Below are positions 1 through 64,000 of a stretch of DNA of 64,000 bases, piece after piece; position 1 is the first letter of the stretch, and the number at the start of each line of letters is the position of its first letter. This DNA is from a virus: the IMG/VR virus record IMGVR_UViG_3300023179_000073, positions 1 through 64,000 of that record, one strand, 5' to 3'. A program made the translations under genes and the position numbers. The notes under the pieces are model-generated. The model saw nothing but the letters and a program-made list of their open reading frames with translations. It had not been told where the DNA came from and did not search any database.

Positions 1-80
1 TGGATATAAGGTTTGTTATTACACTGGGGATATTACGATATTTTTTGTATACCCGCAGATTTTAAAATACTAACCGCTAT

Positions 81-95
81 TGCCCATGTTGGGCA
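81..95. repeat. Short perfect inverted repeat in the left intergenic stretch
   Basis: TGCCCA and TGGGCA are separated by three bases, forming a 6-bp hairpin about 50 bp upstream of the first gene. The remainder of bases 1-152 shows no open reading frame that I can support. The repeat has no T-tract on the plus strand, so it is not an obvious terminator; it could be an operator for the promoter just downstream. Only the symmetry is seen, the role is unknown. Confidence 0.3.
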
Positions 96-117
96 TGGGA
101 AGGTTTGATAGTTCTAT

Positions 118-146
118 TTTGCGCCAAACCTAATAAATGCTATACT
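118..146 (+). promoter_or_regulatory. Promoter-like element directly before the HAD-like gene
   Basis: TTTGCG at 118-123 and TATACT at 141-146 are separated by 17 bp. The ATG at 153 begins only 6 nt after the -10 box, so transcription would start at or within a base or two of the initiation codon, giving a leaderless message. No Shine-Dalgarno is present. Confidence 0.5.
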
Positions 147-152
147 TAACAA

Positions 153-521
153 ATGGCCACCATTGTTGATATTGACGATACTCTTCTTAGAAACGGAACT
201 CAACCTATCCGCCGAGTTATTGATTATGTCAATGCTTTGCCAGGTGCATTAATTATTGTAACTGGAAGAAATGTGTCACAGCGTAAAGAAACTGTGGCAG
301 CGTTAAGAGCAGCAGGTGTTAAGTATTCTAGACTTATTATGAATCCAGGGTCATCTGCAGATACCGCAAAATATAAATATGAGGTTGGCGTTAAACTAAG
401 ATCTCAAGTTAACCTAGCAATTGACAATAGTCCAAAAATGAGAGCAGCATACTCTAGGGCAGGTATACCAACAAAAGATCCTGCAACTCTTCCAGACATG
501 AAAAAGTTCTGGAAAATATAA
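153..521 (+). CDS. HAD-like phosphatase (polynucleotide 3'-phosphatase type)
   Basis: A 122-residue protein with the haloacid dehalogenase motifs in order: motif I DIDDT (residues 6-10) with two aspartates for the phosphoaspartyl intermediate, motif II VTGR near residue 36, a lysine-containing segment near residue 75 and motif IV AIDNS near residue 89. The short length without a cap domain fits the phosphatase domain seen in T4-type polynucleotide kinase/phosphatase and related stand-alone phage HAD proteins. The kinase half is absent. The likely role is removal of phosphate from a nucleic-acid end or nucleotide; the exact substrate cannot be read. It is the first gene of the plus-strand early region and appears to be expressed from a leaderless promoter. 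Confidence 0.7.
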   Translation: MATIVDIDDTLLRNGTQPIRRVIDYVNALPGALIIVTGRNVSQRKETVAALRAAGVKYSRLIMNPGSSADTAKYKYEVGVKLRSQVNLAIDNSPKMRAAYSRAGIPTKDPATLPDMKKFWKI

Positions 522-531
522 TATAATTAAT

Positions 532-547
532 CTGTCGGGGGAGACAG
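532..547 (+). repeat. Small hairpin in the 522-631 intergenic gap
   Basis: CTGTC and GACAG flank a six-base G-rich loop (GGGGGA). This follows the stop of the HAD-like gene by about 10 bp. There is no T-run afterwards, so a rho-independent terminator is doubtful. The remaining ~80 bp of the gap holds no gene and ends in the promoter of the next gene. Confidence 0.25.
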
Positions 548-596
548 CGACATAAAATAACTGGCATACACCTGAGCATGTGGATAAAAGGCTCTC

Positions 597-625
597 TTGC
601 TTTTCCCGCCGAAATTTGATATGAT
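597..625 (+). promoter_or_regulatory. Promoter-like element, TTGCTT-N17-TATGAT
   Basis: A -35-like TTGCTT at 597-602 and TATGAT at 620-625 are spaced by 17 bp. The next ATG (632) lies exactly 6 nt after the -10 box, the same spacing as upstream of the genes at 153, 821 and 3649. Confidence 0.5.
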
Positions 626-631
626 TGAGTG

Positions 632-808
632 ATGAAGAATATAGCCAACCTTATTGCTGCATCAGGATGTTTTAATTTAGATGAGGCTCTTCGTGCCGTC
701 TCCGAACTTCATATCCCAGAAGGCACATTGGTTCACAGATGCCAAGAAGATAAAAAACCTTGGCCTTGCCAAACCATTAAAGCCATTAAAAAACAACTAA
801 CAAAGTGA
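632..808 (+). CDS. Small hypothetical protein (58 aa)
   Basis: A 58-residue reading frame starting 6 nt after a TATGAT box and ending just before the promoter of the next gene. The N-terminal half (SGCFNLDEALRAVSELHIPEG) reads as a small helical domain, and there are three cysteines (residues 13, 37 and 46), the latter two in a basic and Trp-containing C-terminal half. I do not recognise the family. The leaderless promoter, the position in a tight row of early genes and the lack of a competing reading frame support it as real. Confidence 0.55.
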   Translation: MKNIANLIAASGCFNLDEALRAVSELHIPEGTLVHRCQEDKKPWPCQTIKAIKKQLTK

Positions 809-814
809 TAAAAT
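809..814 (+). promoter_or_regulatory. -10 box TAAAAT 6 nt before the oxygenase start
   Basis: TAAAAT at 809-814 is followed by six bases and then ATG at 821. A weak TTAAAA at 786-791 would be the -35 at 17-bp spacing. It belongs to the leaderless promoter series of the left region. Confidence 0.35.
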
Positions 815-820
815 ATTAAT

Positions 821-1342
821 ATGAAAAAAGTTATGAAAAAAGAAGACATAAAATCAATTAAAAATTTTGTAGAGCCAGACGATGCTAAATCTCTTATTGA
901 TTTAATGAACAATTTAAAATTAAAAAATGAACTTATGAGTGAAAGAGGAGATGGCACTTATAGGCTTTATAATTCTGATAATCCAATATTGATGAATTTT
1001 GTAACAAAATATTCTAAAAAATTTATTGGCGAAAGAGATCTTTATGTAACTGAAAACTTAGTAGCCTTTTATCAAGAAGGGGCTTTTATGAAAGTACATA
1101 AAGACATGGAGGGTGATCGTGAAATTGTTAGCACAGTAATATATTTAAATGACGAGTATACTGGCGGGGAATTATCATTCCCTGAAATTGAAAATGGTTA
1201 TTTTTATACTCCTAAAAAATATGAGTTGGTTCATTTTCCAACTCCATTTTTACATGGAGTTAATCCAGTAAAGTCTGGCAAAAGATATATTATTACGATT
1301 TCATATACCGATAAGCCAGAATATAGAAATCCTAAGTATTAA
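821..1342 (+). CDS. 2-oxoglutarate/Fe(II)-dependent oxygenase (prolyl 4-hydroxylase type)
   Basis: A 173-residue protein matching the double-stranded beta-helix 2OG-Fe(II) dioxygenase fold. The iron ligands are visible as HKD near residue 92 and the distal histidine in FLHGV near residue 146; the arginine ten residues later in SGKRY would bind the 2-oxoglutarate carboxylate. GGELSFP is typical of the P4H-like branch. Members hydroxylate prolines or other side chains or small molecules, and are common auxiliary genes of cyanophages and other aquatic phages. The substrate here is unknown. An alternative start exists four codons in; the first ATG was chosen because it sits 6 nt after a -10 box. 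Confidence 0.85.
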   Translation: MKKVMKKEDIKSIKNFVEPDDAKSLIDLMNNLKLKNELMSERGDGTYRLYNSDNPILMNFVTKYSKKFIGERDLYVTENLVAFYQEGAFMKVHKDMEGDREIVSTVIYLNDEYTGGELSFPEIENGYFYTPKKYELVHFPTPFLHGVNPVKSGKRYIITISYTDKPEYRNPKY

Positions 1343-1349
1343 AACAATA

Positions 1350-1559
1350 GTGAAACAATTAGATTTTGACAAACCAATGAATCAGTATGTGTTTGAATGT
1401 TGTATTGATTGTGGAAATTTTATTAGGACAAAAGACAAGGTCAAACTAACATTATTTATGTATGATCATTATGGAGAAAAGGGTATTAAACGCTGTTCTC
1501 ACAAATGGTATGGAGAATTTGTTTGGACCCTGCTAAATTGGAGGCATAGAAACCCATGA
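1350..1559 (+). CDS. Small cysteine-containing hypothetical protein
   Basis: A 69-residue frame starting with GTG eight bases after the oxygenase stop. It contains CCIDCG near residue 18 and a later CSH, possibly a small zinc site, and an aromatic-rich C-terminus. It overlaps the following gene by four bases (ATGA), indicating translational coupling. I do not recognise the family; no function is proposed. Confidence 0.55.
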   Translation: MKQLDFDKPMNQYVFECCIDCGNFIRTKDKVKLTLFMYDHYGEKGIKRCSHKWYGEFVWTLLNWRHRNP

Positions 1560-1750
1560 CAGAGATGACTAGTGTCGGACAAGATTATAGTTATAAAGAA
1601 ACTAATTTAACTTGGGCAGAAGAAGATGCAAACCTTTGGAAAGGTTGGACCTATAGCCCTGAAAAAAATCGTTATTATTTTAATGATATAGGCAATGAAT
1701 CTTTGGCAGCCTTTTGGGCAGATGAATTTTTAAATCAGGCATATAAATGA
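1556..1750 (+). CDS. Small acidic hypothetical protein (64 aa)
   Basis: The ATG overlaps the previous stop (ATGA). The protein is acidic and unusually rich in Trp, Tyr and Asn (TWAEEDANLWKGW; FWADEFL). No motif is recognised. It also overlaps the next gene by ATGA, so it sits in a three-gene coupled unit from 1350 to 1869. Confidence 0.55.
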   Translation: MTEMTSVGQDYSYKETNLTWAEEDANLWKGWTYSPEKNRYYFNDIGNESLAAFWADEFLNQAYK

Positions 1751-1869
1751 AAGATTTAGTTGACTTGGCCATTTCAATGACAGAGATAGATACAGGCATA
1801 AAACTATCACTAGAAGAACGTAAAGCAATGATAGAAAGAATATTAATTAAACTAGAAACCAGTAATTAA
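1747..1869 (+). CDS. Very small hypothetical protein (40 aa)
   Basis: A 40-residue frame beginning at the ATGA overlap with the upstream gene. It is predicted mostly helical (LSLEERKAMIERILIKLE). Translational coupling on the upstream side and absence of another candidate frame support it; no family is recognised. Confidence 0.45.
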   Translation: MKDLVDLAISMTEIDTGIKLSLEERKAMIERILIKLETSN

Positions 1870-1876
1870 TACTAAT

Positions 1877-2032
1877 ATGAAAATACGTAAACTTTGGTCT
1901 ATGTTGGCTGTTATTATTTTTAGTTCTGTTGCTTGGTGGATTTACAAAAGATATTTCAAATGCCCCATGGGCTTTCATACTAAAATAAATAAAGATCGCC
2001 CTTGTCTTATTTGTTCAAATAAAATGTTTTGA
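1877..2032 (+). CDS. Small membrane protein with a C-terminal cysteine cluster
   Basis: A 51-residue frame starting eight bases after the preceding stop. Residues 6-23 form one hydrophobic segment, followed by a short tail with CP...H...C...C spacing (C29, H34, C43, C46), suggesting a small zinc ribbon on the cytoplasmic or extracellular side. Not recognised as a named family. Confidence 0.5.
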   Translation: MKIRKLWSMLAVIIFSSVAWWIYKRYFKCPMGFHTKINKDRPCLICSNKMF

Positions 2033-2035
2033 TGG

Positions 2036-2041
2036 TACAAT
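2036..2041 (+). promoter_or_regulatory. -10 box TACAAT 7 nt before the 2049 start
   Basis: TACAAT lies within and just after the end of the preceding small gene, seven bases before ATG 2049. No convincing -35 or Shine-Dalgarno is seen. It fits the leaderless pattern of this region. Confidence 0.35.
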
Positions 2042-2048
2042 TGTAGAT

Positions 2049-2747
2049 ATGTTTAGAAAAAAACCAATATTGCAATATGAATCTGCAATAGATGTGTATC
2101 CCAATATTATAACTCCAGCAAAAAATCATATACCAGAATGGTACAAAGAAATCCCTCGTTGGAAAAATAATGAAATTTTTGAAATTGGTAAAGGATTTAA
2201 TATAACTGTAAAACACTGTATGCCATTTTTAGATTCTTTTACAACTGGATATATGATAGTTTTACCAAACGACCTTTATGTTAAAAATAATAATGGATCA
2301 CCTTTTATAACTTGGAATGGTACAGAGTTTCCTCCAAAGTCAAGAGATGGGGTTGCAGACTTAAATTTAGTTCCAGTAGGCCATCACCCTACAGAATTTA
2401 CTTGGCAAACTGGTGTTGCAAATACTATTCCATTAGGATTTAGCATGCTCATTACTCATCCAATAAATAGATACGACTTACCATTTACAACACTAACTGG
2501 AATTGTTGATGGGGGATTAGTTATGCATCCTAATGGTAGTATTCCGTTTTATGTTAAAGAAGGCTTTGAAGGAATAATTGCTCAAGGAACACCAATAATG
2601 CAGTTAATACCTTTTCGTCAAGAAAACTGGTCATCCAAAAAAACAAAAGGACTAACAAAGATTGCAAAAAAACATCAAACTAAAACTAATCATTTAATTT
2701 ATGGATGGTACAAAAAAACATTTTGGACACGTAAACAATATGATTAA
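2049..2747 (+). CDS. Paralogous beta-rich phage protein, copy 1 (unknown function)
   Basis: A 232-residue protein sharing a clear architecture with the gene at 11750-12463 and, more distantly, with the one at 25661-26467. Shared landmarks are IPEWYKEIP near residue 27, HCMPFLDSFTTGY near residue 55, ITHPINRYDLPF near residue 140 and GTPIMQLIPFRQENW near residue 184. It is predicted beta-rich with no signal peptide or membrane segment. I recall DUF6065-type proteins looking like the third copy and occurring near halogenases and other auxiliary genes in phages, but no enzymatic activity is known to me. Convergent with the minus-strand gene that follows (4-bp overlap of stops). Confidence 0.7.
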   Translation: MFRKKPILQYESAIDVYPNIITPAKNHIPEWYKEIPRWKNNEIFEIGKGFNITVKHCMPFLDSFTTGYMIVLPNDLYVKNNNGSPFITWNGTEFPPKSRDGVADLNLVPVGHHPTEFTWQTGVANTIPLGFSMLITHPINRYDLPFTTLTGIVDGGLVMHPNGSIPFYVKEGFEGIIAQGTPIMQLIPFRQENWSSKKTKGLTKIAKKHQTKTNHLIYGWYKKTFWTRKQYD

Positions 2748-2932
2748 AATTTATTATTTAACTTAATATAAAAACTTTCATTACATTTTTTGCAATACGA
2801 AGATGGGCTATCTTTGGTATGAAAAGTAGTAGAAACTAAAAATATCAAACCTTTCTTATGCATATCTAAATATTTTTTATCAGCATACCCATACAGAATT
2901 GGAATTAAAACATTGTTACAATAAGGGCACAT
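2744..2932 (-). CDS. Small zinc-ribbon protein
   Basis: A 62-residue protein with CPYC at residues 2-5 and CKKC near residue 47, the two halves of a four-cysteine zinc ribbon separated by about 40 residues. The stop overlaps the stop of the convergent plus-strand gene. Its start lies two bases from the stop of the upstream membrane protein gene, so the two form a small minus-strand unit inserted in the plus-strand early region. Confidence 0.55.
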   Translation of the reverse strand: MCPYCNNVLIPILYGYADKKYLDMHKKGLIFLVSTTFHTKDSPSSYCKKCNESFYIKLNNKF

Positions 2933-2933
2933 A

Positions 2934-3281
2934 TCAAGGAACTGTCCTCATTATTTTATAGGAGTAGGGGTTTAAAGGATCATAGTTGTAGCCACCAGTG
3001 CCTTTGTTATACCGTGCCACAATTGTGTTGTATCTATTAACAATATCAATAATTACAGTGTTAGCCTTATCAACATCACGGTCATGGGCATCTTGTTCTC
3101 TTATCAAATCTAAACTGCTTTTTGCAATAATATCACTGGTGTATCTAATGCAATAGTTAGATTGATTAAAAGCCATTTGATTGGTATGTTTTAAATCCCC
3201 TGCTACAAAAAGCAGGGCGGTAGATAATATTAAGATTAAAAATGCCTGTACCCAAATCAAAGTCTTTACTTTTATACTCAT
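2934..3281 (-). CDS. Membrane-anchored protein with one N-terminal TM segment
   Basis: A 115-residue protein with a basic N-terminus, one strong transmembrane helix at about residues 7-28 and a polar helical remainder that would lie outside if N-in. It is read from a TATAAT box eight bases before the ATG and diverges from the plus-strand promoter at 3301-3329. No family recognised; an effect on the host envelope is possible but speculative. Confidence 0.6.
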   Translation of the reverse strand: MSIKVKTLIWVQAFLILILSTALLFVAGDLKHTNQMAFNQSNYCIRYTSDIIAKSSLDLIREQDAHDRDVDKANTVIIDIVNRYNTIVARYNKGTGGYNYDPLNPYSYKIMRTVP

Positions 3282-3289
3282 ATAAATAT

Positions 3290-3295
3290 ATTATA
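3290..3295 (-). promoter_or_regulatory. Minus-strand -10 box TATAAT of the divergent region
   Basis: Read on the minus strand, TATAAT lies 8 nt before the ATG at 3281, with no Shine-Dalgarno between. Any -35 at the usual spacing is weak and would overlap the plus-strand promoter at 3301-3329, so the two transcripts may compete. Confidence 0.4.
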
Positions 3296-3300
3296 TCATC

Positions 3301-3329
3301 TTGACATTGAGCCTAAAATTTGATATACT
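3301..3329 (+). promoter_or_regulatory. Consensus sigma70 promoter TTGACA-N17-TATACT
   Basis: A perfect -35 (TTGACA, 3301-3306) and a one-mismatch -10 (TATACT, 3324-3329) at the ideal 17-bp spacing. The ATG at 3338 starts eight bases downstream, again leaving no room for a ribosome binding site. Confidence 0.8.
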
Positions 3330-3337
3330 GGTTTTGT

Positions 3338-3445
3338 ATGTCGGTAAATAAATTCATTGTTTGTGAAATATGTAAGGAAGAGGTTCATGTGAGGTCTAAA
3401 ATGGCATATCAAACCCTTTATAATCATGTTAAAATACACAAATGA
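3338..3445 (+). CDS. C2H2-like mini zinc-finger protein (35 aa)
   Basis: A 35-residue protein with CEIC at residues 9-12 and HVKIH at residues 30-34, a spacing (C-x2-C ... H-x3-H) like a single C2H2 finger with a somewhat long linker. It is transcribed from the best promoter of the region and overlaps the next gene by ATGA. A DNA- or protein-binding regulator is plausible. Very short, but the promoter and coupling make it credible. Confidence 0.6.
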   Translation: MSVNKFIVCEICKEEVHVRSKMAYQTLYNHVKIHK

Positions 3446-3612
3446 GAAAAATAAAAGAATTTAAACAATTTGACACCCCAATTAACTTAATTATTCATAC
3501 AAGGTGTCCAGACAAATGGCTTCTTTTAGACAGAGAAACTGGAGAAATATATCAAGGTAATTCTGCGGGGCATTGGGATAGGCTTGATCCAATTATAAAA
3601 AATAAATTATAA
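3442..3612 (+). CDS. Small hypothetical protein (56 aa)
   Basis: ATGA-coupled to the mini zinc finger. The 56-residue product contains WLLLDRETGEIYQG and AGHWDRLD, resembling small phage proteins with a short beta hairpin. No function known. The following gene has its own promoter. Confidence 0.5.
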   Translation: MRKIKEFKQFDTPINLIIHTRCPDKWLLLDRETGEIYQGNSAGHWDRLDPIIKNKL

Positions 3613-3613
3613 C

Positions 3614-3642
3614 TTTACAAACTAAAACAATTGAGGTATACT
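3614..3642 (+). promoter_or_regulatory. Promoter TTTACA-N17-TATACT
   Basis: TTTACA (3614-3619) and TATACT (3637-3642) at exactly 17 bp. ATG 3649 follows the -10 box by six bases. This argues for ATG 3649 over the in-frame TTG at 3631, which would lie upstream of the transcription start. Confidence 0.7.
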
Positions 3643-3648
3643 TATATT

Positions 3649-4047
3649 ATGAAAAAAATAATAATAACTTTTTTACTGCTAACATTATTAATACCAAATA
3701 CTTCTGCTGTGGCTGCAACAAAATCTTTAAAAACTAAAGAAAATAAGGCTTCTTGCAAAAATATTAAAACAAAGTACGAGTTAGAAATAATGTCAAAATG
3801 GTCTGATGGCTTAGCAAGTGATCAAGAAGTATTAAAAGAAATAGATTTAAATATTGAAATATTATCTAGAGGACAAAAACTTACAACTGGTAAAATTAAA
3901 ACTGTAATTAGAGATTGGATCAAAGCAGAAAAAAATACTAAAGATGCCTTAATAGATAAAAATGTTGAAGCAATTACGGCTGCAATGAATTTAAAAATTT
4001 CTTCAATTAGTAATTTTGACAAATTGTGTAAGTCTATAGAAAAATAA
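3649..4047 (+). CDS. Exported protein with Sec signal peptide
   Basis: A 132-residue protein starting with MKK followed by a leucine/isoleucine-rich core and a likely signal peptidase I site after SAVA (about residue 22). The mature part is short, lysine-rich and helical with two or three cysteines that could form a disulfide. It has no lipobox. Function unknown; export implies a role at the host envelope during infection. The start was chosen from the promoter position; an upstream TTG in frame would destroy the leaderless arrangement. Confidence 0.65.
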   Translation: MKKIIITFLLLTLLIPNTSAVAATKSLKTKENKASCKNIKTKYELEIMSKWSDGLASDQEVLKEIDLNIEILSRGQKLTTGKIKTVIRDWIKAEKNTKDALIDKNVEAITAAMNLKISSISNFDKLCKSIEK

Positions 4048-4048
4048 C

Positions 4049-4207
4049 ATGAACGAAAAACAAATACGTGAGCAAATAGCCAAAGAAATTGAGGCTATTG
4101 ATATTGATCAAAGCCATACTAATGCGGTTGGAATGAAGATTCTTGCTGCAAATATTTTAAGAAATTTCAAAAACAAAAAAACAAACAAGAAGGAAGGTTA
4201 CAAATGA
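4049..4207 (+). CDS. Small helical hypothetical protein (52 aa)
   Basis: Starts one base after the exported-protein stop, and overlaps the next gene by ATGA. The 52-residue protein is helical with a lysine-rich C-terminus (RNFKNKKTNKKEGYK). No family recognised; it may bind nucleic acid because of the basic tail, but this is only composition. Confidence 0.5.
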   Translation: MNEKQIREQIAKEIEAIDIDQSHTNAVGMKILAANILRNFKNKKTNKKEGYK

Positions 4208-4359
4208 ATTTTTCTTGCAATCCAAATGAACATACTTTAGAAGCATACATTACAGATAAGGAAATGAACGTTCTATTAATATGCACAAAGTGTAAAATAG
4301 AACAAAGAGTTTTTACTAATCAAGAATCAATTAAAAACATAGATTTTAATAAAAAATAA
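4204..4359 (+). CDS. Small cysteine-containing protein (51 aa)
   Basis: ATGA-coupled with the upstream gene. Contains C5, H10 and CTKC (about residues 27-30), fitting a compact zinc ribbon. Similar tiny zinc proteins surround it. Function unknown. Confidence 0.5.
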   Translation: MNFSCNPNEHTLEAYITDKEMNVLLICTKCKIEQRVFTNQESIKNIDFNKK

Positions 4360-4466
4360 TGTTTGTTTTTTGCAATAATTGTGGCAATAAGTTAATAAAT
4401 AAAGACTGTCTTAACTGTTATAATAATTCTACTGCTTTAAAAGAATTTGAGGATGAAGATGACTAA
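4359..4466 (+). CDS. Mini zinc-ribbon protein (35 aa)
   Basis: The ATG shares one base with the previous stop (TAATG). CNNC (residues 5-8) and CLNC (17-20) give a tight four-cysteine zinc ribbon, followed by an acidic tail. Its 3' end overlaps the next gene. Confidence 0.5.
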   Translation: MFVFCNNCGNKLINKDCLNCYNNSTALKEFEDEDD

Positions 4467-4683
4467 TTGGACAGAAGAATTAACAGATAAACAAAAAAAA
4501 CAAGTTTGGAGTTTTATTGTATTTACTGTAAAAGAAATTAGAGAGCAAATTGCTCAAGACATACTTGCAACTGCAGATATATGGATGGCAAAAGGATATT
4601 TAAAAAGTCGTAGAACATCAAAAGCATTTTTAGTTTCTGCTGCAATTGCTAGAGGAGAAAACGAAAAGATATCATGGCAATAA
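4459..4683 (+). CDS. Small helical hypothetical protein (74 aa)
   Basis: The start at ATG 4459 was chosen because GAGG at 4449-4452 is a proper Shine-Dalgarno 6 bases upstream; ATG 4453 and TTG 4447 in frame are alternatives. The protein is helical (TDKQKKQVWSFI; EIREQIAQDILATAD) with a basic region near residue 55. Overlaps the next gene by ten bases. Not recognised. Confidence 0.5.
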   Translation: MTNWTEELTDKQKKQVWSFIVFTVKEIREQIAQDILATADIWMAKGYLKSRRTSKAFLVSAAIARGENEKISWQ

Positions 4684-5369
4684 CAGTTTATTGGTCTTGT
4701 GCCGAAGAAGAGTGGCTAAGGGCAAAAAGTCCTGAACCAGTATATCAAAATTTTATTAAAAATCTAAAAGATAAAAATACTCAAATAGAAATGTGTCCAG
4801 CAGTTAAAGATTATGCAAAAAATACTTTTTCTATGGAATCTATTTATGATTATGATTTTGAAATAGATGATAAATCAAAAAATGTTTTTTCAAAATTATA
4901 TGATCAAAAATTTTTTGATCAACATGTATTAATCCGCTCAATAAATGATAAATTTTTTTCTTTTAGTCAAAAATATGTTTTTTTTACAGAAGAAAAAACA
5001 TTAAAAATGTCTGCAAATATTTTTCCATATTTAGAAGATAATAATATAACTAAAAAATGTATAACAATTCCAGGCACTTTAGATATTGGAAAATGGTTTC
5101 GTGTGATGGATTTTGCTTTTTATTTAAAAAAAGATTACAATAAATTTGAAATTAAACAAAATGAAATTTATCAATATATAGTATTTGATACAAATGAAAA
5201 AATTATTTTTAAACAATTTATTTGCAATGATAAAATAAATAAATATTTATTAGATATAGTACAAGCAAAAGCATTTAAAAAAATAAAAAATATAAAACTA
5301 GAAGAATATTATTTAATGCTTAAACATAAAAAATATATAATAAGAGAAATTAAAAATAATTTAATATAG
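4674..5369 (+). CDS. Conserved phage protein of unknown function (231 aa)
   Basis: A 231-residue protein, lysine- and phenylalanine-rich, without membrane segments. It starts MAITVYWSC and has a block CPAVKDYAKNTFSM near residue 41 followed by YDYDFEI. This block is loosely reminiscent of the Cys-Pro-Phe block of the paralogous family at 2049 and 11750, so it may be a remote relative, but I cannot show it. It ends eight bases before the glycosyltransferase gene, which has its own Shine-Dalgarno (TAGGAG). Confidence 0.5.
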   Translation: MAITVYWSCAEEEWLRAKSPEPVYQNFIKNLKDKNTQIEMCPAVKDYAKNTFSMESIYDYDFEIDDKSKNVFSKLYDQKFFDQHVLIRSINDKFFSFSQKYVFFTEEKTLKMSANIFPYLEDNNITKKCITIPGTLDIGKWFRVMDFAFYLKKDYNKFEIKQNEIYQYIVFDTNEKIIFKQFICNDKINKYLLDIVQAKAFKKIKNIKLEEYYLMLKHKKYIIREIKNNLI

Positions 5370-5377
5370 GAGTAAAA

Positions 5378-6337
5378 ATGTTTAATATAGTGTTTTTAGG
5401 CAATTTTGAAGTTCCTTATAGCAGTGAAAATCATCATGCCAAGTCTTTGGAGTCTCTTGGCCATACCGTGCAAAAATTGCAAGAGAAAAAAGCGGGTAGC
5501 ACAGAAATATTAAAAGCAGCACTAACCTCTGACCTATTTATTTGGGTACATACACATAGGTGGCAAACTCCAGGATCTAGATCTATGACTGATGTATTAA
5601 AAGATTTAAAGGCTGCTGGTATACCAACCATGACCTATCATTTAGATTTATGGTTTGGAATTGAACGTGAAAAAGATTTAAAGAATGATGACTTCTACAC
5701 AAACATAGGTCATTTCTTTGCTACAGATAAGTTAATGTGTGATTGGTTTAATGAAAATACACAAGTAAAAGGACATTTCCTTCCTGCTGGAGTATATGAT
5801 AAAGAGTGTTACATTCATCAAGATTACGATCCACACAACTTTGAAAATGACATTATCTTTGTTGGTAGCAGAGGTTATCATCATGAACATAAATATCGTC
5901 CACAATTAATAGATTTTTTAAAAAAAACATACGGTAAAAGATTTTTACATGTTGGTGGTGATGGAGATACTGGAACTGTACGTGGGGAAGCGCTTAATCG
6001 CATCTATGCAAAAAGCAAGGTAGCAATAGGTGATAGTTTAAACATTAATTTTAATTATCCTTACTATACTAGTGATAGATTATTTGAAAGCACTGGTCGT
6101 GGTGGATTTACTATCTATCCCCGCATAAAAGGACTTGATGAATATTTTGAAGATGGTAAAGAGATTATATTTTACGAGCACGGCAATCTTGAAGACCTTA
6201 AGCAAAAAATAGATTACTACATTTTAGATGGATTAACTAGAGAAGAAATAAGACTTGCTGGCCATGAGCGAACTAAAAAAGAACATACGTACGTTCATAG
6301 ATGGACAAGCATATTAGAAATTTTAAATATAAAATGA
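5378..6337 (+). CDS. Glycosyltransferase, GT-B fold (family 1/CgeB-like)
   Basis: A 319-residue GT-B type glycosyltransferase. The N-terminal half opens with a Rossmann-like NIVFLGNFEVPYS; the C-terminal half contains FVGSRGYHHEH (about residue 164), HVGGDGD, and an acceptor/donor loop near RLFESTGRGGFTIYPRIKGLDEYF (residues ~232-257) where the E of the E-x7-type motif binds the nucleotide-sugar. The CgeB/Glyco_trans_1_2 group fits. TAGGAG lies seven bases before the ATG. First of six overlapping genes that together look like a glycan synthesis or modification operon; it overlaps the epimerase by four bases. Confidence 0.75.
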   Translation: MFNIVFLGNFEVPYSSENHHAKSLESLGHTVQKLQEKKAGSTEILKAALTSDLFIWVHTHRWQTPGSRSMTDVLKDLKAAGIPTMTYHLDLWFGIEREKDLKNDDFYTNIGHFFATDKLMCDWFNENTQVKGHFLPAGVYDKECYIHQDYDPHNFENDIIFVGSRGYHHEHKYRPQLIDFLKKTYGKRFLHVGGDGDTGTVRGEALNRIYAKSKVAIGDSLNINFNYPYYTSDRLFESTGRGGFTIYPRIKGLDEYFEDGKEIIFYEHGNLEDLKQKIDYYILDGLTREEIRLAGHERTKKEHTYVHRWTSILEILNIK

Positions 6338-7218
6338 AATATTTAGTTACTGGCGGTGCAGGGTTTATTGGCTCTAATCTTGTTGATAAGTTGATTGAAC
6401 TTGGTAATGAAGTTGTTTGTATAGATAATGAATCAGCAGAGTGTCATGATCAATTTTATTGGAATAATGTGGCACAAAATTATAAATATGATATATGCAA
6501 CTATGATTTAGTTGCTCCATTATTTAAAGATGTTGACTGTGTATTTCATGTTGCGTCAGATGCCAGAATACAGCCAGCAATTTTAAATCCTAAAAAATCA
6601 ATAGAAAATAATGTTATTGGAACTTCAAATGTGTTAGAGTTATCAAGAATTAATAAAGTTAAAAGGGTTATATATTCAAGTACATCTTCTGCGTATGGTA
6701 AAACAGCGTTGTTGCCAAACCGTGAAAACCAATCATCAGATCCACTAACCCCATATTCTACTTCAAAAGTGTTTGGTGAAAATTTAGCAAAAGTTTATTA
6801 TAATCTTTATAATTTAGAAACAATATCACTACGATATTTTAATGTATATGGAAATAGACAGCCTTTAAGGGGTCAGTATGCTCCAGTTATTGGATTATTT
6901 TTAAAACAAAAGGTAGAGAGAAAACCTTTAACAATTGTAGGAAATGGTACGCAAAAAAGAGATTTTACCCACATATCAGATGTGGTTCAAGCAAACATAC
7001 TTGCTTCTGCTGTTACAAATGGTTTTGGGGAAGTATATAATATAGGAACTGGTACCAATTACTCTATTATTGAGATTGCTAATATGATTTCAAATGATAT
7101 TAAATTTATACCGCCAAGAGTTGGAGAAGTTCAAGAAACACTTGCCTCTAATACTAAGTTTAAAAAATTAACTAATTGGTCTCCACAAGTGTCTTTAATT
7201 GAGTGGCTAAAGAAATGA
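6334..7218 (+). CDS. NAD-dependent nucleotide-sugar epimerase/dehydratase
   Basis: A 294-residue extended short-chain dehydrogenase. The NAD-binding GGAGFIGSN sits at residues 7-15, the catalytic serine/threonine strand is YSSTSSAYG near residue 116 and the catalytic YSTSK near residue 140; LRYFNVYG and RDFTHISDV are typical of UDP-glucose 4-epimerase-like enzymes (GalE/WbpP/RmlB-like). It would make a nucleotide sugar for the neighbouring transferases. The start at 6334 overlaps the previous TGA (ATGA); an in-frame ATG at 6301 is inside the upstream gene and less likely. Confidence 0.85.
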   Translation: MKYLVTGGAGFIGSNLVDKLIELGNEVVCIDNESAECHDQFYWNNVAQNYKYDICNYDLVAPLFKDVDCVFHVASDARIQPAILNPKKSIENNVIGTSNVLELSRINKVKRVIYSSTSSAYGKTALLPNRENQSSDPLTPYSTSKVFGENLAKVYYNLYNLETISLRYFNVYGNRQPLRGQYAPVIGLFLKQKVERKPLTIVGNGTQKRDFTHISDVVQANILASAVTNGFGEVYNIGTGTNYSIIEIANMISNDIKFIPPRVGEVQETLASNTKFKKLTNWSPQVSLIEWLKK

Positions 7219-7922
7219 CAGAAGTTGTTCGTGCTAATTTAAATAATGAATTTTTAATTGTGTTGCCAAAACATCGTGCTGATAGGCCAGAGTGGTATAC
7301 AGAAAAGGGCTGGGAAAGAAAAAGATTACGATCAATGCATGAAAACCTTGGACCAAATGATGTTATATATTATGTTGGCGGGGAAGAAGGAGAAATGGTT
7401 GCTTTATGTCAAATATGGGGGGCAAAGACTGTTATCTTTGAACCAAATCCAAAGGTATGGTCACATTATCCATTGATATGGAAGCACAATGATTTAGAAA
7501 TGCCTATTGCATGTATTCCTGGATTTGCATCTGATAAGATAAATAATCTTTCAAGAATTTATTATAATGAATGGCCACCAGAAGCAAGTAACATAATTGA
7601 TTCAGCACATGGATTTAAAGAGTTATATTTAGAAGGTGACAATTATGGTCAAATAACCATAGATTTTTGTGTTTATAATCATAGAATATCTCCACCTACC
7701 GCAATTTCTTTAGATGTAGAAGGAAGCGAGGGTAGGGTTTTAAAGGGCGCAGAAGCCGTTTTAAAGGAGTTTAAACCTAAGATATGGCTATCTGGTCATC
7801 CAGAATTTATGATGCAGCAATGGAATGAATATTTATATGATTTAAGATTTTGGTTGTGGGGGCTAGGATATAAAGAAACATTGTTAGATTATCAGCATGA
7901 GGTACACTTATTTTATGAGTAA
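7215..7922 (+). CDS. FkbM-family SAM-dependent methyltransferase
   Basis: A 235-residue class I methyltransferase. VIYYVGGEEGEMVAL (about residues 46-60) is the SAM-binding glycine-rich loop, VIFEPNP (~72) contains the acidic residue that holds the SAM ribose, and SLDVEGSEG (~168) is the FkbM signature. Members O-methylate sugars in exopolysaccharide and antibiotic pathways. The start at ATG 7215 overlaps the epimerase stop by ATGA; GTG 7203 is an alternative. Its place between epimerase and transferases suggests sugar methylation. Confidence 0.8.
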   Translation: MTEVVRANLNNEFLIVLPKHRADRPEWYTEKGWERKRLRSMHENLGPNDVIYYVGGEEGEMVALCQIWGAKTVIFEPNPKVWSHYPLIWKHNDLEMPIACIPGFASDKINNLSRIYYNEWPPEASNIIDSAHGFKELYLEGDNYGQITIDFCVYNHRISPPTAISLDVEGSEGRVLKGAEAVLKEFKPKIWLSGHPEFMMQQWNEYLYDLRFWLWGLGYKETLLDYQHEVHLFYE

Positions 7923-8769
7923 TATCAAGGCATATCTTTATTCAGTTAAACAAGAAGACTGTGCTGCTGATAAGTGGGATTATGGCTTATTAAAAGAATT
8001 TTTTAATAAAAATAGTATTAAACCAAGTAGGGTTATAAATCTTCCTGAAACAGACAGGGCATTTGTTGTTATTCCTGGACCCCAAAATGTAGACCATGAA
8101 GATCAAATATCTGAAGAGTTAAATAAAATAAATAGAGTAGTTTTATTTATTACTGGAGACGAAAGCGCTACCTTTAAAGTTGATAAAATAAGACATAACA
8201 ATATTGAAATTTGGATTCAATACCCGCATAAAAAACATTCACAATATAATAAATTGGCTTTAGGTGTTCCGCAACATTTATCAAAAAATTTACCGCAATA
8301 TCAAGACAAAACATATGATGTATTTTTTTCAGGACAAATAACACATCAAAGAAGACAAGAACTTGCAACCGTTATGCCAAACATACCTAATTCTTTTTAT
8401 AATCCAACAACTGGATTTGCAGAAGGCTTAAAGCCAAAAACATATTATGACAAAATGATTTTATCAAAGATTGTGCCTTGTCCTAGCGGAGCAATGATTG
8501 TTGACTCATTTAGATTTTATGAAGCAATTGAAATGCTTTGCTTACCTATAGGTGACGAATTAGATTCAAGAATGCAACGTACAGATTTTTTTAATTTTTT
8601 ATTTCAAGGTGAACATTCAATAAAAACTGTTGAAAATTGGCAGCACTTAAATGATTTATTGCCTGAATTATTAAACAATTATATATCTGAAATGCATCAA
8701 ATAGTTTGTTGGTGGATAAAATATAAAAGAGATCTTTCTATTGAACTAATGAGGCAAGTAAATGCATAA
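7915..8769 (+). CDS. Exostosin-like glycosyltransferase (GT47-like)
   Basis: A 284-residue protein whose C-terminal half shows the exostosin-type pattern: DVFFSGQITHQRR near residue 135, then a Y-x-K...LSKIVPCPSGA block and the donor-binding SFRFYEAIEMLCLPI near residue 197. GT47 enzymes transfer sugars to surface glycans. The start at ATG 7915 overlaps the methyltransferase by eight bases; ATG 7897 is six codons upstream. It overlaps the next gene by eight bases as well. Confidence 0.6.
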   Translation: MSNIKAYLYSVKQEDCAADKWDYGLLKEFFNKNSIKPSRVINLPETDRAFVVIPGPQNVDHEDQISEELNKINRVVLFITGDESATFKVDKIRHNNIEIWIQYPHKKHSQYNKLALGVPQHLSKNLPQYQDKTYDVFFSGQITHQRRQELATVMPNIPNSFYNPTTGFAEGLKPKTYYDKMILSKIVPCPSGAMIVDSFRFYEAIEMLCLPIGDELDSRMQRTDFFNFLFQGEHSIKTVENWQHLNDLLPELLNNYISEMHQIVCWWIKYKRDLSIELMRQVNA

Positions 8770-9523
8770 AAGAGATATAACAATTGTTATGGCTACCTCT
8801 GTAATTCCAGATCACCCAAGCACAACGATGATAGAGCAAACCATTAATGATGTTCGTGTTCATTTTCCAGACAATGAAATTATTATGCAAATAGATGGTT
8901 TGAGAGAAGAGCAACAGGGTCGTAAAAAAGATTACGATGAATACAAAAATCGTATTTTATGGAAATGTTTGCATGAATATAAAAATATTTTGCCATTTGT
9001 ATTTAAAGAACATAGTCATCAAACTACAATGATGCGTAAAACTATTAGTGAAATTAAAACACCTCTTCTTCTTTATGTTGAAGGAGATGCACCTCTCACT
9101 CCAGATGTTCCCATTGACTGGGAAAAATGTTTAGATATGTTTGAATACAATAAGGCTAATACTATTCGTTTTCATTTTGAATCAAAAATTCCAGAACCAC
9201 ACAAACATTTAATGTTTGGATTAGATAATGGTTTTATGAAAACTGCACAATGGAGTCAAAGACCACATCTTAGTAGAAAATCATACTATAAAGAAATTGT
9301 TTTGCCAAGTTGCGTAAAAAATTTTTTTATAGAAGACACTTTTCATGGCAAAGTACAAGACGACATTTTTCCTTATGAAACCTTTAATCAAGAAGGTTGG
9401 GATATTCACAAACTTTGGATTTATCATCCAGAGGGACAAATTAAACGATCTTATCATTTAGACGGTCGCCAAGGCACTAGAAAATATACTAGTGATGATG
9501 AAACTTGGGGATATAAAGAATGA
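8762..9523 (+). CDS. GT-A-like glycosyltransferase (tentative)
   Basis: A 253-residue protein opening with DITIVMATSVIPDHP, a GT-A-like first strand, and containing LLLYVEGDAPLTPD (about residues 101-114), where EGD may replace the DxD metal motif. IEDTFHGKVQDD near residue 198 would hold further acidic residues. It lies in the coupled glycan cluster (overlaps the gene before by eight and the gene after by four bases). The family is not certain; a sugar-transfer role is inferred from fold and context. Confidence 0.5.
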   Translation: MHKRDITIVMATSVIPDHPSTTMIEQTINDVRVHFPDNEIIMQIDGLREEQQGRKKDYDEYKNRILWKCLHEYKNILPFVFKEHSHQTTMMRKTISEIKTPLLLYVEGDAPLTPDVPIDWEKCLDMFEYNKANTIRFHFESKIPEPHKHLMFGLDNGFMKTAQWSQRPHLSRKSYYKEIVLPSCVKNFFIEDTFHGKVQDDIFPYETFNQEGWDIHKLWIYHPEGQIKRSYHLDGRQGTRKYTSDDETWGYKE

Positions 9524-10557
9524 GACTGGGAATAATAGTAAGATCTGATAATACTGGATTAGGCAATCAAACTAGAGAATTAGTTAATATGTTAAAGCCT
9601 AATAAAATACTCTTAATTGACTCTACCCCGTTTAATAAAAATAAACAACATCCAGAATGGTATGACAACTATGCATCTGTTCGTTCTTTAGGATTTCCAT
9701 CATTACAACAAATAAAAGCATTTTTAAATGAACTTGATGTTGTAATTAGTTGTGAAACATTTTATGATCAAAACTTTGTAAAATATGCTAGGAAGGTTGG
9801 AGTTAAGACTATATTACAATATAACTATGAACTATTTGGTAATTTTTCAGCACCAAATCTTCCATTAGCAGATATATTGCTTTCTCCTAGTCAGTGGAAT
9901 ATTGAAATTGTTGAACGAATGTTTGGTAGTAAAGCAAAAGTAATTCATCTTCCACCACCAACAGATCCATTGTTATTTAATAATGCTAAAGAAGTTAATT
10001 TATCTAAATCTCACAATAGAGTCCTTCACATTGCTGGCAAAAAAGCAGCAAAAGATAGAAATGGAACCGACACAGTTTTTGAAATGTTAAAATTTTCAAA
10101 AGCAGATTATGAACTAGTTATTAGAAGTCAAACCGAAATAGAAACTAAAGTTAAAGATTCTAGATTAAAAATTGAAATAGGAAACCCAGATAACAGAGAA
10201 AATATGTATTCTGGATTTGATGCTATGGTTCTTCCTAGAAGGTATGCTGGTCTTTGTTTACCTATGAACGAGGCTCTTATGAGTGCCCTGCCAGTTTTCA
10301 TGACAGATATATCACCTAATAATAGAATACTTCCAAGCAAATGGTTAGTTCAGTCATCTCCAGTTGGAACATTTAGAACAAAAGTCAGAATTGATTACTA
10401 TGAAGCAAATCAAAGAGCACTAGCAAAAACTATTGATAATTATATTGTTAGTGATAGCAAACAAGAACAAAAACAAGAAGCATTTAAACTAGGATTTAAT
10501 AATTTTGCGCCTAGTGTTTTAATAGATAGATATTTAAGTATTATTTCTCATATTTAG
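9520..10557 (+). CDS. Glycosyltransferase family 4-like (GT-B)
   Basis: A 345-residue protein with the acceptor-side start GIIVRSDNTGLGNQTREL (G-rich loop near residue 15) and the donor-side RRYAGLCLPMNEALMSALPVFMTD (about 241-264), the E-x7-like motif of GT4 enzymes. LLSPSQWN and HLPPPTD are typical linker elements. Last gene of the plus-strand cluster; its stop overlaps by 17 bp the stop of the convergent Stealth-like gene, and no terminator is visible between them. Confidence 0.75.
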   Translation: MRLGIIVRSDNTGLGNQTRELVNMLKPNKILLIDSTPFNKNKQHPEWYDNYASVRSLGFPSLQQIKAFLNELDVVISCETFYDQNFVKYARKVGVKTILQYNYELFGNFSAPNLPLADILLSPSQWNIEIVERMFGSKAKVIHLPPPTDPLLFNNAKEVNLSKSHNRVLHIAGKKAAKDRNGTDTVFEMLKFSKADYELVIRSQTEIETKVKDSRLKIEIGNPDNRENMYSGFDAMVLPRRYAGLCLPMNEALMSALPVFMTDISPNNRILPSKWLVQSSPVGTFRTKVRIDYYEANQRALAKTIDNYIVSDSKQEQKQEAFKLGFNNFAPSVLIDRYLSIISHI

Positions 10558-11233
10558 TTTTTTCTGAAAACTGTGGTTTAAGTATTGATTTTAATATCAA
10601 ACTAAATGATGAGTCTGCACTAGATAAATATGTATGTTCATCTTTATTTAAGTTATATGATTTTAATACAAGTGGTCCTTTTGAATAAACTTTTACATCT
10701 TCCATTTGTGTGCCACCAACATTAAACATATTTCCATAAACAGATCTCCATAAAAATTGATCTTTATCTTTTAAAACTTCTTTTAATTTTTCTTTCTCCA
10801 TTATCATTGGAACATGCAGTTCATAATCTAAAGGATCATCAATTCCAAGTGATTTAATTTTTTTATGCGTAGCAAAAAGCCTTCTAACATAATTGTTTCC
10901 ACCACTTAATCTTTCATAAAAACGGCTTTTTTCTAGTAAAGAACCGCCATGAAAATTTATAATATTATCTATTTTTTTAATTATATAAAAATCGTCATTC
11001 ATTAACACAAAAGGATTGGATATTTCATTTGAATTGCATATGGCTATTAAATTTTCAGCAGCATTTTTATATTTAGTTAAATTTTGTTTAACTTCTATAT
11101 AATTACCAATATACCAATCTGGCTTACCACCAACCACCCAAATAATTGATTCTGGAAAACTTTTACAAACAGATCTAATAGAATATCTTAACTCTTCGTT
11201 TGGTCCATCTTTACATATATAGACAAAATCCAT
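10541..11233 (-). CDS. Stealth-like sugar phosphotransferase/GT-A-like protein
   Basis: A 230-residue protein starting MDFVYICKDGPNEELRYSIR, with the pattern V-Y-x-x-x-D-G...LRYS-R-S seen in Stealth (CR1/CR2) capsular phosphotransferases, then WVVGGKPDW and FVLMNDDFYI (about residue 74-84), whose NDDF resembles the Stealth CR2 acidic motif. LHVPMIMEK near residue 139 matches the conserved H-x-P of CR3. It is shorter than typical Stealth proteins. It would add a sugar phosphate or sugar to a surface polymer. Convergent with the plus-strand glycan cluster. Confidence 0.5.
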   Translation of the reverse strand: MDFVYICKDGPNEELRYSIRSVCKSFPESIIWVVGGKPDWYIGNYIEVKQNLTKYKNAAENLIAICNSNEISNPFVLMNDDFYIIKKIDNIINFHGGSLLEKSRFYERLSGGNNYVRRLFATHKKIKSLGIDDPLDYELHVPMIMEKEKLKEVLKDKDQFLWRSVYGNMFNVGGTQMEDVKVYSKGPLVLKSYNLNKDEHTYLSSADSSFSLILKSILKPQFSEKTKYEK

Positions 11234-11239
11234 TTTATT

Positions 11240-11285
11240 CCTTATATAAAATAAGAAAGGCGAATCTATTTATTATAAATTCGCC
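11240..11285 (-). terminator. Rho-independent terminator after the holin-like gene
   Basis: GGCGAAT (11259-11265) and ATTCGCC (11279-11285) form a 7-bp stem with a 13-base AT-rich loop. On the minus strand the stem is followed by TTTCTTATTTT. It closes the minus-strand unit that runs from about 14959 to 11302. Confidence 0.7.
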
Positions 11286-11301
11286 AATCTTAATTGATTA
11301 G

Positions 11302-11583
11302 TTACTTCTTAGCAGAAGCCTTCTTTTTTGCTGGAGCCTTCTTAGCAGGTACAATCTTGCTAAGTGCATCTGAAACAGCACCAGTATCTGGTAATACGCC
11401 AAATGCTTTATCATTTGGATTAAGCGCTCTTAAGGCAACTGGGGCTAGAGCAGCAACTAATGCAGTCCATAGATCTTTTGGATCTGTCACGCCAGCCATA
11501 TAAAGTGCAATTCCTGCACCAAGTACAGAACGAGCATATGACGCCAGCATTGCCTTTGTTTTATCATTTAGTAAGTTATTCAT
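11302..11583 (-). CDS. Small membrane protein with basic tail, holin-like
   Basis: A 93-residue protein with two hydrophobic stretches (about residues 18-31 and 38-55), LRALNPNDKAFG after the second, and a very basic C-terminus built from KKAPAKKKASAKK. This layout resembles small actinophage holin-type proteins. AGGAGG seven bases before the ATG is the strongest Shine-Dalgarno of the neighbourhood, suggesting high late expression. It lies far from the CHAP endolysin (28.5 kb), so the assignment as holin is provisional; an alternative is a structural or head-linked membrane protein. Confidence 0.5.
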   Translation of the reverse strand: MNNLLNDKTKAMLASYARSVLGAGIALYMAGVTDPKDLWTALVAALAPVALRALNPNDKAFGVLPDTGAVSDALSKIVPAKKAPAKKKASAKK

Positions 11584-11591
11584 TATTCCTC

Positions 11592-11750
11592 CTAGGATAT
11601 AACTTGTGTTAGTGTTTTATAGCCAATCCATAGCCCAATAATTCCTGCGACTCCCGCAAAAACTGGAGGGGCTGGAACTGGCAATTTGAATGCTGCGAAC
11701 ACGACACCGCATCCAAAACCTGTTAATATTGATAATAAAATTTCTTTCAT
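11592..11750 (-). CDS. XapX-like small double-TM protein
   Basis: A 52-residue protein with two transmembrane helices (about 4-20 and 30-45) separated by KLPVPAPPVFAG, which is the hallmark PVPAPP...AG...G...G of XapX/DUF1427 proteins. It begins on the stop of the upstream paralogous-family gene (TAATG) and its own stop overlaps the Shine-Dalgarno of the holin-like gene. XapX proteins are of unknown function; in a phage, a role with the neighbouring membrane protein is conceivable. Confidence 0.65.
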   Translation of the reverse strand: MKEILLSILTGFGCGVVFAAFKLPVPAPPVFAGVAGIIGLWIGYKTLTQVIS

Positions 11751-12463
11751 TAGTTATATTCCTTTTTTGACCAAATTTGTTTTTTATATCCATCTGCAAT
11801 AAACTTACGTACAGAGTATGTTATATTTTTTACATACTTTTCGTCATATTCTGATGATTCTGAATTCCAAATTTCTCTTTTAATAAAAATCATTTGATAT
11901 ATTGGAGTTCCAGCAGGTATTAATCCAGAAAATCCCTTTTTTAAAACAAATGGAACTGGCCCAGTAATTGGCCACCTATCTGTATCAATAATTGCATTAT
12001 GTGTTATAAATGGTAAGTCAAATCTATTTGCTGGATGAAAATATAAAGTACTATATCCAGTTGGAGTTTTTGGCTCCCAAAAAGTATTCCAATGAAATTC
12101 TGTTTTATAATAACCATTGAAATGTGGCATAGAGTTTGACGATCTAGTGTCTTCTTTTCTAGTTGAGAGTGGTCTAATACCACCACTCCATCTGTAGTTG
12201 ATTAGTGGGTCATCTTCTTCTGTATTACAATCAAAATATACATCACATGGAAGTTCTTGTGTGTATCCAGAGGTCAAAGAATCTAAAAATGGTATACATT
12301 TTTTAGCAGTATAATCTGAGCCTAAGCCATCTATGGTTGGAACCTCTATTGGCATATCTTTAAACCATTGTGGAATATATTTTTTACTTGTTTGTGGTCT
12401 TGGAATTACAATTTCAGTTTCTTTGTCTTTTGGAATAAACGAAACTTTTTGATTATTTTTCAT
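11750..12463 (-). CDS. Paralogous beta-rich phage protein, copy 2 (unknown function)
   Basis: A 237-residue paralogue of the protein at 2049-2747. Shared blocks are YIPQWFKDMPIE (near residue 29), KKCIPFLDSLTSGY (near 57), LYFHPANRFDLPF (near 146) and GTPIYQMIFIKREIW (near 193). It sits directly downstream of the halogenase and a membrane-anchored protein. The start at ATG 12463 was preferred over an in-frame ATG at 12496 because it overlaps the upstream gene only by 11 bases. No catalytic motif is recognised. Confidence 0.7.
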   Translation of the reverse strand: MKNNQKVSFIPKDKETEIVIPRPQTSKKYIPQWFKDMPIEVPTIDGLGSDYTAKKCIPFLDSLTSGYTQELPCDVYFDCNTEEDDPLINYRWSGGIRPLSTRKEDTRSSNSMPHFNGYYKTEFHWNTFWEPKTPTGYSTLYFHPANRFDLPFITHNAIIDTDRWPITGPVPFVLKKGFSGLIPAGTPIYQMIFIKREIWNSESSEYDEKYVKNITYSVRKFIADGYKKQIWSKKEYN

Positions 12464-12821
12464 TAATTTTAAAGTCTTCTTCTGGTAAAAGAGCAAGTAG
12501 TTTTTCTGAATAACTATTTAATCCTTTATTATTTAATTCTTTTGAAACCTCTTTAATAGTTTGTTGTGACTTTTCAATGTATTCAAATGCCCAATCTCTA
12601 GAATCAGATAAAAACTTTATGAAATTTTCTTTGTGTAAACCTTGATCTGAAGAGTCAATATTTAGATTAACATTTGATATTGCTTCTTTTAACCCCTCGT
12701 TTTCAATAAAAAGTTTGGTTAGAGCAAATTGTGATTTTTTTAATTTTTCAAAGGTAGCCCAGTAGGCTATGCCAAAAGAAAGCGACAAGGTTGCAAAAAA
12801 TACAATAATTCCTGTTTGCAT
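12453..12821 (-). CDS. Membrane-anchored coiled-coil protein
   Basis: A 122-residue protein with one N-terminal transmembrane helix (residues 3-22) and a charged helical rest consistent with a coiled coil. TACAAT lies seven bases upstream of the ATG inside the end of the halogenase gene, so it may have its own leaderless promoter as well as read-through from the halogenase. Not recognised; an i-spanin-like topology is possible but no partner o-spanin is adjacent. Confidence 0.5.
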   Translation of the reverse strand: MQTGIIVFFATLSLSFGIAYWATFEKLKKSQFALTKLFIENEGLKEAISNVNLNIDSSDQGLHKENFIKFLSDSRDWAFEYIEKSQQTIKEVSKELNNKGLNSYSEKLLALLPEEDFKINEK

Positions 12822-12826
12822 ACTAT

Positions 12827-14392
12827 CTATTGTACACCAGTCTGGCTATATCCGCCTAAATTCTTAATAAAATCTCCATGATTTGTTGATATATTCGCAA
12901 AATATTTTTGGTTATTTTTTGTAGAAATAAACAGATAATTATGGGCATCCCAATTATTAAATTTAAAGGCCATATCAATTTTTTCTAAGTTTAATAGGTT
13001 TAGTCCATAACAAACGTCAAACCAATTTTGTAAAGAAAAGCCTCTGTCATTTGTTAAAGATCCAAATTCATTAAATGTTGGTACTAAAAAATCCCACCTT
13101 TTAAAAACCTCTTTTATTGATTTTGGTGTATTTTTAATATCATTATAATGTTTCCAAAACTTTGTATTATTTTTTTTACCCATATAATGTAAAAAAATAA
13201 AATCAGAGGTTTGTTCAAACCATTCACAAAATCTTGAATTATAATAATTTCTAACATCTTCAGAAGTATCAAATAATTGAGAAGTATCTGAGAGTAATAT
13301 TTCTAAAAAATATATTGATGTCCAAATAGAAGTTGCCTCTAATGGCTCTAAAAATCCAGAAGAAAGACCAACGGCAATGCAATTTTTTATCCAAGGAGTT
13401 TTATAATATCCTGGAGTAAATGAAAAACACTTAGGAGATTCAACTGAAAATCCTAAATAATTATCAAGTTCTTTTTTAGCATGTTCATATGAAATTAATC
13501 TTGAATTGTACACATATCCACACCCATATCTATCTTGTAATGGTATTTTCCAAATCCATCCATAATCCATTGCAATTGATTCTGTATATGGTGGCAAAGT
13601 TTCTATTTTTTCTTTTTGTAAAAAAAATGGAATTGCTGCATTTGTAGTTAATTTTTTAGATAAGTCTTTCCATTTGGCTTTTAATTTTCCCCCAATAAGA
13701 ATCCTACTAAACCCAGAACAATCAAAAATAAAATCTGAATCAATTATTGACAAATCTTCTAATTTTATACTGCAAATATTTTTATTTTTATCTTCATTAA
13801 AACTAACAACCTTTCCTTCTATTCTATTAATTCCACGACTAATTGCAACTTCTTTTAAGAAATTTGCTATTTTTTTTGCATCAAAATGAATTGCAAAATG
13901 TGCTAATTGATCATAGTTATAAATTAAATTGTTTGTTTCTCTATCCTTAACATACACAAAAGGAACTTTGTTGTTTTCATTTATCATTGAAGAATAATCT
14001 GATTCTGATTTTTTTATTCTATGATGTGCTGTCATTGAATAATATAAACTATTTTGATTAAAAGTTTGATCAAAACTATTTCTAATATTTGGAGAAATTA
14101 ATTGCAATGATGATCCAAAATTATGATAATAGTAATCTTTATCTGAAGTCCAATTAGTAAACTTAATTCCATTTTTTATTGTACATCCAGTTTTTTCTAT
14201 AAGTTCTGTTAATGGAATTCCTAACCAATCCATTATTGAAATAAAATTTGGAGTTGTTCCTTCTCCAGCCCCCAATATTCCAATTTCTTCTGATTCTATT
14301 AAAAAAATATTAAAATTAGGCATTTTCTTTTTTACCATTAGTGCTGTCAACCATCCAGCAGTTCCACCACCAACTATAACAATATTTTTCAT
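12827..14392 (-). CDS. FAD-dependent tryptophan-type halogenase
   Basis: A 521-residue flavin-dependent halogenase. The FAD motif GGGTAGW lies at residues 8-14, the lysine that forms the haloamine is K73 in TIKNGIKF, the family signature GWIWKIP is near residue 280, and GFLEPLEATSIW carries the conserved glutamate. All three hallmark elements are intact, so it should be active with a reduced-flavin supply. These enzymes put chlorine, bromine or iodine on electron-rich aromatics; a cyanophage enzyme of this family (VirX1) is a known iodinase. The ATG at 14392 overlaps the stop of a 37-residue gene (ATGA), which argues against upstream in-frame starts. Confidence 0.9.
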   Translation of the reverse strand: MKNIVIVGGGTAGWLTALMVKKKMPNFNIFLIESEEIGILGAGEGTTPNFISIMDWLGIPLTELIEKTGCTIKNGIKFTNWTSDKDYYYHNFGSSLQLISPNIRNSFDQTFNQNSLYYSMTAHHRIKKSESDYSSMINENNKVPFVYVKDRETNNLIYNYDQLAHFAIHFDAKKIANFLKEVAISRGINRIEGKVVSFNEDKNKNICSIKLEDLSIIDSDFIFDCSGFSRILIGGKLKAKWKDLSKKLTTNAAIPFFLQKEKIETLPPYTESIAMDYGWIWKIPLQDRYGCGYVYNSRLISYEHAKKELDNYLGFSVESPKCFSFTPGYYKTPWIKNCIAVGLSSGFLEPLEATSIWTSIYFLEILLSDTSQLFDTSEDVRNYYNSRFCEWFEQTSDFIFLHYMGKKNNTKFWKHYNDIKNTPKSIKEVFKRWDFLVPTFNEFGSLTNDRGFSLQNWFDVCYGLNLLNLEKIDMAFKFNNWDAHNYLFISTKNNQKYFANISTNHGDFIKNLGGYSQTGVQ

Positions 14393-14502
14393 TTTACTAT
14401 TGTTATTCCACATCTTAAACAAGCATTATAATTTTTCCCAGTAAATGGACAGGCCCCAGCCTCAACAAGGTTATGAGTTTTTATTTTACAAATAAAAAAC
14501 AT
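14389..14502 (-). CDS. Small cysteine-rich protein translationally coupled to the halogenase
   Basis: A 37-residue frame containing C5, CPF near residue 18 and CLRC near residue 28, a possible zinc knuckle. Its TGA overlaps the halogenase ATG (ATGA). Short and unrecognised, but the coupling and cysteine pattern, similar to other tiny zinc proteins of the window, favour a real gene. Confidence 0.5.
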   Translation of the reverse strand: MFFICKIKTHNLVEAGACPFTGKNYNACLRCGITIVK

Positions 14503-14516
14503 TATAAATTGTTTAA

Positions 14517-14747
14517 TCACTTAATTGCCTCCCTAGTTACTAAGACTATAGCCCCGCAGTTTTCTAATGCCTTTTTTAATTTTACAACATACTGCAATGC
14601 TAATATTTTTTCATCATGCACCATGTGCAAAAATTTCTTTTCATCTAATTTTATCGTAAGAAAATGATCATTGTCAATAATCTGTACTCCAAAGTTTTTA
14701 GGAGCAGGAATAGAATGAACTGCATGTTTCATTAAATCTGTATACAT
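14517..14747 (-). CDS. Hypothetical protein (76 aa)
   Basis: A 76-residue mixed alpha/beta protein with HAVHSIPAPKNFGVQIID and LVTREAIK. It shares a base with the upstream stop, indicating coupled translation with the DUF2061-like gene. I remember similar small proteins in other phages but no function. Confidence 0.55.
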   Translation of the reverse strand: MYTDLMKHAVHSIPAPKNFGVQIIDNDHFLTIKLDEKKFLHMVHDEKILALQYVVKLKKALENCGAIVLVTREAIK

Positions 14748-14959
14748 TATTTTCTACCCCATTGAATCATATTCCATCCACGCTCATGGACATAATATAT
14801 GAATATTTTTACAACTGTTTCCCAAAATGCAATTGCTCCTGATAATGTGGCATTTTTAGTTATTACATATGCAACTGCAAAAGAAGATAGAGTGCCCCAA
14901 ATACGATAACTTAATGCCTTTACAAAGGATCTAGACCTAGTTACTTTCACGAAGGCCAC
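14747..14959 (-). CDS. DUF2061-family small membrane protein
   Basis: A 70-residue protein with GTG start and the sequence SFVKALSYRIWGTLSSFA followed by a second helix ending HERGWN, matching the DUF2061 membrane family in length and pattern. Two transmembrane segments (about 20-36 and 40-57). Function unknown; in some gene clusters DUF2061 proteins occur with APS kinase genes, and here an APS kinase-like gene lies just upstream, which is notable. Confidence 0.75.
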   Translation of the reverse strand: MAFVKVTRSRSFVKALSYRIWGTLSSFAVAYVITKNATLSGAIAFWETVVKIFIYYVHERGWNMIQWGRK

Positions 14960-14992
14960 TCCATATTTTTAACACTAAGTTTGTCTATTATT

Positions 14993-15754
14993 TTACAAAC
15001 CAAGTTCTTTGCGCTTTTCAGTAGCCGAAATAGCATGAATATCTGCCCCCAAATCTACTTGTTCAATTTTATACCCTACATCACGACCATATACAATATT
15101 GGTAATATTAGGTAAGCGAAGTACCATTGATCCATTCATGAATTCATCCTTGGCAATATATTCTTTTACCTGATCAAAAGTAAGTGGATCTTTTTCACTT
15201 GTATTATATGTATTACGTACTCCCAATAATACTTGATCTGTTCGTTTACCCGCCTCTATATATAATGCATGATGCCCTTCATGCCATGGCTGATAGCGAC
15301 CAAGCATAAGCGTAGTTGGTGCAGACCAATCATGTAATTCAAATAAAGAAATAATCAAACTTGCTTTTTCATATGGATTTTTTTCATGATCAGAAAACAT
15401 AAAGTCAAACTCTTTTGGTGCTATAAACATTTTATTTGTATCTTCAAATCTACCCTCTGTTATGGTATCCATAAAAATTAAAATATCTGGCTTACCAAAT
15501 GCCTCTCTTGTAGCATCTGTTGGACAAACAAAATCTACAACTACTGGAGCAATTCCTTGCTTAGAAATAAGTCTTGCCATTGCACCCATACGTCTTGCTT
15601 GCTCTATGCGATCTTCTGGAGTAAATCCAAGATCAGAATTTACTGTAGATCTTACTTCATCCGCATTAAGATGAATAGCATTAATACGTTCCTTAAGGGC
15701 TTTTGACAGTTCTGTTTTACCAGAACCAGGTAGTCCAATTACTTGTATAATCAT
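14993..15754 (-). CDS. cysC: Bifunctional APS kinase / nucleotidyltransferase
   Basis: A 253-residue two-domain protein. The N-terminal half is APS kinase-like: P-loop GLPGSGKT (7-14), NADEVRSTVNSDLGF (~31-45) and DRIEQARRMG, the conserved CysC block. The C-terminal half is a nucleotidyltransferase of the NadM/cytidylyltransferase superfamily: GRYQPWHEGHH (H-x-G-H) and ISATEKR near the end, the nucleotide-binding signature. Fusions of this type exist in cyanophages. The kinase would make PAPS, the donor for the sulfotransferase encoded just upstream in the same direction. The role of the second domain is unclear; it is not an ATP sulfurylase by sequence pattern. The ATG at 15754 starts the P-loop domain cleanly; an in-frame ATG at 15787 lies in the preceding gene. 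Confidence 0.8.
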   Translation of the reverse strand: MIIQVIGLPGSGKTELSKALKERINAIHLNADEVRSTVNSDLGFTPEDRIEQARRMGAMARLISKQGIAPVVVDFVCPTDATREAFGKPDILIFMDTITEGRFEDTNKMFIAPKEFDFMFSDHEKNPYEKASLIISLFELHDWSAPTTLMLGRYQPWHEGHHALYIEAGKRTDQVLLGVRNTYNTSEKDPLTFDQVKEYIAKDEFMNGSMVLRLPNITNIVYGRDVGYKIEQVDLGADIHAISATEKRKELGL

Positions 15755-15770
15755 TTTTTTCCCATAACCA

Positions 15771-16499
15771 TTATATAGTATATCCAAAAAAGTCGGCTAT
15801 TTCTCCAACACTTCTTACTACATCGTCTATCTGACTACTATTTAGTTCTTTTTTCCACCTACCAGTACCGTCAAAAAGTGGTTGTTTTACTTGCCAAGAT
15901 CTTCTTATTTCGTGATTACTAATACCATTTTTATAAACTTTGTCTTTTCCATCACTATCTTTTGGATTTTGTACTCCGTACCAGTTTGGAGCATATTTAT
16001 GATACTCTAACATATTTTTATCAAAATCTATGTTTATATATTTACAAATATCAATAAAAGTATCTTCAAAGTCATTAACAATATTTTCATATTTAACTAA
16101 ATGACCAAATGAATAAAACTTTTTTATATATTCAAAGTCTTTTTTAAGCCTATCAATTGACTTATTCCAATTTTCAAACCTGCTATAAAGTGATGAGACT
16201 ATATCTCTTGGGTCTCTTATATTTAATATAAACTTTGCATTTGGATATTCTTTTTTTATTTTATCTAAAACATATATATGATTTGGAGTTTTTTCTATGA
16301 TCATGGTTTGTTTGTCTGAATAGTTATTAAAAATAAAATTATTAATATCATATGACTCATCAATAAACATTCTTGTTTCAGTTGGAATTAATAATAAATT
16401 TTTATGTGTACCTAAAACTGTTGCTGTAAGTGTAGTTCCAGAATGTCCACAGCCAGAAATAGAAATTAAATTTAAATTATTTAATAGTTTATTTTCCAT
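15771..16499 (-). CDS. PAPS-dependent sulfotransferase
   Basis: A 242-residue protein with the 5'-phosphosulfate binding loop SGCGHSGTTL (about 14-23) and the 3'-phosphate binding segment IRDPRDIVSSLYSR (about 93-106), both diagnostic of carbohydrate or protein sulfotransferases. FGYTI at the end is usual for the group. It should move a sulfate from PAPS onto a hydroxyl or amine. Its stop is 17 bases from the start of the APS kinase gene that would supply PAPS, and WhiB lies immediately upstream. Confidence 0.85.
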   Translation of the reverse strand: MENKLLNNLNLISISGCGHSGTTLTATVLGTHKNLLLIPTETRMFIDESYDINNFIFNNYSDKQTMIIEKTPNHIYVLDKIKKEYPNAKFILNIRDPRDIVSSLYSRFENWNKSIDRLKKDFEYIKKFYSFGHLVKYENIVNDFEDTFIDICKYINIDFDKNMLEYHKYAPNWYGVQNPKDSDGKDKVYKNGISNHEIRRSWQVKQPLFDGTGRWKKELNSSQIDDVVRSVGEIADFFGYTI

Positions 16500-16502
16500 G
16501 CT

Positions 16503-16784
16503 TTATTCCATTGTTAGTGCTTGCCAAGTATTTGACCAGTCTTGCTTAGTTTTATGCTTGTTAAATTCTCTTGAAACCTCTCCACCTTCTAAATAAACTC
16601 CACCCCAAACACCCCACTCCTTACCAGATACCCCATTAGCAAAACATATTTTTTTAACAGGACACTGTTTACAAAGCGCATCAACTGTATGCCTAGATTC
16701 TTCATTATCTTCATATTTATCAAAATAAATATTTGTATCAAGGCCTAAACAAGATGCCCTATCTTTCCATAAATGCTGTTTCAT
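16503..16784 (-). CDS. whiB: WhiB-family iron-sulfur transcription regulator
   Basis: A 93-residue Wbl protein. The four cluster cysteines are C12, C38, C41 and C47 (C-x2-C-x5-C) and the GVWGG turn is at residues 58-62, with basic residues after it. Wbl proteins bind a 4Fe-4S cluster and the host sigma factor region 4 and are restricted to Actinobacteria and their phages, where they can repress host whiB genes or cause superinfection exclusion. This is the strongest single sign of an actinobacterial host. Translation is close-coupled with the sulfotransferase gene (3-bp gap). Confidence 0.93.
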   Translation of the reverse strand: MKQHLWKDRASCLGLDTNIYFDKYEDNEESRHTVDALCKQCPVKKICFANGVSGKEWGVWGGVYLEGGEVSREFNKHKTKQDWSNTWQALTME

Positions 16785-16786
16785 AC

Positions 16787-16996
16787 TTAATCTCTATACT
16801 TATTTGGTATATCCCAACCATCACGACCAGGTTTATATATTTTATGTAGATACCATTTATCTTTTACTCTAATACCATTTACAGCAGTTTTTGCTATGCT
16901 AGATTCTTTTAAATCAATAACATTCCAACCATGCCACATTAGATTTGTATTTTTATTTACAATTTTTTCCATAGTATTTAAACTTCTAATTTTCAT
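16787..16996 (-). CDS. Small hypothetical protein (69 aa)
   Basis: A 69-residue, aromatic and basic protein (MWHGWNVID; DKWYLHKIYKPGRDGW). AAGGA lies upstream of the ATG. It is separated from whiB by two bases. No family recognised. Confidence 0.5.
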   Translation of the reverse strand: MKIRSLNTMEKIVNKNTNLMWHGWNVIDLKESSIAKTAVNGIRVKDKWYLHKIYKPGRDGWDIPNKYRD

Positions 16997-17004
16997 ATTT
17001 ATCC

Positions 17005-17355
17005 TTAATATTTAAAAATCCCAACTTCAATATTTTTTGATTCAGCAGCATAAACTAATTTAGATTTTGGATCACTAGGTTTACTTAAAAAAGCAAAATA
17101 GTTTAATTGATTTATATTTGTATTTAACCAAGAAGGAGCAGTATTATAAAATTTAATTTTTTTGCCTCTTGCTTTCATGCCACGTTCTGATAAATTGCAA
17201 AACTCAGAAACAAAGTTATTTACTTTTGCTGGACCAACTGAATAAATGATAAACTCGTTATCATTTTCTTTCATGCTAGATAGTGCAACGCTCATAGCAC
17301 GAAGAAAAACGTTATAGTCATTAAAACTAGACGTTCCCTGTACTCCCACTATCAT
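17005..17355 (-). CDS. Rossmann-like hypothetical protein (possible SLOG superfamily)
   Basis: A 116-residue protein starting MIVGVQGTSSFNDY, with IIYSVGPAKVNNF (about 37-50) and a C-terminal strand pattern ending NIEVGIF. The G-x-x-G-T-S-S and later VGPA segment fit a small nucleotide-binding Rossmann fold such as SLOG/DUF2493-like proteins. It overlaps the gene upstream by 29 bases. The assignment is tentative. Confidence 0.4.
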   Translation of the reverse strand: MIVGVQGTSSFNDYNVFLRAMSVALSSMKENDNEFIIYSVGPAKVNNFVSEFCNLSERGMKARGKKIKFYNTAPSWLNTNINQLNYFAFLSKPSDPKSKLVYAAESKNIEVGIFKY

Positions 17356-17749
17356 TTTTTTCCATTCCTTGTCTTAAGTCATCAAGTATTGATAACATTT
17401 TATTTAATTCTTTTGTTGGCATATTTTCAATATCTAAAGGCTTAATAGTATTTTCATCTACTCTGCCACCAATGGCATTGGCAGTATAAAAAACATTGTC
17501 CAATACCCAATATGCTTTTCCTTCAGTTATTACAACCTTTAACATATTTTTTTGAATATGTTTTTGAGACTGTGTTATAACTTTAGGTTTTTCAAACATT
17601 TTTTGTGGAATTATTTCTTTGGCCATTTCATAAATATTGCTTTGTCTATATTTAATTTTGGACAAAAATTTTATTCTTTTTTTGTTTGATATTTTAATTA
17701 TAGACCATACGGTAAAAGATGTCAAGCCTATAATCAATAAATATTCCAT
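17327..17749 (-). CDS. Membrane-anchored hypothetical protein (140 aa)
   Basis: One N-terminal transmembrane segment (about residues 2-20), a basic stretch, a central small domain with KAYWVLDNVFYTA (~80-92), and a helical acidic tail. It overlaps the 116-residue gene downstream. Conserved type in actinophages as far as I recall, function unknown. Confidence 0.5.
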   Translation of the reverse strand: MEYLLIIGLTSFTVWSIIKISNKKRIKFLSKIKYRQSNIYEMAKEIIPQKMFEKPKVITQSQKHIQKNMLKVVITEGKAYWVLDNVFYTANAIGGRVDENTIKPLDIENMPTKELNKMLSILDDLRQGMEKNDSGSTGNV

Positions 17750-17750
17750 T

Positions 17751-17912
17751 TTATTTAGATTTTTTTGTTGTTTCTTTTGTCAAACCCAAAATCATAGAAT
17801 TGAGTTTATTAATCTCAATTTGCAATTTTAATGATTCTAATTCTGTATCAGACAGTTTTTGTTTATAAAATGTTATTAACTGAATTAGTTCATTTTTTTC
17901 TAAATTTTCCAT
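17751..17912 (-). CDS. Small coiled-coil protein (53 aa)
   Basis: A 53-residue frame whose whole length has heptad-like leucine/isoleucine spacing (ELIQLITFYKQKL; LQIEINKLNSMILGL). It ends one base before the start of the membrane-anchored gene. No motif beyond the coiled coil. Confidence 0.45.
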   Translation of the reverse strand: MENLEKNELIQLITFYKQKLSDTELESLKLQIEINKLNSMILGLTKETTKKSK

Positions 17913-17918
17913 TACCCC

Positions 17919-18287
17919 CTACTTTCTTAGATCAAATGCGGTTCCTTGCCAAACCTTCTCTAATTTTTTCTTTTCTCTTTCCACAATTGCACGGCTCCAT
18001 GAAAAACCTGCATCTCCACCCCAAGCATCCCACATAATTCTTCCATTAGATGGAAACTCTGGACCATCATAAAAGCCTTTGCCTTTTTTATCTACTTCAT
18101 GACGAGAAAAAAATGAATACATACGTTTAACAACTGAAAGAGACATTGATCTTCCAGCAACTATATCTGTTGCACGACCCCAACCGACTGGAGTACCTGC
18201 TCCTTTAGCCTTACCATCTGCTTTCCATTTTAAAGCACGACGAGCAGCAGCCTTCATACCAGATGTTGGTGTATATGTATCAGCCAT
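17919..18287 (-). CDS. Phage prohead-protease-associated domain protein
   Basis: A 122-residue protein with the block MKAAARRALKWKADG (10-24), GWGRATDIVAG, VVKRMYSFFSRHEVDKKG and WDAWGGDAGFSW. I recognise this block from actinophage proteins linked to capsid maturation proteases or XkdF-like proteins, where it is often a separate domain. Its molecular role is not clear to me. It sits next to the 284-residue protein at 18639-19493, which has a related context. Confidence 0.5.
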   Translation of the reverse strand: MADTYTPTSGMKAAARRALKWKADGKAKGAGTPVGWGRATDIVAGRSMSLSVVKRMYSFFSRHEVDKKGKGFYDGPEFPSNGRIMWDAWGGDAGFSWSRAIVEREKKKLEKVWQGTAFDLRK

Positions 18288-18387
18288 TTTCTTCTATCCT
18301 TTTTCTTTCATAAGATTTACCCCAAAAAAATGATCCAATCATTAATAATCCTATTACTAGTGAATGCCAGAAATAAAACATGCTCAT
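18280..18387 (-). CDS. Tiny membrane protein (35 aa)
   Basis: A 35-residue frame, one transmembrane segment (about 5-22) followed by a charged tail (KSYERKRIEENG). Start overlaps the previous stop by ATGA and its end overlaps the next gene by eight bases, indicating coupled translation. Confidence 0.45.
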   Translation of the reverse strand: MSMFYFWHSLVIGLLMIGSFFWGKSYERKRIEENG

Positions 18388-18491
18388 TTTCCACCCTTTT
18401 TCTTTTGTTGTTTAGCAACACGCTTTTCTTTAAGAGTCATCTTTGGCTCTTTCTTTTTATTAACATTACCCTTTTGTTCTTTATTTGCCAC
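18384..18491 (-). CDS. Tiny basic protein (35 aa)
   Basis: A 35-residue GTG-started frame, about 40% lysine/arginine, with PKMTLKEKRVAKQQKKKGG. The core TLKEKR-A-K is a pattern I remember from small basic actinophage proteins. It overlaps the frame upstream by 11 bases and the one downstream by ATGA. May bind nucleic acid. Confidence 0.5.
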   Translation of the reverse strand: MANKEQKGNVNKKKEPKMTLKEKRVAKQQKKKGGK

Positions 18492-18639
18492 TTACTGCCC
18501 CCTTTTTTATTTTTGGATATGGACCAAGATCTGCCTTAATTGTCCCGTCTTTTCTTAAACGAACAATTCTTCCATCTTTTATTTGTAATGGATTAAATGC
18601 ATAGTTTTTAAAAAAAGATCCAGAAGATTTTTTAGACAT
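18481..18639 (-). CDS. Small basic hypothetical protein (52 aa)
   Basis: A 52-residue protein (SKKSSGSFFKNYAFN; KDGRIVRLRKDGTIKADLG). It starts on the stop of the 284-residue gene (TAATG) and so is translationally coupled. Unknown function. Confidence 0.5.
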   Translation of the reverse strand: MSKKSSGSFFKNYAFNPLQIKDGRIVRLRKDGTIKADLGPYPKIKKGAVSGK

Positions 18640-19493
18640 TATTTTTCCAATGTCAGAGGATTAAACGCTCCGCTCCAAATACTTTTTTCTGTAGTTTGAG
18701 ATGCTGACTTATATGTTCCACCACGGCGTTTGTATTCTTGAACTACCCAAGAATTAGCAACTGCAGACGGGTAAACATCAAACTTATCTTTTGCTGCTTG
18801 CACAACTCTTGCATAAAGTTTTGGATTTGCTGGCTCACTTCCACCACGTCTTGGTTTAATAAACTCATCATAGTTAGGAGTTTTTGCTTTATCAATTTCT
18901 TCTGATTTTTTAACTGGAACGCAATTAGGAACCATTCGTCCATTTTTTTCTTTCATTCCTTGTTGTTCATATCCTACCCAACATGCCTTTTCCATGTTAT
19001 CCCATTTATCTTCTTCTTCATTGTCTGAATAATAACTTTTGCTTATTATGTTTGTTTTTATTGTTTCTATAACTTTATCCATGCCAATATTTGATTCTAA
19101 AGATGGCATTGCCATTACTTCAGATGCTTTTATACCAACAAAATATTCTGTTTCTTCTAATCCGCCTTCTTCCATTTCAAAAAGTTGAATTAATAAAGCA
19201 GGTTCTTCTGCTGATGCAGCAAGCGCATATTCTGATCCAGGAAAACCAAGCATTCCTTCTGTCATTACATGGACAACACGACCAACATAAACTTCATCAT
19301 CATTCGGCGCCATAACCATGTCGCCTTCTTTTACCATTGCCTTGCCAATATTTCCTTCGCTAATATTAATAGCATAAATTTGACGAGCAGCAGCGCCTTT
19401 AGTTTTATGGCAACCCATTACTGTTCCATCGTCTTTTAAAGCAGGGTAGCCTGAGCATCCATATGACCCTTTAGCACCTACACGATATGGCAT
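18639..19493 (-). CDS. Structural/capsid-maturation-associated protein (284 aa)
   Basis: A 284-residue protein. The N-terminus carries GCSGYPALKDDGTVMGCHKTK (in two Cys-containing halves, residues 12-32), a small domain found in actinophage prohead proteins; the middle is acidic; the C-terminus carries ANPKLYARVVQAAKDKFDV and AVANSWVVQEYKRRGGTY (about 224-263), also a recurring phage block. AGGAGG before the ATG indicates strong late translation. Role probably structural or in head maturation; no protease active site is evident to me. Confidence 0.5.
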   Translation of the reverse strand: MPYRVGAKGSYGCSGYPALKDDGTVMGCHKTKGAAARQIYAINISEGNIGKAMVKEGDMVMAPNDDEVYVGRVVHVMTEGMLGFPGSEYALAASAEEPALLIQLFEMEEGGLEETEYFVGIKASEVMAMPSLESNIGMDKVIETIKTNIISKSYYSDNEEEDKWDNMEKACWVGYEQQGMKEKNGRMVPNCVPVKKSEEIDKAKTPNYDEFIKPRRGGSEPANPKLYARVVQAAKDKFDVYPSAVANSWVVQEYKRRGGTYKSASQTTEKSIWSGAFNPLTLEK

Positions 19494-19532
19494 AGCAAAC
19501 CCTCCTAGTTTATATACTGATTATATCAGAAT

Positions 19533-19919
19533 TTAGTTATTGGGATGTTGACCAGATAGCCTTTTTAGTTCTTCAATAGACCACTGCTCACGCTTAGTAA
19601 GTTTTGATATTGCATCTCTATCATATGCTTTTGGCCCAAGGGTAACTATTGGATCCTTTGCTAAAAAATCTATATTTACATACCCTCTTTCCCATAAAGA
19701 AAGTATTTCAGTATTTACAGAGTTCATATGGTCATGATATAACTCTGGCATTACCTGCTGAATTTTGGGAGTAAATGAATATAAAAGTGATCCATCTTCA
19801 GAATCAATGCCAGCAACTTCTAATGCACCCTCAAGAATTAATTTTTCAATCATTTCATTTTCATCTGAACTCATATTTTTTCCATCAGGATTTAATATCC
19901 TTTTTAATAATTTTTTCAT
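19533..19919 (-). CDS. Hypothetical protein (128 aa)
   Basis: A 128-residue helical protein with acidic N-terminal half and LTKREQWSIEELKRLSG near the C-terminus. It overlaps the upstream zinc-site protein by 35 bases. No family recognised; may be structural given the neighbour. Confidence 0.45.
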   Translation of the reverse strand: MKKLLKRILNPDGKNMSSDENEMIEKLILEGALEVAGIDSEDGSLLYSFTPKIQQVMPELYHDHMNSVNTEILSLWERGYVNIDFLAKDPIVTLGPKAYDRDAISKLTKREQWSIEELKRLSGQHPNN

Positions 19920-20382
19920 TTCTTAACTCCTTTGATTTTATTACATCGTTAATTGCGTTTTGTTTTAACTTTTTATATGTTCCAGTTTCAAAATCTAAAT
20001 CCTGCAACTTTCTCATATGTGGGCAAAAAATGCGACCCTGCTTCATACATTCTAAATGAAATGGGTGAAGATCTGAATAAACCCATCGGTCGTTTTTATT
20101 TACTAAAATTAAATTGCAAGTATACCACCTAACAACAATTTCTTTATCATTAATTTTTATACCACAATACGGGCACAAATTGTTTTTATATACAAGGTCT
20201 TCATTTTTTTCATTTAGACCAAGATGACCTAAAGATTGAAAACGATCTTCGGATTGCCAAGGAATTGGAACCTTTTTTGCTAAGTCTTTTCTGTTTGGTG
20301 TTGCAAATGGTCTTGGTAATCCCGTTGTGTGCACGTCTTTTTCTTGCCATTTACTAGCAGCAGCAAAATATTTATTTTTCAT
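19885..20382 (-). CDS. Zinc-binding phage protein (RING-like cysteine/histidine pattern)
   Basis: A 165-residue protein with CPYCG (about 70-74), a histidine pair HPFHLEC (~106-112) and FCPHM (~119-123), giving a C-x2-C ... H-x2-H-x2-C ... C-x-H set like a treble-clef or RING-type zinc site. N-terminal PRPFATPNRKDL and basic C-terminus. Common in actinophages as an unnamed protein in my recollection. Function unknown. Confidence 0.55.
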   Translation of the reverse strand: MKNKYFAAASKWQEKDVHTTGLPRPFATPNRKDLAKKVPIPWQSEDRFQSLGHLGLNEKNEDLVYKNNLCPYCGIKINDKEIVVRWYTCNLILVNKNDRWVYSDLHPFHLECMKQGRIFCPHMRKLQDLDFETGTYKKLKQNAINDVIKSKELRNEKIIKKDIKS

Positions 20383-20623
20383 TAATAAAATTTTCTAATT
20401 CTTTTTTTGTTTTTGTTCCAGAAATACGGGAAATCTCTTTTTCATTTTCAATTAAAATAAATGTTGGAATTGACTTTACTTCAAAATTTTTAACAAGCAA
20501 TTGCTCGTAATCAGCATCTATTATTTGAAACTGAAAACCTTCTTTTTTCATTTCTTCAACAATTGGTCGTGTTTTTTTGCACGGAGCACACCAATCTGCT
20601 GTAAAATAAAAAACAGTTTTCAT
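20372..20623 (-). CDS. Thioredoxin
   Basis: An 83-residue single-domain thioredoxin, shorter than host TrxA. The active site is WCAPC (residues 11-15), the cis-proline motif SIPTF is near residue 52 and the glycine before the last strand is present. It would reduce disulfides or support a ribonucleotide reductase or modification enzyme. It overlaps the thermonuclease gene by four bases and the zinc-site gene by 11. Confidence 0.9.
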   Translation of the reverse strand: MKTVFYFTADWCAPCKKTRPIVEEMKKEGFQFQIIDADYEQLLVKNFEVKSIPTFILIENEKEISRISGTKTKKELENFINEK

Positions 20624-21027
20624 TTTCCAGACTTTGCTCTAGCCTTTTTTAATACTTCAAAATCTTTAATTTTGGTTTCACCAAGGTATCCCCAAGCATA
20701 ACCATCATTAATCATTTTATTATTAATTGATTCTGATTCTCCATTTATATATACCCAGCCAAGAATGCGACCATATTTTTCGGATGAATCCATTTTTTCT
20801 GTACGAATAACAACTGTTTTAGCATCTTTTAATTTTTTCTTTAAATATTCTTTAGCCTCAAGACCAAGAGCCTTTTCAGCCTTATCTGTTGTGCGTGATT
20901 CTGGAGTATCAATACCAGCCAAACGAACACGGGATGAAAACAAAATATCAAACCCTAAATCAATAATTACATCAATAGTGTCTCCATCAACAACATTCTT
21001 TACTTCTTTAACAAAATACTCATACAT
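20620..21027 (-). CDS. Thermonuclease (SNase-like)
   Basis: A 135-residue staphylococcal nuclease fold. VVDGDTIDV (about 12-20) carries the calcium-binding aspartates, RLAGIDTPES (~35-44) the catalytic arginine and acidic residue, and YGRILGWVY contains the second arginine. No signal peptide is present, so it acts inside the cell, for example on host DNA or in recombination. Coupled with the thioredoxin and DUF7455-like genes by short overlaps. Confidence 0.88.
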   Translation of the reverse strand: MYEYFVKEVKNVVDGDTIDVIIDLGFDILFSSRVRLAGIDTPESRTTDKAEKALGLEAKEYLKKKLKDAKTVVIRTEKMDSSEKYGRILGWVYINGESESINNKMINDGYAWGYLGETKIKDFEVLKKARAKSGK

Positions 21028-21293
21028 TATATAGCCCCAATTGGTTTATTTTTTTCTAGTTTTTCACGCTCATCAATAACTTCAACAATAAAAGACATCA
21101 TTTTTTCATAACCCTTTGGGTTATTTATTATTTTGTTATAATGATGACTACAAAAAAGTAGTTCTCCAGAATTACCCCTAACTTTTACTAGAGCCTGAGC
21201 CTGACATTTATCACAGCGATCATTAGCGGTTAAGGTATAAGTTTTTGATACTACACTTGGATGATCTTTAACGGTTGAGGTCATAGATCTCAT
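21027..21293 (-). CDS. DUF7455-like zinc protein
   Basis: An 88-residue protein with LTANDRCDKCQAQALVKV (about 22-39) and LLFCSHHYNK (~46-55), matching the actinobacterial DUF7455 pattern C-x2-C...C-x2-H. These proteins are widespread in Actinobacteria, often encoded near sigma factors, with no known biochemical role. The start may be internal (ATG 21284). Supports an actinobacterial host. Confidence 0.7.
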   Translation of the reverse strand: MRSMTSTVKDHPSVVSKTYTLTANDRCDKCQAQALVKVRGNSGELLFCSHHYNKIINNPKGYEKMMSFIVEVIDEREKLEKNKPIGAI

Positions 21294-21727
21294 TATACTC
21301 TATTACTTTCTTTTACCTTTGTATCTCTATTTATAGAATCTACTTTTTGACTTTCTTTAAGTTCAAAAGATTTTTCTCTATCAAATAGTTGATATTCATA
21401 TGATTTAAATTCAAAAAATCTATCTAATTCTTTTAATACTTTTTGATGATCTAGCGTTGAGCAAGTATATAAATCAAATTGTAAAAGTGCTGGCTCTTCT
21501 TCGTCCCATACATGAAAAGCAATGTGAGATGTTTCAATCATTACACTTGCAGTCATTCCACGATTACCCGTTTTATTTACATAAGCAGCATGTGGACCAG
21601 AAATAATTTTCATATCTATCTGTTCAGTTAAATAAGTCAAAAAGTCTTTTACTTTAACTGGATTTGTTGGATAATTCTTAATTTTTGCATTAACCAGTAA
21701 ATGATTATGCTCTATTTTTTTTCCCAC
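21293..21727 (-). CDS. speD: S-adenosylmethionine decarboxylase proenzyme
   Basis: A 144-residue SpeD-like protein. Self-cleavage would occur before S67 in ETSHIAFHVW, generating the pyruvoyl group; H72 and C89 (in LYTC) match the processing and catalytic histidine and cysteine, with S-to-H spacing of five as in the bacterial enzyme. It would make decarboxylated SAM for spermidine synthesis. AdoMet decarboxylases occur in other aquatic phages. The C-terminal 40 residues are lysine-rich and not part of the core. No spermidine synthase is visible in the window. Confidence 0.75.
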   Translation of the reverse strand: MGKKIEHNHLLVNAKIKNYPTNPVKVKDFLTYLTEQIDMKIISGPHAAYVNKTGNRGMTASVMIETSHIAFHVWDEEEPALLQFDLYTCSTLDHQKVLKELDRFFEFKSYEYQLFDREKSFELKESQKVDSINRDTKVKESNRV

Positions 21728-21903
21728 TATTTTCTCCTATTATCTGTTGAATAAAACCCACTACCATTAAAAATAGCAGTAGGAGCACTCCAAAGTCTTT
21801 GCATAGATTCATTGCAACACACTGGATATTTATCTTCTTCAATTCTTTTTTCAAACTCAATTTGAGAAGAGCATACCAAACACTTATAGTCATATATAGG
21901 CAT
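21727..21903 (-). CDS. FmdB-type zinc-ribbon protein
   Basis: A 58-residue protein starting MPIYDYKCLVC, the FmdB/zinc-ribbon signature, with the second metal pair reduced to VCC. FmdB-like proteins are small putative regulators. AGGAG lies eight bases before ATG 21903, which supports this start over the in-frame ATG at 21948. It shares a base with the AdoMet decarboxylase start. Confidence 0.75.
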   Translation of the reverse strand: MPIYDYKCLVCSSQIEFEKRIEEDKYPVCCNESMQRLWSAPTAIFNGSGFYSTDNRRK

Positions 21904-21940
21904 AAACTCTCCTTGGCTTATTGATATATTAAGTATATCA

Positions 21941-22216
21941 TTAAGCACTTCTGTGTGTCAACCTATTATATGTTCTTAATCTATGGCAATTTGCACATAC
22001 AATTTCACATTTTTCAATTTCTTTTTTAATTGCTTTCCATGAAAAACCATCATGTATCATTCTTGATATGTTATATTTTTTTTCTTTAATATGATCAAAA
22101 TCTAAAATAATATGATTATTAATTCCACAGTCTACGCATCCACTAGCCTCTTTGATTTCTGCTAGTTTGCGTTTGAGATTTTGTTTATCTCTTTGTATCA
22201 ACTGTTTTTCAGTCAT
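21941..22216 (-). CDS. HNH endonuclease
   Basis: A 91-residue protein with C-x2-C (SGCVDCG), LDFDHIKEKK (the HNH histidine), and EIVCANCHRLRTYNR, the usual zinc-finger HNH pattern of phage and host nucleases. The N-terminal 25 residues are basic and coiled, likely DNA binding. Phage HNH genes can be homing enzymes or packaging cofactors; this one is far from terminase and within a gene block, so its role is open. Confidence 0.8.
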   Translation of the reverse strand: MTEKQLIQRDKQNLKRKLAEIKEASGCVDCGINNHIILDFDHIKEKKYNISRMIHDGFSWKAIKKEIEKCEIVCANCHRLRTYNRLTHRSA

Positions 22217-22239
22217 CAACAATAATTATATCAGCATGT

Positions 22240-22327
22240 AAAAAGCCCTACACAGGCAATTAAGGCACGATAGCCCAGATTATATTGATGGGTAACTAAA
22301 CCATCTCTAAGGTCCTGTGTAGGGACT
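22240..22327 (-). ncRNA. Candidate structured small RNA closed by an 11-bp stem
   Basis: On the minus strand, CCCTACACAGG (22324-22314) pairs perfectly with CCTGTGTAGGG (22256-22246), enclosing about 57 bases. Inside, GATGG pairs with CCATC and GGC with GCC. The second strand of the closing stem is followed by CTTTTTA, a terminator-like T-run, and a TATAAT box lies at 22334-22339, about 7 bp before the first stem. Thus one transcript would start and stop at the base of a closed stem. It could be a free RNA or an elaborate terminator for Hsp20. No known family is recognised. Confidence 0.5.
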
Positions 22328-22333
22328 ATTTAT

Positions 22334-22339
22334 ATTATA
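22334..22339 (-). promoter_or_regulatory. -10 box of the candidate small RNA
   Basis: TATAAT on the minus strand, immediately downstream of the Hsp20 stop codon. Transcription would begin around 22327, at the foot of the 11-bp closing stem. The -35 region (CTAAAT or TAAATC) is poor. Confidence 0.4.
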
Positions 22340-22759
22340 CTACTTGATCTTAATTGATTTAGGTTTTTTATCTTCAGGAACAATACGAACAATGTTTATT
22401 GTAAGCATACCGTCCTTAAGTTCAGCATTAGATACTTCCATATATTCACCAAGGGCAAATGTGCGGGTAAACTTACGACCAGCAATTCCTTTATGAACAA
22501 CTTCAGCATCTACTGTTTCTGTTATTTCGCCTTTTACTATTAATGTTCCATTATCTACTGAAACATCAATGTCTGACTTTGAAAATCCAGCAACAGCCAA
22601 AGATAGTTTATATGTATCTTCGTCTAACTTTAAAATGTCATATGGCGGATATGCCTGACGAGTTGCTAGATTATGTACTGCATTTAAACGCTCCAATTCA
22701 CGATTGAAGCCAATAAAAAATGGATCTTTAAAAAGATCCAGTGCAAATGAACTTACCAT
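22340..22759 (-). CDS. Hsp20/alpha-crystallin small heat shock protein
   Basis: A 139-residue Hsp20. The alpha-crystallin domain runs from about residue 38 (YKLSLAVAGFSKSDI) through GTLIVKGEI to the conserved A-x-x-x-GML pattern in AELKDGMLTINI near residue 120; the C-terminal tail has PKSIKIK with the I-x-I anchor. It prevents aggregation of unfolded proteins. AGGAG nine bases before ATG 22759 supports this start. Unlike the left-region genes it has a leader (~55 nt) from a TTGATA-N17-TATAAT promoter. Phage Hsp20 genes are known mainly from cyanophages. Confidence 0.9.
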   Translation of the reverse strand: MVSSFALDLFKDPFFIGFNRELERLNAVHNLATRQAYPPYDILKLDEDTYKLSLAVAGFSKSDIDVSVDNGTLIVKGEITETVDAEVVHKGIAGRKFTRTFALGEYMEVSNAELKDGMLTINIVRIVPEDKKPKSIKIK

Positions 22760-22820
22760 TTTTATATTCTCCTTTTCAGCGAGTTTCATTTATGTACCCC
22801 CGTTTGGCAGGCACCTATAT

Positions 22821-22849
22821 ATTATAGCATTAGTATATATATTTATCAA
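22821..22849 (-). promoter_or_regulatory. Hsp20 promoter TTGATA-N17-TATAAT
   Basis: On the minus strand TTGATA (22849-22844) and TATAAT (22826-22821) at 17 bp. Transcription would start near 22814, leaving a 55-nt leader with a Shine-Dalgarno before the Hsp20 start at 22759. Confidence 0.65.
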
Positions 22850-22922
22850 CCCATTTTTTATTTTTTTTATATTGTTTTCTATTAAAAACTTTAAAAATTA
22901 TTGCTAATATTCTATATTTCAT
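22830..22922 (-). CDS. Possible tiny basic peptide (30 aa)
   Basis: A 30-residue frame, strongly basic (KVFNRKQYKKNKKW), starting 10 bases inside the end of the SGNH hydrolase gene, so translation could be coupled. It covers the Hsp20 promoter. There is no independent evidence for it, and the intergenic stretch is very AT-rich, so it may be chance. Confidence 0.25.
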   Translation of the reverse strand: MKYRILAIIFKVFNRKQYKKNKKWVDKYIY

Positions 22923-23712
22923 GTTTAATCCTATTAAAAAATACAGTAGAAACTTGCTTGTGCCATTTTACTCCAAAATGAACACCATCTTTTGCACACT
23001 CCCAATATGGATCATTTTTTAAATTGTTTACAACAATAGAATTTATTTCTTTAATATCTATAAAATTATTAAAATTTAATTTTTTAAAAATATTGCAGTC
23101 ATCTTCATTCCAAGATGTCCAAACCAGTTTTATACCTTTAGAGACACAGATAGATTCAAGCATATATAATAGTGTAGTTGCAAACAATAAATTATTTTCA
23201 TGAACATATTCTTTGCTATATTTTTTTTGTATTTCTATTGGTTGCATTAAATGCTTATTAATTAAAAATGCATTTACAAAACCATTTTGTTTTGAATAAT
23301 AATAAAGATTTCTTGTTATGGGTGGAAAACAAATAAAAATATAATTTGGTGTGCCATAGTTATTTATAAAAGCATTTATATTTCTAATAATAGAATGTAT
23401 AGATGCTCCAGAATAAGATATGTCGTCTATATTTATATTATTTTTTAATAATTTAAAATCCTCATATAAATAATTAGACCACGTATTTTTTTTAAAAATT
23501 CCCCATCCCATAGAATTAGAACATCCAGAAGTCAAAATATTTATATTTTTACTATCAAGCGTTAAAATTTCTTTTGATCTAAAACACAAAGAGTTCATAT
23601 TGTATTTAATTTCTGGACCCTTTTGCCAATTATATACATGACCATTTTTTCCAGGTACGTCTCCGCCACCGCCAGAATATCGCCCTATGTAGGTTTTTTC
23701 TATTTCTTTCAT
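22912..23712 (-). CDS. SGNH/GDSL-like hydrolase
   Basis: A 266-residue protein with the SGNH catalytic blocks: the nucleophile serine in SGCSNSMGWG (near residue 64), an asparagine/glycine block near YSGASIHS and the C-terminal DGVHFG (D-x-x-H) near residue 244. This group removes or adds acyl groups on carbohydrates and peptidoglycan. Near-consensus TATAAT boxes sit nine bases before the ATG. It lies next to a radical SAM enzyme gene. Intracellular by sequence (no signal peptide). Confidence 0.65.
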   Translation of the reverse strand: MKEIEKTYIGRYSGGGGDVPGKNGHVYNWQKGPEIKYNMNSLCFRSKEILTLDSKNINILTSGCSNSMGWGIFKKNTWSNYLYEDFKLLKNNINIDDISYSGASIHSIIRNINAFINNYGTPNYIFICFPPITRNLYYYSKQNGFVNAFLINKHLMQPIEIQKKYSKEYVHENNLLFATTLLYMLESICVSKGIKLVWTSWNEDDCNIFKKLNFNNFIDIKEINSIVVNNLKNDPYWECAKDGVHFGVKWHKQVSTVFFNRIKHEI

Positions 23713-23748
23713 TGTATAATAATTATAACATGCCTAAAAAAAATATAA

Positions 23749-24750
23749 TTAAATCAAATTTCTTCCAAGATTTGGTCCAGAACCTTTTTGTTTTACTGCA
23801 CGAAAACAAGTCGTGCATATAGTGTTATATGCTTTTTTAATTGCCTCCTGTCTTTCTTGACTATACCAAATTTCTTTAATTGTTTTATCTTTAATGTTAA
23901 TATATGCTGTTTCATAGTTAAAATCTGCACAACATATATAAACGTTGCCAGTTGCAGAAATATAGAGTTTGTCTGGGTTATCGTAACCACATCTAATTAC
24001 TTTTCCAGTATTTTTTTGTTTAATTGCATTTTGATTTGAAATAATATCAAATGTTTCTAAAACTCCAACTCGGTCTCCAAGATTATCTCTTCCCCATATT
24101 TTTACTTTTGGTAAAATTTTTTTCATTTCTTTTACTATTTCTGCCAATGTTCCAGTGCTTAAATTTGGATCATATTTTGGTGCTTTATCTAAAACATCTA
24201 TCCAACCACCATTTTTAAATAAAGAATTTTCGTTAATACCATTTGCCATGATATAAAATTCATCTGTTGAAAAAATTTCAAAAAACTCTTCTTGTGCGTA
24301 TTTAAGATTGTTTAAAAGTTTTGGAAATATTTTAATGTTAAATCCAGTAAATTCAGACCATTGTTTTTCATTTAATGATGGAACATTTAATTGAACGGTA
24401 CTAACAATATCTCTATATTCTTTAATTAGGTCTGTTTTTTCTTTTGTTAAATTAACGCCATTGCTAAATATATGCAATTTTATATTATACTTTCTATGAA
24501 GACCTAACATTTCTTTAAAATATGGATATAACAAAACTTCATTAAAATGAATTGGAAAATTTTCTATTTTTTCTTTTATCCAGACCCCCCTGCCTTCATT
24601 TAGTTGTTTAAATATATCTTCCATAGTTTCAATTGACATATTTGCTTTGTTTTCTTTTGAATTACCAACGTAGGCTACTGGACAAAACCAACACTTTGCA
24701 TTGCAAAGTCCATTTGGATCTATATTTATTGATAATATTTTGTTTGTCAT
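23749..24750 (-). CDS. Radical SAM/SPASM-domain enzyme
   Basis: A 333-residue radical SAM protein. CNAKCWFC (C-x3-C-x2-C, residues 16-23) binds the SAM 4Fe-4S cluster. The C-terminal part has CGYDNPDKLYISATGNVYICC (about 253-273) and a final C-x2-C (TTCTTC-like TCTTCFR), a SPASM-type set for auxiliary clusters. SPASM enzymes modify peptides or small molecules. Preceded by a TATAAT box just after the tRNA genes. Its partner substrate is not visible; the SGNH hydrolase lies 36 bp downstream. Confidence 0.85.
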   Translation of the reverse strand: MTNKILSINIDPNGLCNAKCWFCPVAYVGNSKENKANMSIETMEDIFKQLNEGRGVWIKEKIENFPIHFNEVLLYPYFKEMLGLHRKYNIKLHIFSNGVNLTKEKTDLIKEYRDIVSTVQLNVPSLNEKQWSEFTGFNIKIFPKLLNNLKYAQEEFFEIFSTDEFYIMANGINENSLFKNGGWIDVLDKAPKYDPNLSTGTLAEIVKEMKKILPKVKIWGRDNLGDRVGVLETFDIISNQNAIKQKNTGKVIRCGYDNPDKLYISATGNVYICCADFNYETAYINIKDKTIKEIWYSQERQEAIKKAYNTICTTCFRAVKQKGSGPNLGRNLI

Positions 24751-24788
24751 TTTATTTTTTTCATTATTTTTTTATTATATCAGATTTT

Positions 24789-24860
24789 TAGCCCTACAGA
24801 GAATTGAACTCTGCTCACCAAGATGAAAGCCTGGTATCCTGACCACTAGAAGATAGGGCC
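24789..24860 (-). tRNA. tRNA-Glu (anticodon UUC)
   Basis: A 72-nt cloverleaf on the minus strand. Acceptor GGCCCTA pairs with TAGGGCT (G-U at 1-72), anticodon stem CCAGG/CTTGG with loop CTTTCAT (anticodon TTC), and T-arm CAGAG-TTCAATT-CTCTG are all present. The discriminator is A and the CCA end is not encoded, so host nucleotidyltransferase must add it. Confidence 0.9.
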
Positions 24861-24864
24861 TTAG

Positions 24865-24936
24865 AGCGAAAGACAAGATTTGAACTTGTAACATCTACCT
24901 TGGCAAGGTAGTACTCTACCACTGAGTTACTTTCGC
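24865..24936 (-). tRNA. tRNA-Gly (anticodon GCC)
   Basis: A 72-nt cloverleaf on the minus strand. Acceptor GCGAAAG/CTTTCGC, anticodon stem CTACC/GGTAG with loop TTGCCAA (anticodon GCC), T-arm ACAAG-TTCAAAT-CTTGT. CCA is not encoded. It is four bases upstream of tRNA-Glu and probably co-transcribed. Confidence 0.92.
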
Positions 24937-24946
24937 AACATCTATA

Positions 24947-25636
24947 TTATTTAATCCAAGATTTAAGTAAATCTATTAATATTTGAACTTTATTATTTAA
25001 TAATAACAATCCAGAATCTTGTATTGTTTGTCTAACTTCTTCATTAGTTTTTCTTTTTCCTAAACTTAAAGATTCTGATTCATTATTATTTGTTGCAGAA
25101 ATATCTGCTGTTGAATCCAAACTCCAACCTTCTGTAACTCCAACCAATTGTCCATTAACTACAAATATATTCTCACTTACAAACGTTAAAACTTTATTTC
25201 CAAAAATAGTTGCAGAAGAATTGTCTTGTTCTAGTGTTATTTCTGTTGGATTAGGATTTATGGCAGTAAAGGTTTTAGTTTCTCTGTCATAAGTAGTTGT
25301 TCCTGGACCAAACCAAACTCCAACATTGCTGTTTGGAACTTGAAGCACAGCCGTATCGCCTCCTGGACCAAAAGTTCCATTAGCACAAAAACTATGGCAA
25401 ACAACTGTATTTGTTACAGTTCCATTTGAATCTACAATTGCATAGGAGCCTCCAGGTCCGCCAACTGTTCCACCATTTGACCCACCAACAGTTGGTCCAA
25501 AACTCGCAGGTGGGTTAAAGTTATTTATTAGTTCTGGGCCATGAATTCCCATTACAACTTCAAGACCTGCGTTTGCTGGTTGACTTATAAATATAGAAAA
25601 TAGTAATACTGTTAAACTATAAATTATTTTTTTCAT
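24947..25636 (-). CDS. Exported glycine-rich protein with signal peptide
   Basis: A 229-residue protein with a clear Sec signal peptide (MKKIIYSLTVLLFSIF, cleavage after ANA at about residue 23), then a glycine-rich region (GGSNGGTVGGPGGS), a beta-rich middle with one likely disulfide (CHSFC), and a helical leucine-rich C-terminus (LLLLNNKVQILIDLLKSWI) with heptad spacing. Resembles host exoproteins rather than virion proteins; the C-terminal helix is similar in character to the tail of the S-layer-like protein at 32574. Function unknown. Confidence 0.6.
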   Translation of the reverse strand: MKKIIYSLTVLLFSIFISQPANAGLEVVMGIHGPELINNFNPPASFGPTVGGSNGGTVGGPGGSYAIVDSNGTVTNTVVCHSFCANGTFGPGGDTAVLQVPNSNVGVWFGPGTTTYDRETKTFTAINPNPTEITLEQDNSSATIFGNKVLTFVSENIFVVNGQLVGVTEGWSLDSTADISATNNNESESLSLGKRKTNEEVRQTIQDSGLLLLNNKVQILIDLLKSWIK

Positions 25637-25660
25637 TTTAATCTTTCTACTAGTTGTTTT

Positions 25661-26467
25661 TTATTTTATTTTTTTGGGAAGTTGATGATCTTTAAATTTA
25701 TTTCCTTCTATATCTTCTCCATTATAGTATACACGATCATAAACGGTAGGAGTTTTTTTGTTATTAATTTCTCTATGATTAGCATGTTTTTCTACAACTT
25801 GTATTTCTTGATTTACTACATTTTCATTAAAAATTTCATAAGCATTTTTTAATTCAAAAGATTCACAAAAATATCTAGGAATTGGAATTAAACCAACTAT
25901 TGGTGTGTTTTTTTGTATAACTATTTCTACATTTTTTAAATCTACTTTTATGTTTAAAGTAAAAGTAAATCTAAGATTGTCAGACTCTACTACACCAGTC
26001 ATTGGACTTAATCCTGGAGTTGGAAAATTTGGTGGAGCAATTGTCATTAAATTAATCCCTGGTGGAGTTTTTAGGGTCAACGGAAAATATATTGTTAAAA
26101 TTCCATTTCCAAATGTTGAAGACGGCATAATAATGTTTTTGCCTTCATAAATTTTAGCATCTTCTCCAAACTTAATAGACAAATCTTCTAAATTGTTATT
26201 TCCGTTCCAAAAAACACTAAAAGTGTATGGCAAACTAAAAACAAAGCCTTGCATATTACCAATTGCTAACGGCAAACATTTATAAAAATGAGAAGTAAAC
26301 CAATCTCTTTTATGAGTATTTTTAAGTGGTTTTAAAAATAATTCAATATCTTTTAAATTAAAAGGCTCTATTCCTTTACTTGAAGCAACTGGGAAAAACG
26401 CAATGGTATTATCTGGAACAACCAATCCATCTTTTTGATTAATTATCATTGTTTTTTTATCTAACAT
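25661..26467 (-). CDS. Paralogous beta-rich phage protein, copy 3 (DUF6065-like)
   Basis: A 268-residue protein with KCLPLAIGNMQGFVFSLPY (about 59-77), PPGINLMTIAPPNF, LSPMTGVVES, LRFTFTLNIK and QKNTPIVGLIPIPR (about 193-206). These align in order with the CMPFLDSFTTGY, ITHP-NRYDLPF and GTPIMQLIPFR blocks of copies 1 and 2. ATG 26467 was chosen because a consensus promoter (TTGACA-N17-TATGAT) ends six bases before it. Function unknown; DUF6065 is recalled from memory. Confidence 0.65.
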   Translation of the reverse strand: MLDKKTMIINQKDGLVVPDNTIAFFPVASSKGIEPFNLKDIELFLKPLKNTHKRDWFTSHFYKCLPLAIGNMQGFVFSLPYTFSVFWNGNNNLEDLSIKFGEDAKIYEGKNIIMPSSTFGNGILTIYFPLTLKTPPGINLMTIAPPNFPTPGLSPMTGVVESDNLRFTFTLNIKVDLKNVEIVIQKNTPIVGLIPIPRYFCESFELKNAYEIFNENVVNQEIQVVEKHANHREINNKKTPTVYDRVYYNGEDIEGNKFKDHQLPKKIK

Positions 26468-26473
26468 ATATAA

Positions 26474-26502
26474 ATCATACACCTTTTACCTTCTTTTGTC
26501 AA
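26474..26502 (-). promoter_or_regulatory. Consensus leaderless promoter TTGACA-N17-TATGAT
   Basis: On the minus strand, TTGACA (26502-26497) and TATGAT (26479-26474), 17 bp apart, with the gene start exactly six bases after the -10. It overlaps the end of the carbamoyltransferase gene region only in the -35. Same design as the left-region promoters, here in the late-side strand. Confidence 0.8.
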
Positions 26503-26506
26503 ATAA

Positions 26507-27931
26507 CTATCTAATAATTTTAGTATTATATTGTTTTTCCCACAAAAAAATATCACTTTCATCATTTAATAATGGTTGCCCTTTAATATTTAAACTAGTA
26601 TTAAGTAAAATAGGAACTCCAGATATTTTATAAAATTTTTTAAGAACACTCCAAAGTCCTAAATGTTGATTTTTATTTACAGTTTGAACCCTAGATGTTC
26701 CATCAACATGCACAACAGATGGTATTTTTTCTGGTTGTAAACACTTTACTGCGTATTGCATATATGAAGAATTAAAATTCATGTCAAACCATTTGTCGGC
26801 ATATTCCTCCATAACAACTGGCGCAAATGGCCTAAATAATTCTCTTTGTTTAATTAAATTAACCTTGTCTTTAATATTTGGATCTCTTGGGTCTGCCAAA
26901 ATGCTTCTATTTCCCAATGCTCTAGGTCCATATTCTGCTTTTCCAGTTGCTACCGCTGCAACTTTATTATTTAATAATTCTTTTATAATTTCTTCTACAG
27001 GATACTTTCCACCTAAATCATACCCAAGATATGGAGTTTGCCAATCCAAATGTTTTCCATAAAGGGCTGCTGCAGCACCAAGAGATGATCCAGCATCTCC
27101 TGGATTAGGCATAATCCAAATATCATCAAAAATATCCCACAACATTGTATTAGCAGAACAATTTAATGCACATCCACCCATAAAAACTAAATTTTTTTTA
27201 TTAGTTATTTTGTATGCCATATTCATAAAATCAATTAATCTTTGTTCATATATTAATTGAACAGATGCAGCAATATCAAAACGATCTTGTTCTGTAATTT
27301 GAACATTCCAATCAACTATTCCTTTATGAAAATTATATTTTTGTCTGTTATGTTTTGGAAAATATTCATTAATTTTTTTATAATATTTTGACCAGTCTCC
27401 GTATCCAGCCATTCCCATCATAATATACTCTTCTTGGTTTGGCATAAGTCCAATCAATTGCGTAAAGGCTGAATAAAACAATCCAAAACTAACTGGATAA
27501 TTTTTTTTATATTTTAATTTAATCTTATTGTTTTCACCTATCCAAATTGTAGAGGTATTGTATTCTCCAATAGCATCTAGTACTACAATAACAGCATTAT
27601 CAAATTTACTAGTGTAATACCCTGCTGCTGCGTGAGAATAGTGATGACTAAAAGATTTTCTTGGAATATTATCTATATTAAACCTTGGTTTCCATTCCCC
27701 AGATCCACCTCTTAAAATCAGTCTAGAAGCCTTTAGAAGGGGTTTTTCGTAGTAGGCTATGTAATCTGGTCTACCATACTGCAAAGCATCTTTTATTAAA
27801 CTATCATTGATATACCAATCATTTTTTTTCTTACTGTATCTTTCTGCATGCCCCGCAAAAAGAATTTTGTTATCTTTAATCAATGAAATTGATGCATCAT
27901 GAGAAGTTTCATTTATGCCAAGAATTATCAT
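26507..27931 (-). CDS. NodU/CmcH-type carbamoyltransferase
   Basis: A 474-residue carbamoyltransferase of the NodU family. N-terminal ILGINETSHDASISLI (ASKHA-fold start), HHYSHAAAGYY near residue 96 (iron/histidine site), and the C-terminal YrdC-like region with GPRALGNRSILADPR (about residues 333-347) and RPFAPVV are all present. It transfers a carbamoyl group from carbamoyl phosphate, via a carbamoyl-adenylate, to a hydroxyl of a sugar or small molecule. Shorter than NodU by about 100 residues, typical of phage members. Stop leaves 4 bp before the promoter of the next gene. Confidence 0.92.
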   Translation of the reverse strand: MIILGINETSHDASISLIKDNKILFAGHAERYSKKKNDWYINDSLIKDALQYGRPDYIAYYEKPLLKASRLILRGGSGEWKPRFNIDNIPRKSFSHHYSHAAAGYYTSKFDNAVIVVLDAIGEYNTSTIWIGENNKIKLKYKKNYPVSFGLFYSAFTQLIGLMPNQEEYIMMGMAGYGDWSKYYKKINEYFPKHNRQKYNFHKGIVDWNVQITEQDRFDIAASVQLIYEQRLIDFMNMAYKITNKKNLVFMGGCALNCSANTMLWDIFDDIWIMPNPGDAGSSLGAAAALYGKHLDWQTPYLGYDLGGKYPVEEIIKELLNNKVAAVATGKAEYGPRALGNRSILADPRDPNIKDKVNLIKQRELFRPFAPVVMEEYADKWFDMNFNSSYMQYAVKCLQPEKIPSVVHVDGTSRVQTVNKNQHLGLWSVLKKFYKISGVPILLNTSLNIKGQPLLNDESDIFLWEKQYNTKIIR

Positions 27932-27956
27932 TTTTTAATTTTTGTTATTATTTTTT

Positions 27957-28481
27957 TCATATACTTACTACATCAACTGGACCCATGCATGATGGACTAA
28001 ACTTAATAGCACAACTTACTGCCCCTACAACTCTTTTACGAAGATCCTTAGATTTTTCGGTAGCATGTAAATATCCATAGGCGTATTCAGCCCCTGATCC
28101 CATTGCTAAATAATCTAAATTATATTTAGATAAAGACATATCAACAGCATTGTGCTCATATATTTGACCTTTAACACAAATTATTAAGCCAAGATCAGCC
28201 TCTTTGCCAGTATCAACCCACCAGTCATTATAAAAATTTTTAAGTTGTTTAATAAATTTAGTTTGCATAAACTTATCTATGTCTTTTATATCTGGAACAT
28301 ATGGATTAAAGTTATATCTAATTCTTTCTCCATCTAATGCCCCTGCGTATCCAAGTAAATATGGACCAAGTTTCCAAACCTTGGGTGCTATTAAAGATAA
28401 AATTGTATTATCATCAGATGCACCACGGTCACCAGCCATATAAACCTTACCCTCGTGACGTGCTACAGCCAAAACAGTCAT
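27957..28481 (-). CDS. HslV-like Ntn-hydrolase (proteasome-type peptidase)
   Basis: A 174-residue protein with the proteasome beta-fold start MTVLAVARHEGKVYMAGDRGAS. Removing the methionine exposes T1; D17 (in GDRG) and K33 (in APKVWKL) fall exactly at the positions of the HslV catalytic triad, and LLGYAG matches the HslV G-F-A-G turn. YLAMGSGAEYAYGYL (about 130-144) is the conserved G-S-G helix start. A proteolytic or self-processing N-terminal-threonine hydrolase is likely. No HslU/ClpY gene is in the window. Preceded by a TTGACT-N17-TATACT promoter and a Shine-Dalgarno AAGGGG. Confidence 0.8.
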   Translation of the reverse strand: MTVLAVARHEGKVYMAGDRGASDDNTILSLIAPKVWKLGPYLLGYAGALDGERIRYNFNPYVPDIKDIDKFMQTKFIKQLKNFYNDWWVDTGKEADLGLIICVKGQIYEHNAVDMSLSKYNLDYLAMGSGAEYAYGYLHATEKSKDLRKRVVGAVSCAIKFSPSCMGPVDVVSI

Positions 28482-28509
28482 ACTAGATCCCCTTAGAGTG
28501 CGTCTTTTA

Positions 28510-28538
28510 AGTATAGCAAAAGATTATTACTTAGTCAA
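28510..28538 (-). promoter_or_regulatory. Promoter TTGACT-N17-TATACT before the HslV-like gene
   Basis: On the minus strand TTGACT (28538-28533) and TATACT (28515-28510) with 17-bp spacing. Transcription would begin around 28503, giving a 22-nt leader with AAGGGG before ATG 28481. It lies directly after the endolysin stop, where a weak ATCACC/GGTG hairpin may end the lysis transcript. Confidence 0.75.
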
Positions 28539-28544
28539 ACACCT

Positions 28545-29165
28545 TTATTTGGTGATTTTATATCCTTTTGAAGTTAAAAGGTCTATAGCAGCCTGTATTT
28601 TTGGATTTACCTTGTCAGATTTAGACGCTGATCCGCCAGACGGCTTTGAAGTAGTATTATTAGAATTGCCAAACTTTGGTCTACCAAACCCTACAATTGA
28701 AACCATAATATTTTTTTTATTTTTTTTAAAGGCACGAAGTTTTTTACAAACCTCTCCACCGTTACGTTGGCTACCTTTAGGATCTCCAGATGTATTTCCT
28801 TCAACACACCACACTGTACCGTCGCCATTATCAGCAATAACAATACCTACGTGGCTAATTCTATCTACCCCGTCAGAAGGAAAATCAAAATATGCTATAT
28901 CTCCTGGCTCTGGATCTGCAATATCTCCATCAATCCAATTACCTGCTTTTTTGAATGCTGCTGCACCACCTGGAGTATAAACAGTATTAGGAATCTTTAC
29001 TCCTGCTTCATTTGCACACCAGTTAACAAAGGATCCACACCAAGGCTGAAAATCTGCTTTAGTAAACTTACCATATTTGGTTTCGTTATCTTTTGGACCT
29101 TCTACAGTTCCAATTTCTGCTTTTGCAACTTCAATTAAACGCTCTGCTGTACCTTGATCTGCCAT
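28545..29165 (-). CDS. CHAP-domain endolysin
   Basis: A 206-residue peptidoglycan hydrolase. The CHAP nucleophile cysteine is in QPWCGSFVNWC (about 40-50) and the histidine in RISHVGIVI (~102-110); VEGNTSG (about 121-127) is the usual third element. After a Ser/Asn-rich linker (residues ~165-180) comes a short helical tail (IQAAIDLLTSKGYKITK), likely a minimal wall-binding or dimer segment. No signal peptide, so it needs a holin. Immediately upstream lies a two-helix membrane protein and a lipoprotein, forming a lysis cassette. Confidence 0.88.
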   Translation of the reverse strand: MADQGTAERLIEVAKAEIGTVEGPKDNETKYGKFTKADFQPWCGSFVNWCANEAGVKIPNTVYTPGGAAAFKKAGNWIDGDIADPEPGDIAYFDFPSDGVDRISHVGIVIADNGDGTVWCVEGNTSGDPKGSQRNGGEVCKKLRAFKKNKKNIMVSIVGFGRPKFGNSNNTTSKPSGGSASKSDKVNPKIQAAIDLLTSKGYKITK

Positions 29166-29167
29166 TT

Positions 29168-29575
29168 TTATTTATCCCAATCAGTATCAACTGGTTGTTC
29201 TTCTGGCATTGCACCATCTGGTTTAGCAAGTCTACGTGCTTTTGCTTCATCAATTTCTGCTTCTAATTTTTTATCTGCTAAAGTATTTTTAGCATCAACC
29301 TCTTTGTTTGCAATCTGTGCTGCCATTACATCTTTAGCACCAGACTGACCAATTAATAATCCTGCTAATGTTCCTGTAATAAATGTTGCTACGCTTCCAA
29401 GAACATTGAAAAACATTTTATCATTTTCTGATTGTCCAGTAATTGGTTGTGTAACAAATATTAAAGCATATAAGATTCCCAATGATGTACATAATAAAAT
29501 TGTTCCAAGCGTAATTCCTAAAATAAATTTAAGTCTTGCATCTAAATCTTGAGGGGATAATCTTTCTTTAGCCAT
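29168..29575 (-). CDS. Two-TM membrane protein, probable holin
   Basis: A 135-residue protein with two transmembrane helices (about 17-41 and 58-77), no signal peptide and a long charged C-terminal coiled segment rich in E and K. Position two bases from the endolysin start and topology fit a holin or holin-accessory protein. The sequence is not close to a named holin family that I recognise. Confidence 0.6.
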   Translation of the reverse strand: MAKERLSPQDLDARLKFILGITLGTILLCTSLGILYALIFVTQPITGQSENDKMFFNVLGSVATFITGTLAGLLIGQSGAKDVMAAQIANKEVDAKNTLADKKLEAEIDEAKARRLAKPDGAMPEEQPVDTDWDK

Positions 29576-29764
29576 TTATTTTTCTCCAATATCTATTAAG
29601 TCTTTTGGACATGCTCCATTAGCCGTACAAATTGGTGGTTTACATTCTGCTAACTCCCAGTTTGTTGGATCTTGACATTGATAACGATAATGTCCGTCAT
29701 ATCCACAGCCAGTTAGCAATAAGGCTAAAACAGTTGACAGTAAGAATATGCGTATTTTTGACAT
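29576..29764 (-). CDS. Small lipoprotein
   Basis: A 62-residue protein with signal peptide and lipobox LLTGC (cysteine at about residue 20). The mature part has four or five more cysteines (YQCQD, ECKPPIC, ACPK), probably disulfide-linked. It abuts the holin-like gene by zero or one base. Possible role in the lysis cassette or in surface exclusion; lipoproteins encoded by prophages often block superinfection. Confidence 0.7.
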   Translation of the reverse strand: MSKIRIFLLSTVLALLLTGCGYDGHYRYQCQDPTNWELAECKPPICTANGACPKDLIDIGEK

Positions 29765-29782
29765 ATTCCCATTATATCAAAC

Positions 29783-29959
29783 TTATTCGTCTTCTTTACG
29801 AATTCCAATGGTTGCAAACCATATGGCTACTGAGGCTAGGGTTACATACCCAACCACTGTCTTTGCGCTACCCTCTAAAACCACCCATGCTACAAAGAAG
29901 CCAAGGAATGTAAAGTTTTCGTTTAGGGCTGCCATACCCCATTCTTTTAACTTTTTCAT
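29783..29959 (-). CDS. Small two-TM membrane protein
   Basis: A 58-residue protein, two hydrophobic helices (about 14-30 and 35-53). AAGGAG lies seven bases before ATG 29959, favouring this start over ATG 29992, which lies within the preceding gene. A second holin-like or envelope protein in the lysis cassette. No family recognised. Confidence 0.55.
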   Translation of the reverse strand: MKKLKEWGMAALNENFTFLGFFVAWVVLEGSAKTVVGYVTLASVAIWFATIGIRKEDE

Positions 29960-29960
29960 T

Positions 29961-32453
29961 TTATCTCCTTCTTCTAGGTGCAGTAGCAACAATTAATTGA
30001 CCAGCAATAATCGTTACAACCACAATATCTTCTGCTTTTTCACGTTCTGGAATAGACATATCAGCACCTATGTTAAGTAAGGCTTTGCCCAACTCACATT
30101 TTTGCTCTTCTGTCAAACCTTCAATTGCTTCATCTGGATTAAAACAAGTAGCAATTGCTCCCAGCAATGCTGCTGGACTTTCTAATACAAGCAATGCAGA
30201 TGCTACCTCTGCTGTAATGACTACAGGATTGCCATTAGCATCTTCTCTAACTTCTACTGGTATTTGTGGTGGAAGATCACGATATTCAAGTCCCGCTGCT
30301 TCTATGGCTGATGCTTCAATTGGAGCACCTTCTGCAGACTCAACTAAAGCATCTGCAACTAAATCTTTTTCTGCCAAAGTTAATACTCCATCTTCAGACA
30401 AGGCTTCTGATAGATTTATTACTTCGTCTGTAGTTATTTCTCCATCTGCAGATAACGCATCAAGAATTGCTTCAGCATCTGCAGCAGTTATATTTCCATC
30501 TTCAATTAATTCGCTAACCGCTTCTTGTATTTCTTCTACTGATAAGGTATCATTATCTTGTGAATCTTCTTGATCAGTACCCTCGTTTTCTTCAGGAGTA
30601 TTATCTTGTTCGTCATTGGATGAAGAGTCATCAGATTCAGGTGTATCCGTATCTTGAGATTCATCACCTTCAGAAGATTCATCACTCTCATCAGGAGATG
30701 GCTCTGGCTCTGTACTATCCCCTTCATCTGGAGTGGTCTCGTCTGGTTGAGTTTGTTCGTTGTTATCAACAGGGTCATAAGAAGGAGCAGAACCTCCACC
30801 AGTAGTTATATTTGAACTTTGTTGTGCGGGTATAGAAATAACAGTCTCAGTATATTGACTTACAGGTCCAGACCAGTTAGCAACTCTAATAGTATAGGTA
30901 GCACCTTCTGTCAAACCAGTTAACTGAATAAATTCTGGTGCACCATCAGTATTTAAAGTTTGACCTTCGTATGGATTCTCTGCATTTGGATCATCAGTTA
31001 TTACTTGATAGAACCAAGTGTTTGCTGTATACCCTTCTGGTAACTCAGGAGCAATAGTTACTGTTGTTCCCTCAACAACTGGTTCTGCTAGTATTGGAGC
31101 GGGAGTAGGAATATTATTATTAATAACAGAAATTAATTGATTTGCTTTAGTGTTTAGTGTTGATTCAATAGATGTTTTTGTTGATACCGCTGAATTTATG
31201 GTATTAGTTAAAGATGTTGTGTTAATAGCATTTATATTAGATGTATTTGTTGCGTTCTGTGCAACTACTGGACTTAGACTTGCATTTAGTTGAAATATAG
31301 TTGCATTTGCAGCATCAACTGCTGCTTGAACTGAGGCATTATTTGGATCTACTATAGGAGTAAAATTTGGACCCTGACTTATTTGCCCATTAAATCCAGC
31401 ACCGTTATTTGTATCAGTAATATTCGTTACTGAACCTCCTGCTGTTTCTCTATAATTAAATCTAGCGCCACCTGGAATTGGTCCAATTGCAGAAACATCT
31501 GCCATCCATGCACCATTGTTTGGATTTACATCAGCATTAAATCTAATTTGAACCATTTGTGTTGAAGCATCTTGTTGTGGAAATGGTCTAACATCCCATG
31601 CAATATCTAATGAAGAGCCTGTTGTTGCATATGTAATTCCAGTTCCTGTACTCCATGTTGTCCAGTCCCACCCTGCAATAGAAATTGACGGGGCATTTGG
31701 AGTTGAGTAGTAATTTGCACCTTCATTTACACCAAAAGTAATTGTTGCATTAGATCCAACATAAACATTGTTGTATAAAGTTCCACCCATTAATAAACCA
31801 AATGGTAAATTCATTTGAACGCCAGCATCATCTACGCCAGCCAAAACATTTGTGCTTGCTCCAATAGTTGCTTGTAAAGCATTTACTGCATTTTGTGCAT
31901 TGTCAATTGCAATATTTGCTTGAGTTAATTCTGTTTGTGCATTTGCCTGTGCTGCTACCGCCTCTGCCTTAGCAAGTCCTGCTTCTGATACTGCTGTTTG
32001 AGCCTGAGTAATTTGTGTTCCTAAATTGGTTATGGCTGTGGTTGCAACAACTACGGTGTCTTTTGCATTTTGCACTACTTGAGAACTTTGATCTATTGGG
32101 GTAATCGCTAAATTAACGTTATTAATGGTATTAATAGATGTCTGAACATCATTTACTGCTGAATTTGCAATTGATATTTTTGATGATATTTCTGCAACAA
32201 TAGGCTGGGCTTGAGATAGTTCGGTTTGTGCTTGTGTTACCTCTACTGTAGCATTGTTTGTGGCTGTAATAGCCTGCTGAACCTCTGTGGTAGCCGTTGC
32301 AAGGGCACTATTGACTGCCTGTTGGGCAGGGCTAACCACTACCTGTTCTTGATTTTCTGTAGCCCCAGCGTGATCTGGAGCCATAATTCCAAAAATTGTT
32401 ATGCATAAACCTACCCCAAAGGCTATTATCAGTTTACGTTTAAGATTCTTCAA
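29961..32453 (-). CDS. Large exported surface protein with coiled coil, beta domain and acidic region
   Basis: An 830-residue protein, TTG start with GGAG 14 bases upstream. Signal peptide to about residue 31 (AGA-TE). Then a helical Q/T/A-rich coiled coil (35-195), a beta-sandwich-like domain (about 205-345, LYNNVYVGSNATITFG), a second helical region, a fibronectin-III-like domain (~445-545), an Asp/Glu/Ser low-complexity linker (~550-650), two degenerate EF-hand-like repeats (~645-720), and a C-terminal hydrophobic stretch ending in RRRR, resembling a membrane anchor. This is the architecture of a host surface adhesin, not a virion fibre. It may be displayed on the infected cell. Confidence 0.7.
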   Translation of the reverse strand: MKNLKRKLIIAFGVGLCITIFGIMAPDHAGATENQEQVVVSPAQQAVNSALATATTEVQQAITATNNATVEVTQAQTELSQAQPIVAEISSKISIANSAVNDVQTSINTINNVNLAITPIDQSSQVVQNAKDTVVVATTAITNLGTQITQAQTAVSEAGLAKAEAVAAQANAQTELTQANIAIDNAQNAVNALQATIGASTNVLAGVDDAGVQMNLPFGLLMGGTLYNNVYVGSNATITFGVNEGANYYSTPNAPSISIAGWDWTTWSTGTGITYATTGSSLDIAWDVRPFPQQDASTQMVQIRFNADVNPNNGAWMADVSAIGPIPGGARFNYRETAGGSVTNITDTNNGAGFNGQISQGPNFTPIVDPNNASVQAAVDAANATIFQLNASLSPVVAQNATNTSNINAINTTSLTNTINSAVSTKTSIESTLNTKANQLISVINNNIPTPAPILAEPVVEGTTVTIAPELPEGYTANTWFYQVITDDPNAENPYEGQTLNTDGAPEFIQLTGLTEGATYTIRVANWSGPVSQYTETVISIPAQQSSNITTGGGSAPSYDPVDNNEQTQPDETTPDEGDSTEPEPSPDESDESSEGDESQDTDTPESDDSSSNDEQDNTPEENEGTDQEDSQDNDTLSVEEIQEAVSELIEDGNITAADAEAILDALSADGEITTDEVINLSEALSEDGVLTLAEKDLVADALVESAEGAPIEASAIEAAGLEYRDLPPQIPVEVREDANGNPVVITAEVASALLVLESPAALLGAIATCFNPDEAIEGLTEEQKCELGKALLNIGADMSIPEREKAEDIVVVTIIAGQLIVATAPRRRR

Positions 32454-32488
32454 TTAGGGGCTAACTCCGATGTGTAATTGTATAAGTA

Positions 32489-32516
32489 ATTATACCATTT
32501 TTCTTAAATTACACAA
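32489..32516 (-). promoter_or_regulatory. Promoter TTGTGT-N16-TATAAT before the 830-residue gene
   Basis: On the minus strand TTGTGT (32516-32511) and TATAAT (32494-32489), 16 bp apart. A leader of about 30 nt carries GGAG. It lies just downstream of the strong terminator that ends the S-layer-like transcript. Confidence 0.55.
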
Positions 32517-32525
32517 CAAAAATGT

Positions 32526-32558
32526 ATAAAAAAGAGGGTAGAAATTAATCTACCCTCT
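32526..32558 (-). terminator. Strong rho-independent terminator after the S-layer-like gene
   Basis: AGAGGGTAGA (32533-32542) and TCTACCCTCT (32549-32558) form a perfect 10-bp stem around a six-base loop. On the minus strand it is followed by TTTTTT. It separates the S-layer-like gene from the next transcription unit, which has its own promoter. Confidence 0.9.
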
Positions 32559-32573
32559 AATTTTATTTAGAAA

Positions 32574-34190
32574 TTATTTCTTTGCAAGAATTAACTTCTG
32601 TAGTGCTTGAATTTGCTTGTTAATTTGAGCAATTAAAGCAACAATTGCTTTTAATACTTCTGCATTTGAAACTGCACCTGAAGCATCTACTACTGAATAA
32701 GATACTACCTTTGCGGAATCAGTTGCTACGTATGCTGGTAAATCTACAATTAAATTATATGATCCAGCAGTATTACCTACTGTAAATTTAATTGCTCTTG
32801 TTCCAGCAGTATCTAACAAATCAGCAGATGTTGGAGCAGAAACTGCTGTCAACTGTCCACCTGAAATTGCTACGCCAGCACCAAGAGTTGCTCCACCGTG
32901 AACCTTAGCGCCATTAATATCTGTTGCTGAGATTGTAAGTGTTGCAATTTCTCCAGCCTTGTACTCTTTCTTATCAAGAGTCGCTGTGTACTTATCTACA
33001 CCACCAGCACATGCTGCTACAAAATCATTTGAATAGATTGTTGTTGCATCTGAACGAGTGTGTGCAATACGAACTGTTGCTGAACCTGAAGTTGAAGCGC
33101 ATGTCCATCCACCAGTCTGAACTGCAGTAGCAGAAGAAGCACCACCTACAGAAACAGCAGTAACTTGAGAAGTATACTTTGTGGTATCAGCAGTTGGAGT
33201 AACTCCAGCCAATTGATTTCCAGCAGCATCCTTAACTACAAAGTCATAAGTTCCTGTACGTGCTCCACCTGATTGTGCAATATCTACTCCAGTTACTAGA
33301 ATTGACTCTGCACGACCTGTAAATGTAATATTTTTAGTTGCAAGAACTGTTCCATTAAATGTAATTGTAACTGTTGTGCTTACTGGCTTGTTTTCATTTG
33401 CAGTTCCTTGAACTACATATAAAACTCCAGCAACACCAGTTTTGGCTGCTGCATTTACCTGTGTGCTTGGAGCAGCATCAAATGCCACTACTGCGCCACC
33501 AGTTGCGCTTGCCTGAATTACACCGTTGGTTGATAATTGTGCTGCATAAGCATCCATTGCACGAATGTTAATGTAGCCTGTGTTGCCATTAGTGACAGTT
33601 GTTGAACCAGCAACATCTACGCTAGATGTTAGAGTTCCTTGTGTTGATGTATCTTGTACACGAACATAGGAGTCTGCTACAGACAATACATTTGTCTTTG
33701 CAGTTGTTCCTGCGTAGATTGTTTTAATATCAATTGTAGAAGTGGTTGATCCAACCTTCTTCTTTTGAGTTACAGTTACAGTTCCTGCAGCATTAACAGT
33801 TAATTTAACATTTGTTGGTAAGTTTACTGCTGCTGTTGTAGTTGCTGTAAATGTAAATAACTTACCTAAACTGGTAAGTGTAACCCCTGTAGGGTTTGAT
33901 CCTGCTGCTGTGTAATCAGTAAATGATGCAGGTCCAGAAATTTCCAATGTAACATTGTCATCTGCTGTTGCAGCCAAAGCCTCGCTTGTAGTTAATACAA
34001 CAACTGCATTAACTCCAGCCTCTGCCTTAGTTGTGTCTGCTAATACTGTTACACCACGAGCACCATTAGCAAGACTATCAGATAATACATATCCGTTAGA
34101 CACTGCTGCTTGCGCTTGTGGAATAGCAACAAAGAATGTGCTTGCTACTGCTGCAGCGGTAACAAGTGCGATCCTCTTTAATGAATTCAT
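32574..34190 (-). CDS. S-layer-like exported Ig-domain protein
   Basis: A 538-residue protein with a Sec signal peptide cleaved after AQA at about residue 28. The mature protein is threonine/alanine-rich with repeated Ig-like beta sandwiches (for example VTVLADTTKAEAGVNAVVVL, GEIATLTISATDINGAKVHG), only two cysteines, and a C-terminal helix EVLKAIVALIAQINKQIQA with heptad spacing. From memory this matches abundant surface proteins of freshwater Nanopelagicales. Base composition looks richer in G/C than its AT-rich neighbours. It has AAGGAG and a strong terminator, as expected for a highly expressed gene. Confidence 0.75.
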   Translation of the reverse strand: MNSLKRIALVTAAAVASTFFVAIPQAQAAVSNGYVLSDSLANGARGVTVLADTTKAEAGVNAVVVLTTSEALAATADDNVTLEISGPASFTDYTAAGSNPTGVTLTSLGKLFTFTATTTAAVNLPTNVKLTVNAAGTVTVTQKKKVGSTTSTIDIKTIYAGTTAKTNVLSVADSYVRVQDTSTQGTLTSSVDVAGSTTVTNGNTGYINIRAMDAYAAQLSTNGVIQASATGGAVVAFDAAPSTQVNAAAKTGVAGVLYVVQGTANENKPVSTTVTITFNGTVLATKNITFTGRAESILVTGVDIAQSGGARTGTYDFVVKDAAGNQLAGVTPTADTTKYTSQVTAVSVGGASSATAVQTGGWTCASTSGSATVRIAHTRSDATTIYSNDFVAACAGGVDKYTATLDKKEYKAGEIATLTISATDINGAKVHGGATLGAGVAISGGQLTAVSAPTSADLLDTAGTRAIKFTVGNTAGSYNLIVDLPAYVATDSAKVVSYSVVDASGAVSNAEVLKAIVALIAQINKQIQALQKLILAKK

Positions 34191-34206
34191 TTTTCTCCTT
34201 GTTTGT

Positions 34207-35982
34207 TTATATTATGTTTAATCTATCAAGAAAATCTCTAACATCGTCAGGCATTTTCCTGTTGTCTAATTCTACCATAGCCTTCTGCTTCTCTGCAAGT
34301 CGTGTAGAGGTAGACCAAGTATGAATCTCAATCTCATGGTTAGAATCTTTTGGTGTATGTGATATTGCTCCAAAAACAGCGCCACATACAGCGTCTGCTA
34401 AGTCTTTAGATTTTTTACGTGGGTGGTCAACTCGTGTATTTTTCATAATTTTTAATTCTGACATTTCTTCTAATAATAATGGAATCATTGGAATTGCGAC
34501 TCTTTCTTCATATATCATCATTGCCAAGTCTTCATAATGTTTTTTAGCAACAGAAACAGTGTCAGTTTTTATTCCTACCGCTTTTAGTTCTTGTTGAATA
34601 TCAAAAGATTGCCAACGATCAAATGAAACCATTCCAATATTAAATCCTTGTCTGCGTAAATTAATAATCCATTGTTTTACTTCTGATAAATTAACAGGGC
34701 CTTCTGCTTTTGGTTCCCACCAAGCAACCGCATCTACAATAACCATTGGCGCTACTTGTTCATAATCTTTAATAACTTGAATATTTACCCATTTATCTAC
34801 GTGGGCAATTGCAACAGCACACTTATCATGTTTTTGGGCAAGGTCAGCATGAATATAATAAACCTTGTCTGGATCTGGCTTAAATGATTCATCAAATCTT
34901 CTAAAGTTATCAATTGGATTTCTTAGTATCATGCATTTTTCTAACTTATCTTTTTGTTTAAAAAATGCATCTGATGCAAATGTTGGCATACATGCAAAAC
35001 GCATCATTGCATCTCCAAGGTCTGTATAAAATGCTAACTTAAAATCATCTATTTTTCTTGTTGGGTTTACTTCCCATGTTGGTTTTTTAAGTGCCAAGAC
35101 TTTTGGAACTTTATAAGAAATAATAGTATCTTCTTCCCAACTAATCTCAAACTGATTTCCTGAGTCATCGTGTGGCAAACCTTCATTAATTATAAAATTA
35201 TATTTTTTTTCAATAGTTTCTTTTTCTGCAATAACATCTTCATATCTTTTTGAAATAAAGTCACCCTGATAACGAGGGAATGAAAGAAGAACAACCTTAC
35301 CTAAATCTGGAAAACGAGAATCTACAGTACCACGAAATGCTTTATAAATATTTTCTGCAGTCTTACCCTGTTCATTGCCAGTTCCAACCTCAGATGCAAA
35401 ACCAGAAATTTCATCAAGCACTGCAAGCAACAAGTTCAAACCTTCATGTGATTCTCTTTCTGAGTGACCAGAATAAACCGTTACTGTTTTATCAAACTCA
35501 ATTGAGTCTACTTTTGCATTATATTTTCCTGCAAACCATGGTGATTTTTCTATTTTAGTTTTAAAGCCTTTAAAGAATACGTTCTTGGCTTGTTGTGCGT
35601 TAATGGCTACGTTGATAATATCAATTGCATCCCCGCTTGGTTTTCCATAGTATCTAGCAGGATCTTTAAGACATAGCAATTTATATACAATATACGCACA
35701 GGCTACTGTTGATACAAAATCTTTTCCAGATCCCTTGCCTAATTGTAAAATAATTTCATTTTTAGTGTATTTGTCAAAATATTGAGCACCAACAACAGAT
35801 CCAAATATTTCTTGTAATTCTTCTTTACGATAAACTTGACTCATCGCCTCCACAATTTCATATTGAATTGCAGATAATGGTGGTTGGCCAAGATAGTCTG
35901 CAGATTCAACAAATGTTTTTGCATCTACTGGAATTTCATCAAATTGATTTTCTTTTAAAACTTCTAGAAAATCATTGAACAT
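34207..35982 (-). CDS. terL: Terminase large subunit
   Basis: A 591-residue two-domain packaging motor. The ATPase has Walker A LGKGSGKD (about 81-88) and Walker B LLAVLDEIS (~182-190). The nuclease has YYIHADLAQKHDK (first acidic residue near 376), SFDRWQS and the last acidic residue in KSKDLADAV near 553. It cuts and translocates concatemeric DNA. Start at ATG 35982 rather than TTG 35991; it overlaps the TerS stop by 11 bases. Its order after the S-layer-like gene is unusual; packaging genes normally neighbour portal and capsid genes. Confidence 0.93.
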   Translation of the reverse strand: MFNDFLEVLKENQFDEIPVDAKTFVESADYLGQPPLSAIQYEIVEAMSQVYRKEELQEIFGSVVGAQYFDKYTKNEIILQLGKGSGKDFVSTVACAYIVYKLLCLKDPARYYGKPSGDAIDIINVAINAQQAKNVFFKGFKTKIEKSPWFAGKYNAKVDSIEFDKTVTVYSGHSERESHEGLNLLLAVLDEISGFASEVGTGNEQGKTAENIYKAFRGTVDSRFPDLGKVVLLSFPRYQGDFISKRYEDVIAEKETIEKKYNFIINEGLPHDDSGNQFEISWEEDTIISYKVPKVLALKKPTWEVNPTRKIDDFKLAFYTDLGDAMMRFACMPTFASDAFFKQKDKLEKCMILRNPIDNFRRFDESFKPDPDKVYYIHADLAQKHDKCAVAIAHVDKWVNIQVIKDYEQVAPMVIVDAVAWWEPKAEGPVNLSEVKQWIINLRRQGFNIGMVSFDRWQSFDIQQELKAVGIKTDTVSVAKKHYEDLAMMIYEERVAIPMIPLLLEEMSELKIMKNTRVDHPRKKSKDLADAVCGAVFGAISHTPKDSNHEIEIHTWSTSTRLAEKQKAMVELDNRKMPDDVRDFLDRLNII

Positions 35983-36508
35983 CGTGGACAATTGTAATCA
36001 CTTCTCCCTCTTTGGCAATTTGAGAAAGACGCTGCATAATTAAATCACGAACCTCTGGATGAGTTGAGGCAATTTCTCTTAATATTTCAACAAGCACTTC
36101 TTGTCGTCTTTCAATTTCAACCATTTCTTCTGCAAGTTCTTTATTTTCTAATAGCCCTGCTTTTTGTAACATTTCAATTCTAGATTTTTCAATGTCCATA
36201 ACTAATTTAATTGCTTGAGTTTTTGCACTAAGATTATTAGTTAAACTTGATTCATCAATAACCTCATAAGCCTTTGTAATAAGTTTGCTGTAATGAGTAT
36301 CAGCCCCAGCAAGGGCTTCTTTAGCACGAGCACGAATGGCATCATTAGCAGAAGCCATGACTTTCCACTCATTAATTAATGAAACTACACGAGTACGAGG
36401 AATATCTAACTCTTTAGAAATTTTTGTTGGATCTTGCCCTTTAAGATATTCTGTAACTACTTTATTGACTTCATCAAGATGTTCAATTAATTCTGTTTCA
36501 GTTGACAT
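35972..36508 (-). CDS. terS: Terminase small subunit-like HTH protein
   Basis: A 178-residue protein with an N-terminal helix-turn-helix (DPTKISKELDIPRTRVVSLINEW, around 26-48) followed by a long helical oligomerisation region with ERRQEVLVEILREIAS. Upstream of and overlapping TerL, it is the expected DNA-recognition subunit. Sequence families of TerS are too divergent for certainty; position and HTH carry the call. Confidence 0.75.
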   Translation of the reverse strand: MSTETELIEHLDEVNKVVTEYLKGQDPTKISKELDIPRTRVVSLINEWKVMASANDAIRARAKEALAGADTHYSKLITKAYEVIDESSLTNNLSAKTQAIKLVMDIEKSRIEMLQKAGLLENKELAEEMVEIERRQEVLVEILREIASTHPEVRDLIMQRLSQIAKEGEVITIVHDVQ

Positions 36509-36833
36509 TTTTTTCCTTTGCTATTTTTAATAAAACTAAATATCCTATTAAATCATCAATGTCATTATCGCCAGGATAATCTGTGCCTTTCATAAGGCGA
36601 CTTAATTTGTCATCAATTCTTACTTTAAGTTGTTCTGCTGGATCTGATTTACTAAAAATTCTTACAGGATCAAGGGCAGAATCGCCATATGCTATGTTTT
36701 TATTTATAAGCATTTGTGCTATGGAGTGACAAGTTTGCCAAATCTGTCTACCAGATGGTGCACTTATTGAATGAAGATAAAGATCATCACATTTAAAATC
36801 TTTAACATCTGAATAAACTGGTTTTAGTTTCAT
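36498..36833 (-). CDS. MazG/DUF1599-like NTP pyrophosphohydrolase (tentative)
   Basis: A 111-residue helical protein with QTCHSIAQMLINKNIAYGDS (two parts, near 33-52), a R-x-D-DK-RL segment (RIDDKLSRLMKG near 72-83) and DNDIDDLIGYLVLL near 89-102. This E/D-x-x-K...D-x-x-D-L pattern is seen in MazG-like and Nmad1/DUF1599 proteins, which hydrolyse nucleoside triphosphates or act in nucleotide modification. No full E-x-x-E motif is present, so the activity is uncertain. Confidence 0.45.
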   Translation of the reverse strand: MKLKPVYSDVKDFKCDDLYLHSISAPSGRQIWQTCHSIAQMLINKNIAYGDSALDPVRIFSKSDPAEQLKVRIDDKLSRLMKGTDYPGDNDIDDLIGYLVLLKIAKEKNVN

Positions 36834-37510
36834 TTATATTCCTCTGTTTGCCATGCAATATAATTTGATCCAAAAATTTTCTCTGCTTTGCCTGCTCTAT
36901 AATGATGAATTGAATCATTGTGTATTTTTTTTGCATTTTCCCCTGAATAAATAATAAAATTATCTACATTGTAAGACATAATAGTTTTAAAAATTGAATT
37001 TGAAAACGTAACATATCCTGTTTGATATATTGAATAATCTATGACATTATCATATGTTTTGTTATTTTTTTTATTAGTATAATATATATTTTTAATTTCT
37101 TTTAATATGTTTTCTAAAAATATATTTTTTTCAGAAGATGCAAAAATCATCTGAGTAAGTCCAAGATTATGTGGTTCTTTTGATACTACAAAGTCTAAAT
37201 CTAAATCAATCCAAAAATTTAGGGGTTTTTTACAAAATATATCAAGATCTGCATAAAGTCCACCATTAATATATAAACACATGTATCGCCAAAGTGTTGA
37301 TCTTAAAACATTTACAGTATAAGAATTATAAATAGTAAACCATTCTTTACCAAAATTATTTAAAACAAATTCTGCTCTTTCTTTTCCAGATACATACTTG
37401 TATTCCCAATCTGGATTTTTTTCTTGCCAAGAGTTGGCACATTTTAATGCTAATGGTGGCAAATCTTTGTATTCTGATTCATATGTTTGCCAAATAATTT
37501 TAGGTATCAT
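36830..37510 (-). CDS. Glycosyltransferase of the OCH1/TcdA-like sugar-binding family
   Basis: A 226-residue protein with IPKIIWQTY (residues 2-10) and LYADLDIFCKKPL near residues 85-97, the DxD-type (ADLD) motif of family GT32-like sugar transferases. CANSWQEKNPDWEYKY is the second usual block. It would add a sugar to a surface or intracellular acceptor. It lies between terminase and HTH genes, away from the main glycan cluster. Confidence 0.75.
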   Translation of the reverse strand: MIPKIIWQTYESEYKDLPPLALKCANSWQEKNPDWEYKYVSGKERAEFVLNNFGKEWFTIYNSYTVNVLRSTLWRYMCLYINGGLYADLDIFCKKPLNFWIDLDLDFVVSKEPHNLGLTQMIFASSEKNIFLENILKEIKNIYYTNKKNNKTYDNVIDYSIYQTGYVTFSNSIFKTIMSYNVDNFIIYSGENAKKIHNDSIHHYRAGKAEKIFGSNYIAWQTEEYK

Positions 37511-37662
37511 CTTTTAGATTTCCTTAGTCCAAATTTTGCAAGGTACACATAAACAGTTTCAACACTGGTACCGCATTCCTTAGCAATTTCTTGTGGAGAC
37601 TTTTTGTCCATAACAAACCTTTTACGGAGCCAAGCCTCGCTTGTATACAGTTTAGCAGTCAT
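37507..37662 (-). CDS. Small helix-turn-helix protein
   Basis: A 51-residue protein with KKSPQEIAKECGTSVETVYVYLAKFGLRK (two helices and a turn spanning residues 21-49), a typical single HTH of phage regulators. The ATG at 37662 is chosen because it comes 4 bp after the upstream stop; an upstream in-frame ATG at 37698 would overlap that gene by 32 bases. Likely DNA binding. Confidence 0.6.
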   Translation of the reverse strand: MTAKLYTSEAWLRKRFVMDKKSPQEIAKECGTSVETVYVYLAKFGLRKSKR

Positions 37663-37666
37663 AGTA

Positions 37667-38311
37667 TTATTTGTCAACTTCTCTTTCAGAAATGTCATAG
37701 TTAAACCTATCAGAGTCTTCCAAGGTCCATTTATCTTGATTTTCTACATCCCACTTGTAATCATTAATTATTCTATCAATAACATAGTCCTTTTTTAAAG
37801 TAAAAGAAGGTTCATAAATACGAACTCTATTGTTTGGCTGTATAGCAAAGTTACCGTCATCTCTTTGTATAACATGGCCACATTTATGTTCCGCTGGATT
37901 TTCTGAATAACCATCATCTAAAACATTAGAATCTGGATTGTGCCAGTCAAGCGTGAACAAATATGTTCCTTTGTTTATAGTTTTTGTTCTGTCAATATAT
38001 GACATTCTAAGATTTGTAAGGTTTTCAAATTTAGTCACAGATATGTGATGGCTAAAGGCATTCCATAAAACTAAATTATATAAGTCTACTTCAGGAACTC
38101 CAGGCTTTGTACAAAATGCACTAATTGGCAATCTCCACCACAGCCCACCATCTTCCATCATTATGTGAAACAAAGGACTTCTGCTTTTTATGCTAGCAAC
38201 ACCAAATATAACACATGGGAAATATTTGTCATGACTATCTAATTGATTCCTTAAATAGTTACCACGAACATAGCACTCAATTGGCGGTATATTTGCATTT
38301 AATTCTGGCAT
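37667..38311 (-). CDS. Conserved phage protein of unknown function (214 aa)
   Basis: A 214-residue protein with MMEDGGLWWRLPISAFC (about 51-67), LVLWNAFSHHISV (~80-92) and an acidic C-terminus. It is predicted mixed alpha/beta. I recall similar proteins in T4-like and other aquatic phages, always uncharacterised. It shares a short intergenic distance with the RuvC-like gene. Confidence 0.5.
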   Translation of the reverse strand: MPELNANIPPIECYVRGNYLRNQLDSHDKYFPCVIFGVASIKSRSPLFHIMMEDGGLWWRLPISAFCTKPGVPEVDLYNLVLWNAFSHHISVTKFENLTNLRMSYIDRTKTINKGTYLFTLDWHNPDSNVLDDGYSENPAEHKCGHVIQRDDGNFAIQPNNRVRIYEPSFTLKKDYVIDRIINDYKWDVENQDKWTLEDSDRFNYDISEREVDK

Positions 38312-38313
38312 AA

Positions 38314-38892
38314 TTAATTATATCCTATTGCTTTATCCCAATTATTAATAGCCCAATGGCCGATACCGCAAGCGTCAGCAACGTCATTATCGTCAATAGT
38401 TTTATCATAGTTAATTTCAATTAGTCTTATCGTCCTTTCTTTTCTAATTTGTCTTTCATAAGATTTATACCAAGAATCTGATTTCCCTGGATTTTTTAAT
38501 CTAATTTCTACTTGTTCTTCTTTAGTTAATCTTTTATTTCCCAAATAATTTTGCCAAGTAATTGGTGCCACTGTTCCTATTTGTTTTGTTCCAGTTAATC
38601 CCGCTGCCCCCAATAATGCTCCCTGAACAAGTGCAAGATCAGCAGCAGTCTTAGGACTGTTCATAAATACTGTATGCTCTATTACAATTGCTTCAAAGCC
38701 ACCAGAGTATTCAAAAAACGCTTTTGTTTTTGCACAAGCATCCATAACTTTTTTATAATTTGTATTACCTTCAAATTTTATTTTTCCAAATTTTACAAGT
38801 TTTTTATTGTCAAAAAGTGCAAAAGCAAGGCTGGTAGTGCTTGCATCAATTGCACAAATTTTTTTAGGTTCACCATTGTTGTTCATAATCAA
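38314..38892 (-). CDS. RuvC-like Holliday junction resolvase
   Basis: A 192-residue RNase-H-fold nuclease. Catalytic acids fit the RuvC pattern: D in CAIDASTTSLAFAL (about 15), E in AIVIEHTVF (~72), and the D pair in IDDNDVADACG near the C-terminus (~171-175). It would resolve junctions or trim replication intermediates before packaging. It overlaps the zinc-ribbon gene by 23 bases. Confidence 0.8.
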   Translation of the reverse strand: MIMNNNGEPKKICAIDASTTSLAFALFDNKKLVKFGKIKFEGNTNYKKVMDACAKTKAFFEYSGGFEAIVIEHTVFMNSPKTAADLALVQGALLGAAGLTGTKQIGTVAPITWQNYLGNKRLTKEEQVEIRLKNPGKSDSWYKSYERQIRKERTIRLIEINYDKTIDDNDVADACGIGHWAINNWDKAIGYN

Positions 38893-39163
38893 TGAATCCT
38901 TTTATTTGCTTTAACATTTTATCTACTTCTTTTTTATTTACATTACAATTAGAACAAAATCCAGAGTCGTTATAAATAGAAAGTTGTTCTCCACAACCTC
39001 CAAGACATTTTCTTTTTTTGCCAATTCTTCTTTGTCTACGAGTTATTTCGTATCTGTCTGCTATTTTTTGTTTAGTGGCAGCGTTTCTACAATCTTCACC
39101 ACAGTAAATTTGATAACTTACTTTTGGTTTAAATAAGGAGTCACATCTTTCACACATTTTCAC
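38870..39163 (-). CDS. Zinc-ribbon protein
   Basis: A 97-residue protein with two metal sites: CERC...YCGEDC (residues 4-26) and CLGGCG...CSNC (~53-74). The middle is basic (RYEITRRQRRIGKKRK). This composition is common to small actinophage proteins encoded beside RuvC-like genes. Probably nucleic-acid binding. Its start is close to the end of the recombination nuclease gene. Confidence 0.65.
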   Translation of the reverse strand: MKMCERCDSLFKPKVSYQIYCGEDCRNAATKQKIADRYEITRRQRRIGKKRKCLGGCGEQLSIYNDSGFCSNCNVNKKEVDKMLKQIKGFIDYEQQW

Positions 39164-39168
39164 ATTGA

Positions 39169-40029
39169 CTAATCCAGTTCATCCTTTAATAATTTCATTG
39201 GTTTAATTTTAATTGTTCCGTCTCCTGCTTCAGCACATGCTTTTTGAATTGGGCATACCTTACAAATTTTTGAATTTGAGCGATAAGGAATTTCTGGCAA
39301 TTGTTTGTCTTGCCAGTTTTTGTAAACTATCTTCATCCATTCAAATACTTCTTCCGCCCAAGCACGATAATGTTCATTTAATACAACTGGTAAAGTAAGA
39401 AGTTCATGAGTGTTTTTATTTTCATAAATCATAACACCCTTACGCATTTTCCAAACCTTCATATACATTAGTAATTGCATTAAATGAGACATTTTAGGTC
39501 TTCTATTTATTTTCCTGTATTCAAATTCTTCATTTTTTATTGTTTTAATTTCACCAACAAGTCTTTCACCCTTATAGTCAATCATGACATCTCCATACCC
39601 GTCAAAAGGTGGATCATCAGTTTTAACTCTAAACTCCATTGCTGGATGAGTTTGTTTATTATATTTTCTTGGCTCTGGATCAAACTCTAAATCTTGTGCA
39701 AGTAAGCCAGAGGCCTCTATTGCTTCTTGAATTCTTCCATGTCCTAGACTTCCTTGTGTTCTATTTGCTACACCAATTGCATCTGAATTATCATAAAATA
39801 TTTGACCATCAAACGCTAAGTGCCAATATCTTGGACATTCGCCTGCACCATAAGTTAAACCAGATGCTGAAAAGTTATTCTTTTTTTGAAACTTTGGCTT
39901 TGTTTGTACAAGATAACCAGCATTTATAGCAGTTGGCAAACCTTCAACAAATTTTTCATCTTCTTCACTATTTGTTTTTTTCTTTTTAGTACTTTTGGTC
40001 ATAATCTGTTCTAATAAGTTTTTAGCCAT
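39169..40029 (-). CDS. PD-(D/E)XK exonuclease with Cas4/AddB-type cysteine cluster
   Basis: A 286-residue RecB-family nuclease. FDGYGDVMID (aspartate near residue 139) and GEIKTI (E-x-K, ~152-157) are the PD-(D/E)XK catalytic core; HLMQLLMYM supplies the conserved glutamine. One cysteine is near the N-terminal half (ECPRYWHL, ~65) and three are C-terminal (CKVCPIQKAC, ~258-267), the arrangement of the Fe-S cluster in Cas4 and AddB. It is a phage recombination/end-processing exonuclease. No CRISPR genes or arrays are present. Confidence 0.82.
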   Translation of the reverse strand: MAKNLLEQIMTKSTKKKKTNSEEDEKFVEGLPTAINAGYLVQTKPKFQKKNNFSASGLTYGAGECPRYWHLAFDGQIFYDNSDAIGVANRTQGSLGHGRIQEAIEASGLLAQDLEFDPEPRKYNKQTHPAMEFRVKTDDPPFDGYGDVMIDYKGERLVGEIKTIKNEEFEYRKINRRPKMSHLMQLLMYMKVWKMRKGVMIYENKNTHELLTLPVVLNEHYRAWAEEVFEWMKIVYKNWQDKQLPEIPYRSNSKICKVCPIQKACAEAGDGTIKIKPMKLLKDELD

Positions 40030-40061
40030 TTTTATCCCTTGTTTATATTAATTATATCAGG

Positions 40062-40376
40062 TTAGCGCATTATGTATTTAAGCGCTGATACCAAATCATT
40101 TATTGCCTGTGCTGCTGTAAAGTATATGTTTTTCTTTGCCCTGTCAGATTTGTCAACATTAGCCATCCATGTTGCCTTAAAAGACATTTTTGCTGCAATA
40201 GCCTGTAGTCTTACTATCTCAAGGCTGGCAGCCTGAAGAGGAATATCTGGCTTTATAATAATCTTTGCAATCATAGTTAAAGCAACTGTTAGTTCTTCAT
40301 CTTGCATGTAGTCTGCAATTTCTGTTAAACCATTTACCATATCAAGCGTTGTTTTTTGTGGTCCTGTTTCAGACAT
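40062..40376 (-). CDS. Hypothetical helical protein (104 aa)
   Basis: A 104-residue all-helical protein (TLDMVNGLTEIADYM; QAASLEIVRLQAIAAKMSF; AAQAINDLVSALKYI). It overlaps the downstream of the resolvase-like gene by eight bases. Common in phage replication modules in my recollection, function unknown. Confidence 0.5.
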   Translation of the reverse strand: MSETGPQKTTLDMVNGLTEIADYMQDEELTVALTMIAKIIIKPDIPLQAASLEIVRLQAIAAKMSFKATWMANVDKSDRAKKNIYFTAAQAINDLVSALKYIMR

Positions 40377-40668
40377 TATCGTTTCCTTCTGTTAATTGTT
40401 CTAGCATATTCATTTCAATTATAGCAAGTCTTACCTTTGTATTACCTTCTCCAAGAATTACTACAATGGCTGGAGACTTATCTTTACCCGCTTGAATAGA
40501 ATCAGTAACAGCCTTAGCCCACACATCTTTATTTAATGTAAAAGATTTATTGGCTTCTTTAAAGTCAACAACAAATCCTCTCCAAGTAGCATCACCTTTT
40601 TGAGTATTTCTACCTGAATTTTTATGTTGCTTTGCACCTATTCTTTTTGATTCATTTTTTTCACTCAT
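40369..40668 (-). CDS. Possible small PD-(D/E)XK nuclease/resolvase
   Basis: A 99-residue protein with basic N-terminus (KRIGAKQHKNSGRNTQKG), GFVVDFKEANKSFTL near residues 31-45, a D-x-K-E motif of PD-(D/E)XK type, and AIVVILGEGNTKVRLAII near 69-86. The E/GD-x-E-x-K-and beta-pattern is similar to small Hjc-like nucleases. The catalytic set is incomplete to my eye, so the call is tentative. Overlaps both neighbours by eight bases. Confidence 0.4.
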   Translation of the reverse strand: MSEKNESKRIGAKQHKNSGRNTQKGDATWRGFVVDFKEANKSFTLNKDVWAKAVTDSIQAGKDKSPAIVVILGEGNTKVRLAIIEMNMLEQLTEGNDNV

Positions 40669-40846
40669 TTATAAAATCTTTCTTTCTTTTTTTAGGTGGA
40701 ATTAAACCAACTTTAGAAATATGTTTTTGTGTACACATCCATGTTGCATCTCCAGTTTCTTTCCAATATCTTAAAGTTGTTACAATTTCTTGACAAGTTT
40801 TACATGGCCACTTCCCAGGATATACAGTAAATTTAGATTCAAGCAT
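40661..40846 (-). CDS. Small zinc-binding protein
   Basis: A 61-residue protein with CKTC (residues 15-18) and CTQKH (~38-42), a C2CH-type site, and a basic tail (KKRKKDF). Between RecA-like and resolvase-like genes with eight-base overlaps. Unknown function. Confidence 0.55.
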   Translation of the reverse strand: MLESKFTVYPGKWPCKTCQEIVTTLRYWKETGDATWMCTQKHISKVGLIPPKKRKKDFINE

Positions 40847-41852
40847 TAATTATTTTTGCCTTAAGTTGTTCTTGTAAATCTAAATCTTCTTTAACACGAT
40901 TTATAAAACCATCACGACCTTGTAATTTTGTTCCGTCATCTAACTGATACCATGCACCAGTTCTGTTAACTAGCCCCATTGACTCTGCTGTATCAACCAA
41001 ATCTCCTATTGCATCAACACCAAGATTGTCACCTCTAAAATAAAAATCATACTCACCAGATTGGAAACCTGGAGAAGTTTTAGAAAATTGTAATTCCCAA
41101 CGAACTTTTCTACCAATTTTTTCTTCAATTAATTTATCTCCAATTTTAATTTTTCCTTTAATTGCTTGATTTTCTGATTCAGAAGAAAATAATTTAATAA
41201 CGCAAGAAGAATAAAATTTAGTAGCCTGACCACCAGAAGGCTGCTGACTAGTGTACATTGCATTAATATTATTTCTTGATTGTGAAATAAGTACAAGTAA
41301 TGTGGGCTTTACTTTATTATTAGCATAATTAAGCATTTTCCAAGCATTACTAAAGTCTCTAGATTCTGCACCAATTTGTTTTGTGTTTTCAAGTGCTTTC
41401 ATCTCATCCGAATCTTTTTCAAAATATATTGCAGGAAGCATTGAAGTAATTGAGTCAACTACAATAAGATCAACACCAGCATTCATTAGTCCAACACCAA
41501 CATCCACCATATCACTTATAGTACGTGCTTGTGAATAAATTAATTTTGTTGGATCTACACCAAGTTGCTTGGCCCAATCTTCTGAATAAGACATTTCAGA
41601 ATCAATCCATGCACAAACCTTGCCTTCTTTTTGTGCTAAAGCAATCATTTGTAAACACATAGATGACTTAGCAGATGATTTACTACCCCATATAAGAACT
41701 TGTCTGCCATACGGTAATCCACCACCTAGGGCACGATTAAGTCCAAAACTTGGAGTTGGTTGATACTCAAAAGTAACTCCTTCTCCTGTTCCAAGACGTT
41801 TCCTAATTCTTGGGTCTAATTGTGATAGTACATCTTCTACATTAACTGACAT
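40839..41852 (-). CDS. recA: RecA-like recombinase
   Basis: A 337-residue RecA/UvsX-type ATPase. Walker A is GSKSSAKSS (residues 56-64), unusual in having Ser and Ala where bacterial RecA has Pro-Glu and Gly; Walker B is DLIVVDS (~127-133). PSGGQATKFYSS and the C-terminal lobe are as expected. It promotes strand exchange for recombination-dependent replication and repair. Overlaps DnaE by 11 and the small zinc gene by eight bases. Confidence 0.9.
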   Translation of the reverse strand: MSVNVEDVLSQLDPRIRKRLGTGEGVTFEYQPTPSFGLNRALGGGLPYGRQVLIWGSKSSAKSSMCLQMIALAQKEGKVCAWIDSEMSYSEDWAKQLGVDPTKLIYSQARTISDMVDVGVGLMNAGVDLIVVDSITSMLPAIYFEKDSDEMKALENTKQIGAESRDFSNAWKMLNYANNKVKPTLLVLISQSRNNINAMYTSQQPSGGQATKFYSSCVIKLFSSESENQAIKGKIKIGDKLIEEKIGRKVRWELQFSKTSPGFQSGEYDFYFRGDNLGVDAIGDLVDTAESMGLVNRTGAWYQLDDGTKLQGRDGFINRVKEDLDLQEQLKAKIINA

Positions 41853-44800
41853 TTACATCCTCCATAATTACCGTGCCATCTTTGGTTTTGCCAAAACTAA
41901 ATTTATAAGATTTGCCTTCTTCAATATGCATATATGCTTTTGGAAATACAGTAGGAAATACTGTCACAGAGTGTAAGTCTCTTGCAGTATCTGCCAAAGT
42001 TAAAGAAGCCATTTTCTTTCCAGTTTTTGTCATTCTTGGTTTAAAAGAAACAACAAACATTTCATCTTCTGTATAAGGCAATTGTTTATAACTTAAAAAC
42101 TTAACAAGTGCATTTGAAGATCCTTTTATTTCATCAATAGAAACTGTAGATACAATCCTATTGTCATTAGCAAGAACCAAGTAAGTACGACCCGTCTCAA
42201 TAGTTGTTGATTCTTCATCAAATATACCAACACTCCCAGTTTTGTCCAAAATTTCAACTCTTGACCAACCTTTTCCTCTTTTAATTGACTTTACCATACC
42301 CATTAAAATAAACGATCCTTTTTCTTCAAAGTCTTCAATTGGTTGAATAAATGCATAATAGTGAGACGGGATAGAAATATTAAATTCTGGAAGATTTAAA
42401 TATTCGTAAAGGTTTTCTTTTATATCTTCATCATTACGAGGATTATCTGGAAATGTTGCTGCACCAGTTAACCTTAGAGCATTTAGTGCTCTACTATTTA
42501 CCCCATTACCTTTTGTAAAAGTAAACTCTTCAAGTTGTTTGTAACTGGTAAATGGTCTTGCATCAATATATTTTTGTGCAATATTGTTTGAAATAAATTT
42601 AATTCCAGTTAGTCCAAAGCGAATACCTTTGCCTTCAATTTTAAAATCTAAATCAGAATCATTTATGTGTGGTAATTTAATTGGAATTCCCATGCGTTTT
42701 GCTTCAATTAAATATTCTGTACGACCATCTTTATCTTTTTCATTTTTAAGAAGGGCAAACATAAATTCAAGAGGATAGTAATATTTTAACCACGCCGTCC
42801 AATACGAAAGAGTAGAGTAAGCAACCGCATGGCTTTTATTGAACGAGTATCCCGCATGCGCTTCAAAGTCGTGCCATAAATCAAGGGCTTGATTAGGAGA
42901 AATGAACTTACTCGCCCCAGCAACAAACCTATCTTGAAAAATACCGAACTCTTTTGCATCTTTCTTTTTACCAATAATCTTTCTTACTTTGTCTGCCTCT
43001 GCCATTGTCATACCGCCAAGGTACACGCAAGCCTGCATAACTTGTTCTTGGTATAGAATACACCCATATGTATCGTCAGTAAATTCTTTCATAATTTGAT
43101 GAATATAAGAAACATTTTGTTTTCCATGCTTACGAGCAATATAATCTTTACCAATAGTATTCATTGCCCCTGGACGTACTAGTGCGTTAGATGCTGCTAG
43201 TTCATTAAAATTCTTTACCCCCATTTTTACTAAAAGGTTTGTATATGGTGTTGCTTCACATTGAAACACACCTTTTGTATATCCATCTGACAACATTTCG
43301 TATACTTTTGAATCTGCCATATCAAGAGATAAAAGATCAATATCTTTATAATGATTTGTTTTAATTATGTCAATACAATCTTTAACTACACTTAAAGTTT
43401 TAAGACCAAGGGCATCAATCTTAATTAGCCCAATTTTTTCTGCTTCTTCCATGTCAATGCCAACAACTGGAATACGTTCATCAGATCCTGGAGATGAGCG
43501 AGTTTCTAAAGGTGCATATCTAAATATTGGGTTTTTGCTAGTAACAACTCCAGCAGCATGAATTCCAGTTCCCCTAATACGACCACGTAGTTGTTCTCCA
43601 TAAACCTCTACTTCTGGATATTTTTCTCTAAACCATAATGTATTTTTAGATGTACAAAATTCATCCCATGTATCAACAAGTTTTAAAACCTTGTTAACAT
43701 CTGTAAGTGGAATATCTAAAACTCTTGCGACATCTCGCACAACACCCTTATCTTTAAACTGAAGAAATGTTGCAATAGATGCTACGTGCCTATACTGTCT
43801 AACTAAATAATCTTTTACTTCATCACGACGAGTATCTTGAATGTCTGTATCAATATCAGGAAAGTCATTACGTTCTGGATTAATAAAACGGAAAAACAAT
43901 AAGCCATGCTCTAGTGGATCAATGTCTGTAATTCCAAGAAGATAACAAACCAAAGAACCAGCAGAAGATCCACGACCTGGACCAACCAAGATTCCTTCTT
44001 TTTTTGCCCAAGAAATCATATTTTGAACTACAAGAAAATATGGAGCAAATTTTTTATCTCTAATAACAGATAACTCTTCATCAAGCCTTTGCTCATATAT
44101 ATCGTTGCCAAGCCAATTAGAGTTTAACCTTTTTTCTTCTAAGGCAGCAATGGCTAGGTTTGCTAACTCTTGATCTGGATTTTTATACTGAACAGGAAGT
44201 AAGTCAAGACTATCTTTAATATCGTAGTCTTCTACAGTATCTGCTAGTAATAGTGTGTTTGAGTATATGTCTTCTCTATCAATGCCCTGTTTTTCCATTG
44301 CTGCTTTAATCTCTTCATATGAAAGAAGATGAATGTCAAACTTATTAAATGTTATATCACGATCATGACCATACAAATAATCAAGTCTTTCCATCATACT
44401 TGCTTTCTTTTTAGACTTTTCATATGTTGCTTCTTTATTAACTTTTCCATGCGTATTTAAAATTAGTTTAAATTCTTGAACTTCTTTTTGTGATTCATCA
44501 ACATGATGACAGTCTGGAGTAACTATAGTTTTAATATTAAATTCATCAGCAAGGTCAATAAGATATTTATTTATTTCTGGTGTATTGTGTGGCATAACTT
44601 CAATATAGTAATCGCTACCAAAATTATCCTTAAACCACTTGATATGTTTTTTAGCAAGAGCAAATTCTTGTTCTTCTAACGCCTTAACAATAACGCTGCT
44701 AGGGCAAGCAGATGTAACAATAATGTCTTCTTTATATTTTTGAAGAATTTCAAAATCAAATCTTGGTTTTTTAAAGAAACCTTCTGTCCATGCTATTTCA

Positions 44801-45129
44801 CTAATTTTATTAAGATTTTCTAAACCTTTTTGATTCTTGGCTAGAAGGATAATGTGATTATAAACAAGATCTTGTTGACCTTCTCTTTCAGACTTATCTC
44901 TTTTATCAGATATGTCTGCACACATATATCCTTCTAGACCTAGAATTGGCTTTACACCTTTTGCTTTTGCAATTCGGTACAGTTCCCTATGCCCAGATAA
45001 AGTTCCGTGATCTGTGATAGCCAATGCTGGCATACCAAGTTCAACTGCTCGGTCTATGTATTCTTCTGGAGTAGCAACACCGTCAAACAGTGAGTAATGA
45101 GTGTGTACGTGTAAGCCTACGTAACTCAT
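41842..45129 (-). CDS. dnaE: DNA polymerase III alpha subunit (DnaE-like)
   Basis: A 1095-residue C-family polymerase. N-terminal PHP domain with HVHTHYSLFDG (7-17); palm motifs GRGSSAGSLVCYLLG and PDIDTDI (catalytic aspartates, about residues 424-428); FNKSHAVAYS-type finger motif near residue 770; C-terminal OB-fold near residue 960-1030. It is complete in the catalytic core and lacks only the extended C-terminal tau-binding domain of bacterial DnaE. It replaces the more usual PolA-type phage polymerase. No clamp or clamp loader gene is in the window. Confidence 0.95.
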   Translation of the reverse strand: MSYVGLHVHTHYSLFDGVATPEEYIDRAVELGMPALAITDHGTLSGHRELYRIAKAKGVKPILGLEGYMCADISDKRDKSEREGQQDLVYNHIILLAKNQKGLENLNKISEIAWTEGFFKKPRFDFEILQKYKEDIIVTSACPSSVIVKALEEQEFALAKKHIKWFKDNFGSDYYIEVMPHNTPEINKYLIDLADEFNIKTIVTPDCHHVDESQKEVQEFKLILNTHGKVNKEATYEKSKKKASMMERLDYLYGHDRDITFNKFDIHLLSYEEIKAAMEKQGIDREDIYSNTLLLADTVEDYDIKDSLDLLPVQYKNPDQELANLAIAALEEKRLNSNWLGNDIYEQRLDEELSVIRDKKFAPYFLVVQNMISWAKKEGILVGPGRGSSAGSLVCYLLGITDIDPLEHGLLFFRFINPERNDFPDIDTDIQDTRRDEVKDYLVRQYRHVASIATFLQFKDKGVVRDVARVLDIPLTDVNKVLKLVDTWDEFCTSKNTLWFREKYPEVEVYGEQLRGRIRGTGIHAAGVVTSKNPIFRYAPLETRSSPGSDERIPVVGIDMEEAEKIGLIKIDALGLKTLSVVKDCIDIIKTNHYKDIDLLSLDMADSKVYEMLSDGYTKGVFQCEATPYTNLLVKMGVKNFNELAASNALVRPGAMNTIGKDYIARKHGKQNVSYIHQIMKEFTDDTYGCILYQEQVMQACVYLGGMTMAEADKVRKIIGKKKDAKEFGIFQDRFVAGASKFISPNQALDLWHDFEAHAGYSFNKSHAVAYSTLSYWTAWLKYYYPLEFMFALLKNEKDKDGRTEYLIEAKRMGIPIKLPHINDSDLDFKIEGKGIRFGLTGIKFISNNIAQKYIDARPFTSYKQLEEFTFTKGNGVNSRALNALRLTGAATFPDNPRNDEDIKENLYEYLNLPEFNISIPSHYYAFIQPIEDFEEKGSFILMGMVKSIKRGKGWSRVEILDKTGSVGIFDEESTTIETGRTYLVLANDNRIVSTVSIDEIKGSSNALVKFLSYKQLPYTEDEMFVVSFKPRMTKTGKKMASLTLADTARDLHSVTVFPTVFPKAYMHIEEGKSYKFSFGKTKDGTVIMEDVNVS

Positions 45130-45130
45130 C

Positions 45131-45787
45131 TTACCAATCTGTGTTGGTTGATGATGTTACAGATGGGGTATCAAACCCCAAATAGAATGCTTCTTGTTCA
45201 GCATAAGGAATTTTCTTTAATGCTAACTCAAGAGCGTATGGCTTATATGCTGACCAGTCAAATGGTTCTTTGTCTGGTGCAGATGGAATAAGTGTGTAAC
45301 TTGTTTCAGTGCCTTGACCGTTACGCTTTAATTTCCATGAAATATTTGAGATGCTTCCTGTTTCAAGAGCATACTCACGAATAGTATTAAATGCAGATTG
45401 CTTGCTTACACCCATTGACCAAATGGCTATGTATGGCTCTTCAATGCCATCATCTACTAATACATTGCAATAAAAACGAAGACGTGCTCTCCAACCAGCC
45501 TTTGGATCTTTACGATGCATTTCTTCAGCCCAGTCACGGCCTTCTGTTTCCATAGTGTCTACAGCCTTGCGCTTATAATCTTTTGGATTTGTGTGTTCTT
45601 TAACAACAAGTGCTAAGCCACGGTCTGCGCTATAGTTTGCAGAATCTTCGTCAAGTTCTTCAACGAATCTAATTTTTGCAGATTGTCCATCAGCAAGTTT
45701 TAACCATCTTACTTTTGGGGAGTTTTCATCATATTTTGGTTTATCAACTAGGGCATTAATATTTTTGAGTCCCTTTACAATAGTCAT
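45131..45787 (-). CDS. Single-stranded DNA-binding-like protein (gp32-like)
   Basis: A 218-residue protein with KVRWLKLADGQSAKIRF (about 25-41), a pattern seen in T4 gp32-type and other phage ssDNA-binding proteins, central aromatic residues and WRARLRFYCNVLVDD. It is directly upstream of DnaE with AAGGAG before its ATG. The typical acidic C-terminus is short here. Function as SSB is inferred from position and pattern. Confidence 0.55.
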   Translation of the reverse strand: MTIVKGLKNINALVDKPKYDENSPKVRWLKLADGQSAKIRFVEELDEDSANYSADRGLALVVKEHTNPKDYKRKAVDTMETEGRDWAEEMHRKDPKAGWRARLRFYCNVLVDDGIEEPYIAIWSMGVSKQSAFNTIREYALETGSISNISWKLKRNGQGTETSYTLIPSAPDKEPFDWSAYKPYALELALKKIPYAEQEAFYLGFDTPSVTSSTNTDW

Positions 45788-45815
45788 ATTATTTTTTTCT
45801 CCTTGTTTTTATTAT

Positions 45816-46130
45816 TTATAATACTATTCCAAAATGTTTTAAAATAAATATGATAGCAAGAATGCTCCACAATATATTAAACCATATTAAAGTTGGTATA
45901 GTTTTTACTGTTGATGACCATATTAAACCTAAACTTGATATCAAAGCAAAAATGTAAAACCACCATATACTGATATCAAATAAAAGACCTGGAATAATAA
46001 TTACACCTTTTGCAACAAATGCAAAAAATTCAACTGTATTGGCTTTTGTCCAATACTTTTTGTGACCCATTGTTTTTAGTGCAATAAGCCATTCCATATG
46101 CCTTTTCTTTTTTTTATTTTTTATAGTCAT
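45816..46130 (-). CDS. Small membrane protein with three TM helices
   Basis: A 104-residue protein, basic N-terminus (KKKKRH), then three hydrophobic segments (about 33-52, 56-72, 80-100). It is inserted between primase and SSB genes. No family recognised; possibly a replication-membrane tether or an envelope effector. Confidence 0.5.
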   Translation of the reverse strand: MTIKNKKKKRHMEWLIALKTMGHKKYWTKANTVEFFAFVAKGVIIIPGLLFDISIWWFYIFALISSLGLIWSSTVKTIPTLIWFNILWSILAIIFILKHFGIVL

Positions 46131-46135
46131 CTTTT

Positions 46136-47059
46136 CTATTTTAACATACTGCTAATAGAATTGTCAAACTGGAACTCCAGTTTTTTAATTGCATCATCAT
46201 CCATGTCGCCTATATCTTTATATTTTTTGTCTATATATACAGAAGTAACAATGGGTCCAAGTCTTTGAATTAACTTATCTCTCATTATTATTCCTGCATC
46301 ATCGTTATCTGCAATCAAAATAATATTATTAAAATACTTTTCTAATAGTTTTATTTGTGCTGCAGAAACATTAGCCCCTAGCGTAGCAACCGCAGGGAAT
46401 CCTACTTGATCCAACCTAATTGCATCAAAAGAAGACTCTACTACATAGACAATACTTGATGTTTTTATTCTATGTAAATTGAATAATGTCTTGCCTTTTG
46501 GCAGGCCAGGAGTATTCTTAAATTCTTTACCTTCAATTGTCCTGGCAACAAACCCTATACACATACCGTCTGGAGAGTGTATTGGAATTGTAACTGAATC
46601 TTGTTTTTCTGAATAGCCAAGGTTAAATTTAATTACTGAATCTTTGGTGATTTTTCTACCCTCGTAGTATCTGGTTGCCCTTGGAGATTCCAATGCTTGA
46701 TTATTTAATCTTTTAATTAATAATTCATCATACTGAACAAATTCTGGCTTACTTATTAATGCTTTGTTTACTGATGTTTCAATGCTAGTTTCTTGTTCTT
46801 TACTTTTAATATATCTTATTGCTTCAAAGTATGTCCTATTAGATATATACATTACAAACTCAACAAGAGTTTTTGTGGTTTGACATCCAAAACAAAAAAA
46901 CAATCCATGTTCTTTTGATACTTCTCCAGCAGGAGTTCTGTTGTTATTGTGATAAGGACAAAATATAATATAATCTGTTCCATACTCAGCCTCAATGTCA
47001 ATACCAGCACCAGTTAGTACACGATAAACTTGTTCTGCAGTATATGAATCTTTAACCAT
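46136..47059 (-). CDS. DNA primase (DnaG-type)
   Basis: A 307-residue primase. The zinc-binding site is CPYHNN ... CFGC (about 34-60). The TOPRIM domain has VVESSFDAI (~205-213) and LIADNDDAG (~246-254). It is shorter than bacterial DnaG, lacking the C-terminal helicase-binding domain. The ATG at 47059 overlaps the DnaB-like gene by eight bases; an in-frame ATG 42 bases upstream lies deep in that gene. Confidence 0.9.
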   Translation of the reverse strand: MVKDSYTAEQVYRVLTGAGIDIEAEYGTDYIIFCPYHNNNRTPAGEVSKEHGLFFCFGCQTTKTLVEFVMYISNRTYFEAIRYIKSKEQETSIETSVNKALISKPEFVQYDELLIKRLNNQALESPRATRYYEGRKITKDSVIKFNLGYSEKQDSVTIPIHSPDGMCIGFVARTIEGKEFKNTPGLPKGKTLFNLHRIKTSSIVYVVESSFDAIRLDQVGFPAVATLGANVSAAQIKLLEKYFNNIILIADNDDAGIIMRDKLIQRLGPIVTSVYIDKKYKDIGDMDDDAIKKLEFQFDNSISSMLK

Positions 47060-48278
47060 TCTTGTCCTCGTAATCCTTGTAGCGATAGTATCCTCTATCA
47101 AAATCTACCTGAACTAAAAAGTCTCCCATAAAACCATTTCTGTTTTTTCTAAATACGCATTCAATAATATCACTATTGGTTGCACGACCAAGGGCCATTA
47201 CCCAGTCAGCATCATAAGCAATTTGTCTAGACCAAGCAGTTTGTCCTAAAGTTGGCGGGGTAGAAAGATCTTTAACATCATCTGGAGTAGCAGATGAAAT
47301 AGCAATAATAGGAACCTCTTCGCTAATAGACATTAGTTTAAGTTCTCGTGAAAGGTTTTTCATACGTACCGTTTCATTATCAGCCTTTTGGTTTGGTGAC
47401 ATTAATTGTAAATAATCAACAATAACAAAATCTGGTTTGTATTGATCAATTTTTCCACGTATAACTGAAGGAGTTAGATCTCCACCATTGTCATTAGATA
47501 TAATATGAAATTGTGGTTTACCTGCTAGTTTATCTGCATGCCATTTTTTAAGCATTTCAATCTCTACTTCACCGTTGCTAAGTTTACGATGAGACCACAA
47601 ACCTTCACCCATAATTGCAAATACACGATTACGGACCTCTGTTTCAGACATTTCAAGGCTTATGATAAGTGGGCTACGACCCTGTTTCCAAGCCTGTACA
47701 GCGAAATACAGAGCCAACCAAGACTTTCCAATGCCTGGATATGCAAGAAAGACTCCTAGTTGTCCTGGCATTATTCCAGAAGGTAGGTAGTTATCAAACC
47801 CTGGTAATCCTGTTTTAATTCCAATATGTCCAAGATCTTGCATTTTCTTTACGTTCTCAAAATAGGCAATTGCTGATTCAAGGTCTGTTACTTCAATATC
47901 TCTAATTGCAGCAGTATTCTTTTTTAGTTCTGATGTTTTTGTAATAAGATGTTCAAGGGCATTTGTTCCATTACCGCCTTGAACTTCAGATGCTGCGTTA
48001 CGTAAAATGTCTTTAAGGCTATCATTTAAATATTCGGTTTGTAATTCTTCAAGATGATGTTTAGTTGCACCAACACCTTCTACTGGAACAAAGTCTCTAA
48101 ACTTTTCTACAACTAATGATGCTGGTGGAACTGATTGATTATTTTCTGAATACAGCCTGATAAAATTCCAGACGTCATTATGAGTTCTTAAAAGGTTATC
48201 AACATTCGCTTGTAATAATACGTGTATTTGTTTATCATTTAATACTGCAGTTATTAACTTTGCTTCCGTATTATTCAC
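47052..48278 (-). CDS. dnaB: Replicative DNA helicase (DnaB-like)
   Basis: A 408-residue helicase of the DnaB/SF4 group. The N-terminal helical domain contains the primase-contact region; the P-loop is YPGIGKS (about 180-186), Walker B VIVDYLQLM (~278-286), and the arginine finger region near QAWKQGR. It would unwind the fork with the primase encoded just downstream. It overlaps that gene by eight bases and the hypothetical gene upstream by eight. Confidence 0.93.
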   Translation of the reverse strand: MNNTEAKLITAVLNDKQIHVLLQANVDNLLRTHNDVWNFIRLYSENNQSVPPASLVVEKFRDFVPVEGVGATKHHLEELQTEYLNDSLKDILRNAASEVQGGNGTNALEHLITKTSELKKNTAAIRDIEVTDLESAIAYFENVKKMQDLGHIGIKTGLPGFDNYLPSGIMPGQLGVFLAYPGIGKSWLALYFAVQAWKQGRSPLIISLEMSETEVRNRVFAIMGEGLWSHRKLSNGEVEIEMLKKWHADKLAGKPQFHIISNDNGGDLTPSVIRGKIDQYKPDFVIVDYLQLMSPNQKADNETVRMKNLSRELKLMSISEEVPIIAISSATPDDVKDLSTPPTLGQTAWSRQIAYDADWVMALGRATNSDIIECVFRKNRNGFMGDFLVQVDFDRGYYRYKDYEDKNG

Positions 48279-48579
48279 TAATCCACTTCCTTGCCAATTT
48301 TCTTCGTTCTTCTCGCTCTTTAATATCTTGCTCTACTTCTATTTTACCACTAAGAATTTTTTCTGCATTATAAGCAAAATAATTCCAAGTAGGATTTTCT
48401 GCTATTTTAAAGTAATAATCTAACAAATCATAGCATTGAGAAATACCGTAAGACTCAACAAGAGCATCAGAAGCCCATTGCTCAACGTTAAGATTTATGT
48501 TGCTTTTGGCTTCATATTTTTGTAGATGTAGTTTATTATACCTACTTAGCAAAGCCATACGGTCTTTGCGTTCTGCCAC
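48271..48579 (-). CDS. Hypothetical replication-module protein (102 aa)
   Basis: A 102-residue helical protein (WASDALVESYGISQCYDLLDYYFKI) with a basic C-terminus. It is immediately upstream of the DnaB-like gene; by position it could be a helicase loader or accessory, but no loader AAA+ motif is present. Confidence 0.5.
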   Translation of the reverse strand: MAERKDRMALLSRYNKLHLQKYEAKSNINLNVEQWASDALVESYGISQCYDLLDYYFKIAENPTWNYFAYNAEKILSGKIEVEQDIKEREERRKLARKWISE

Positions 48580-48788
48580 TATTCGCCTTTAAATTCTTTT
48601 GCTTCGTTACTTTTCTCAATTAGTTTGTTTTCAACAAACTTATACACACGCTCAAATGCTTGATCTATATTTTCTTCATCACGCTTGTAGTCAACAATAC
48701 CAAGGTCAAACCTTACTGATTGGAAATTGCCTAGATTATGTGTATATCCTAGTGTTACTGATACTTTTGTATTTTTATTTTCTTCCAT
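48579..48788 (-). CDS. Hypothetical protein (69 aa)
   Basis: A 69-residue protein with VSVTLGYTHNLGNFQSVRFDLG (in two stretches, residues 9-30), a beta-hairpin-like segment, then a helical acidic tail. Similar small proteins are recalled from actinophage replication regions. Function unknown. Shares a base with the next gene. Confidence 0.5.
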   Translation of the reverse strand: MEENKNTKVSVTLGYTHNLGNFQSVRFDLGIVDYKRDEENIDQAFERVYKFVENKLIEKSNEAKEFKGE

Positions 48789-48806
48789 ACCCCACCTTTT
48801 CTATTA

Positions 48807-49349
48807 TTAAATATTCTCTGCCCAAACAGGAATAAATCTGCCATCCTCTGTCTTCGTATATGTAAGTATACCGTCACCCATGCGCCTTGTCAATTCTTGG
48901 CTTGTAGGTGTCATATTATTTGTTATAAGTCCATCTTTTCTTGGTTGTCCTATATGTATAGTAGCCAGTATAGCACGAATCTCTTTAACCATGCTTTCTG
49001 AATAATATGATCTAATTCTAAAACCACGCTCTCCATTTAACTTAGCCCCAACTGGTGGCGGGATCATTCCAGTCTTAATTAACTTAGGCATATATTTTCT
49101 ATGACGATTAATTAATTTAGCAGTCTCTGCTACTGTATATGCACGTTCCCTGTTTTTTCTAAAATCAGCACGAAGACAAGTTTCAAGTCTATCTTTTGTA
49201 ATATTATAAACAGAGACAAGTCCTGTGGATCTTGAACTATGATGAAGTCTAACTAAATCACCATTAAGAAACCATATTTTTTGATTACCCTTAATTACAG
49301 TGGCGTTATTGTATATTTCGCCCTGAATAATTCCTTTGCTAGTAACCAT
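48807..49349 (-). CDS. MerR-like helix-turn-helix protein
   Basis: A 180-residue protein with AYTVAETAKLINRHRKYM (about 69-86), a winged-helix/MerR-type DNA-reading head typical of actinophage regulatory and excisionase-like proteins. N-terminal half is beta-rich, and the C-terminus is basic. Likely a transcription or replication regulator. Its start overlaps the zinc-ribbon gene by 55 bases. Confidence 0.7.
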   Translation of the reverse strand: MVTSKGIIQGEIYNNATVIKGNQKIWFLNGDLVRLHHSSRSTGLVSVYNITKDRLETCLRADFRKNRERAYTVAETAKLINRHRKYMPKLIKTGMIPPPVGAKLNGERGFRIRSYYSESMVKEIRAILATIHIGQPRKDGLITNNMTPTSQELTRRMGDGILTYTKTEDGRFIPVWAENI

Positions 49350-49486
49350 CTTCCCTGTTCACTTTCTGTCGGTGGATGAAAAAATGATCTTGATCCACAG
49401 ACCATACAATAAGTTTCCATATGTTGCAAACTACTATATTGTCTATCAATAAAGAGTCTGCCATTGCATTTTTTGCAATAAAGCAT
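49295..49486 (-). CDS. Small zinc-ribbon protein
   Basis: A 63-residue protein with CKKC (residues 4-7) and CMVCG (~27-31). The C-terminal half is helical. The 55-base overlap with the MerR-like gene is longer than usual; either start could be displaced, but no better start is seen. It lies at the boundary between replication and tail genes. Confidence 0.5.
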   Translation of the reverse strand: MLYCKKCNGRLFIDRQYSSLQHMETYCMVCGSRSFFHPPTESEQGRWLLAKELFRAKYTITPL

Positions 49487-49502
49487 TTTTTAATTTTTAT
49501 CC

Positions 49503-49943
49503 TTAGTTTGGAATTCCAACAATAATTAAATTTACTGCTAGAGATAAATTACCAGATGCTCCAAATCTTACAGCACCTTCAATTCTAGATGTAGTTACAG
49601 TATTTAAAACAACGCTAATATTTTGTCCCGCTGGCGTTTGTCCAATATTAACTGGTGTTGCTGTAACAATTGGAGGGTATTTAAAGTCGCTAAGATCATA
49701 TGTAAAAGTTTTTTCGTTTCCAGCAGTAACAGTTGCATCACTGTAAATAGGAACATATGCACCAATTATTCTGGTTTCTGATGTTTTTGTATTTTGTTTA
49801 CCTGCAGTTACAGTATCTATAGTTGTATAGTTATATGTTGCAGATGATACTTGTGTAGATAAATCATTTACAGCATCAACAAGTGAATATAAATATGTAA
49901 CATCAAGGGGTTGCCCTCTTTCTGGTAGCGGTACTTTAGCCAT
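49503..49943 (-). CDS. Tail-tip/structural protein (146 aa)
   Basis: A 146-residue protein with an N-terminal helix (YLYSLVDAVNDLSTQVSS), a beta-rich body (TFTYDLSDFKYPPIVTATPV), and AGGAGG plus a TATAAT upstream. It is the last gene of the tail module and probably virion-associated. Function not known. Confidence 0.55.
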   Translation of the reverse strand: MAKVPLPERGQPLDVTYLYSLVDAVNDLSTQVSSATYNYTTIDTVTAGKQNTKTSETRIIGAYVPIYSDATVTAGNEKTFTYDLSDFKYPPIVTATPVNIGQTPAGQNISVVLNTVTTSRIEGAVRFGASGNLSLAVNLIIVGIPN

Positions 49944-49960
49944 TATTTCCTCCTATTTGA

Positions 49961-50386
49961 TTATACCAAAACTTCAATGCCTGAATCATATATTTCAAGA
50001 CCTGCATTTAATACTTTACTTGATGATTCAACTTGAATAATAACACGAACATTTGTTACTCCAGTATTAATAAAAGAGTATGTGTGTATTGGAGATGTTC
50101 CATGATAGATTGGGGTAGTATTATCAAATCCAACAAAAATATCATATTTTGGTCTATTTAATTCATCATCCCATACAACAGTAGTAATTGTTTCCGTAAT
50201 TTGCAATGCTCCAGTAACTGATGCAATAGAATCATCTTCAACAATATTTATTGGAGACCATTGAGAAGTTCTGTTTTTATCATCAGAAACAATCCTATAT
50301 CTAAAGATATACCCAACACTATCAGAGTTTATTGCTGGTAATAATGCCTTTTTAATAATTACTTTTTTAATACCTGAATCAGCCAT
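49961..50386 (-). CDS. Minor tail protein, Fn3-like (141 aa)
   Basis: A 141-residue beta-rich protein with VGYIFRYRIVSDD and TTVVWDDELNRPKYDIFVG, which together look like a fibronectin-III-like sandwich. Placed in the tail module after the large tip protein genes. Probably virion-surface or baseplate. Confidence 0.55.
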   Translation of the reverse strand: MADSGIKKVIIKKALLPAINSDSVGYIFRYRIVSDDKNRTSQWSPINIVEDDSIASVTGALQITETITTVVWDDELNRPKYDIFVGFDNTTPIYHGTSPIHTYSFINTGVTNVRVIIQVESSSKVLNAGLEIYDSGIEVLV

Positions 50387-51555
50387 TATGATTGTATTCC
50401 GCCAGAAACGTCTACAGAAAATCTAAATTCAATATAATTATTTGTGTTAGGATTTTTAATGATTGGCGATGCATCTGCGTTCTGAATAACTGAATATCCT
50501 GTTAGTCCATATAATGGATTTACTGTTGCAATGTTTTCTAATCTTAATGAATCTAAAGCAACATAATAATCTGGCGATGGAACTAATGATGGGCCACTAT
50601 CTTCTTCAAGGACACATGCGTATATTTTAATGTTTGTTACTGCATCCCATGTAAAGTTTGCACTTCTATATAATTCTTGAAGTTGTTTAGTTACAACAAA
50701 ATATCTTTCAGTGGAAAAGTCATACGCTCCACCACTACTATCATCTAAAACTTCCGCTTCAAGTCTTGCAAATTCATTTCCATTTGTAGATGCAAACTCA
50801 ACAAGAACTCTTACTGTATGTGGAACTAAGGCTGAGTCTCCATCTTTATTTATTAAAGAAAATGCTAAACGCAATTCATCTGTAGGAGAGTTTTTGTTAA
50901 AATCAATTGCAGTTCCAGTTAAGCGTATATAGTTAGAATCTTCTTCAACTACAAAATGATCTAGTGTTGGACCGCTATCTTCGCTAATTGTAAGATGTGC
51001 TTCGTCACCTTGAATCATAATAATATTATTTAAAAATCTTGGCCTTTCATATCTTTCGGCTCTGTTTGTTTTAAAAAATATTGGATTATCAGATGCGGTT
51101 TGAAACACAGGATCTTCAATTGCAATAATATTATTATTTTCTGGTTGATCAAGTGCTGATAAAAATGTATCAATTTCTACTGCTGCGCCTATAGATTGAT
51201 ATTCCCAATTTTCTGTTTGTGTAAAAGCAAATACAGTTTTACTATCATATGCACCAGCAGCGGGATTAAAGCCTGCTGAATAAATTCCTACTTCTGTTAT
51301 TTCATATCTTTCTTCTGTAGGTAATTCTGCAGTTAATACAATTTTATCTATACCGCCTTCATTTACAAAACCTCTTGAAGAAATTGGTACACGAAACATT
51401 TCAAAATCTAAATTATTTTTTGTTGAGTAATCGCCTAATTCATCTCCTGTTGCCAACGGGGTAGCACCACAACCAACAGCCAAATATGAAGCATACGCTG
51501 GAGCCTGTCCAAGCAGGTATTTAGCAATAATATTTTTACCAGTATTAGTTATCAT
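50386..51555 (-). CDS. Minor tail/tail fibre protein (389 aa)
   Basis: A 389-residue protein. It begins with MITNTGKNIIAKYLLGQ and ASYLAVGCGATPL, a motif I know from siphovirus tail fibre-like proteins, and continues as acidic beta-rich repeats (EDSGPTLDHFVVEEDSNY; EDSGPSLVPSPDYY). It is a candidate receptor-binding or structural component. Overlaps the preceding gene by four bases. Confidence 0.6.
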   Translation of the reverse strand: MITNTGKNIIAKYLLGQAPAYASYLAVGCGATPLATGDELGDYSTKNNLDFEMFRVPISSRGFVNEGGIDKIVLTAELPTEERYEITEVGIYSAGFNPAAGAYDSKTVFAFTQTENWEYQSIGAAVEIDTFLSALDQPENNNIIAIEDPVFQTASDNPIFFKTNRAERYERPRFLNNIIMIQGDEAHLTISEDSGPTLDHFVVEEDSNYIRLTGTAIDFNKNSPTDELRLAFSLINKDGDSALVPHTVRVLVEFASTNGNEFARLEAEVLDDSSGGAYDFSTERYFVVTKQLQELYRSANFTWDAVTNIKIYACVLEEDSGPSLVPSPDYYVALDSLRLENIATVNPLYGLTGYSVIQNADASPIIKNPNTNNYIEFRFSVDVSGGIQS

Positions 51556-52403
51556 GATGCATATTCTCCAAGGTCTGCCTCATATATTGTACCACTTGTA
51601 GTTATTTGTGTTTCTACTTGTTCATCATTGTTTAAATTAATAAACTCAATAACCAAGTCTCCTAATTCATTTAAATAAACATTACTACCGTTTGCCCCAT
51701 TGCCCTCTTCTGGAATTTTATTTTCTAATTTTATAGCAAATCCAGCAAAAAATTTATCAGAAGTTTTTTGTAGTCCAAGAATATTGTTTGGGTTGTACTG
51801 TTGTTGTATTGCAGATAAATTTTTAATTGGCTGATATGATATTTTTTGTCCATTAACAATGTCAGATCTTGTTATACTTAACAATTCTTGACCACCAATA
51901 TCTTCAAATATTAAATCAGCCATTACCTCTATTGGCACTGCTTCTTCGTCAAACAAAACGGTATCTATTGGTGCTGTTTTAACTGGAGCAGTTTCTACAG
52001 AAAACATTCTCATTGCTGGTGTTATTTCTGGTACTGCTGGGGTTGCAGTAATATTTGCAGATTCAGGTGCTGGAGCCTTTATTACTCCAGAATCTAGTGA
52101 TCTTCCAAAATACTCTGCTTCTTTTTTATTTAAAATTGCAAGCATTGCCATAGAATCTATATGACCATTTGAAAGTGTTACTGATGCTCTTTCATTTGCT
52201 GTTAACTGTTGATATGCAGGTACATCATTAAAATATCCTTGAGCATTTACTCCACCTCTACGCTCAACTTCTGCTGCTCCAACAATTCCTATTGCTTCTG
52301 CTGTTTTAGCAGCATCAATTGCATTACTAACTACATTGCCTGCTTCATTTGCTAAGTTCCTACCCATTTCTTTTGCCCAGTTTTGGCTATCTGCATAACC
52401 CAT
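51552..52403 (-). CDS. Minor tail protein (283 aa)
   Basis: A 283-residue protein with an N-terminal helical part (WAKEMGRNLANEAGNVVS), an alanine-rich middle (AIDAAKTAEAIGIVGAAEV), a proline-rich linker and a C-terminal beta region. Coupled with neighbours by short overlaps. By place a tail-tip or tail-spike adaptor. Confidence 0.55.
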   Translation of the reverse strand: MGYADSQNWAKEMGRNLANEAGNVVSNAIDAAKTAEAIGIVGAAEVERRGGVNAQGYFNDVPAYQQLTANERASVTLSNGHIDSMAMLAILNKKEAEYFGRSLDSGVIKAPAPESANITATPAVPEITPAMRMFSVETAPVKTAPIDTVLFDEEAVPIEVMADLIFEDIGGQELLSITRSDIVNGQKISYQPIKNLSAIQQQYNPNNILGLQKTSDKFFAGFAIKLENKIPEEGNGANGSNVYLNELGDLVIEFINLNNDEQVETQITTSGTIYEADLGEYAS

Positions 52404-52404
52404 T

Positions 52405-55400
52405 TTATACCTCCGCCAAATAAACTGTCATGTCTGGACCATTTATTTTTCTTGTATAATCAATATTATATACTACAAACTTAGAATCTGTAGATGTTAC
52501 TAAATCTATGTTATTGGAATCTTTATAATTAATATTTACCATATCGCCTAACTGAATTGTTGGAGTTGCAAATATTTTAATACCAATAGATTTTTTAGGT
52601 TCCATTAATTTATCAATTAACCAACCCATTAAACTTTCTGCATCGTCTTGTGTTTGAATATATGGACTTTCTAAAGTAAATTCATTATTTCCATAAATCA
52701 TTCTACTTAATTTAATATTATCAAACTTTTGTTTTTGTACTAATGTAGATGTAATTAATGAAGATCCAGTTAGTTCAGGATTAGCAAAATTGCTTTTCTT
52801 TTTAAAATAATTATCAACAGTAAGTTCATGTGTTGTGTCTTGTGTAAATGTTATACCTTGAATTTTTAAATAGTTTCCCGTAGTTTCGTCAAGGTTTAAT
52901 GCTGTATCTGTAGAGTTAAATATTAAAAATTCTGCCCCATAGGAGTCTGCATAAAATCCAGATGTGGTATATGTTTTAATTCTATTAAAAGTTGGAGATA
53001 ATTGAGCATAAAGAGCGGGGTATGCACGATCATATTTTATATCAAAATAAGCACACTCTCTCATAATAGAGCCAAACTCTTCAAAATACATATTGTATTT
53101 AGGTGGTTGTTGAGAACTTATGCCAGATAGGTAAGTTGATTGAACTACTCCGCTCATTGCATATTTTCTAAATGATTCATTAATGTTTATTACATTATCT
53201 CCAAAAAGATTTGTCTTGGTATTAAAGGTTCCAGACTCTTCTGTTTGTCCAAAAGTTTTAGGAATTATTTCAGACAATGTTGACACTGTATTTTGTGAAT
53301 AATTTGCAGACAGGGCATAAATGTTTTCAAACATACATCTAGAAGATCCACGAACAAATGGAGCCATGTTGTTGTAGGTTGGAAGTGGATCTGGGTCGTC
53401 AACTATTTTAATTAACTTATTATTAATATATAAATAAAATCTTCTTATCTTTCCAATATCTTCATACTCTACTGCTAAATCATATACTGTTGGATTTTCT
53501 TCTGCAGTAGTTCTATACTGTCCAGTAAATCTTCCGTCATCAACAATAATTTTTGATAACCCGCCCCAAAGTTTTATTGGAATTGCTTCATTGTTAGATG
53601 CATTTTTTTTAATTTTATAAAACACAATATTGTTAATAGATATATTAGATTCGCCTTGATTGTTTAAATTTAAATAAGAATTTATATTTTCTTCTGTTAA
53701 TGCAACAATTTCAAAATAATATCCATTGTTTGTTTCTGGATTAAGAAGAACTGCTAAACCTCCAGATCCACCACCAATGGATACTGGTTTGTCTGGTTGT
53801 GCTCCAGAAACCTGATAGTATGTTGTACTTCCAGTTGGTGTCTGAGTACGGTTTTCATTGTTTTCAATTTTACCAATAATTCTTATTCTTGTTCCAAAAT
53901 GCCTATATGCATTGTCTAATTCTTTGTATACATAAGAAACTAGTTTTATTGCTGTTTCTGTTGTTGTAAATGATGGACCACTCATTACTAAAGCAGAAGA
54001 CTGAATTGTTCCAGACTGAGTTGATAGTGTGCTGTTGGTTGGAGTTTCTGTTAAATGACTTGATGACATAAAATTCTTTATTGTTCCACCTCTAGATGTT
54101 TGCTGTGCTTTGTCATTATTTTCTCCAGCAACGCCCAAAGTTGTTTCTGGTAATGAAATATCTTCTAGTAAGGCTGTTGTAAATAAATATTGATCTTCCA
54201 TTTCACAACCTCTTACATAGTCATTATTTGACCAATAAGGATTAATGACTGCAGTATGCTCTGTAATTGTTGTTCCAAATTGTCCACGACCGTGTTCAGA
54301 TACCGCTCCATTTTCTAAAAGAGTTGTACCATCAACTGTTTCAAGTTTTGGAACTGAATATATTCTTATTAAGCCTGTTGGGTATATTTTTCCATTAAAA
54401 GGAAGAGATTTAAAATAATTTTGATATTCTTGATTGCTTGTAATCCAAACATTTCCTACACCAGTAACGTTAAACTGTGCTGCATCATATTTAATAATTT
54501 CACCGTTAGAATAAAAATATCCTTGATATCTTGTAAGCCAATAAACATTTTCTCCTAAGTCTAAAACATTATTTACAACTACACGATTTACAACAGTTGG
54601 AGCCACGGCAGGTAAGTCTGAATTAAGTGGCATTGCGCCTAAAACATATTTACCTTGTTTTGATGCAACCTCATTTATTGTTTTAGTTGAATCAGTTCCT
54701 GAAACTTCCCACAATAAGGCAGGTTTATAAATCCAAGTTTTTTCTTTATCTATCATACTTGATTGACGAATAGATCCATAAGATCTTTGTATATATCTAG
54801 ACGTATAGTTTATTTTTCCATTATTATAAACTTTTTTATCTTCTGATGCTATAGAAATAATATTAGGAACTGTACCAGATGTTTGATTTTCAATAATTCC
54901 ATCTTGTGTTTGATTGTTGGATCCAGATAAAGTCATATTTATTGTTCTTGATGTTGATAGCATATAGTTTTTGCTCATTACAATAAAATTATTATATTCA
55001 TCAAAAAACATTGCACTTTGTGTTGCTACTGCTAATTGATTTAAAACTTCTGCAACAGTTTGGTCTGGAGCAATAAAGAAAAACGGAATAATTGGTTCTG
55101 ATTCATCGGTTTCTCTATAAAATGCATAATTGCTAAAACCAATATAATCAAGCAATAAACTAATTGCGTAACTAAGTGATACCTCTGTTACCAGCATTCT
55201 TGGTGCTGGATTTGATTCTAAGAAAAAATAAAAATCTCTTAATTGAAGTTGCAATGATCCAGCAGTAACATCTGCTTGTGGAAAACCATCTGAGTATAAA
55301 GTTTTAATAGGAACCCAATAGTCAAACCTTTCTACATTCAGTATTTTTTCATAGAAATTAAATTTAATGTTTTTGCGAATGTAGTCTTTTACGATGCTTG

Positions 55401-56766
55401 AAGAGTTATTATCATTAAAGGCTTGATCATCATCAAACAAAGATAGCGAGCCAGTTGATGCAAGCAATTGACCTACTGGCAAGGCAGAACTGCCAAGGTC
55501 TGAAAGAATCTTTTTAACATTGTATTCAACAACCTTGTCTGATATATCTACCACTAGCCTTGGAGACATTTCAATTAAATCAAAGGTAGAATCAAACTTA
55601 TTCATTCTTTCTACCGCCACTCTTATGCCACGGATATTTTGAAACTCTCTGTATACCGTGCTGCCATTAGTTCCTTCTTTAAAATATGCGGGATTAGTTA
55701 AATCTTTTACAAAAGTTGTTTTATTATTTATTTCTTCATTGCCAAGTATCCAGCCATATGAAGGGGTAAAGGTTTCATATTCATTTGTTGTCCCATTCCA
55801 AATACTAAATTCTCCAACTTCTTCATCATTTTCAACAACTAAATAAGAATAGCCATTTATTGATTCTTCTGGTAGTAAAGTTGTTGAAGAAAGTGTTTCT
55901 ACAAAAATAAAACTGTCTTTAAATTTATCTGGTATATTTGTTATTCCATATTGTAATTCAACATATCCATCATGCTTAACGATTTGTGTTCCATCTTCAC
56001 GTAAATCATTTTCATTAAATACATAGGCATCTGTCCAGTTATTTCCATCTAAATATTGAATTCTCCATCTTGTTGGAGTTGTTCTATTGCTATTTCCAAA
56101 AAATGGATCTGCAAATGTGGTTGTAAGGTTTGTAAAAGTACCAAGATCAATGTCTCCCACGTTTGTTTGCATTTTAACTACAATCCTATTTGCTGGTACA
56201 TTTTGTTTATAAACCACAAAAGGAACTGCATCGTCTATATAGTAATTTCCATTAACAGTTATATTTGCAATACCTCTTTCAGTACCATTTTCTGTTCTAT
56301 AAGATGTAAAATATTTAAATTGATCATATCTTGAAGCCATGTAATATCTTGGTCTTCTTGCAAGTTCTCTACCAGAGTTGGATAAAAACTTACCTTTAAA
56401 TGCTGTTGCTTTGTTAATTCCTGATCTTGGTCTAAATGGTTTGACGCAATCCTCAAGAGAATATAATAATTTTAGTTTTTCTTTAGTAGATGTAAAGGTT
56501 TGTGGCGTTCCATCATTTTCAAACCCTCCATCAATAACAACATCTGCATCCGTTGCTCCTGTATAAAATAGACCAGTATCTGCTGGGTCAAATGTATTTA
56601 ATAATGTTAAGAATTGAGAGTTTTGTTCTTGTGATCTGTATCTATAGTTGCCAAGTTTAAATATATTATCTGGCATATTCATATTCCACTCAGCAAGAAC
56701 TAGTGACTGAGTTTGTATTGTTCCAGATGTTTCAAAGTGGTTTTTTAATTCGGTACTTTCAAACAT
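52405..56766 (-). CDS. Large minor tail/tip protein (1453 aa)
   Basis: A 1453-residue protein, the largest tail-tip component. It has many aromatic beta segments, a C-terminal sequence ending NGPDMTVYLAEV, and a middle region (about 1050-1150) resembling a concanavalin/LamG-like fold (YDLAVEYEDIGKIRRFYLYINN). Such proteins form the distal tail hub and carry host recognition functions. No protease or peptidoglycan hydrolase motif was recognised. Located directly after the distal-tail gene. Confidence 0.7.
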   Translation of the reverse strand: MFESTELKNHFETSGTIQTQSLVLAEWNMNMPDNIFKLGNYRYRSQEQNSQFLTLLNTFDPADTGLFYTGATDADVVIDGGFENDGTPQTFTSTKEKLKLLYSLEDCVKPFRPRSGINKATAFKGKFLSNSGRELARRPRYYMASRYDQFKYFTSYRTENGTERGIANITVNGNYYIDDAVPFVVYKQNVPANRIVVKMQTNVGDIDLGTFTNLTTTFADPFFGNSNRTTPTRWRIQYLDGNNWTDAYVFNENDLREDGTQIVKHDGYVELQYGITNIPDKFKDSFIFVETLSSTTLLPEESINGYSYLVVENDEEVGEFSIWNGTTNEYETFTPSYGWILGNEEINNKTTFVKDLTNPAYFKEGTNGSTVYREFQNIRGIRVAVERMNKFDSTFDLIEMSPRLVVDISDKVVEYNVKKILSDLGSSALPVGQLLASTGSLSLFDDDQAFNDNNSSSIVKDYIRKNIKFNFYEKILNVERFDYWVPIKTLYSDGFPQADVTAGSLQLQLRDFYFFLESNPAPRMLVTEVSLSYAISLLLDYIGFSNYAFYRETDESEPIIPFFFIAPDQTVAEVLNQLAVATQSAMFFDEYNNFIVMSKNYMLSTSRTINMTLSGSNNQTQDGIIENQTSGTVPNIISIASEDKKVYNNGKINYTSRYIQRSYGSIRQSSMIDKEKTWIYKPALLWEVSGTDSTKTINEVASKQGKYVLGAMPLNSDLPAVAPTVVNRVVVNNVLDLGENVYWLTRYQGYFYSNGEIIKYDAAQFNVTGVGNVWITSNQEYQNYFKSLPFNGKIYPTGLIRIYSVPKLETVDGTTLLENGAVSEHGRGQFGTTITEHTAVINPYWSNNDYVRGCEMEDQYLFTTALLEDISLPETTLGVAGENNDKAQQTSRGGTIKNFMSSSHLTETPTNSTLSTQSGTIQSSALVMSGPSFTTTETAIKLVSYVYKELDNAYRHFGTRIRIIGKIENNENRTQTPTGSTTYYQVSGAQPDKPVSIGGGSGGLAVLLNPETNNGYYFEIVALTEENINSYLNLNNQGESNISINNIVFYKIKKNASNNEAIPIKLWGGLSKIIVDDGRFTGQYRTTAEENPTVYDLAVEYEDIGKIRRFYLYINNKLIKIVDDPDPLPTYNNMAPFVRGSSRCMFENIYALSANYSQNTVSTLSEIIPKTFGQTEESGTFNTKTNLFGDNVININESFRKYAMSGVVQSTYLSGISSQQPPKYNMYFEEFGSIMRECAYFDIKYDRAYPALYAQLSPTFNRIKTYTTSGFYADSYGAEFLIFNSTDTALNLDETTGNYLKIQGITFTQDTTHELTVDNYFKKKSNFANPELTGSSLITSTLVQKQKFDNIKLSRMIYGNNEFTLESPYIQTQDDAESLMGWLIDKLMEPKKSIGIKIFATPTIQLGDMVNINYKDSNNIDLVTSTDSKFVVYNIDYTRKINGPDMTVYLAEV

Positions 56767-57402
56767 TTAGACTTCTTCCAGTGTTACCGATATATTCCAA
56801 AGGTCATGATTTGTTCCACCACGTTTTACGACGGAATAACTAAAGTCTGCAAAATATACTTGAATAATTTGATTATATCTATTTAAAGCATTATACTGAT
56901 AATTCTGTCCTTCAAAATTTGTATATTTATCATAAGCCAAATACATCCAGAAGGGGCCTTGATGGTTTTCATACCAGTCAAGTAGTTCTACGCCACCTGC
57001 ACCACCATCTGCCGTATATTCATCTGTTGTTCTTATATCTGGTGATAGTCCTGTTGTTTCATTATATTCCGCCAAACCTGCGTACCCTCTTGATGGAAGC
57101 ATGTTCCAGGATACTGACATGCTTAACTTATCTGCAATGTGATATGAGCGCATACGACCATTAATAGTTCTTTGACGTTGCTCAATTCGCTGGGTATTGA
57201 ATTGCATATCCCCTCTATTATGATCAGATAAAATAATAAATTGATCTAATAGGTCTGGATCTGTTTCTGCTGTATCTGCTCCAACCTCAATGCCAGTAGG
57301 CACGTAGAAACCATTGCTAAGCGTTCCAGCATTGTTTGCCCACAAAATTCCTTGTGGCCTACTAAATCTACGTCGTCCAGTTAAATATGCGCTGGTAGCC
57401 AT
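56767..57402 (-). CDS. Distal-tail-like protein (211 aa)
   Basis: A 211-residue beta-rich protein (WMYLAYDKYTNFEGQNYQYNAL; DLWNISVTLEEV). It is directly downstream of the tape measure, the position of the distal tail or first tip protein in siphoviruses. Stops and starts abut both neighbours. Confidence 0.65.
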   Translation of the reverse strand: MATSAYLTGRRRFSRPQGILWANNAGTLSNGFYVPTGIEVGADTAETDPDLLDQFIILSDHNRGDMQFNTQRIEQRQRTINGRMRSYHIADKLSMSVSWNMLPSRGYAGLAEYNETTGLSPDIRTTDEYTADGGAGGVELLDWYENHQGPFWMYLAYDKYTNFEGQNYQYNALNRYNQIIQVYFADFSYSVVKRGGTNHDLWNISVTLEEV

Positions 57403-60400
57403 TATTGTCTTTGTCCTCTAATTCTTTGAGCATCAACATTTTTAACTTCTCTCATAACTGCCCGTGCAATTTCGTTAGCATTTGCAGTATTTCCATTAAT
57501 GTTAAAGCCTAGATTATAATTATACACTGCCGTTGAATTATCATTCATAGATGTAGAAATATTGTTTATTGGAACTACCGTCGTTCCACCCATACCATTA
57601 AGCATTGATGGATATTTAGAATCATTAATGGTTTTGAGCATTGGACCAAAGCGTTGTGCTGCTGCTTTATTTACAACAAATTCTCCAGGAGTAAGCATTG
57701 CTGGGATGGTATCTGCACCAACTGCTTTTCCTCCAAATGCCATATATTTTGTAATTCGTCCACCAAGATTTTTACCAGTTATTGAGTTTATTTTTGTAAT
57801 TGTACTAGCAATCTTTGCATTTAAATCTTTAATTCCTTGAAGAACTGTTGCTCTTTGTGCATCTGTAATTGTTTGTGGAGTTATTGTTGGATTTGGTCCT
57901 GATGCCCCTGCTTTAATTTCTGCAAATGTGGTTGCGCCAGATCCTAATTGTTGTTGTGCTTTAAGCGCTCTTTCCAAGGCTGCTGCAAGTGAGTTGGCAT
58001 TTCCTGCTTGACTTAAAAGAACGGCATCAAATTTAATTCCTGCTGCTTCTGCTGCTGCAATTAATGAATCAAGATTATCCATTTCTTCTTTTGTACCTTT
58101 GGCATAACCATATCCTTCTTTTGTAACTCTTACTTGTTCATTAAGTGCTGTTATATTTGAATTAATTGAAGCAATTGTATCTTCAATTGTTTGTTTTTGT
58201 GATTGTAAGGTTTTTAATTGTGTTGCTTCAATAATATTAATTTGAAGTTGAAGTTCTTTATTTTGTTTTTCAATTGCATTTCTTCCAAGTGCTGCAATGG
58301 CTGCATCACGAGTAGCCGTTAGCGCTTCTTTTTGTCCAGTTACCGCTGATTGCGCTTGCTCTGCTCTTGCATCTTGCATTAACTGTGCTGCTGAAGAAAT
58401 ATCTCCACGAGTTAAAGCATCTGCAATTGACAATCTTTGTCTTTGAATATTTGCAATATCTTGATTGACTGATGCAATTTTTTCTAATGCATCTATTTGT
58501 TTATTATATTTTTCATTAACAGCATCTTCCTGTAATGCTATTTTTTCAAGAGCAAGATTGTTACTATCAATAACTGCTTGAATAGGTTCAATTTGTGATC
58601 TTGTAACTTTTTCAATTTGTGCATTAATATCTGCTAATTTTCTTTCTTGAGCAGCCAAAGCATCATTTTCTTTTTTAATTTGTGGTGCAAACTGCATATC
58701 AATAAGTTTTTCACGAAGTGCTGCCTGAGCCTGTGCTCTCTCTAATTGTGCTTTAAATAGATTTGGTCCAGACATGTACTGGAACTCTGCTTTTGTTTGA
58801 TCAGCCAATGCCTTTTTATATTTATTTACTAATTCAATAATTTGTTTTAATGATTTACCGTTACTATTTTTAACAATTAATGATGCTATTTCTGCATCAT
58901 TAGATAACTCTGTTGCAGTTGCTTCATCAATTTTTGCTTTACGTAAAATCTTAAATGCGTTTGTTTGATTTTGAATACCTTTAATTCTTTCTTCTAAGGC
59001 ATTTGGTTTTCCTGGTGCATTTGGTCCATCTGGATTATTTGGATCTAAAAGACCAGTTGTTTTATTAATTTTTTTAAGTGCTTCTCCATAAATTTTGTCT
59101 ATTTGTTTCCAAGATTCTGCAAGAACCTGAAGATCTGTTGATTGAAGTCCTTTTATAACTGGACTATCTTTATCTAAAAGCCCAAGGTTTAATAAAGCAA
59201 TAACTTTCATCTTTGAAGCAACATTACCTAATACTGGTACTAATTTTGATCCTTCTATTCCCATTGCTTTAAATGTTTCTAGTAATGCAATTTTTTCTGC
59301 TTCTTTTCCAAGACGGCTATATCCATCTAAAACTAAATTAAGACTATTTTTAAATTGCTCTTCATCAATAAGTTTAAGCCTAAATTGTCCAGCAGCAGAA
59401 CTCATAATAGTATTATTAAATGTTACAAGTTCTGATATTGCTTTTTTGGCATCGTTAGTTTGAGTTGTATATGTTCTAACTCCAGCCTTACCTCCACCAA
59501 TAGTAACTGTTCTTGTTAAACCTTTGTCTATTTGTTTTTGAAAGTTTACAAGTAATGGAATTATTTGATTTTGTAAATCTTTAATAGAATCTGCTGAAAA
59601 ATTTAATGATTTAACATCTAGTTTTACGCTAGTCTTTCCAGCCTCTTCACGAAGGGCATCAATAATTGTTTGTATTTGTTCATTAGCAAATCCTCTTGCC
59701 CTAAGATCAATAGCAATAGATGTAAATGCAAGTCTTGCTTGTTCTGCTGTAGATTTAGATAATGTCTTAATTGTTGATCCATATTCTTTTTTAAATCCTT
59801 CACTCTCTCTTAATCTATCCCTTGCACTTCTTGTTGGTTGATTAACAATTTCTCTATTTTTCATTTCTATAGGAAGTTTTGATGGAATAATATTAAAGAA
59901 ATCTCCAAGTGTTTTAACTTGTCCAGTTGTTGTTTTCATGGCATTTGATAAGCCATATATTGCTTCTTGTTCTTTTGCTCTAGCATTATTTACTAATTTA
60001 ATAATTCCTATTCCTGCGAGTAATGCTACAGATGCAAGTCCAAACCCAACCTTAAATCTAGATATAAGTTTAATTATTTTTTCTCCAGTAAGTAGTTGTA
60101 TTACTGATGATAAAGCAAATAATGGGCCACTTATTTGAAATAATATTTCAGAAAACTTTCCTAGGTTACCTCCAGCCATTGAGGCCACACCTGATAAAGC
60201 AGATAAAGCAAATGTACCAGACATAAATGCTTTATTTAATGTATTCATTCTTGCATTCATTGCTGCTGTTCGTCTTTGTTGTTGTGTTGCAAGAAGTTGT
60301 TCTCTGTTACGTCTTGCATTTTCTGTTATTACTGATAGCGGAACTCCTGGTGTTCTAGGTGTACCGCCACCAGTTCCAGCAGCACCTCCTGGTATAAATA

Positions 60401-63400
60401 ATCCAGATGGTGTTTGAACCATCCCTGCTCCAAGTTTGCTTCCTACTGCCTTAGCATCATCAATATATCCTTCTGCACCAACAATAAATCCTTGAGCAAT
60501 ACTTGCTCCAACCATCTCTGTTTCTCTTGATGGAGATGCAACTTGTGCTTCTTTTGCTGCTCCTACTGCAATCTTTTTTGTTACCGCTTGTGTTACTTTT
60601 GCACCAACATTTCCAAGATATGGAGTCATTTGTTTTGTTAAATCTTCAACGCTTGCTGTTACAGAATTTGTAATGTGGGACATTGTTGCAACTTCCCAAT
60701 TATTTAACATTGGGTTAAGTGTTTGGAAAGATTTTACAGTTTTTCCTCTACTTTGTGAAAAACGTTCTGTTCTTCTAAATGCTTCTGGATTTTCTCCCAT
60801 AGCAAAAGTTTGTGCTGCTGATCTTGCACCTCTATATGATCCTGCAAAAGTAGTTCTTCCAATTCCGCCCATAGATCCAGAGCCAACACCAACTGGTCCA
60901 ACAGTTCTAATTTGATTGATAGCATTTTCAAGTGCAACATCAATATCTTTACCAGCAATTTGTATTCCTTTTGCTGCATCACGAAGTGCTGGAACAATTA
61001 TTTCTTCAAGGTCTGCATCTTTAATAAATTCTCTTCCAGATTGATTTAAAGCATCTGTTGCTGTTTTTGCAAAAAGATCTGCTACTGTAGCAAACTCTGT
61101 CCTAAACTTAGGGTTATTAATTCCAATCTTAATATCTCTTGCGATAACTGCAAGTAGTGGTGCCATAATTCCTCCACCTGCACCACCCATATATTGTGTA
61201 ACAGAAGAAGTTGCAACTCCTTTTCCACCAAGTTGACCCATAAGTGTATTAATTGATTCTGGTAAAAACATTGTTGCATTTCTAAAACCCTTACCCATTT
61301 GATATCCAGGAATATTATCTGCAATCATTCCTTGAATTAATGGAGCATATTTCTTTGCCATTGCCGTTGGAATAACCGCTTCTCCTGGAGATAGCATTGC
61401 TGGCACTACATCCCCTGCTCCTTTTGGTCCAGGAACTGAAACAATACCACTTGCCAATCTTCTAGCACCTCTACCTGGTAACATCATTCCAGGATTATTC
61501 ATTGCAAAGTTTCTTGATGCCCCTGCTGCAGAATTATATGCTGCTATAAGTTTGTTAATTGCAGTCGCTTCAGCAGTAAATGTTTGTGTTAAATTTGCGT
61601 GTGTTTGGTTAAGAGAGTGTGCTGCTGCTGCTGCATCAACTTGCTCCATCGTCATATACTGGGTTTGTTCTCCTAGTATTTGTGATTGACCAGTTAATCT
61701 TTGATACCCGCCACGTAATGTTAAAAATAATTTAATAATATTTGCAATACCGTTTGCAAGCAAACCAAATGTCATAAGCAATACAGGTCCAACTGCACCA
61801 ATACCTACTGTTAATAGTGTAATTAATTTTTTAGTTCCATCTGAAAGGTTAGAGAATTTTTCAAGTATTCCACCAACAAAATCAATAATTGGAGTAACTG
61901 CCTGCAAAAATGCTTCTCCAACTGGAATTAAGGCTACCTTAAGATCTTCAACACTCTTTTTAAATTTGTTCATAGAAGACTCTGCAGTCATTCCTAATTC
62001 TTTTTCAGATAAAGCAGAAAGTTCTTCTACTGAAGAGTTTGCTAAATCAAGAACACGAGCAGCCTGATTTCCATCTTTTGCTACGTTAGCAAATAAGGTT
62101 GATAGACGTGCAAATTGGAATTTACCAAACATTTGCTCAATTGCTCTTGCTCTTGCCAATGGATCTAATTGATTTAATGCTTGAGCAAATCCAAGTACAG
62201 TTGCCTTTAAATCTCCTTTATTTTTTTCAACAATTGCAGTTGCATTAATTCCATAAGAAGCAAGCATATCTGATGCTTTTTTAGTTGGATTAATTAATGC
62301 TGCAAGACCAGACTTAAGTGCGTTAGCACCTTCTGACGCATTAATTCCACCCTCTTTCATTGCTGCTAAAAAGAATGCTAGATCTTTTACATCTCCGCCA
62401 AGTTGTTGGATTACTGGTGCAACTTTTGGAATTGCAGTAGTAATATCATCAAGAGATACTACTGTTTGGTTTTCTACTGCGTTTAAAAAATTAATAGAAT
62501 CTGCAAGTGATTCAGATGACATACCAAAAGCATTTTGTAATGAAATAGTTGTTTCAAGCGCTTTTTGACTATCAACCTGACCAAGAATAGAAAGACGTGT
62601 TGCTTCTGTCGTTTGGCGTTGAAGATCTAAACCTTGAAAACCTGCTGCTGCAGCATCTGCTGCTAAGCCAACTGTTGTAGAAACTGCTACACCATATTTT
62701 GTAAATTGTTTTCCAAGTTCTGTAATATTATCTAAGGCTTGCTGAGTTTCTTCTTGTGGTGTAAATAAATCTCCATAAACCTTTTTAAATCTAATTGCTT
62801 GGGCTTCCATTTCCATAAAAGTTCTAGTTGCTGCAGTTCCAACAGCCATTAATGGAAGGGTAAAACCAACCATCAACTGACGACCAGCCCATTGAGTATT
62901 CTTACCAAAGTTTAAAAGATTGGTAGAGCCTTGTCTCATTAATTGATTAAATAGTGCCTGTTTTTGTGCTGCTAATTGAAGACTTGTTTGATAGTCTTTT
63001 AGATTCAGTTCTGTTGGCATTACGGCAATTGCTCTCATTGCCCCGTTTGTATCACGACCCATCTTAATAAACTGGGTTTGTAATCTTTTTACACGCTCTT
63101 CTGCTACCTTGCCAATTGTGTCATACTCAGATTTAAATAATTTTCCAAATGTTTTTGTAGATGCTCCCGCATAGCGGAAGTACTCACGCATTGAAAATTT
63201 ATTTTTTTCTAATGAATCAGTAAATGATTCTGCAGATGTTTTAACTGTACGCATTTCGGCAGTAAATGCACCGATAGCGTTTATACTATTTAAAAGATTT
63301 TTTTGTAAACCCTTTTGAGCAAGGGCTGCTGCTTCACTTGATCTGGCTATTGAGGTGTGAAACTGAGATATCTGACGTTGTAATGATTTTAGTTGTGCTA

Positions 63401-63452
63401 ATGCATTAGACGAATCAATATTAATGTCAATATTAGCATTAACATCAGCCAT
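57402..63452 (-). CDS. Tape measure protein (2016 aa)
   Basis: A 2016-residue tape measure. N-terminal long helices, a TP901-type core around residues 180-350 (VGFTLPLMAVGTAATRTFMEME, QALDNITELG, GLDLQRQTTEATRLSILG), multiple hydrophobic helices (about 1080-1160), and a long C-terminal coiled coil. The motif GDVVPAMLSPGEAVIPTAMA near residue 690 recurs as ADTIPAMLTPGEFVVNKAAA near 1920, a repeated glycine-loop element of many actinophage tape measures. GAGGTG precedes the ATG. Length predicts a long tail. Confidence 0.95.
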   Translation of the reverse strand: MADVNANIDINIDSSNALAQLKSLQRQISQFHTSIARSSEAAALAQKGLQKNLLNSINAIGAFTAEMRTVKTSAESFTDSLEKNKFSMREYFRYAGASTKTFGKLFKSEYDTIGKVAEERVKRLQTQFIKMGRDTNGAMRAIAVMPTELNLKDYQTSLQLAAQKQALFNQLMRQGSTNLLNFGKNTQWAGRQLMVGFTLPLMAVGTAATRTFMEMEAQAIRFKKVYGDLFTPQEETQQALDNITELGKQFTKYGVAVSTTVGLAADAAAAGFQGLDLQRQTTEATRLSILGQVDSQKALETTISLQNAFGMSSESLADSINFLNAVENQTVVSLDDITTAIPKVAPVIQQLGGDVKDLAFFLAAMKEGGINASEGANALKSGLAALINPTKKASDMLASYGINATAIVEKNKGDLKATVLGFAQALNQLDPLARARAIEQMFGKFQFARLSTLFANVAKDGNQAARVLDLANSSVEELSALSEKELGMTAESSMNKFKKSVEDLKVALIPVGEAFLQAVTPIIDFVGGILEKFSNLSDGTKKLITLLTVGIGAVGPVLLMTFGLLANGIANIIKLFLTLRGGYQRLTGQSQILGEQTQYMTMEQVDAAAAAHSLNQTHANLTQTFTAEATAINKLIAAYNSAAGASRNFAMNNPGMMLPGRGARRLASGIVSVPGPKGAGDVVPAMLSPGEAVIPTAMAKKYAPLIQGMIADNIPGYQMGKGFRNATMFLPESINTLMGQLGGKGVATSSVTQYMGGAGGGIMAPLLAVIARDIKIGINNPKFRTEFATVADLFAKTATDALNQSGREFIKDADLEEIIVPALRDAAKGIQIAGKDIDVALENAINQIRTVGPVGVGSGSMGGIGRTTFAGSYRGARSAAQTFAMGENPEAFRRTERFSQSRGKTVKSFQTLNPMLNNWEVATMSHITNSVTASVEDLTKQMTPYLGNVGAKVTQAVTKKIAVGAAKEAQVASPSRETEMVGASIAQGFIVGAEGYIDDAKAVGSKLGAGMVQTPSGLFIPGGAAGTGGGTPRTPGVPLSVITENARRNREQLLATQQQRRTAAMNARMNTLNKAFMSGTFALSALSGVASMAGGNLGKFSEILFQISGPLFALSSVIQLLTGEKIIKLISRFKVGFGLASVALLAGIGIIKLVNNARAKEQEAIYGLSNAMKTTTGQVKTLGDFFNIIPSKLPIEMKNREIVNQPTRSARDRLRESEGFKKEYGSTIKTLSKSTAEQARLAFTSIAIDLRARGFANEQIQTIIDALREEAGKTSVKLDVKSLNFSADSIKDLQNQIIPLLVNFQKQIDKGLTRTVTIGGGKAGVRTYTTQTNDAKKAISELVTFNNTIMSSAAGQFRLKLIDEEQFKNSLNLVLDGYSRLGKEAEKIALLETFKAMGIEGSKLVPVLGNVASKMKVIALLNLGLLDKDSPVIKGLQSTDLQVLAESWKQIDKIYGEALKKINKTTGLLDPNNPDGPNAPGKPNALEERIKGIQNQTNAFKILRKAKIDEATATELSNDAEIASLIVKNSNGKSLKQIIELVNKYKKALADQTKAEFQYMSGPNLFKAQLERAQAQAALREKLIDMQFAPQIKKENDALAAQERKLADINAQIEKVTRSQIEPIQAVIDSNNLALEKIALQEDAVNEKYNKQIDALEKIASVNQDIANIQRQRLSIADALTRGDISSAAQLMQDARAEQAQSAVTGQKEALTATRDAAIAALGRNAIEKQNKELQLQINIIEATQLKTLQSQKQTIEDTIASINSNITALNEQVRVTKEGYGYAKGTKEEMDNLDSLIAAAEAAGIKFDAVLLSQAGNANSLAAALERALKAQQQLGSGATTFAEIKAGASGPNPTITPQTITDAQRATVLQGIKDLNAKIASTITKINSITGKNLGGRITKYMAFGGKAVGADTIPAMLTPGEFVVNKAAAQRFGPMLKTINDSKYPSMLNGMGGTTVVPINNISTSMNDNSTAVYNYNLGFNINGNTANANEIARAVMREVKNVDAQRIRGQRQ

Positions 63453-63474
63453 TTAGTTTCACACCTCTTTTAAA

Positions 63475-63804
63475 TTATTCAGCCATAGTTACGCCAAGAA
63501 CGTCTGAAACTTCAGCAAGTTTAATACCTGATGCTGCTTCTACGATCTTGTAAACAGTTGGGAGATCAATATTCTCCTCTAGTTTTTTTACGTCTTCAGA
63601 GAGTTCTGGCTTGTACTGCTTCATTGCAATCTGTACACACTCCATGAGAATGTCCATAGATTTTGCATTATCTTCCGCCACTGCTCCCACACCCTCAAAC
63701 TTCTTCATGAATGGACGAAGTAGAGAGATTTTTAGAGGACGTACTGTAACTTTTGTGCCATCAATTAGCGTAAGGGTTTGTTCCTCATACGTAGTTGTTG
63801 CCAT
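63475..63804 (-). CDS. Tail assembly chaperone-like protein
   Basis: A 109-residue protein with TLTLIDGTKVTVRPLKISLLRPFMKKFEGV (in two parts, residues 10-39) and a helical acidic rest. It stands immediately before the tape measure gene, the usual place of the tail assembly chaperone, and has a strong AGGAGG and a TATAAT. No frameshifted longer partner can be formed: the 22 bp before the tape measure leave no room. Its short size is typical of gpG-like members. Confidence 0.65.
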   Translation of the reverse strand: MATTTYEEQTLTLIDGTKVTVRPLKISLLRPFMKKFEGVGAVAEDNAKSMDILMECVQIAMKQYKPELSEDVKKLEENIDLPTVYKIVEAASGIKLAEVSDVLGVTMAE

Positions 63805-63861
63805 TATTTCCTCCTATAGGTTATGTCAATTATAGCATGGTGATGCTTATTTTTTATTATT

Positions 63862-64000
63862 TTATTTTGTTAAGTCTTCATATTCTAGACCCATGCCAAT
63901 ACCAAACCCTGCTTTCTTGGCATTCTGTCCTTGAAGGGCCAATATGTCTCTACTATCTTTTGTTGCACCTCTACTAAATACTCTAGCCTTCATGTCTTCC
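63862..64000 (-). CDS. Partial gene, cut by the right edge (tail/head-completion region)
   Basis: The C-terminal 45 codons of a minus-strand gene enter from the right edge; the start is outside. Visible residues are basic then mixed (DMKARVFSRG, KDSRDILALQGQNAKKAG, GMGLEYEDLTK). The stop is TAA at 63862-63864. Gene order suggests a tail completion or tail-related protein. Nothing more can be said from this fragment. Confidence 0.55.
   Translation of the reverse strand, partial: EDMKARVFSRGATKDSRDILALQGQNAKKAGFGIGMGLEYEDLTK

Follow-up and report, generated by a model that had tools for sequence, protein, structure and literature searches.

A fixed gene position in freshwater actinophages that holds apparently exchangeable, very probable homologues of a host surface-type protein

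What is the gene for an exported protein that looks like a cell-surface layer protein doing between the packaging and lysis genes of a phage? The question is raised by positions 32,574 to 34,190 of a 64,000-nt stretch of DNA (hereafter the window), which covers positions 1 to 64,000 of the IMG/VR record IMGVR_UViG_3300023179_000073. The source record is a 79.6-kb virus contig with a whiB gene, which serves as an actinophage marker in published work (PMC10202952, PMC9878933) and marks the source genome as that of an actinophage. A preliminary description had read the gene product as an S-layer-like protein with Ig repeats, resembling those of the freshwater Nanopelagicales and unusual for a phage. 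In lakes, the Nanopelagicales (acI) are the dominant bacterioplankton, and their microdiversity is thought to be driven by phage predation (PMC10202952).

An exported protein between packaging and lysis genes

The open reading frame is intact, and its signals are set out with those of its neighbours in Table 1. Its product opens with a textbook Sec signal, MNSLKRIALVTAAAVASTFFVAIPQAQA^A with an AxA site, and is rich in Ala (16.7%) and Thr (15.2%). Signal peptides, here and in the relatives, were called by eye and from their conservation. In these respects the preliminary description stood, as it did for the strong Shine–Dalgarno sequence and the strong terminator: the signal peptide is conserved in all relatives, the Shine–Dalgarno sequence and often the terminator are unchanged across related phages that carry different proteins at this place, and the terminator sequence is identical in most phages with the window's type of protein (type I, below) and in some with type II. 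The higher G/C content that had been described was likewise found (40.3% versus about 33%), but it fails as an argument for foreign origin. The GC3 of the gene is 0.163, within the phage range of 0.11–0.26, with third positions as AT-rich as those of the neighbours, so that the raised G/C content is explained by Ala, Thr and Gly codons, that is, by amino-acid composition. A recent foreign origin judged from G/C content was ruled out on the same value.

Table 1. Features of the gene and its surroundings, in window coordinates
Feature	Position	Strand	Evidence or remark
Type I S-layer-like secreted protein	32574..34190	(-)	538 aa, ATG start
Sec signal peptide, residues 1-28, cleavage after AQA	34107..34190	(-)	sequence; common to all three slot types
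Shine-Dalgarno AAGGAG	34195..34200	(-)	4 nt upstream of ATG; recurs across related phages
C-terminal coiled-coil-like helix and basic tail, residues 506-538	32577..32675	(-)	region most host-like
Intrinsic terminator AGAGGGTAGA-TTAATT-TCTACCCTCT and T run	32533..32558	(-)	10-bp perfect stem
Large terminase terL	34207..35991	(-)	phrog_2, 4.7e-17; constant upstream flank of slot
cc830, second secreted protein: coiled coil, acidic Pro/Asp/Glu linker	29961..32453	(-)	constant downstream flank of slot
Small membrane protein, holin candidate	29783..29992	(-)	position and sequence; no database name
62-aa lipoprotein, lipobox LLTGC	29576..29764	(-)	between holin candidate and endolysin; could be spanin-like or an exclusion lipoprotein
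Endolysin	28545..29165	(-)	phrog_21825, 2.7e-26; lysis module downstream of slot
Proteasome-subunit-like (Ntn hydrolase-like) protein	27957..28481	(-)	near lysis genes; Pfam Proteasome E 0.0011, below cut-off
DUF6065 protein	25661..26482	(-)	E 9.1e-36; similar-looking ORFs at 2049-2747 (+) and 11750-12496 (-)
Third secreted protein, 229 aa	24947..25636	(-)	C-terminal amphipathic helix
WhiB-like gene, actinophage marker	16596..16769	(-)	PF02467, 2.6e-13

Relatives of the protein occur in 139 viral contigs, with about 74–92% identity among the best 80, and the gene is under purifying selection (median pairwise dN/dS 0.22), so the reading frame is not a chance one. Searches of PADLOC, PHROGs and PDB sequences with the protein gave no convincing match, and a tblastn search of INPHARED returned no relative. 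The isolated Nanopelagicales phages E7 and F5 belong to another lineage (PMC10202952).

AlphaFold2 models β-strand-rich domains followed by a 29-residue terminal helix (residues 509–537), with a mean pLDDT of 66.8, values mostly between 70 and 90 over residues 220–538, and a poor N-terminal third. Foldseek matches this model to tandem-Ig proteins, among them SbsB, SbsC, Sap and EA1 from S-layers and equally adhesins, complement and alpha-2-macroglobulin; because so many of these are multi-Ig proteins outside S-layers, the fold alone cannot decide S-layer identity. The Ig repeats of the preliminary description thereby gain a beta-rich model and tandem-Ig matches, although the model is of moderate confidence and the folds are not specific to S-layers. 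The C-terminal heptad helix fares similarly: hydrophobic residues take 70% of its a/d positions versus 26% elsewhere, but shuffling gives p of about 0.10 for the window protein by itself, with a stronger signal in type II tails (p of 0.014 or less). Foldseek also returns Ig-bearing phage proteins, and Ig-like folds are frequent on virions, as would suit a particle protein used for decoration or adhesion. We consider such a role exceedingly improbable, given the Sec signal peptide with its AxA site, nearest relatives that are cellular secreted proteins, and the distance of the gene from the tail genes (window ~49500–63450).

In most contigs with enough flanking sequence, the order is terS, terL, the gene studied here, cc830, the holin candidate, the lipoprotein gene, p135 and the endolysin gene; in four divergent contigs (terL near 55%), terL is followed by cc830 and the gene studied here lies further on. 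For cc830 there is no Pfam family above the cut-off and, in one protein search of 121 host genomes, no convincing homologue and one weak match; whether it might be a phage-specific partner of the protein upstream is raised here as a question only. Over the same pairs of phages, median dS is about 0.67 for both of these genes and 1.1 for terL, for which recombination or codon constraint may account. Some related phages have two similar-looking copies of the proteasome-subunit-like gene (L215 4155–4724 and 10239–10772; L192 4531–5100 and 11075–11608). Actinobacteria themselves possess proteasomes.

One position, three types of secreted protein

The preliminary description had singled out the gene as an unusual phage copy. 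Rather than a lone oddity, it proves to be one occupant of an always-filled and apparently swappable slot in a large group of freshwater phages. We examined 156 contigs that extend sufficiently beyond a terL of 70% identity or more, taking one locus per contig. The slot directly 3′ of terL is filled by a secreted-type ORF in every one of them (156/156), and all 156 ORFs open with a signal peptide of one kind (MNSFKK and close variants). The complete ORFs have three bodies, 83 of type I (that of the window), 23 of type II and 32 of type III, and the 18 cut slots were left untyped. Type I is over-represented in this tally because it was searched for; a search with the terL of one type II phage, blind to slot content, gave 80 loci, among which there are 8 type I, 16 type II and 32 type III. 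Phage contigs with type II in the slot came to light when the more common kind of host protein served as query.

Mapped onto a tree built from 113 distinct terL proteins, slot type changes at least 15 times, the least possible number being two, and well-supported branches force 7–9 changes per type. As judged from the sequences, phages swap different host-type versions of a surface protein into one fixed place. In a phage with different neighbours (L065), a frame like a read-through tRNA (2109–2255; ..GSNPGFPAVISRR) lies directly 5′ of the type I copy and marks a possible transfer site.

Host relatives and matching tails

An initial scan of the genome collection with the phage alignment found no match, and the link to hosts was reached only through a tail-motif scan and whole-genome searches. 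Some type I phages other than that of the window end in ITCVKGKxTKKVT..PxCPxGYKKK. A degenerate DNA pattern for this tail picked out 65 stretches among 84,980 species genomes, and the tail stands at the extreme C terminus of about 65 proteins, most with a visible signal peptide. Nearly all of the records are titled as freshwater or aquatic Actinobacteria metagenome-assembled genomes, some bearing what appear to be automatic names (Bifidobacterium breve or Ferrithrix). This tail, in the form ITCVKGKxTKKVTxxxPxCPxGYKKK (L082–L146), occurs on many different freshwater actinobacterial secreted proteins and has the look of a signal, specific to the lineage, for sorting to the surface or anchoring there.

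The host set consisted of 296 genomes of one order, centred on a genome linked to Candidatus Nanopelagicaceae, a family of Candidatus Nanopelagicales. Secreted proteins in 5 of these genomes are matched by a profile made solely from phage proteins (best E 6.9e-42). Phage and host proteins are collinear from end to end, up to and including the C-terminal helix, with 32–36% overall identity for the window protein and conservation of Cys364, Cys394 and the motif DKxxYxxGE.A.LT. Two of the host homologues lie on contigs of 1.16 and 1.33 Mb and are therefore chromosomal. In the hosts, an ECF sigma factor gene usually precedes the homologue, which adjoins polysaccharide or O-antigen-ligase-like genes; a Pfam search gives the family, phage and host members alike, no name.

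The other two slot types also have host counterparts. Type II phage protein finds matches in 78 of the 296 genomes, at up to 46% identity over the full length. The type III profile finds one host homologue in a chromosomal context (E 2.5e-63) and a second at a contig end; an artificial type III consensus tail used as query had no host match. A tree of 65 proteins places types I and II in separate phage clades, the first together with the four type I hosts and the second inside the type II hosts, with full support for the branch between the two groups; the tree was made by a quick method, and long host branches leave the exact sister unsure. All host prevalences are lower bounds, because the genomes are often fragmentary and the gene often lies at contig ends.

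With full-length homology, a signal peptide, a C-terminal coil and a tail of a host subtype, the window protein has the features of the Nanopelagicales family, and it is very probable that the slot gene encodes a secreted phage homologue of a host surface-type protein. The resemblance to a protein of freshwater Nanopelagicales that had been proposed is supported by homologues on megabase host contigs, and the similarity on which that proposal hung is present. For the narrower reading, a putative S-layer protein, the secretion signal speaks in favour; Pfam finds no SLH, CWB2 or similar known wall-anchoring domain in the slot protein or in its host relatives.

Likeness to hosts is greatest in the tails. 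The last 40 residues of the window protein are about 67% identical to those of the best host, versus 33–35% for the body; the corresponding values for the tails of type II pairs are 60–88%, and bodies are 32–49% identical to the closest host proteins. Each tail subtype (INKQI, NLVIKIQKK, SVNTAL..LVNKLLKK and LRTLI..NLVLKIQKK) has a host match: SVNTAL..TALVNKxLKK is common to phages L277, L282 and L298 and hosts L323, L326 and L329, and LRTLI..NLVLKIQKK to phage L305 and hosts L343 and L344. For the body, the best match is often a host other than the one that matches the tail, and in phage L278 the body is of type II but the tail of type III. The helix of the window protein used alone as query has matches in only 4 of the 296 host genomes, so its tail subtype is rare among those searched. 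Among phages, the tail is not more conserved than the body, probably because tails are swapped; the idea that it is the most constrained part within phages was dropped, its dN/dS of 0.24 being no lower than that of the body.

These comparisons bear on three further readings. First, a shed, soluble protein might bind the tail fibres of rival or sibling phages in water or lysates without coating any cell. Such a decoy would likewise explain the diverged body and would agree with host tails that have no known anchor domain, but phage and host tails agree in each subtype, which hints that the protein has to dock on the host, and we find this reading very unlikely. Second, the phage might top up a layer that is no longer renewed after host shutdown, so that the cell stays whole, or escapes the notice of grazers, until the virions are ripe. 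Homology over the whole length and a slot that is always filled are in keeping with such maintenance or disguise; however, simple replacement predicts near-host sequence, against the 32–49% identity of the bodies to the nearest host proteins searched, and we find it distinctly unlikely. Third, the protein might act as a poison subunit that co-assembles with the host protein through the shared coil and breaks the lattice or loosens its anchoring, aiding lysis and release. A coil and tail shared with the host, a diverged body and a constant place directly before cc830 and the holin candidate, lipoprotein and endolysin genes fit this reading; a gene placed ahead of the lysis genes could also serve in lysis. 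The body, though, keeps the full host architecture under purifying selection, which a poison would not need, and the gene lies elsewhere in the four divergent contigs; we regard a weakening of the envelope as unlikely.

Proposed role and known systems

The reading that we prefer, with a probability of roughly one in two, is that a phage-adapted homologue of a host surface protein coats the cell late in infection and masks its receptors. The slot protein would be made in quantity, probably late in infection, and would leave the cytoplasm through the host's Sec pathway. The helix and basic tail at its C terminus, matching host tails, would join it to the host envelope, where the diverged body would cover or replace the host's own layer. 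With its receptors masked, the cell would most likely turn away competing phages (superinfection exclusion), and new progeny of the phage itself would not be lost by attachment to the dying cell or its debris. Exchange at the slot would maintain a fit between the phage version and the host strain, and would leave that version unlike what rival phages recognise.

Several lines of evidence point this way. First, the signal peptide, the host homology and the host-type tails together suggest export and docking on the host envelope, and display on the infected cell is likely. Second, the position between packaging and lysis genes, our one guide to timing, suggests late expression. Third, the constant presence of the gene points to a real benefit, and the exchange of bodies and tails to a part in surface interactions that are specific to strains. 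Receptor masking itself, the best explanation of what the displayed protein may do, we hold at close to even odds or slightly less. Pairwise dN/dS averages show no positive selection on the body, and their median of 0.22 bears no direct mark of an arms race. There are precedents among surface proteins: SlpA is a phage receptor in C. difficile (PMC10100898), and CwpV blocks phage DNA entry (PMC4737114).

More broadly, the slot may be a dedicated surface cassette, a reading with as good a chance of being right as wrong: the phage group would always carry one captured and diversified host surface protein, exchange its body and tail by recombination between constant flanks, give the infected cell a new identity in place of its own and mirror the diversity of host surface proteins. 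That mirroring would make the host protein a candidate battleground, as receptor or as barrier; the tail subtypes would be sequence tags that could predict phage–host pairs; and the slot makes surface takeover by lytic phages testable.

Among known systems, the S-layer proteins SbsB, SbsC, Sap and EA1, whose assembly domains are Ig-like, are likewise secreted and are among the tandem-Ig matches returned by Foldseek, whereas the slot protein has no sequence similarity to solved structures and no SLH domain, and its modelled fold also matches many proteins that are not S-layer proteins. Exclusion factors such as the lipoprotein of phage TP-J34, gp15 of HK97 and the host protein CwpV (PMC4737114) are exported and act at the surface, as is proposed for the slot protein; those factors act on DNA entry, and the likeness lies in the proposed role. 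A block to superinfection by a phage S-layer-type protein is already a published idea: in the part of the report available, it is postulated for Gene_23, a putative S-layer gene of the methylophage Melnitz (PMC9004378). There the host is of another phylum and the gene is treated by annotation only, with neither host homologues nor slot swapping analysed in that part. Our search of open-access literature turned up nothing on the slot protein family, on the Nanopelagicales gene in the role of a phage cassette or on a slot of this exchangeable kind. Finally, the secreted family of the Nanopelagicales (L183:9557–11416, L184:8899–10596 and L361:4864–6936) shares with the slot protein its signal peptide, collinearity, beta-rich body, basic-ended C-terminal coil and paired tail subtypes; the phage version differs in a body only 32–49% identical and in a gene that lies between terL and the lysis genes, away from any sigma-factor neighbour.
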